Shown here piece after piece: positions 1 through 20,865 of a stretch of DNA of 20,865 bases. The notes under the pieces were generated by a model. The model made no database searches, had not been told where the DNA came from, and saw only the letters and a list, made by a program, of their open reading frames with translations. The number at the start of each line of letters is the position of its first letter. The stretch's first letter is position 1. The translations under genes were made by a program, and so were the position numbers. Source of the DNA: a virus; the IMG/VR virus record IMGVR_UViG_3300017732_000088, positions 1 through 20,865 of that record. One strand, written 5' to 3'.

Positions 1-3000
1 TCACTTGCAAGAACTATTGGTAACTTTCTAGAAGGTACTGTAGAAGGAGCTACAACGCTTTCTGCTGGCGTTACAGAGCCACAAAATACTACAGAGACCA
101 TAGCTAGAAGCATGGGATCTTTATTTGGGTTTGTAGGGACATTTCCTATTGGCGGTGGAGTTTTAGCTACTGGTTTAAAAGTTGGATCAAAAGCACTTCG
201 TGGTGCAAAAATATTACAAAAATCTACTAAAGCTAAAAAGCTTGCTGATTTTGGTGACAGAGCAGCCGCAAGTGTTTCTAAAGCAACTGGTGATAGAAAC
301 TTTGTACCTATTTTTAGTGTACCTAAATGGACAGCTACAAAAACAATGGAGTTTGTTGGTAAGCAAGCTAAAACCCAAGATTTAATTAATAGTTATAAAT
401 GGCTTCAGAAAGGAACTAGATCTGAAGCAATGATACATGAAGCTATAAATCTTGGTTTAATGAGTGGTATGTCTACATTAACTATAAACCCAAGCAATTG
501 GAAAGAAACATACGATGATGCGTTTGGAGCAATTCTTTCTGGTGGTGCTATGGGTGCTACGTTTGGTGGTATTGGTAACTTTATTAAAATTAAAAATGCA
601 CTTAACTCTACTAATCCTTTTATAAGAAAAAATGGTGAAACAGTTGTTAAAGGTATGGTTGGTGCGGTTGCACAAGGTATGTTTATGCATGCTCAAACTC
701 CTGACGATGTTGATATACCATTAGCAGAGCAAGTATATGAATATGCTCTTGGTGCGTATTTTGGTGCTAATGCACAATCAGGACTTAAAAGAGCCGTTGC
801 AGGTAATCGAGACATAATTACAAAAGCTAGAGAAAAAGATGTTCCTATATCAGAGTTAGCTAAGGATAGAAATTTAAGTAAAGAAGTACAAACTGAATTA
901 GAAAATTTAAAAACGCAAGAAGACGCTGCTAACAACATAATGAAATCTGTTTTGCAAGAACGTGGTGCTCCATTAGAATACAATCCTCAAGATTTTTATG
1001 ATGCAAGCGTTACTGGCGGAACACATAAAGGTAAAGCTGGCAAAATAATAGCAGTTAATGAAAAAACAGGAAGAGCAACTCTTGACTTAGGTGATGGTAG
1101 AAATACTACTATAAAAGTAAACAATTTAGAATACAGAGAACCTGGAGAAGTTGATTATAAACCAGGAGAGTCTTTTATAGAAGATCATACGACTGCAGTA
1201 TCTAATGTAATGGAGTTAATTGAAGCTAATAGACCTACTAATACTTACATAAACAAAAGTTTAGAAAATGCATCTTATGAAATACAAAAACAATTAAGAG
1301 ATGCAGGAGCACCTTTAGACAGGTTAAGTATTCAAAGAAAAATTAAAGAAGCAGTTGCTGGTAAGTCTGATTACAATTGGAACTCAATGGTTGATTCTTT
1401 AAATGAAAAATTTTCTGATGTTGGAACTATATTAAATATTGGTGAAAAAAGTGTACTTAATAATCTTGGAAGAAATTTAAGAAAATTTGCTAAAAGTGAG
1501 CAGAATAAACAATCTGTTGATATGATACATCTTAATTTAAATAGCACAGGAATAGCTTTAGAACCATACGGACATTTAAATGCTAAAAATCAAGTAGTAG
1601 CTAATAAAAGAAGACATGTTGCTAAGTGGGTTGGTAAAAAATATACTAACACTGATCCTTTTACATACAATGAAATAGCAACAAGAGAAGGAATTATTGA
1701 AACAAATAAAGGCTTAAAGGGAATAGTTACAAAAATATTTAGAGAAAAAGATTTAGCTAACTCTAATTGGTTAAAAAATAAATTAACTAAAGATGAATTA
1801 AACGCTAGATACAAACACGTAAGAAAAACAAAAGACTTATATGACAGCAAGAAGTTTGTTCTTGGAGGTAATGGTGAAAAAGACACTATTATTTTTACCG
1901 ATTTACAATTTCCAAGAACTCCTAGATCAAATGTAGTTAGAGCACCTGGAAATTATATTTTAAATGCTACTAAAGGACATCCAGAGTTAATTAAAACAAT
2001 AAAAAATCAACAAAAAACTTTTACAAAATTATATAATTTATCACAAAAATCTCAAGCACAAGGAGAAAGAGAGTTAGGTAAAAAATATACTAATACAGAA
2101 TATGCTTATCAAAATATGGTAGCTAGTAAAATAATGTGGATTGAAAATCTTAATCAAAAATCATTTAAAGAAATACTAGATGCTAATAAAAAAGCAGTAA
2201 AAGAAGGTAAGCGTAAACCTTATATAGATAATGCAATTGATTTAAATAAAAGATTTCCTGTAATGCATGCTAGTGAACCAGCTTGGGACAGAGCAGTTTA
2301 TGAAGGTTTAAAAGATGTAGAAAATGGAAACTTAAAAGTAGTATTAGTTAATGCGTTAAATAAAAATTCTAAAGCAAGATATGAAAAAATTATAAGTAAG
2401 ACTTTAGGTAAAGAACTAGACGCTCATAGAGATGGTATATATGTCCTTAGACGAGATATTTTTGATGCAGCTATACAAGATAACGGTTTACCTAAAAACG
2501 TTGCTAGTGGCAAAGGCACATTGTTAACTACAAATGGCAATAAAGGATTAATGTTAGGTAAGTATGCATATGTTAGAGCTACAGAAGCACTAGACGCTTC
2601 ATTTAAAAAAGATGGTATTCATGGAGAATTATACGATACAAGTATAAAACAACTTGGTGAAAGAGAAATGTATGATGTATCTCTTAAAAAAGGTCAAAGT
2701 GTGTACACAAATAGTAAAGGAAAAGAGTTAGCTGGGTCTGTAATTGCTGAAGAAATACCTATTATTGACCACAGAATGAATCTTGGTGTTTACGAAAACC
2801 CCATAAGAAATCTTTCTAATGCTGTTAGTGCATTGCAAAGATGGGAATGGTCTTATTCTCCTTATATGAAAAAAGCTGGTGTAAGTCAGAAAGAAATAAA
2901 AGATTTTTTTAGAGAACTAACACAAGAAAATTTTGAAGGTAAAGAGTCAATAAATAAATTACTTCGTAAAGAAAGTAAGATAACTGAAGAAGAGTTAGCT

Positions 3001-6000
3001 AAAGTTAGAGAAGTAGATATTGATGATATGAATGTTGATTTGGTTATGAAAATAGCTAGCTCACATAAAGATAGTCCTTTGTATCGAACAATTTGGGACA
3101 AGCTACATAGAAGATTAAATGAAGTTCAGGACTTAGCTTCTGGAAATGATTTTGTTGACACAGAAGCATTAGACTATATGAACGAATTACTTAACGTTAG
3201 AAGTATGTCTGATAACATATTAAAAATGGCTCCTGATATTACACCATTAATAAATAATCATAAGTGGGTAAAAAATTATTCAAGTATGGTACTAAAAAAT
3301 TATTTATTAAATAGGATAAATAAACCAAAAGAAAAATACAGTTCTAAACACATATTTTTACCTTATGATAGATACATGCAGACAAATAAACTAACTGCAG
3401 GGTTAAAACCAGGTGAAATAATAATGTACAAAGGTGCTGCTCAAGCAAAAGTAGAACTTAACGGCAAAGAAATGACTTTAGAAAAAGCATTGCAAATAGA
3501 TCCTAATTTAGAACAAGTGTTATTGCGTGTACCTGCTGACAACATTAGTGGGCAAAGAGTTGTTAAAGTAAAAGTTGTTCTTAACGAACAAGGTACTGGT
3601 ATTGTTGTGCATCCAGAAGACATGCATTTTATGGGTGGTGCAGATTTAGATATTGATAGTGGGTTTATGTATAGAAGCACACCTAAAAAATTTAGAGATG
3701 CTATTAAAAACTCAAAAGATGTAATGAAAGATGTAGATCCTACTGGACCTGAAGCAGTTGCTCAGTTTTCTAAAGGAGATATTGCAGGAATACCTACAAA
3801 AGAAATATTAAAAAACCCTGCATATATGCTCGATCCTTTTATATCAGAACAAATTGGTCACAATTCAAGAACAAACAATGTAAATCTTGGAATAGCTGTA
3901 AGCACTGGTCAAGGTTATGGAAGAATGTTAGACTATGTTTTAAATAATCCAGGTAAAGATTATAAAGCTTTTGGATTACCTAAAGAAATATTAGAAAATA
4001 CAAAAAACTTTAAAGAAACTGTATTAAATATTAAATCAACAGGTGATGTAACAGAGTATATGAAAGAAGTGCAAAAAGCTGTAAACATGTATGCTGATGC
4101 TGGAAAATTTGGTTCTTTAATGTCTGGAAGTAGATTAAAAGAAAAGATGTTTTTAGACACTGGGGTTCTTGTTTCTGTTAAAGATAAAATAACAGGTGTT
4201 TCATTTGATTTAAGTTCTGAAATGTCTCAAAAAGTAATTGATAATCATACTGTATTTGGCAAATCTCAACAATTTAAACAATCATTAAATGGTGTTTATT
4301 TTGATAATGGTGTTCGTAAACAAATGACAATTGATCAAGCTAGGGAAGCTGCTCAAGATTATTTAGACGCACTTAAAACAAATAACATTGAACCTGACTC
4401 TATGCCAGGAGTTTTAACTGTTAAAGCTGAAAAGTTATTAAACTTTGAAAGTAATAATAATTTTATTGGAAATATTAATACAGAAAAATTAAACAAACTA
4501 TACGCTGAAACAGTTGCCAGGTCTGAAAAAGATAAAATAATAACATCCTACAACAGAAGAGATCTGCAAGGAACTAAAGCAAAAAACATTAATACGTTTA
4601 AAGATTTTGTTTCAAGTGATATTGATTTTATAACTACAGTTAGAAAGCTTGAACAAACATATAAAAAAGCTAAAGAACAAATGACAGATGAGCAATTTAA
4701 AAGGATGCAAAATGATGTTCTTGACGCTGCTACAGAGCTTAGAGTTGAATGGCAATTAGAAAAATATTGGAACACTAACCGAAAAGTATTAGCAAACAAA
4801 GGTTCAGTTAAATTAGCAGATGCAATTAATAAATCTATTGAATTGCAAGCTCTTAATTTTAGAGCTGAGAGTCCCATTAAAGAACAATTATTTTATGACA
4901 TGCTTACAAGTAATGTTGTTACTGGAGTAAATCAAAAGTCAGATATACTTAGAAACAAAATGAGAAACAAACTCTTAGCAAGTCCTGCATTAAAAGGACA
5001 AAATATTAGACCAGAATTAGAAAAATTTATGGATCAATTTACTGCAGATAAATTAGATGCTTTAACTAAAGATCCTTACAGTAAAAACAAATCTATTAAT
5101 TTAGATTTAATGTATAGCGTAGACGCAATACCTCCAAAGTATTTAAAAAATCATTTTAAAATAAGACAACAAATAGAAGAATCTATACAGGGTTATACTG
5201 CACCTGTATTAGAAGTTCAAAAACAACGTAAACAACAAATACGTGAAAAAATAAGAGGTTATAATGAGGGTAAAGCCAGGCAAGAACTAATTGATAAAGT
5301 AAATAGCCAAGTGTCTAATAACGCAGAATTAAGAGAAATGCGTAGTGATTTAGAAGCTATATTAGATAGAGAACCTGAGCTTCTTGCTAAAATAGAACAA
5401 GCATTTCCTGCAATGTCTAATAGACCATATGCAACTAGTTTAATAGACAACGTGTACGGCAAAAGTTTAAAAGATGCTACAGCTGGAGATATACAAAATT
5501 TTATTAATTTTTTTAAAGAAAGAATGACAGCACAAGAATGGGTTTCTTATAAAAATAATGAACCTAAGTCTAAGAAATTATTTAATTCTGCTTATTGGTC
5601 TTTTCCTGAAACTATTGTAAATAGAGTAGGACCGTTTGATTTATCTTTTGTTCCAGTTGATGGACCTAGAAAAGTACTAGAAAATGGTAAACTTGTAGAA
5701 AAAAAAGATTTACTTGTTCCAGTATCTGGTTTTGAAAGACTTACAGTTGATAACAAAGCTGGTTCAGAAATAGTCACTGGTCTTACCGATCAATTAAACA
5801 ATTTATTTTTAAAAGGAAGATTTGATTGGCTTCAGTCTATAAACGATCAAGGAATACAGCGTTTAGCTGTTGAAGCTGCTATTGGTAAACATGAAGGAGT
5901 TAATGCTAAAAAACATAAAACATATCAAGATGGATTAGATAAAAGTTTAAAAATATTAGAAAAAATTGGTAAACAAGAATACAGTGTTACACTTGATGGT

Positions 6001-8292
6001 AAAACTAAGCCTATAACTGGTGAAAAAATAGTTGATAGATTAGCTAAAGATATTCGTGAATCAGTAGAGTTTGTTAATAAAAATTTTTTACATACAGATG
6101 TTAGTTTTAGAAATTTTTTACTTGAAGGTAAAAGAGGTGAGCCAAGAATAAGAGAAGTAATAAGAAGAAGAATACAACCTATTTTAAGAGATTTTAATAA
6201 ACGAGAATCATTACTAGAAGGTAGAATAGATAAGTCTATTAGCAATGACAACCTTTTTAAATTTATGGAATTATGGAAAAGAAGTGAACAAGTAAGAGAA
6301 TACGATGGAAGAGTTATATTAAACAGAGATTTAAAAAATTTAGATCGTGCTGAATATGATAAGTGGTTAGAGAAAAATATTAATGAAATAGATGCAAAAT
6401 ACGGAGTTGGTGAAATTGGAGAAGGATATTTTCCACATAGAAATATTCCTAAAAAAATTGTAGATGAATATATAGAATCAAAAGCTGCAGAAAAAGGAGG
6501 GTTAGATGCCAATATAGAAAGTTATTTAAAATCAGAAATTAATCTTGGCAATTTAGGCAGAGCTGATGGTGGGGCTATGCAACCTTATAACAACATTATT
6601 TTACATCAAGGAGATAGAAGTCCAGCAAGATTAAAAATAAAAGATAAAACTGCACAAACTCTATCACCTAATCAACGTAGAAGATCGGCTAATTTACCTG
6701 AATATGAAAAAAATATAAATGTTTTATCGCAATACATGGGTCAAATATTAAAAGCTAGATATAATGCACTAATGGCTTTGTCAAATGCTGAAACAATTAG
6801 AACGTTTGAAAACGCAAAATATAAAGATGGTACGCCTGTTATGGGTAGTAAAGAAAACAGACAGCATTGGGGTAGGTTTATGAGAATGACTACTTTAAAA
6901 GATATTGGAGGTCAACATATTTTACCTGAACAGTGGTTAAATGATAAAGCGTTTCCAATGAATAAATTATATACAGGATTTACAGAAGGACAATTATATA
7001 AAAGATTAAACAAAATGGGTAAGTTTTTTGGTAAAGAAGAACTGTTCTTGCCAAAAGATAGAAATGGTAAAATTACTCCTGAAGCTCTTTCTGATAGGTT
7101 AAATTGGTTAAGTAATCTTGAGGCTAGAGTTAGTACGTCTACTTTGTTATTTAATACTAGAGGTTGGGTTTATAACATGTTTGGTGGTAATGCTAACTCG
7201 TTAATATCTGCTGGTTTTAACCCAATGAAAAAAGCTTATGATTATAATTATCTCAGGTCAATAATACCTGATCCTAATTTGAAAAAAGGACAACCTGATA
7301 ATAGAGGTAAAGATTGGTTTTTAAATTGGGCTAAAGAACAAGGTGTTATAGAAACATTTTGGACATCAGAACTGTCAGCAAACAATTCTTTTAGAGCTAT
7401 TAAAAATATGAAAGGATATCATTCTTTTAGAGATGAGTTAAGGATGGCTTCAGGTCTTAAAAAAGATACAAGAACTGATAAAAGAGATGTTATGGAAGTT
7501 CTTAAAAAGTATCAAATAGATCAAAAAGCTACTGATTTAGGTGGGTTTTTTATGAAACACGCTGAACAAGAACTAAGATTACGTTCTTTTTTAGCACATT
7601 ATGTTAAAGCTAGAGAAGTTTTTGCTGCAAGGGGAGCAACGTTTACTGCTAATGATCCAGCTATATTAAAAATTGCGTTAGAAGGTACTGTTGGGAGCCA
7701 ATATCTTTATAATAATGTATCAAGACCACTTGCAACAGCAAGTCCAGCAGGTCGTATAATGAGTAGGTTTCAGTTATGGGCAGGTAATAGTTTACGATTA
7801 CGTAAAGATGTAACTAAAATGGCAGCAGATGTGGGATTTAAAAAAGGAACTGAAGAATATAAAAAATATGAGCGTATGTTGGGTGCAGATATGATGATGT
7901 TTGCAATGGCATCAATGTTACCTTATAGTATGTTTGATGCTACGTTACCACCTCCATACAATTATTATACAGAGTTTTCTCAAATGTTATATGGTACTCC
8001 ACAAGAAAAAGAAAGAGCGTTCTTTGGTACGTTACCATATCCGTTAAACGTTACAGGTCTTATAACACCTCCTAGTGCACGTTATATAACACAACCACTT
8101 GGTAATTTAATGACGGGTGATTGGGAAAGATTTTGGGATTATCAAATATATACATGGTTTCCATATGGAATGGTAATGAAGACAGGTAATGATATAATTA
8201 AATCTCCTATAAAAGCAGTAGATAAATTATCAGGGTTTCCTTTATATAGGTTAAATTACATGTCTCAAGAAAATGACAAAGAGGAAGAATAA
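1..8292 (+). CDS. Giant virion-type protein with a two-barrel RNA polymerase active-site signature (5' end outside the window)
   Basis: The frame is open from base 1 and ends at TAA 8290-8292, so the ATG at 112 is probably internal and the gene starts upstream. Residues below are counted from that ATG. A glycine-rich KOW/SH3-like stretch lies at about 302-341. The key region is R1139-V-P1141, H1167-P, then A-D1178-L-D1180-I-D1182. The order and spacing resemble the beta' double-psi barrel of cellular RNA polymerase (RAP, HP, NADFDGD) and the DFDID motif of crAss-like virion polymerases. An upstream stretch, D774-G...R and G-N-K811-G, could be the partner (beta-like) barrel, but this is weak. 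The remainder is mostly helical and charged; the last ~200 residues are hydrophobic and proline/aromatic-rich, as in ejected virion proteins. Inferred role: virion-carried, DNA-directed RNA polymerase fused to ejection or structural domains. No N4- or T7-type polymerase motifs were recognised. Calling it a virion protein is confident; calling it a polymerase is moderately so. Confidence 0.72.
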   Translation, partial: SLARTIGNFLEGTVEGATTLSAGVTEPQNTTETIARSMGSLFGFVGTFPIGGGVLATGLKVGSKALRGAKILQKSTKAKKLADFGDRAAASVSKATGDRNFVPIFSVPKWTATKTMEFVGKQAKTQDLINSYKWLQKGTRSEAMIHEAINLGLMSGMSTLTINPSNWKETYDDAFGAILSGGAMGATFGGIGNFIKIKNALNSTNPFIRKNGETVVKGMVGAVAQGMFMHAQTPDDVDIPLAEQVYEYALGAYFGANAQSGLKRAVAGNRDIITKAREKDVPISELAKDRNLSKEVQTELENLKTQEDAANNIMKSVLQERGAPLEYNPQDFYDASVTGGTHKGKAGKIIAVNEKTGRATLDLGDGRNTTIKVNNLEYREPGEVDYKPGESFIEDHTTAVSNVMELIEANRPTNTYINKSLENASYEIQKQLRDAGAPLDRLSIQRKIKEAVAGKSDYNWNSMVDSLNEKFSDVGTILNIGEKSVLNNLGRNLRKFAKSEQNKQSVDMIHLNLNSTGIALEPYGHLNAKNQVVANKRRHVAKWVGKKYTNTDPFTYNEIATREGIIETNKGLKGIVTKIFREKDLANSNWLKNKLTKDELNARYKHVRKTKDLYDSKKFVLGGNGEKDTIIFTDLQFPRTPRSNVVRAPGNYILNATKGHPELIKTIKNQQKTFTKLYNLSQKSQAQGERELGKKYTNTEYAYQNMVASKIMWIENLNQKSFKEILDANKKAVKEGKRKPYIDNAIDLNKRFPVMHASEPAWDRAVYEGLKDVENGNLKVVLVNALNKNSKARYEKIISKTLGKELDAHRDGIYVLRRDIFDAAIQDNGLPKNVASGKGTLLTTNGNKGLMLGKYAYVRATEALDASFKKDGIHGELYDTSIKQLGEREMYDVSLKKGQSVYTNSKGKELAGSVIAEEIPIIDHRMNLGVYENPIRNLSNAVSALQRWEWSYSPYMKKAGVSQKEIKDFFRELTQENFEGKESINKLLRKESKITEEELAKVREVDIDDMNVDLVMKIASSHKDSPLYRTIWDKLHRRLNEVQDLASGNDFVDTEALDYMNELLNVRSMSDNILKMAPDITPLINNHKWVKNYSSMVLKNYLLNRINKPKEKYSSKHIFLPYDRYMQTNKLTAGLKPGEIIMYKGAAQAKVELNGKEMTLEKALQIDPNLEQVLLRVPADNISGQRVVKVKVVLNEQGTGIVVHPEDMHFMGGADLDIDSGFMYRSTPKKFRDAIKNSKDVMKDVDPTGPEAVAQFSKGDIAGIPTKEILKNPAYMLDPFISEQIGHNSRTNNVNLGIAVSTGQGYGRMLDYVLNNPGKDYKAFGLPKEILENTKNFKETVLNIKSTGDVTEYMKEVQKAVNMYADAGKFGSLMSGSRLKEKMFLDTGVLVSVKDKITGVSFDLSSEMSQKVIDNHTVFGKSQQFKQSLNGVYFDNGVRKQMTIDQAREAAQDYLDALKTNNIEPDSMPGVLTVKAEKLLNFESNNNFIGNINTEKLNKLYAETVARSEKDKIITSYNRRDLQGTKAKNINTFKDFVSSDIDFITTVRKLEQTYKKAKEQMTDEQFKRMQNDVLDAATELRVEWQLEKYWNTNRKVLANKGSVKLADAINKSIELQALNFRAESPIKEQLFYDMLTSNVVTGVNQKSDILRNKMRNKLLASPALKGQNIRPELEKFMDQFTADKLDALTKDPYSKNKSINLDLMYSVDAIPPKYLKNHFKIRQQIEESIQGYTAPVLEVQKQRKQQIREKIRGYNEGKARQELIDKVNSQVSNNAELREMRSDLEAILDREPELLAKIEQAFPAMSNRPYATSLIDNVYGKSLKDATAGDIQNFINFFKERMTAQEWVSYKNNEPKSKKLFNSAYWSFPETIVNRVGPFDLSFVPVDGPRKVLENGKLVEKKDLLVPVSGFERLTVDNKAGSEIVTGLTDQLNNLFLKGRFDWLQSINDQGIQRLAVEAAIGKHEGVNAKKHKTYQDGLDKSLKILEKIGKQEYSVTLDGKTKPITGEKIVDRLAKDIRESVEFVNKNFLHTDVSFRNFLLEGKRGEPRIREVIRRRIQPILRDFNKRESLLEGRIDKSISNDNLFKFMELWKRSEQVREYDGRVILNRDLKNLDRAEYDKWLEKNINEIDAKYGVGEIGEGYFPHRNIPKKIVDEYIESKAAEKGGLDANIESYLKSEINLGNLGRADGGAMQPYNNIILHQGDRSPARLKIKDKTAQTLSPNQRRRSANLPEYEKNINVLSQYMGQILKARYNALMALSNAETIRTFENAKYKDGTPVMGSKENRQHWGRFMRMTTLKDIGGQHILPEQWLNDKAFPMNKLYTGFTEGQLYKRLNKMGKFFGKEELFLPKDRNGKITPEALSDRLNWLSNLEARVSTSTLLFNTRGWVYNMFGGNANSLISAGFNPMKKAYDYNYLRSIIPDPNLKKGQPDNRGKDWFLNWAKEQGVIETFWTSELSANNSFRAIKNMKGYHSFRDELRMASGLKKDTRTDKRDVMEVLKKYQIDQKATDLGGFFMKHAEQELRLRSFLAHYVKAREVFAARGATFTANDPAILKIALEGTVGSQYLYNNVSRPLATASPAGRIMSRFQLWAGNSLRLRKDVTKMAADVGFKKGTEEYKKYERMLGADMMMFAMASMLPYSMFDATLPPPYNYYTEFSQMLYGTPQEKERAFFGTLPYPLNVTGLITPPSARYITQPLGNLMTGDWERFWDYQIYTWFPYGMVMKTGNDIIKSPIKAVDKLSGFPLYRLNYMSQENDKEEE

Positions 8293-8299
8293 GATTTTT

Positions 8300-8320
8300 T
8301 GTAGCGTATATGTAGCGTAT
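8300..8320. repeat. Left pair of TGTAGCG direct repeats (candidate integrase arm sites)
   Basis: TGTAGCGTAT occurs at 8300-8309 and again at 8311-8320, start to start 11 bp, about one helical turn. A second TGTAGC pair with the same 11-bp spacing lies on the other side of the tRNA-like core. Paired repeats flanking a core next to an integrase gene are the usual layout of arm-type binding sites; that role is inferred. Confidence 0.5.
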
Positions 8321-8342
8321 TGTACTACATTCATTGGCACAA

Positions 8343-8371
8343 TTGGTATTTCAAAATGGGGAGTTTAGAGT
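8343..8371 (+). promoter_or_regulatory. Candidate sigma70-type promoter pointing into the tRNA-like core
   Basis: TTGGTA (8343-8348) and TAGAGT (8366-8371) are separated by exactly 17 bp, each matching 4 of 6 consensus bases. The predicted start is a few bases before the tRNA-like sequence at 8382. If the phage integrates in the tRNA 5' half, the rebuilt tRNA gene would need a phage promoter in just this place. The hexamers are weak and the region is AT-rich, so chance is possible. Confidence 0.35.
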
Positions 8372-8432
8372 ACAAACAGATGCCGAAGTGGTGGAACTGG
8401 TAGACACGCAGTCTTGAGGGGTCGTACTCTAA
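8365..8432. repeat. Perfect 9-bp inverted repeat flanking the tRNA-like core
   Basis: TTAGAGTAC (8365-8373) is the exact reverse complement of GTACTCTAA (8424-8432). The two arms enclose the 39-bp tRNA-Leu half with 8 bp on the left and 3 bp on the right. The repeat could bind recombination proteins, or fold the RNA of this stretch into a closed hairpin. The left arm overlaps the candidate -10 hexamer. Confidence 0.5.
8382..8420 (+). other. attP core: 5' half of a tRNA-Leu(GAG)-like gene
   Basis: The sequence begins GCCGAAGTGGTGGAACTGG and continues through a leucine-type D-arm (GTAGACACG), half of an anticodon stem and a loop reading TTGAGGG, which gives anticodon GAG. After that the similarity stops: there is no matching 3' anticodon strand, variable arm, T-arm or acceptor strand. 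It is therefore half a tRNA, as expected for the shared core between a phage and its attB site. Marine podoviruses such as cyanophage P-SSP7 and some pelagiphages carry comparable tRNA-Leu segments beside their integrase. The exact core boundaries cannot be set without the host sequence. Confidence 0.75.
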
Positions 8433-8473
8433 GTACTTGTTTTTAAATACCTTATTCAACAACTAAGTAACCG

Positions 8474-8490
8474 TGTAGCGGTTATGTAGC
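8474..8490. repeat. Right pair of TGTAGC direct repeats (candidate integrase arm sites)
   Basis: TGTAGCG at 8474-8480 and TGTAGC at 8485-8490 are spaced 11 bp start to start, as in the left pair at 8300-8320. They lie between the core and the integrase start codon, so bound integrase could also repress its own gene. That is inference. Confidence 0.45.
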
Positions 8491-8504
8491 AGAATGAGGC
8501 TTAT

Positions 8505-9413
8505 ATGTACAAGAACAATGGATCCTATTATACAAGCGTACAGCTTAATGGATTAAGATTACAGCGTAGTTTACATACCAAGAACAAAAAAACTGCAAAG
8601 GTTAGAGAGCCAAAGGTTCGTAACCTATTATACAATCAGATACTAACAGGTAAAGTTGATCCCAGGAAAAACAATCCTGGTTTAAAAGCTATGGTTGAGT
8701 TGTTCTTAAGAAAAAAAAGATTAGATAAAGTGTCTCCTAACACTTATAACACTTATAAATATACCCTAAGACCTTGGGTAAAAAAACAAAGTCTTCCTGA
8801 AAATAAAAATACTGCGATGAGTTGGATGAGAATGCTTAATGCATTTTACAATTGGGCTAATAAAGAATTTAAAGATACTGATTTCGAATTATATACTGAT
8901 ATTGGTCAAGCTATTAGGTCAAGAGTATTTACGGGGGGAGAAAAGGGGGGAATCTTGGGGGGATTAGTTGATTGTGGTGTTGTTGTTGAGGTTGGGAGTT
9001 TGTGTGATTTTCAGGATTTTGTTAGGTTAGCTTATTATACAGGCTGCAGACGTGCAGAGTTAGCGGGACTTTCTTTTAAGGATATTCACAAAGATAAGAT
9101 GTTAGTTAGGGGGAAGACAGGTGAGAGATGGGTTAAGTTGAATCCTCAAGCTAGAGGAATATTACAAGAAAGAAATAGTTTATGGGATTATAATTTAGAT
9201 TGGATATCTAAAACATTTAGCAGATGTATGTTTGCTATGGGGATTGAAGATGCAATATTTCACGACCTTAGAAGGACGTTTGGATATGACCTAATAGTTC
9301 AGGGAATGCCAATATACCAAGTTAGTAAACTGTTGGGTCATAGAAGCGTAGTGACCACTGAAAGACACTACGCTCCACTTTTAGCTACCGAAGTAGATGA
9401 TTTTATACTATGA
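8505..9413 (+). CDS. int: Tyrosine recombinase (phage integrase)
   Basis: This 302-residue enzyme should catalyse site-specific recombination between attP and a host tRNA-Leu gene. The N-terminal ~45 residues look like a small arm-binding domain (G-S-Y-Y then a basic N-G-L-R segment). A SAM-like core-binding domain follows at about 55-120. The catalytic domain shows the full set of residues: R182 in TGCRRAEL, K204 in RGKTG, H253-x-x-R256 in FHDLRRT, H279 in LLGHR and nucleophile Y289 in ERHYAP. The ATG at 8505 has a GAGG five bases upstream. Residues 144-152 are a Gly-Gly repeat encoded by three G6 runs. The gene reads away from attP, and its stop overlaps by six bases the end of a convergent microprotein gene. 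Confidence 0.93.
   Translation: MYKNNGSYYTSVQLNGLRLQRSLHTKNKKTAKVREPKVRNLLYNQILTGKVDPRKNNPGLKAMVELFLRKKRLDKVSPNTYNTYKYTLRPWVKKQSLPENKNTAMSWMRMLNAFYNWANKEFKDTDFELYTDIGQAIRSRVFTGGEKGGILGGLVDCGVVVEVGSLCDFQDFVRLAYYTGCRRAELAGLSFKDIHKDKMLVRGKTGERWVKLNPQARGILQERNSLWDYNLDWISKTFSRCMFAMGIEDAIFHDLRRTFGYDLIVQGMPIYQVSKLLGHRSVVTTERHYAPLLATEVDDFIL
8933..8962 (+). repeat. Three G6 runs at an exact 12-bp period inside the integrase gene
   Basis: G6 runs occupy 8933-8938, 8945-8950 and 8957-8962, separated by AGAAAA and AATCTT. They encode GG-EK-GG-IL-GG in the linker between the two integrase domains. Such runs stand out in this AT-rich genome and are prone to slippage; they could also form a G-rich DNA or RNA structure. 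The reading frame is intact here. Confidence 0.85.
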
Positions 9414-9524
9414 ACGTTTTTTAAATATTGTTAGTATAGTATATTTGTTACCTTTACCACTTTCCCAGATCCAGCTATTAAGCATAACTAATGCTAGGAT
9501 AAATAATAATGAGAATATAATCAT
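9408..9524 (-). CDS. 38-residue single-span membrane microprotein
   Basis: The predicted protein starts with a hydrophobic segment (MIIFSLLFILALVMLNSWIW) and ends in a basic tail (KKRS). This suggests one membrane span with the tail in the cytoplasm. Its ATG overlaps the TGA of the preceding gene as ATGA, and a GGAG lies six bases upstream, so translation is probably coupled. The stop overlaps the end of the convergent integrase gene. Function is unknown; it is too short for a recognisable holin, though a small lysis or superinfection role is possible. It is the last gene of the leftward operon. Confidence 0.55.
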   Translation of the reverse strand: MIIFSLLFILALVMLNSWIWESGKGNKYTILTIFKKRS

Positions 9525-9727
9525 TTGTACTCCTTATTATATATGTTACCCCTGATAAGATGTATATCTCCAGGCATAACTCGTTTGATATTACCTTCTG
9601 CAGCACGTTTAGCCCAGCGTGTGATCATTCTTTCTATGTCTTCTTCAAGAAGCTTGTATGCTGTCTCACTTAATTGAACTCCTGCATTTTTAAATATCTT
9701 TTTAAATAATGATTTTTTAATTATCAT
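9521..9727 (-). CDS. Histone-fold-like small protein
   Basis: The 68-residue product has the size and pattern of an archaeal histone monomer. A short first helix (about 4-14, KKSLFKKIFKNAG) leads to a loop, a long central helix (about 20-46, SETAYKLLEEDIERMITRWA) and a basic loop (KRVM). A short third helix begins PGDIHLI, with D54 where histones have the conserved Asp of the K-x-x-D-I motif. If correct, it dimerises and binds DNA or pairs with another factor. An in-frame TTG at 9742 exists, but the ATG at 9727 has GGAG nine bases upstream and starts one base after the preceding stop, so I prefer it. The assignment rests on pattern recognition only. A generic helical DNA-binding protein is the alternative. 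Confidence 0.6.
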   Translation of the reverse strand: MIIKKSLFKKIFKNAGVQLSETAYKLLEEDIERMITRWAKRAAEGNIKRVMPGDIHLIRGNIYNKEYK

Positions 9728-9728
9728 T

Positions 9729-9995
9729 TTATTTTTCTCCAATTGTTGGTGGAAATACCATTATTTTGCCTGTTTTACTTAGTTTATCTTTAAAATAACT
9801 CCAAGGCATAAGAACTTTATTAAAAAATTTATAATGATAATTTGTAACTCCGTCAGTTGCATCGTCTAGTGCTTGGTCATAACCATGTCGATAACCACGT
9901 CTATAACAATTTTCTTGTGTTTTATATTCTTCTTTTTCTTTTTTAGTTAATGGTTTCATTAACTCATTGAATGAATACACTTTATCTTTTTTCAT
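9729..9995 (-). CDS. Hypothetical protein, 88 residues
   Basis: I do not recognise this protein. It is mixed-charge and rich in Lys and Tyr, with a Tyr/Arg/Gly patch (YRRGYRHGYDQALDD, about residues 31-45) and no membrane segment. The ATG at 9995 has AGGAG seven bases upstream and overlaps the TGA of the preceding gene as ATGA. It sits between a MazG-like helical protein and the histone-like protein in the leftward early operon. Tight coupling and a good ribosome-binding site make it a real gene; nothing indicates its role. Confidence 0.75.
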   Translation of the reverse strand: MKKDKVYSFNELMKPLTKKEKEEYKTQENCYRRGYRHGYDQALDDATDGVTNYHYKFFNKVLMPWSYFKDKLSKTGKIMVFPPTIGEK

Positions 9996-10372
9996 TTTGT
10001 ACTCCTATTAGGCGATAATTTATTTAAATATATAAAAAACATTTTTTCTAACTGAAATGGTTCTACTTCTATAGCACTTGATAACTCGTTTATAAATTGT
10101 GACCATTCATCTGCTAATGTTTCTTCATGTTCTTCATATAGTTTATCATCTATATGTTCTTGTTCTGTTGTCATTAATTTTTCCTTTAAATTTTTTAACT
10201 TGATAAGTTCTCCTGCAAGATAGACACTCATGTCTAATGCTTCTTCTAAAGCTTCTTGCAGGAAATCTCTTTTATCATCAACGTAAATTGTTTGTCCATA
10301 TTTTTTAGCACCTAGTTCTATTCTTGCTTTTATATAAGCTTCTATTTCATTATTTATACCTAGTTGCTGCAT
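9992..10372 (-). CDS. Small helical protein, possibly MazG-like
   Basis: The product is about 126 residues and predominantly helical. The segment G-A-K-K-Y-G-Q...RDFLQEALEEALDMSVYLAGEL has the E-x3-E-E-x3-D spacing seen in the metal-binding helices of all-alpha nucleotide pyrophosphohydrolases (MazG/dUTPase-like) and in related small phage proteins. If right, it would trim the nucleotide pool. It has only part of the motif set, so this is tentative. ATGs at 10381 and 10372 are both possible. The GAGG is one base from the first and ten bases from the second, so the second is preferred. The start overlaps the end of the preceding zinc-ribbon gene. Confidence 0.7.
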   Translation of the reverse strand: MQQLGINNEIEAYIKARIELGAKKYGQTIYVDDKRDFLQEALEEALDMSVYLAGELIKLKNLKEKLMTTEQEHIDDKLYEEHEETLADEWSQFINELSSAIEVEPFQLEKMFFIYLNKLSPNRSTK

Positions 10373-10605
10373 ATTGGACATACCTCTTTCTTTTTTCCAT
10401 AAGTAGGAAAGTTTTCATAAATAAGAACTGCTCCACCATAGTCTCTTCTATTGTGTTCCCAGCACTTATTGCATAATTTGCAATGTTTAATAAATTTGTC
10501 AGCTCGAATAGAGTCCTTATCTTTAAAAGGGTTTTGTTTATATTTTTGTTTTGCCTTATCAGGATTTGAAAAATTCTTTACAAACTCATTTATTATATTA
10601 GCCAT
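10360..10605 (-). CDS. Small zinc-ribbon protein
   Basis: An 81-residue protein with two cysteine knuckles, C42-x2-C45 (with C48 nearby) and C76-x2-C79, at the spacing of a zinc ribbon that fills its C-terminal half. The N-terminal 40 residues are basic and helical. Zinc ribbons in small phage proteins often bind nucleic acid or host polymerase, but no specific family is recognised. Its ATG shares one base with the preceding stop (TAATG), implying translational coupling. Confidence 0.75.
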   Translation of the reverse strand: MANIINEFVKNFSNPDKAKQKYKQNPFKDKDSIRADKFIKHCKLCNKCWEHNRRDYGGAVLIYENFPTYGKKKEVCPICSN

Positions 10606-10835
10606 TATGCCTCTGCTTTATCTTCTAAGTCAAAGTCGTCAAACCATAATGGTTGTTCTTGTTTAATCATATTGATTTTGACATCCTCTGACTCTATACT
10701 TAATGACTCTCCAATACTTTTCTTTGTACCTTCAATGAAATCATCCATTGCTTTTGTGTTATTGTCTACAATATAGTCTTTAAACTTTATTGAGACCTCT
10801 ATCGTGATCCATGAATCCATGTTCTTCTTACTCAT
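10605..10835 (-). CDS. Hypothetical acidic protein, 76 residues
   Basis: Not recognised. It begins with a likely beta strand (WITIEVSIKFKDYIV), continues with a helix, and ends in an acidic, aromatic tail (PLWFDDFDLEDKAEA). No clear Shine-Dalgarno precedes the ATG at 10835. The start lies just downstream of a strong hairpin with a GNRA-type loop, so its translation may depend on RNA structure. It is the first gene after a 150-base gap in an otherwise tightly packed operon. Confidence 0.65.
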   Translation of the reverse strand: MSKKNMDSWITIEVSIKFKDYIVDNNTKAMDDFIEGTKKSIGESLSIESEDVKINMIKQEQPLWFDDFDLEDKAEA

Positions 10836-10842
10836 AATTATT

Positions 10843-10982
10843 TAAGTGGGGTGTTTGTCGCCAAACACGCAATATATAATGCTTTAAATATCATCCTATT
10901 CATTAACCACAAACCTTATAGGTCCTTTCATATTTGGTTATTAAATAATATTTTTTAAAACTAATTGCAAACACCCCTCTTA
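10843..10982 (-). promoter_or_regulatory. Candidate RNA switch: mutually exclusive hairpins in the operon leader
   Basis: The 150-base gap between 10835 and 10986 holds a word repeated three times. Read on the minus strand, TAAGAGGGGTGTTTG (10982-10968) can pair, with one mismatch in 15, with CAAACACCCCACTTA (10857-10843). The same 3' strand can instead form a local 7-bp hairpin, GTGTTTG-GCGA-CAAACAC (10868-10851), whose loop is a GNRA tetraloop. The 3' strand ends seven bases before the ATG at 10835. Two competing pairings just upstream of a start codon are typical of an attenuator or ribosome-access switch. A shorter ACCT/AGGT hairpin lies between them. Confidence 0.5.
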
Positions 10983-10985
10983 AGG

Positions 10986-11327
10986 TTAATGTTTGATATT
11001 CTTTTGAATAAAATGATCAAATGGAACTACTGCGTAAGTAGGTGCATGGTTTCTTGTAAAAACAAGAACAGGTGTTCTATCCTCTGGACAGTTTTTTCCT
11101 GCTTGTTCTAGTGCACTCCATATATTTAGTTTTTCTACATTTTTACATTCAAAAGAATAAGGAATTTTTTTTCTGGCAGCAGGAGAGAGGACTATATCTT
11201 CTCCTGTCATACCCATTGTTTGTGATTTAATGTCGTCTTCTTCAAGCTTAGGCATAGCTGTTCTGAGTTCGTCTCGTACTAAGTTTTGTAATCTTCTACC
11301 TTTAGCTTTTGATGATTTAGCAGACAT
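10986..11327 (-). CDS. Small PD-(D/E)xK nuclease, possibly a Holliday-junction resolvase-like enzyme
   Basis: A 113-residue protein with the core of a PD-(D/E)xK nuclease. It has a basic N-terminal helix (KAKGRRLQNLVRDEL, about 8-21), acidic D44 in TGEDIVLSP, and the E60-C-K62 motif in YSFECKN, followed by a helix and a strand (VLVFTRN). It is probably metal dependent and could resolve branched DNA during replication or recombination, fitting its place with Sak4, SSB and helicase genes. The specific substrate is inferred. The ATG at 11327 overlaps the preceding stop (TGATG). Confidence 0.75.
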   Translation of the reverse strand: MSAKSSKAKGRRLQNLVRDELRTAMPKLEEDDIKSQTMGMTGEDIVLSPAARKKIPYSFECKNVEKLNIWSALEQAGKNCPEDRTPVLVFTRNHAPTYAVVPFDHFIQKNIKH

Positions 11328-11569
11328 CAGTCACAAACCCCTGCTTCGCATTTATCAGGACCATTGTAAGTCTCAGGTGATCCCATATTATTAGATTCTT
11401 CATAAGGTATAGGAGACTTTGCATGTTCTACCATATTTGCTTCATATGTTTTTAACATAAGTTCTCCAACATGACTTAATGTTTTCCCACCTACTTTAAC
11501 TAGTAACTTTGCAATTTCAAGGTATGTGTTAACTGGTAACACAGGTTTTACGTGTGTTATATTTTTCAT
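11327..11569 (-). CDS. Hypothetical protein, 80 residues
   Basis: Not recognised. The N-terminal half is amphipathic helix (YLEIAKLLVKVGGKTLSHVGELMLKTYEAN); the C-terminal half is polar, proline-rich and probably disordered, ending in two cysteines (CEAGVC). It is coupled to the upstream Gp157-like gene by ATGA and to the downstream nuclease by a one-base overlap, which supports its being real. Confidence 0.7.
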   Translation of the reverse strand: MKNITHVKPVLPVNTYLEIAKLLVKVGGKTLSHVGELMLKTYEANMVEHAKSPIPYEESNNMGSPETYNGPDKCEAGVCD

Positions 11570-12186
11570 GATATTTTAAGTCTCCTTTCTCTTTTTATAC
11601 TTGCATACTCTACTCCATCAGAATTTATCTCACTATATTCTATAGCTCCGTTTAGATTTTCCATCATATGTTTTCTAAGTTTTGTTTTATCAACAGATTT
11701 TGTGATCTTTACAAACTTTTCAGGAACATCATCTGCATCTTTAACTATTAATTTTCCTGCAGTTTCATAAGTTGTAAATTTTCCAAGGTCTGTTTTTATT
11801 GTCATGCCACCTGTTTTAGTAGGTTCTCCTGCATGTTCAACAATATCAACAATTAACTTTTTTACTCTGTCTTTAGCTTTTTGAATTTGAGTTTGTTTTG
11901 CTTGTAAATCATTTTTGTACTTAGCAAGAACATCTTTTTCTGCTTTTATGCTGGCTTCTGACATGTCTAATGCTGTTAATACATGTTTTATATTGTTTGT
12001 TTTAGCAAGCATTTGTTCTTCAAGTAGTTCTTGCTCGTTTTCTAATGTATTAAAAGCCTCAATAGAGCCATTTGTGCTGCTTGAATTAATTACAGTTAAG
12101 TATTTTTCATGCTCTATATCTAAATAACTATTAACCAAACTCCTTACTGTTGGTAAGGAATCTGGTTTGTCTTTTATTTCTTTCAT
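11566..12186 (-). CDS. Gp157-like phage protein
   Basis: The 206-residue product matches the layout of the siphovirus Gp157 family. A helical, coiled-coil first half (about 45-118) holds the LDMSEASIKAEKDVLAKYK segment. A beta-rich second half holds TDLGKFTTYETAGKLIVKD, DDVPEKFVKITKSVDKTKL and a final NGAIEY element. Family members lie in phage recombination and replication operons beside SSB and RecT/Sak proteins, as here. Their biochemical role is not well defined; one member was linked to phage resistance in Streptococcus. The ATG overlaps the preceding TGA as ATGA, with GGAG upstream. Confidence 0.8.
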   Translation of the reverse strand: MKEIKDKPDSLPTVRSLVNSYLDIEHEKYLTVINSSSTNGSIEAFNTLENEQELLEEQMLAKTNNIKHVLTALDMSEASIKAEKDVLAKYKNDLQAKQTQIQKAKDRVKKLIVDIVEHAGEPTKTGGMTIKTDLGKFTTYETAGKLIVKDADDVPEKFVKITKSVDKTKLRKHMMENLNGAIEYSEINSDGVEYASIKRERRLKIS

Positions 12187-12857
12187 TTTTTCTCCGTTAT
12201 AAAAGTTATATTTTTAATATTCATATAAAAACTTCCCTCATTAATTGAAGATTGTTTATACACTACTTTATATGTTGTTATAACTTTAAGGTTTTTTACA
12301 TTTTTTGTATCTACTCCTAAATATTTTAAGAATAAATACGTTAGATTTCTTTTTGCATCATGTTTGTGTATAAATCGTATTTCAACTGGATCTAAACTAT
12401 TTTCTGCTTCCATGAACATTCCTCTATCATAGTCTTTTTGAAACATTGATATGGTATATTCTTTTAATGTTGGAGTTAGCGTATCATATAAACGACTTAA
12501 AAAGTTTGAATTTTTTTCCATTTGCATTGATAATTTTTTATTATTAATTGTCAAAATAAATGGCTTTAATATTTTTTTTATTTTATCGTTTTTAGCAGTA
12601 AATATTTTATTATTTTGCTTTACTGATATTGTTTCTATGACTTGTTTATTTATTGATCCGCAATCTATACAAACACATGTTCTGTATGTAAACCCTTTCT
12701 TTTTTCGCTTAGTTGCAATTACTTTAAGATTTACGCTACTGCAAATAAGACAATTACTTGTATTAATTGGAGGTATTTCATTTATGCGTTCTGTATTTTT
12801 AACTATCGAATCAATTTTAGTATTTAATTGAGTCAATATTGATTGTATTATAGCCAC
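12183..12857 (-). CDS. Zinc-ribbon protein of unknown function, 224 residues
   Basis: The N-terminal third holds a zinc ribbon, C36-x2-C39 and C63-x2-C66 (C61 adjacent), on a strongly basic background (ATKRKKKGFTYRT). The rest is a mixed helical/strand domain that I do not recognise. The start is GTG at 12857, with AGGAA upstream; no in-frame ATG fits better. It lies 18 bases after the primase-helicase and overlaps the Gp157-like gene as ATGA. A nucleic-acid-binding replication accessory is a reasonable guess from position alone. The codons are even more AT-rich than those of its neighbours. Confidence 0.7.
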   Translation of the reverse strand: MAIIQSILTQLNTKIDSIVKNTERINEIPPINTSNCLICSSVNLKVIATKRKKKGFTYRTCVCIDCGSINKQVIETISVKQNNKIFTAKNDKIKKILKPFILTINNKKLSMQMEKNSNFLSRLYDTLTPTLKEYTISMFQKDYDRGMFMEAENSLDPVEIRFIHKHDAKRNLTYLFLKYLGVDTKNVKNLKVITTYKVVYKQSSINEGSFYMNIKNITFITEKK

Positions 12858-12875
12858 AGCATCTTCCTTTCTTGG

Positions 12876-14723
12876 CTAGTATTTAAGACCTGCTGGTTCG
12901 TTTATTACCTGAGTAAAATTAAAGGTATTAAAATCAAATGTGATTTGAGTGTCAAATGGCTGGTTGTCTCTACTTTTTGAAGAATAGAAATGTCTAGTAT
13001 TAGATGTTTCTAAACCATCTAAACTCCATACGTGGTCTGCTTTTTGACCGATTGCGGCACTACCCATGCCACTATGTTTATGACGCTTACCATTTGTTTG
13101 TCTGACTCTATCTGATTCTGACTTTGGTATGTGTGATATAGCTATTACAATGAGGTTTTGTCTCTGTGCTATTTCACGCAAAGCTGCTATAGTAGTATCA
13201 AGTTTAGATTTTTGATCTCCACTATAGTGTTCTGTAGTTACACAATCTAATGTGTCAACAATTAGAACTTGAGGCATTTCTTCTGACGCAATTCGTTTTA
13301 ATCCCATTACACTTGGTGCATAATCAGTTACTTTTATGTTTTTTAATATATCTCCATATGCTAAAGATCCGTTTGAGTAACTATTATCTATCTCGTGGGA
13401 TGTTCTTGATTCTGCAATCTGTCTAAATCTTCTCCATAATAAATCATATGAAAACTCTGGACTGATGTACATTGTTTTTAATGGTAGTCTACATACAAAG
13501 TTTTGAGTAAAAGCTGTTTTACCCATACCTGTATCTGCTAGAATAACTGCTAATTCTCTAGGACGTACCCAATATTCACGACCAACATTAATAACTTTGT
13601 TTAAATCTATTCCTGGGTTTGTTTTACGCTCTTCTATCATTTTACCATACATTTCATGCATCTGATCAGAAGAGTAAACTGGAATTAATGGGTCATTGCC
13701 ACGTTTCTTACTAGAAAAGTAAATACAACTGTTTTTACAGTTAGCATCCATTAATTCATCAATACAAGTATACTTACGGTCATTGAAGTAGATGTATTTA
13801 GTTACTTCTACTGCTTCTGATTCATCAAAACCATCGCTCATCAAAGACCAGTCTTTTGCCATTGCAAGTGCAGCAGAAAAAGGAATGCCATTGCGTCTAT
13901 AATAAGAAATAATTCGTAATAAAGTATTACGTCTATTGCCAGATGTAGGACCATTTCGATACATTTGTTGTACGCATGGTGCTATCTGGTTTGGAGTAAT
14001 ATGATCATCAGATAACTCTGTTGATCTACTTACTACTTTCTTGTTTTCCTTTAAATTATTGATAATAGGACTCATTATCCTAGTTTTAATTTCAGTAGGA
14101 ACAATATTTACTTTTCTGAGTATATTTTTTAAAGAACCTTTGTTAGATGCTAATTGATGTATTTCTTTTGCTGTATAATTAAATAACTCATCCATTGTTA
14201 GAGGTATTTTTATGAGATTTGTTTTTTTATTAATAGTGTATCCACAACGTATTAATCTTGTTTTATCATAAATATTGTCAGCCAATGGAAAGTGTTTTAA
14301 TAAAGTATTTTTAACTACTCTTGGTAAGTCTACACCTGGTTCAAATTGGTAGATGTTTGGTAATGTAATATGGTAACCACTACCACTAAACCAAGGTATA
14401 ACATGTGATTCTGGTATATCCATACCATAACACATATCATTTACAAACTCTTTTGTTTTATCAAGAATTTCTTCGTCTGAACTGTCTCCTCTGTCAATAT
14501 CTAAAACAATTTGATTGATATATGCTTTACCGTCAAATCCTTTCAAAGTATTATATTTCTTTTGGTGCTCAATTATCTCTTCATCAAAACGATAATAACT
14601 AACATATAGTTCTTGATGTTCTTGATTATTTGCTAATTCTATATACTTTGTAATATCAGTGACGGGTATAATGTTTCCTCTGTTGCTAGGTGATCCTAAA
14701 GCAACTTCTGTGTATAGTATCAT
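12876..14723 (-). CDS. AEP primase fused to a DnaB/RecA-like replicative helicase
   Basis: Primer synthesis and duplex unwinding are combined in one 615-residue protein. Residues are counted from the ATG at 14723. The primase part has the archaeo-eukaryotic signature: D75-I-D77 (hhDhD) and S-G-S-G-Y-H118 with ITLP after it. Then C250, C320, C329 and C333 sit in a helical context (APCVQQMY...GNRRN; Y-x-C...C-x3-C) resembling the PriL-type iron-sulphur domain. The helicase part has Walker A ADTGMGKT (396-403), Walker B VLIVDTLD (486-493), a SHIPK sensor and a late GSAAIGQKADHVW motif. An in-frame TTG at 14831 would extend it into the SSB gene. That extension would code through a 12-bp hairpin, while the ATG at 14723 has AAGGA seven bases upstream, so I chose the ATG. 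Confidence 0.85.
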   Translation of the reverse strand: MILYTEVALGSPSNRGNIIPVTDITKYIELANNQEHQELYVSYYRFDEEIIEHQKKYNTLKGFDGKAYINQIVLDIDRGDSSDEEILDKTKEFVNDMCYGMDIPESHVIPWFSGSGYHITLPNIYQFEPGVDLPRVVKNTLLKHFPLADNIYDKTRLIRCGYTINKKTNLIKIPLTMDELFNYTAKEIHQLASNKGSLKNILRKVNIVPTEIKTRIMSPIINNLKENKKVVSRSTELSDDHITPNQIAPCVQQMYRNGPTSGNRRNTLLRIISYYRRNGIPFSAALAMAKDWSLMSDGFDESEAVEVTKYIYFNDRKYTCIDELMDANCKNSCIYFSSKKRGNDPLIPVYSSDQMHEMYGKMIEERKTNPGIDLNKVINVGREYWVRPRELAVILADTGMGKTAFTQNFVCRLPLKTMYISPEFSYDLLWRRFRQIAESRTSHEIDNSYSNGSLAYGDILKNIKVTDYAPSVMGLKRIASEEMPQVLIVDTLDCVTTEHYSGDQKSKLDTTIAALREIAQRQNLIVIAISHIPKSESDRVRQTNGKRHKHSGMGSAAIGQKADHVWSLDGLETSNTRHFYSSKSRDNQPFDTQITFDFNTFNFTQVINEPAGLKY

Positions 14724-14739
14724 AATTATTCCTTGTAAA

Positions 14740-14789
14740 ATAAAGGGGTACTTAGGGTTGAATTTGAACATGTCAATGTACCCCTTTAT
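14740..14789 (-). promoter_or_regulatory. 12-bp perfect stem-loop between the SSB and primase-helicase genes
   Basis: ATAAAGGGGTAC (14740-14751) and GTACCCCTTTAT (14778-14789) are exact reverse complements around a 26-base loop. Read on the minus strand, the stem starts 13 bases after the SSB stop and is followed by TTTAC and the ribosome-binding site of the primase gene. It could act as a partial terminator, an RNase processing site or a translation control. The T-run is too short for a strong terminator. Confidence 0.6.
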
Positions 14790-14802
14790 CAGCGGGAGCC
14801 AA

Positions 14803-15438
14803 TTATCCCATGAACTTTGTTGAATTATCAAAGCTCAAATTTCCTTGGGGTAAATCATCTTTCTGCATCCATGCTTCTTGAGATGAACCATTGCTAACTT
14901 GATTAGGTAAAGAATCGCCTGGATCATAATTGTTTGTCCAGCCACCTTTATCTATTCTAGCTCTGTCTTTTAAGAAGTCTTTTTTAATTACTTCTTTTGG
15001 AGCATTAACAGGGTAGAAACGATTCCAAGTTGCAAACTTTCCGTCTTTCTTTTTATAGTTTATAAAAGAAACTTCTTTATTTAATAAACTAGTAAGAATT
15101 TCTTGAGTTAATTTATTATTAACTAACTCTCCAGCAATTCCTGCAGCTTGAAATAACTTTTGTACTTTGAATGCACCACCCCAGTCAACTACTGACCCAG
15201 TGTGATCTTTTCTAAAGTTACCACTAACAGTTACTTTTTTAGGGTATTGTAAACCATCAATAGCAATTTCTAATAAAACTGCTATATCCCATTTAACATC
15301 ACCGTTTCCAAAATTAACTACTTCATCTGATGTATCAACTGCACTTTTAATTGTGCCTTTGTTATACCAAACATTATCGCCAAGATTGTTTTCGCTCCCT
15401 GAGTCACTTCCATTTCCTGTAAAGGATAAATTAGCCAT
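14803..15438 (-). CDS. Single-stranded DNA-binding-like protein
   Basis: A 211-residue protein with a central strand-rich domain. Strands such as DIAVLLEIAI, KKVTVSGNFR, EVSFINYKKKDGKFATWNRF and a helix FKVQKLFQAAG are as in phage OB-fold binding proteins found beside Sak4. The termini are glycine-, serine- and asparagine-rich and look disordered. It lacks the classic acidic D-D-x-P-F tail, ending FDNSTKFMG instead. The ATG at 15438 has GGAGG eight bases upstream and overlaps the Sak4 stop by eight bases. The role as SSB partner of the recombinase is inferred from context and fold pattern; sequence families of such proteins are very diverse. Confidence 0.6.
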   Translation of the reverse strand: MANLSFTGNGSDSGSENNLGDNVWYNKGTIKSAVDTSDEVVNFGNGDVKWDIAVLLEIAIDGLQYPKKVTVSGNFRKDHTGSVVDWGGAFKVQKLFQAAGIAGELVNNKLTQEILTSLLNKEVSFINYKKKDGKFATWNRFYPVNAPKEVIKKDFLKDRARIDKGGWTNNYDPGDSLPNQVSNGSSQEAWMQKDDLPQGNLSFDNSTKFMG

Positions 15439-16339
15439 TTAAGACCTCCATAGTTTGTTGTTTATTGTTTGTAGCTCCATTTGTAGAAGGTACTTCTGGA
15501 GCTTTTTTTACTTGATTAACTACATTAGACGGCTTTAGTGCTGCCTCTATAATTGTGTTGTAGTCAAATTCAAATACTTTATTGTGTAGATTTGGTATTC
15601 TCGAACCAATTGTACGTTCATCATATGCTTCAAATGACAATACTGGTTTTTGAGTTTCTTTATCTACTGTTGAGTAACCAATTGCATCAGCTATAGCAAC
15701 TAGTTTTTTACCTAAACCTGCAGGTAAAGCAGGGGAAAGTTGTACTTTATTGTCAGTTATCTGAGTTTCTTTACTATGACTAACAAGAACTAATGTTTTA
15801 CCAGTTCTTTTTACATAGTTTTGAAATTCTGCTACAATATCAAGCGTAATTTCTCTTGCTTTACTCCAACCAGCACCAAATGCTGCATCTCCAAGTTCAT
15901 CAATCTTTAATTCAGCTTTTACTTGTGCTTCAGCCCAATCATTTAATTTGTCTACTGTATCAATTACAATAGTGTCAAATGGTAGTCCTTCTTCACTATG
16001 CATAGCCTGGATAATTTCTCCCATACTATACACTGGCATTGGCTGACCTCTATGCTTTCCATTTCTATATACATATCCACGTTCTGTAGGAGGAACAACT
16101 TCTATTTTATCTCTTTGCTTTCTTTTAGGTGGATAAATGGATAATATTGGTACTACATTAGCGTTATCTAAGAAATCTGTACCAAGGTCAGTATCGAGAA
16201 CTATTGTCCCTTCTGAGCCTATTTTAGACCACTTACTTAGCTGTGTAGTTTTACCTGTTTTTGGTTGTCCGATGACATACCATGTAAGACCAGACATCAT
16301 TGTTTCTGTGTCTAGTTTTGTTTTGATTATTTCAATCAT
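15431..16339 (-). CDS. Sak4-like RecA-fold single-strand annealing ATPase
   Basis: The 302-residue protein has Walker A GQPKTGKTT (24-32), an LDTD strand end (48-51), Walker B IVIDTVD (124-130) and a LVLVSHSK motif (183-190), all within a RecA-like core. A proline/asparagine-rich tail follows residue 270. This matches phage Sak4 (AAA_24-type) proteins, which promote annealing with an SSB partner; the SSB-like gene follows directly with an eight-base overlap. The ATG at 16339 has GGGAG upstream. It is the first gene after the terminator-like hairpin, so it probably opens the replication transcript. Confidence 0.82.
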   Translation of the reverse strand: MIEIIKTKLDTETMMSGLTWYVIGQPKTGKTTQLSKWSKIGSEGTIVLDTDLGTDFLDNANVVPILSIYPPKRKQRDKIEVVPPTERGYVYRNGKHRGQPMPVYSMGEIIQAMHSEEGLPFDTIVIDTVDKLNDWAEAQVKAELKIDELGDAAFGAGWSKAREITLDIVAEFQNYVKRTGKTLVLVSHSKETQITDNKVQLSPALPAGLGKKLVAIADAIGYSTVDKETQKPVLSFEAYDERTIGSRIPNLHNKVFEFDYNTIIEAALKPSNVVNQVKKAPEVPSTNGATNNKQQTMEVLNG

Positions 16340-16411
16340 ATCGTCTCCCTATGTAATGGGTTATTGTATTATTGTGTGTACCTATTTCCTAATTTTTGAC
16401 TAATAAATATG

Positions 16412-16447
16412 AAAAAAGGCTATATACAAACTGTTAGGAGTTTGTAT
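16412..16447 (-). terminator. Hairpin and T6 after the E1-like gene
   Basis: ATACAAAC (16424-16431) and GTTTGTAT (16440-16447) form a perfect 8-bp stem with an 8-base loop. On the minus strand this is followed, after six bases, by six T residues (16417-16412). It lies 20 bases past the E1 stop, in the only gap (16340-16466) between the ubiquitin-like block and the replication block. The stem is AT-rich, so termination may be partial. Beyond it the remaining AT-rich ~70 bases probably hold a promoter; TACAAT near 16358 is the only -10-like word I saw, without a convincing -35. Confidence 0.5.
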
Positions 16448-16466
16448 TGTGTTGTGTTTTTTACAA

Positions 16467-17354
16467 CTATTGGGTTAAGTTGTAATTAGTGTCGCATTTG
16501 AGCATCATAGATGGGAAGTTGAACACTAAATTGGTGTTGGATGGACTACTTGAATCAACCAATTTTCTTACTTGATTGTTAATAAATGCACCTGCCATAG
16601 ATGCACAATAATTAGTTGATCTTGCGTTACAAGGTTCACTATCTCCGTCTTCATCTGAGTACCATTTTGTTAAATAATCTTTTTTAAATAACTCTAAATA
16701 CGCATTTCTTTTTTCATAGTAATCTTCTATTAATTTTTGTCTTTCAGTGTATGCAATTCCACCATGATTTTCTGCTAAAGCATTTATTTTTTCAGTATAA
16801 TCATCGAATATTTGTTGTTGATCTGTTTTTGGAATTATTTGCCATTGATACATTTGAAATGTTTCACTTCCCATTCTAGCATCAATAACATATTGATCAC
16901 ATGTTTTAAACTTGTGATTATATTTAAAGTTTGTTACAATTTTTTCTACAATGTCTTTTCTTCCTTCCATGTTATCAATTCCAATTATAACAAAGTATTT
17001 TTTTTGATTCTCAAAACTCATTTCTCTAGCTGCTCTATAATCATAATAAAACCTAGTCCGACTCCAAGGATTAAATTTTTGTCTTAACATATCAATTTCA
17101 CAATTAGGGTTTATAGCATTCATTTGTTTACGCAACATTTTTACTTTACTGTTGCCAATATGAGTTAAATCATAGTGTTGTACACCTATGTTTACAGGAT
17201 CTACTGTATCTGGATCCCATAACATAAACTTAGTAGCTCCAGCTCTTGCTAAATTCATTGCTGTATAACTACCAATTGCACCACATCCTATAATTTCAAA
17301 ATAATGATTCTGTAACTGGAATATGTTTTGAAATCTTTGAGTAATCTGGCTCAT
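16467..17354 (-). CDS. E1/ThiF-like ubiquitin-activating adenylyltransferase
   Basis: The 295-residue protein should adenylate the C-terminal glycine of a ubiquitin-like protein. It shows the E1 superfamily nucleotide-binding fold. The signs are G23-C-G25-A-I-G28 in a Rossmann turn, W-D47-P-D-T-V-D-P-V-N55 at the next strand end, IGNSK70 with the conserved lysine, and IIGID127-N. Cysteines C242 and C250 in a late PCNARSTNYCAS segment, before an FINN helix, are candidates for thioester or metal sites and recall the PRTRC-type ThiF ending. The usual N-x-x-R-Q arginine is replaced (NIGVQ, V58). The ATG at 17354 has AGGAG five bases upstream, so its 59-base overlap with the JAB gene appears real. 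Confidence 0.88.
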   Translation of the reverse strand: MSQITQRFQNIFQLQNHYFEIIGCGAIGSYTAMNLARAGATKFMLWDPDTVDPVNIGVQHYDLTHIGNSKVKMLRKQMNAINPNCEIDMLRQKFNPWSRTRFYYDYRAAREMSFENQKKYFVIIGIDNMEGRKDIVEKIVTNFKYNHKFKTCDQYVIDARMGSETFQMYQWQIIPKTDQQQIFDDYTEKINALAENHGGIAYTERQKLIEDYYEKRNAYLELFKKDYLTKWYSDEDGDSEPCNARSTNYCASMAGAFINNQVRKLVDSSSPSNTNLVFNFPSMMLKCDTNYNLTQ

Positions 17355-18378
17355 CTAATTCTCCTAGTTCTTGTTCAACAACAATATCATCTATTGTCGT
17401 AATGTCTTCTAAAGTTGGTGGGTTATGAAGTTTAACATCAGTTGATTCTTCATTGTACAATGTAACTGCTTGGTTTATTTCTTTTAATGCTAGCTCGTGT
17501 TTAGTGTCGCCAACATTAAAACTTTCTATATTTGTATTTATTACAGATTCTAACTCTGAAAGAAATTCTTCAGTTGTTTCAAATTTATAATCTGATCGTT
17601 TTCTTAATGCAGTTTCTAGTTTTTTTACACGTTTTTTTCGTGGTTTAGGTTTGGGGTTAGGTTCATCAAGTTCTTTTTGCAGTTCTAATGCTTCTTGATT
17701 CATTTCTTCCATATCATAACCTGAAAATGACTCATTAAATAAATGTTCATCTTCATGTCCATATGGTAAACCATTACTTAAATCATCTTGATTAAAAAGT
17801 GGCAAGTTTTCATTATGTCTATAATAACTATTACTAAATTCAACTTTCTTTTCTTTAACAATGTTTTCTTTTATTTCATCTTTTAAATCAAATTCTTTAT
17901 TACCTGTAAAGATTAAGTCAACATCTGTTTTAATGATTTGTTTTCTACCAAAAGAAGAATCAATAGTTTCTGCAAATATAGCTTCATGTTCTGCTTTATT
18001 ATTTACAACAATAGCAAATACAGAACCATTTTCTGCAAACTCTTCAATGGTAGCATGATCAGTTCCTGACCAAAAAGCTTTCATTGTATGATGTGAATGC
18101 CACCAGCAAAACATAAATTTGCCTTGTTTAATTAACTCTTTATTGTCTTTTATGCAACTTCCTATATATTTAGATATAGCTGTTTTATGTAACGTTGTTG
18201 TTGCAGAAGAACAATCTTGTTTAAATATCACTGGTTCTTGCATAGTGCATTTATCATTTTCAATAATAACTGGTGCAAAACCTGATATTTCTGTTTTATA
18301 TAAATCATATGCTTGTCTGGCATAAGCGACCATTTTATTATAATGGTCTTGATTTAAATGTAGTTTTAAATTTTTCAT
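17296..18378 (-). CDS. JAMM/JAB isopeptidase-like protein with a long acidic extension
   Basis: The N-terminal domain (about 1-160) has the complete JAMM zinc-protease set: E30 in TEISGF, then H94-S-H96, seven residues, S104, two residues, D107. Known JAB enzymes remove or trim ubiquitin-like modifiers, so this is the expected deconjugase of the neighbouring E1 and ubiquitin-like genes. Residues ~165-360 are a second, unrecognised region: acidic and low complexity, with a basic P-K-P-K-P-R-K-K-R patch at 242-250 and helical segments. Its ATG overlaps the preceding TGA as ATGA. The tail runs 59 bases into the E1 gene. An E2- or adaptor-like function in the C-terminal half cannot be excluded. 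Confidence 0.87.
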   Translation of the reverse strand: MKNLKLHLNQDHYNKMVAYARQAYDLYKTEISGFAPVIIENDKCTMQEPVIFKQDCSSATTTLHKTAISKYIGSCIKDNKELIKQGKFMFCWWHSHHTMKAFWSGTDHATIEEFAENGSVFAIVVNNKAEHEAIFAETIDSSFGRKQIIKTDVDLIFTGNKEFDLKDEIKENIVKEKKVEFSNSYYRHNENLPLFNQDDLSNGLPYGHEDEHLFNESFSGYDMEEMNQEALELQKELDEPNPKPKPRKKRVKKLETALRKRSDYKFETTEEFLSELESVINTNIESFNVGDTKHELALKEINQAVTLYNEESTDVKLHNPPTLEDITTIDDIVVEQELGELDEPDYSKISKHIPVTESLF

Positions 18379-19790
18379 TCTTCTTCCTCATTTGTCATGT
18401 TTGTGGGATCTGATTCATCAATATAAAAAAGTTCATGATCTTTCCAATTAATTATGTATTTAGCATCCATTTTTATAAGCGTATCTATCATTGATACATG
18501 CATTGAAGTCATAGTATCAATTTCTTTTCTACATCTGTATAAATGTCTTAATTCATATAAAAGACCTTCGTCTGAATACCATCCATTATTTATACAATCA
18601 AAGAATGTTGGATGTGCTTTTAATATTTTTGATAACAAGCTCTTAAACATTAAATAATCTCTATCAATTAATTCTATCTTTTCAGAATCAGGTATTATTT
18701 CAGAGTTATTTTGTTTATAAGCATGATGATGTACAGATTCTAAATCCATTGTTTTTTTACATTCTGTAAACACACAAGAACGACATCCTTGCCTTAATGC
18801 TTCAATTTCTGAACTTCTTAGATATCCAGTTCTATTTCCTCTTCTTACTTCAGGAACGGCACAATAACTTTCTTTCATCATGCTAGTTGGTGTATTTACT
18901 GTAAATCTTTTTACTTTATACTCTTGCATTAAATTACCTGGATTTCGATACGGGTTTGCTAAACCTTGATTGTAAACTGTAGCCCAAGTACTAATAAAAG
19001 AGATATATCTAGTAAGATTACCTTCTTTGGTTATTTCTCTAAATTCTTCAGATCTGTCTCCTAAACAACCACTTACAGGACTATTAGAACCTCCACGATT
19101 GCCTGTTGTAAACATACAAGCTCCAGAAAACTTAAAAGAACTACTTAACACATCCTCAGTTATCATAGAGCTTAATATTGTATCAAACTGATTTTTATAT
19201 AACAATTCTAAATCAATATCTACAATAGGTATTTCTATAGTTTGAAGGATAGAGTTAGTATTTAATTTTATATTAAATGGTCTATCATTTGTGTTTTTAG
19301 GTATATATTTAATTGTAGGGTCATAATATATATAAAGCTGTATTTTATAAATATTTTTATCTCCTACAACATTATTACCTTCATGATTTATGTTATGTAT
19401 ATATCTGTATTCAACATTTTTTATACCTGGTATTTGTTTTAAGTTGTCAAAAGTAGTTCTAATCTGTTTTGCTATTTGATTTAAAACATCTGTACCTTTC
19501 TTTTGTAATTGGTATTTTTGTACATTGTTTTCTATCCATAATAGTGATTTGAATTGTCTACTATTTACAACTTCTTTAACGCTGCTTAGTATTCCAGCAG
19601 TTCCTTCTGCAGGTTTACTTTTTAGTTGTTTAATGACTCTATAGTAGTTTTTACTTTTTTGATTAGAGTCAGTATATTGTTTAACTGAGTTAAATCCCAT
19701 GGTGCGTATGACTGCAGTAACTGCTTTATCATATTTAAACCATGATTTAGTTAGTAACTCACTTAAACTTTTTATGTTTTTGCTTTGCAA
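18375..19790 (-). CDS. Unknown protein in the ubiquitin-like cassette, candidate E2-like transfer enzyme
   Basis: The 471-residue product is not securely recognised. Residues are counted from the TTG at 19790. A helix (about 101-122) is followed by strands (YRYIHNIN, YKIQLYIYYDP), then S-G-C242-L-G-D and a helical stretch (about 260-275, ISFISTWATVYN). The order helix, strands, G-x-C-L-G, helix resembles bacterial E2-like (UBC/RWD) domains, with C242 as candidate thioester cysteine; the usual upstream H-P-N/H is missing. A second cluster, C310 and C336-x2-C339-x4-C344 before H-H-H, may bind metal. TTG was chosen because a perfect AGGAGG lies six bases upstream; TTG 19820 and ATG 19805 lack one. 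Its start overlaps the preceding gene by 32 bases and its stop overlaps the JAB start. Confidence 0.6.
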   Translation of the reverse strand: MQSKNIKSLSELLTKSWFKYDKAVTAVIRTMGFNSVKQYTDSNQKSKNYYRVIKQLKSKPAEGTAGILSSVKEVVNSRQFKSLLWIENNVQKYQLQKKGTDVLNQIAKQIRTTFDNLKQIPGIKNVEYRYIHNINHEGNNVVGDKNIYKIQLYIYYDPTIKYIPKNTNDRPFNIKLNTNSILQTIEIPIVDIDLELLYKNQFDTILSSMITEDVLSSSFKFSGACMFTTGNRGGSNSPVSGCLGDRSEEFREITKEGNLTRYISFISTWATVYNQGLANPYRNPGNLMQEYKVKRFTVNTPTSMMKESYCAVPEVRRGNRTGYLRSSEIEALRQGCRSCVFTECKKTMDLESVHHHAYKQNNSEIIPDSEKIELIDRDYLMFKSLLSKILKAHPTFFDCINNGWYSDEGLLYELRHLYRCRKEIDTMTSMHVSMIDTLIKMDAKYIINWKDHELFYIDESDPTNMTNEEEE

Positions 19791-19983
19791 GTCTAGCCTC
19801 CTCATATTTATCAGCAACAATGTTCATTTGCTTTAATAGTTTATTTGCAACCTTTTTGCTTTTGCCTCCACTTTGTTTATTTTTAGCAATCATTAGGTCC
19901 CATTTTTCTTGAAGTGTAAGAGAATCATACTTAGTTTGACGCTCTTCTGCTTCTTGACGTTTCTGCTCTTTTGATTTAGCCAT
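19759..19983 (-). CDS. Small lysine-rich protein, 74 residues
   Basis: A very basic, probably all-helical protein (MAKSKEQKRQEAEER... to ...RLAKQKHKKFK) without cysteine. I do not recognise it. AGGAGG lies seven bases before the ATG at 19983, so this start is preferred to the in-frame one at 20013, which has no ribosome-binding site. Its start overlaps the stop of the membrane microprotein by eight bases, and its end overlaps the candidate E2-like gene by 32. Many lysines make it a possible conjugation substrate or nucleic-acid binder, but that is speculation. Confidence 0.75.
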   Translation of the reverse strand: MAKSKEQKRQEAEERQTKYDSLTLQEKWDLMIAKNKQSGGKSKKVANKLLKQMNIVADKYEEARLAKQKHKKFK

Positions 19984-20125
19984 TTGTTTTACCTCCTGTA
20001 ATCCAGAATACAAACATTATTAATGTTATTGAAGAGAATATTATCATAAACATTCCTAAGCCTAAAAAGAATAGGTTCAGGATCCATTCTGATAAGTTGA
20101 TTATCATATTATCTAGTATTATCAT
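19976..20125 (-). CDS. 49-residue membrane microprotein
   Basis: The predicted protein has one long hydrophobic stretch (about residues 14-42, rich in Ile, Phe, Leu and Met) and a short polar tail ending GGKTNG. AGGAA lies nine bases before the ATG at 20125. Its last eight bases, ATGGCTAA, contain the next gene's start codon, and its own GGAGG (encoding Gly-Gly) serves as that gene's ribosome-binding site. This supports real translation. Role unknown; a membrane anchor or small lysis protein is possible. It resembles in size and style the microprotein at 9408-9524. Confidence 0.55.
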   Translation of the reverse strand: MIILDNMIINLSEWILNLFFLGLGMFMIIFSSITLIMFVFWITGGKTNG

Positions 20126-20148
20126 TATTTCATTTCCTTATTGTTAGT

Positions 20149-20370
20149 GTAAGACAGCCACGTTGAGGATGCGGGTCCAATATGTGTGGCTGCCTTACTG
20201 TTGAGTTTATGTGAGAGCTAGCCCCTAAGAGTGCTACACTCTTTAACCGTGTATGTTTATAGTCTGACAGACCTATCGTCATAGGAACGTTTACTGCCCA
20301 GCATTTTCACAGAGTTATGACAGTTAGATATAGTCAATTTTACCTTCTCTGTTCATCGGTGACTCTCACA
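20149..20370 (-). ncRNA. Candidate structured RNA or leader between the ubiquitin-like gene and the membrane microprotein
   Basis: This 250-base gap is visibly less AT-rich than its surroundings. A 13-bp stem pairs 20186-20198 with 20149-20161. Read on the minus strand it has one G-U pair, whereas on the plus strand the same position is A-C, which favours a minus-strand RNA. CTCTCACA (20363-20370) pairs exactly with TGTGAGAG (20210-20217), closing a ~160-base domain. Inside it are AAGAGTG/CACTCTT (20227-20243, 3-base loop), CCTAT/ATAGG and ACAGAG/CTCTGT helices. It does not match tmRNA, RNase P, SRP RNA or a tRNA by eye. It may be a regulatory leader, a free small RNA or a packaged RNA. Confidence 0.5.
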
Positions 20371-20375
20371 ATTAA

Positions 20376-20759
20376 TTAACCTCCAGTTTTATTTCTCGCT
20401 ATAAGAGAATAAACATCATCTGGGTTCATATCATCACTCATTGACATAAACTGACTGCTACTATTTTGAACTTCAGTTTGTTCAGGGTCTAGACCTTGTT
20501 CTTTAACAAAGTCTCCAACTGTTCTTGCTGAAGTAGTTACTGTAGTAAAACTAGATCCGTCAATTAATGTGGTTACCTCATAAGGGGTAACTGGATCTTC
20601 AATGTTATCTACATTAGTTTGAACTTGATTTACATAAGATTCAACTACAGTCTCTTCAGGTGTTGAAAACTCTTCAGTAACATTTGTTACTGGTGTTACT
20701 TCAACTGGTTCTTGTGGGATTACTTCTTCTATTTCTTCAATGTTATTATTATCTTGCAT
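20376..20759 (-). CDS. Ubiquitin-like protein with a C-terminal Gly-Gly
   Basis: The 127-residue product ends ARNKTGG. The N-terminal ~50 residues are acidic, rich in Glu, Val and Pro, and look disordered. The last ~72 residues follow the beta-grasp order. Two strands (YEVTTLIDG, SFTTVTTSA) lead to a helix (TVGDFVKEQGL), a strand (TEVQNSS) and a turn (MNPDD). The last strand (VYSLIARN) runs into the Gly-Gly tail. The TVGDF and PDDV elements recall ThiS/MoaD-type proteins. The free Gly-Gly needs no processing and would be the substrate for the nearby E1-like enzyme. The ATG at 20759 is preferred because AAGGAG is seven bases upstream; the ATG at 20765 is one base from it. Confidence 0.7.
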   Translation of the reverse strand: MQDNNNIEEIEEVIPQEPVEVTPVTNVTEEFSTPEETVVESYVNQVQTNVDNIEDPVTPYEVTTLIDGSSFTTVTTSARTVGDFVKEQGLDPEQTEVQNSSSQFMSMSDDMNPDDVYSLIARNKTGG

Positions 20760-20865
20760 GTACATGCTCCTTATTTATGATTACATCATTTAATGCTGAT
20801 GTTATTATTGGGTTTGATACGCTTTTTTTAATGAAAAGCGACTTATTTTTACCGTTCTTTAAAAA
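20749..20865 (-). CDS. 3' end of an unidentified upstream gene
   Basis: One minus-strand frame is open from the window edge to TAA 20751-20749 (38 residues, ending KEHVHAR). The other two frames are closed early. The stop overlaps the ubiquitin-like gene start, the same coupling style as elsewhere. A 7-bp inverted repeat (CGCTTTT 20820-20826, AAAAGCG 20834-20840) lies inside it. Too little is visible to name it, and an open frame this short can occur by chance. Confidence 0.4.
   Translation of the reverse strand, partial: FLKNGKNKSLFIKKSVSNPIITSALNDVIINKEHVHAR

Follow-up and report, generated by a model that had tools for sequence, protein, structure and literature searches.

A predicted ubiquitin-like conjugation and deconjugation cassette encoded beside replication genes in a marine phage lineage

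The 20,865-nucleotide stretch of viral DNA analysed here (IMG/VR virus record IMGVR_UViG_3300017732_000088; the whole of it is referred to as the window) encodes four proteins that probably constitute a phage-encoded system of ubiquitin-like conjugation and deconjugation, its chemistry being predicted from sequence: a ubiquitin-like modifier (Ubl) of 129 aa (20376..20765); an E2-like protein of 481 aa (18375..19820); a JAB/JAMM metalloprotease of 360 aa (17296..18378); and an E1/ThiF-type activating enzyme of 295 aa with a single adenylation domain (16467..17354). As an earlier note on this DNA had claimed, the four genes share one orientation, and all four frames are open on the minus strand. 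Its claim that the genes overlap holds for E1 and JAB (59 nt) and for JAB and E2 (4 nt), whereas the Ubl gene is not directly adjacent to the E2 gene but separated from it by 0.56 kb. This gap holds two minus-strand ORFs: one of 49 aa that is hydrophobic and likely a single-pass membrane protein (MIILDNMIINLSEWILNLFFLGLGMFMIIFSSITLIMFVFWITGGKTNG; 19976..20125), kept in the three nearest relatives with its DNA conserved in four contigs, and a K/E-rich one of about 75 aa (19759..19983, start taken at MAKSKEQ) found in the closest relatives only. The next gene after E1 encodes a Sak4-like ssDNA-annealing ATPase, a recombinase (minus strand, 15431..16339; PHROG 124, 1.4e-28; AAA_24), and library matches identify a primase-helicase with a DnaB-type C-terminal domain (minus strand, 12876..14831); the reported position beside replication genes is real in the window, and it recurs across related loci. 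Scanned against Rfam and for tRNAs, the window gave no matches.

The Gly-Gly protein, the putative modifier, is confidently predicted to have a ubiquitin-type beta-grasp fold. Its first 50 or so residues are disordered, the beta-grasp domain spans approximately residues 60-129, and the C-terminus (...IARNKTGG) has Gly-Gly already exposed. AlphaFold2 modelled the C-terminal 70 or so residues with blocks of 10 residues averaging approximately 85-93 pLDDT (69 for the final block); Foldseek matched the model to Mth1743 (1ryj), TtuB (5gha), a bacterial Ubl (8tyx), SUMO and Caldiarchaeum ubiquitin; VIA gave a Z score of about 9 against ubiquitins; and Pfam matched the protein to DUF348, 'G5-linked ubiquitin-like' (6.8e-4). 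The earlier note had proposed this fold and named its absence from a predicted structure as grounds for abandoning the idea; the prediction found the fold. Residues K126, G128 and G129 are invariant in 20/20 homologs, and in every relative with enough upstream sequence the Ubl has a K-x-GG-type terminus, which is exposed or precedes 1-21 further residues; among 1157 other small ORFs, only 37 (3.2%) have a Gly-Gly end (followed by 0-5 aa).

The assignments of the E1 and JAB proteins likewise stand. The E1 matches Pfam ThiF (4.8e-20) and has a complete ATP site, comprising GxGxxGS at 23-29 (G23/G25/G28), D47, D49, N55, K70, D127 and R132, conserved in 74 to 75 of 75 homologs; its profile matches include UBA5, UBA6, ThiF and Cap2. 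A C-terminal cysteine, Cys242 (codon 16629-16631), is conserved in 74/75 homologs and may correspond to the catalytic cysteine of UBA5, although the profile alignment ends short of this residue. The JAB protein matches Pfam Prok-JAB at 1.4e-4, below Pfam's own cut-off, and possesses the JAMM zinc site (Glu plus HxH-x7-S-x2-D), all residues of which were said to be intact: E30, H94, S95, H96, S104 and D107 are present and invariant in 20/20 homologs. The nearest solved relatives of its family profile are deubiquitinases, the best being the Caldiarchaeum Rpn11-like protein (6fjv, 2.7e-7), with Rpn11, CSN5 and AMSH also matched. No fold was assigned to the C-terminal 190 or so residues.

The E2-like protein, which starts at TTG 19820 or a later ATG, carries a catalytic-type cysteine (Cys252, codon 19065-19067) in the motif GCLGD; W279 and P290 are also marked, and a C-terminal cysteine cluster (C320, C346-x2-C349-x4-C354) is possibly a zinc site. 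Pfam, PHROGs, NCBIfam and PADLOC name no family for it. The cysteine is invariant in the family alignment (47/47), and most family members have HP[YFH]I upstream of it, although the window protein itself is without HPY/HPH. In hhalign, the window E2 family matches E2-like proteins encoded on MAG contigs (HPHVS..CLGN) with a probability of 94 (E 1.5e-7), and the profile of the latter (HPHVSxDGxPCLGN) matches UBC enzymes (0.036) with HPN and the cysteine superposed. The structure prediction proposed in the earlier note yielded a low-confidence model (pLDDT 58.7) of which Foldseek, run on the whole protein, listed no E2 among the matches; against TSG101-UEV the model has a Z score of 4.7 (5.2 A over 115 residues, within background), and against UbcH5b a Z score of 3.3. 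Because the fold prediction is poor, the assignment rests on the motif and on profile chains, and the candidate E2 survives through its homologs, its invariant cysteine and the chain to UBC enzymes.

The cassette gene set recurs beyond chance in related viruses. Viral scans recovered 262 relatives with the JAB alignment and, with the E2 or the Ubl one, only the three close contigs. Among the 49 IMG/VR viral loci with at least 3.5 kb upstream of JAB, which were picked by JAB similarity, contributed in part to the profiles used and include some near-duplicate contigs, Ubl is present in 49/49, and all four genes, in the order Ubl-E2-JAB-E1, in 46/49. The gene-order comparison suggested by the earlier note thus bears the cassette out, and none of these loci shows the pattern that would have spoken against it, E1 and JAB lacking a Gly-Gly protein. 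In most loci, clusters of single-strand annealing proteins (SSAPs; Erf or Sak4) downstream of E1 and a primase-helicase adjoin the cassette, the primase-helicase cluster being found in 58/70 loci. Comparison with close relatives gives dN/dS values of about 0.1-0.4 for the cassette genes, a sign of purifying selection. GenBank phages searched by tblastn with the JAB of another marine phage (L048) gave one weak match, and with the L048 Ubl and the window E2 no match; a portal protein (from L005) found no match among GenBank phages, and the primase-helicase one remote match.

Comparable cassettes occur in cultured phages, in crAss001 (Crassvirales; gp79-78-77-76) and the Flavobacterium phage Fpv1 (gp58-57-56/54-53) in the same order as in the window: a Ubl-like N-terminus, fused to a long tail unlike the window Ubl; an E2-like protein with an M-H-S-H..C-x-G motif; JAB; and ThiF. 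The annotations of these genes go no further than hypothetical protein, metalloprotease and thiamine biosynthesis, and the genes adjoin those for primase and uracil-DNA glycosylase. The Xanthomonas jumbo phage PhiXhv-15 encodes at least Ubl, an E2-like protein and E1, under annotations of the same kinds, and in crAss001, cr126_1, Fpv1 and PhiXhv-15 the cassette lies among replication genes, as in the window. Because the crAss profiles match those of the window families unconvincingly (probability 5.9 for E2 and 19.6 for Ubl), equivalence here rests on gene order and motifs. MAG contigs L096, L097 and L100-L102, some of which may be cellular and some viral, carry standalone Ubl-E2-JAB-E1 sets with order and homologous proteins as in the window; their E2s, with HPHVS..CLGN, have no Pfam E2 name, and their E1s fall outside a strongly supported clade of 60 IMG/VR E1s.

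Bil is a bacterial antiviral operon of Ubl, E2, deubiquitinase and E1, in which BilD combines an inactive with an active adenylation domain and carries an inserted Cys domain, a CEHH motif marks BilB, and BilA contains two Ubl domains (PMC11354881). The window resembles it in that Ubl, E2, JAMM protease and E1 are encoded separately but close together, and in a Ubl fold matching that of 8tyx. The gene set is present, but membership is rejected: the E1 lacks the BilD domain pair, CEHH is absent from the E2-like protein (CLGDRSEEFREITKEG follows Cys252, with no histidines at those positions), and the modifier has one Ubl domain. In PADLOC, Bil is absent from the results for the window E2, JAB and Ubl and from the 25 families listed for E1; furthermore, Bil is a bacterial defence operon, whereas the carrier here is a phage. 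CBASS type II was also rejected, since E1 and E2 are separate, with no Cap2 fusion, and no nucleotidyltransferase is found among the window proteins scanned. The PRTRC plasmid system places ThiF E1, JAB, E2-like and Ubl genes in a replication and maintenance context, and the window likewise ties these genes to replication genes. Its proteins fall far below the PRTRC cut-offs (E1, 21.9 versus 144.75 bits for ThiF; JAB, 15.1 versus 101.8 for A); the NCBIfam models PRTRC_B and PRTRC_C do not match the window, and PRTRC_C found nothing above cut-off in 379 genomes of one phylum. The Caldiarchaeum ubiquitin operon, source of the closest solved relative of the window JAB, includes a RING E3 (PMC11354881), of which none was recognised in the window cassette. 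The lambda and T1 tail assembly proteins I and K are phage-borne Ubl and JAB proteins (PMC1779556) without E1 or E2 and, unlike the window genes, belong to tail morphogenesis.

In the mechanism that we propose, E1 would bind ATP, adenylate the C-terminal glycine of Ubl and take it as a thioester on Cys242; Ubl would pass to Cys252 of the E2-like protein, which would join it to target lysines in a cassette without a separate E3, its cysteine-rich tail perhaps helping to pick the target; and the Rpn11-like JAB would remove the tag. In relatives with a tail after Gly-Gly, JAB would also trim the Ubl precursor, whereas the window JAB would act in removal only, because its Ubl already ends in Gly-Gly. 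The most likely targets would be the phage's own downstream ssDNA recombination and replication proteins, or the host partners that they displace; that replication and recombination proteins are the targets is a guess from synteny that we hold tentatively, and the synteny may reflect co-expression only.

It is conceivable, though on balance unlikely, that the cassette instead serves counter-defence or host takeover, with Ubl put on host defence sensors or replication factors, or JAB stripping phage proteins of Ubl tags attached by the host (Bil, CBASS). Bil and CBASS II turn such proteins against phages (PMC11354881, PMC10097602), and between the window and a close relative (L003) the cassette proteins, at 41-61% identity, diverge far faster than the downstream replication genes (84-88%), as host-facing genes would; however, dS too is raised across the cassette, so that exchange of the module could account for the faster divergence. 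Nearly all loci retain the full set and not JAB alone, and its neighbours are consistently replication genes, which argues against this role. Modification of capsid or tail proteins, steering assembly or leading to packaging of Ubl, would agree with the reported action of Bil on phage structural proteins but is very improbable, as the cassette does not adjoin the structural genes, which are on the opposite strand.

Sulfur transfer, too, employs E1s and Ubls of this kind, and the best NCBIfam matches of the window E1 (ThiF/MoeB), the fold match of its Ubl to the sulfur carrier TtuB and the match of a MAG homolog of Ubl to ThiS would fit a ThiF/ThiS- or MoeB/MoaD-like pair for cofactor synthesis or tRNA/DNA thiolation, with JAB as the processing enzyme. 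We give this little credence: the adjoining genes scanned yielded no rhodanese, ThiG, MoaE or thiolase family, nearly every locus has an E2-like protein with the invariant cysteine, and deubiquitinases are the nearest matches of the JAB profile. Since the phage encodes an integrase (8505-9413, a library match), the cassette could act in a lysogen, tagging structural proteins of rival phages as a phage-carried Bil-like antiviral system with the same gene set (PMC11354881); this too is improbable, given its location within the replication block, not at a moron-type site, and the lack of the Bil hallmarks and PADLOC matches noted above.

Conjugation directed at replication and recombination proteins may extend further: we consider it possible, at well under even confidence, that several unrelated phage lineages (a large marine lineage, Crassvirales, Flavobacterium phages and Xanthomonas jumbo phages) run their own Ubl signalling, modifying ssDNA-annealing recombinases, ssDNA-binding proteins or primase-helicases by means of an E2 family unrecognised by the profile libraries searched. 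The open-licence literature searched describes no phage-encoded E1-E2-Ubl-JAB set. The complete E1-E2-Ubl-deubiquitinase sets known from bacteria serve mainly to defend against phages (Bil, CBASS II), whereas this one is owned by phages and kept across a large uncultured marine lineage beside replication and recombination genes. If the proposal is true, it would be a viral counterpart of the way in which ubiquitin and SUMO regulate DNA repair in eukaryotes. With matching genes in the cultured phages crAss001, Fpv1 and PhiXhv-15, phage use of Ubl tags can be tested in the laboratory now, and the cassette suggests that, in the course of infection, phages mark proteins by means of machinery familiar chiefly from human cells and bacterial antiviral defence.

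The window is a virus record of 20,865 bases from IMG/VR. The four genes of the cassette are all open reading frames on its minus strand, where the earlier note had placed them, and follow one another in transcription order as the modifier (Ubl, 20376-20765), the E2 candidate (18375-19820), the JAMM protease (JAB, 17296-18378) and E1 (16467-17354), with overlaps of 4 nt between E2 and JAB and 59 nt between JAB and E1. The gap between Ubl and E2 holds two small open reading frames: one, conserved, encodes a hydrophobic protein of 49 aa (19976-20125, minus strand) and overlaps at its end the next small gene, which encodes a charged protein of about 75 aa. The 49-aa frame lies directly past a near-perfect hairpin with 13-base arms at 20149-20161 and 20186-20198 (GTAAG[G/A]CAGCCAC / GTGGCTG[C/T]CTTAC); this hairpin is nearly identical across the four contigs compared, its changes in the relative L003 appear compatible with pairing, and an Rfam scan of the window gave no match to it.

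The modifier, in which Gly-Gly is already C-terminal, matches a G5-linked ubiquitin-like domain at 6.8e-4 in the family library search, and K126, G128 and G129 are invariant in an alignment of 20 homologs. In its AlphaFold2 model the first 50 or so residues are disordered and the part from about residue 60 onward has good confidence (ten-residue blocks mostly at pLDDT 85-93; last block 69); this domain is matched by Foldseek to Mth1743, TtuB, SUMO, Caldiarchaeum ubiquitin and a bacterial Ubl in complex with a deubiquitinase, and by VIA-align to ubiquitins with Z about 9, bearing out the proposal that the Gly-Gly protein is beta-grasp-like. Among the viral relatives, 4 loci have nothing after the Gly-Gly-type end, most have 1-3 further residues and others 7-21, as ubiquitin-family precursors likewise carry residues past Gly-Gly; such tails fit a maturation protease, and the same cassette encodes a JAMM protease. 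The window JAB matches Prok-JAB weakly in the family library search; its zinc-site residues E30, H94, H96 and D107, together with S95 and S104, are intact, as claimed, and invariant in 20 homologs. The PDB matches of the JAB family profile are a Caldiarchaeum Rpn11-like protein (2.7e-7), Rpn11, CSN5 and AMSH, which are deubiquitinase-type JAMM enzymes. E1 is ThiF-like as expected (4.8e-20 in the family library search), and nearly all of 75 homologs keep the ATP-site residues (GxGxxGS loop, D47, D49, N55, K70, D127, R132) as well as D158 and R160. The family profile matches UBA5, UBA6, ThiF and Cap2 in alignments that end before Cys242, which is conserved in 74 of 75 homologs; the stretch after it presumably resembles that after the UBA5 catalytic Cys. 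In an E1 tree with long deep branches and only a midpoint root, 60 IMG/VR rows form a single group (support 99/99) apart from the crAss/Fpv and MAG rows.

The candidate E2 stands as an E2-like protein from motif, profile and context evidence, with a UBC fold only putative. Searches of Pfam, PHROGs and NCBIfam gave no match to it. Open reading frames directly upstream of JAB in the relatives align on a single cysteine, invariant in 47/47, with Gly two residues on in nearly all, W and P downstream, and in most members HP[YFH] roughly 10-40 residues upstream. The E2s of cassette-bearing cellular-genome contigs (MAG E2s) carry HPHVSxDGxPCLGN-type motifs; the viral family matches them with an hhalign probability of 94% (E 1.5e-7), and the MAG profile matches eukaryotic UBC enzymes at E 0.036, with HPHVS-dG-CLG superposed on HPNVYADGSICL. 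We use the label E2-like because, despite this support, the window protein lacks the HPY element and its full-length structure prediction is poor: with that model Foldseek found no E2, and its scores against TSG101-UEV (Z 4.7) and UbcH5b (Z 3.3) are both within background. After the E2 core, many family members keep exactly four cysteines (C320 and C346-x2-C349-x4-C354 in the window), a possible zinc-binding module that could serve in target selection. A deltaproteobacterial homolog (L102, 6484-7962) terminates in tandem cysteine-rich repeats with C-x2-C-x4-C spacing like that of the phage tail.

JAB alignment found 262 relatives in viral contigs, of which 80 were taken for comparison, and 12 in 84,980 cellular genomes, all on MAG contigs. 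Where viral loci extend 3.5 kb or more upstream of JAB (49 loci), E1 is present in 48, E2 in 47 and Ubl, the partner expected beside E1 and JAB, in all 49, and the four genes occur in the same order in 46, counts that describe linkage rather than prevalence, since loci were picked by JAB similarity and profiles trained on part of them. The exceptions include L060, which stops short of E1, and L028, which has an E2-cluster frame further upstream. The position beside replication genes also holds: downstream of E1 are a primase-helicase cluster (58/70 loci), Erf- or Sak4-type ssDNA-annealing clusters (up to 55/70; clusters of 29, 18 and 8 that may overlap) and a RusA-like resolvase cluster (22/70). 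For all four genes dN/dS is about 0.2-0.4 against two close relatives and down to 0.1 between those two; the cassette genes are therefore maintained. Between the window and L003 the cassette is 41-61% identical and the next genes 84-88%, and cassette dS is also higher. Host-driven divergence and a swap of the cassette as a block would each fit this pattern. The window also encodes a tyrosine integrase (8505-9413, plus strand), from which the phage may be temperate, and, opposite in strand to the cassette, a giant frame of 2726 aa (112-8292, plus strand) with GGADLDIDSG recalling the DxDxD loop of RNA polymerase; a PHROG search gave no match to it, and it is possibly a virion RNA polymerase or a polyvalent protein.

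The same gene order occurs in crAss001 (gp79-gp76), bajarodcaudo virus 1 and cr126_1, where a protein whose beta-grasp-like N-terminus ends in KKI[KR]SG ahead of a tail is followed by an E2-like protein with MHSH..PC[TL]GxGPI, JAB and ThiF; profile comparison of the crAss E2 and Ubl with the window families gave no clear match either way. Flavobacterium phage Fpv1 also has the cassette; there (L093, 5184-5933) an endonuclease gene on the opposite strand divides JAB into an N-terminal part (gp56) and a catalytic HSHNTM part (gp54), as would result from homing endonuclease insertion. In Xanthomonas phage PhiXhv-15, genes for DNA ligase and topoisomerase flank a set that encodes a Ubl-like protein with SGG at its end, a protein of 892 aa containing IHPHMAV..LCLGS, and ThiF; no JAB was identified at the locus. 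Ubl (..SVKGGRA), E2, JAB and E1 also stand in the window's order at 1716-4884 of L096, a Lokiarchaeota-binned contig that is only 8 kb long and may be viral.

The simplest reading of the cassette is a full cycle of conjugation and removal, in which E1 would adenylate Ubl and hold it as a thioester, Ubl would move onto the E2 cysteine and be conjugated to lysines of targets, and JAB would take the tag off or mature Ubl; no E3 was recognized among the cassette genes. The ssDNA-annealing, SSB-like and primase-helicase proteins are the first target candidates because they are constant neighbours of the cassette. Four other roles compete with this cycle: counter-defence is the likeliest of them, followed by superinfection exclusion and then sulfur transfer, and virion modification is the least likely.

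CBASS II, which requires a CD-NTase, has E1 fused to E2, whereas the window has separate genes. A PRTRC identity was rejected, the NCBIfam cut-offs being missed by far. All four parts recur in Bil, but its two-domain E1, CEHH E2 and two-domain Ubl (PMC11354881) are absent from the window; the lambda tail pair shares Ubl and JAB but is without the E1 and E2 of the window cassette (PMC1779556). The window cassette is a viral version of the general kind of bacterial operon with E1, E2, JAB and Ubl described by Iyer and colleagues (PMC1779556); a search of an open-licence literature library found no paper on the present phage cassette. The cassette is real and conserved in phages as a predicted ubiquitin-like conjugation set, and its role in the phage is unproven yet testable.
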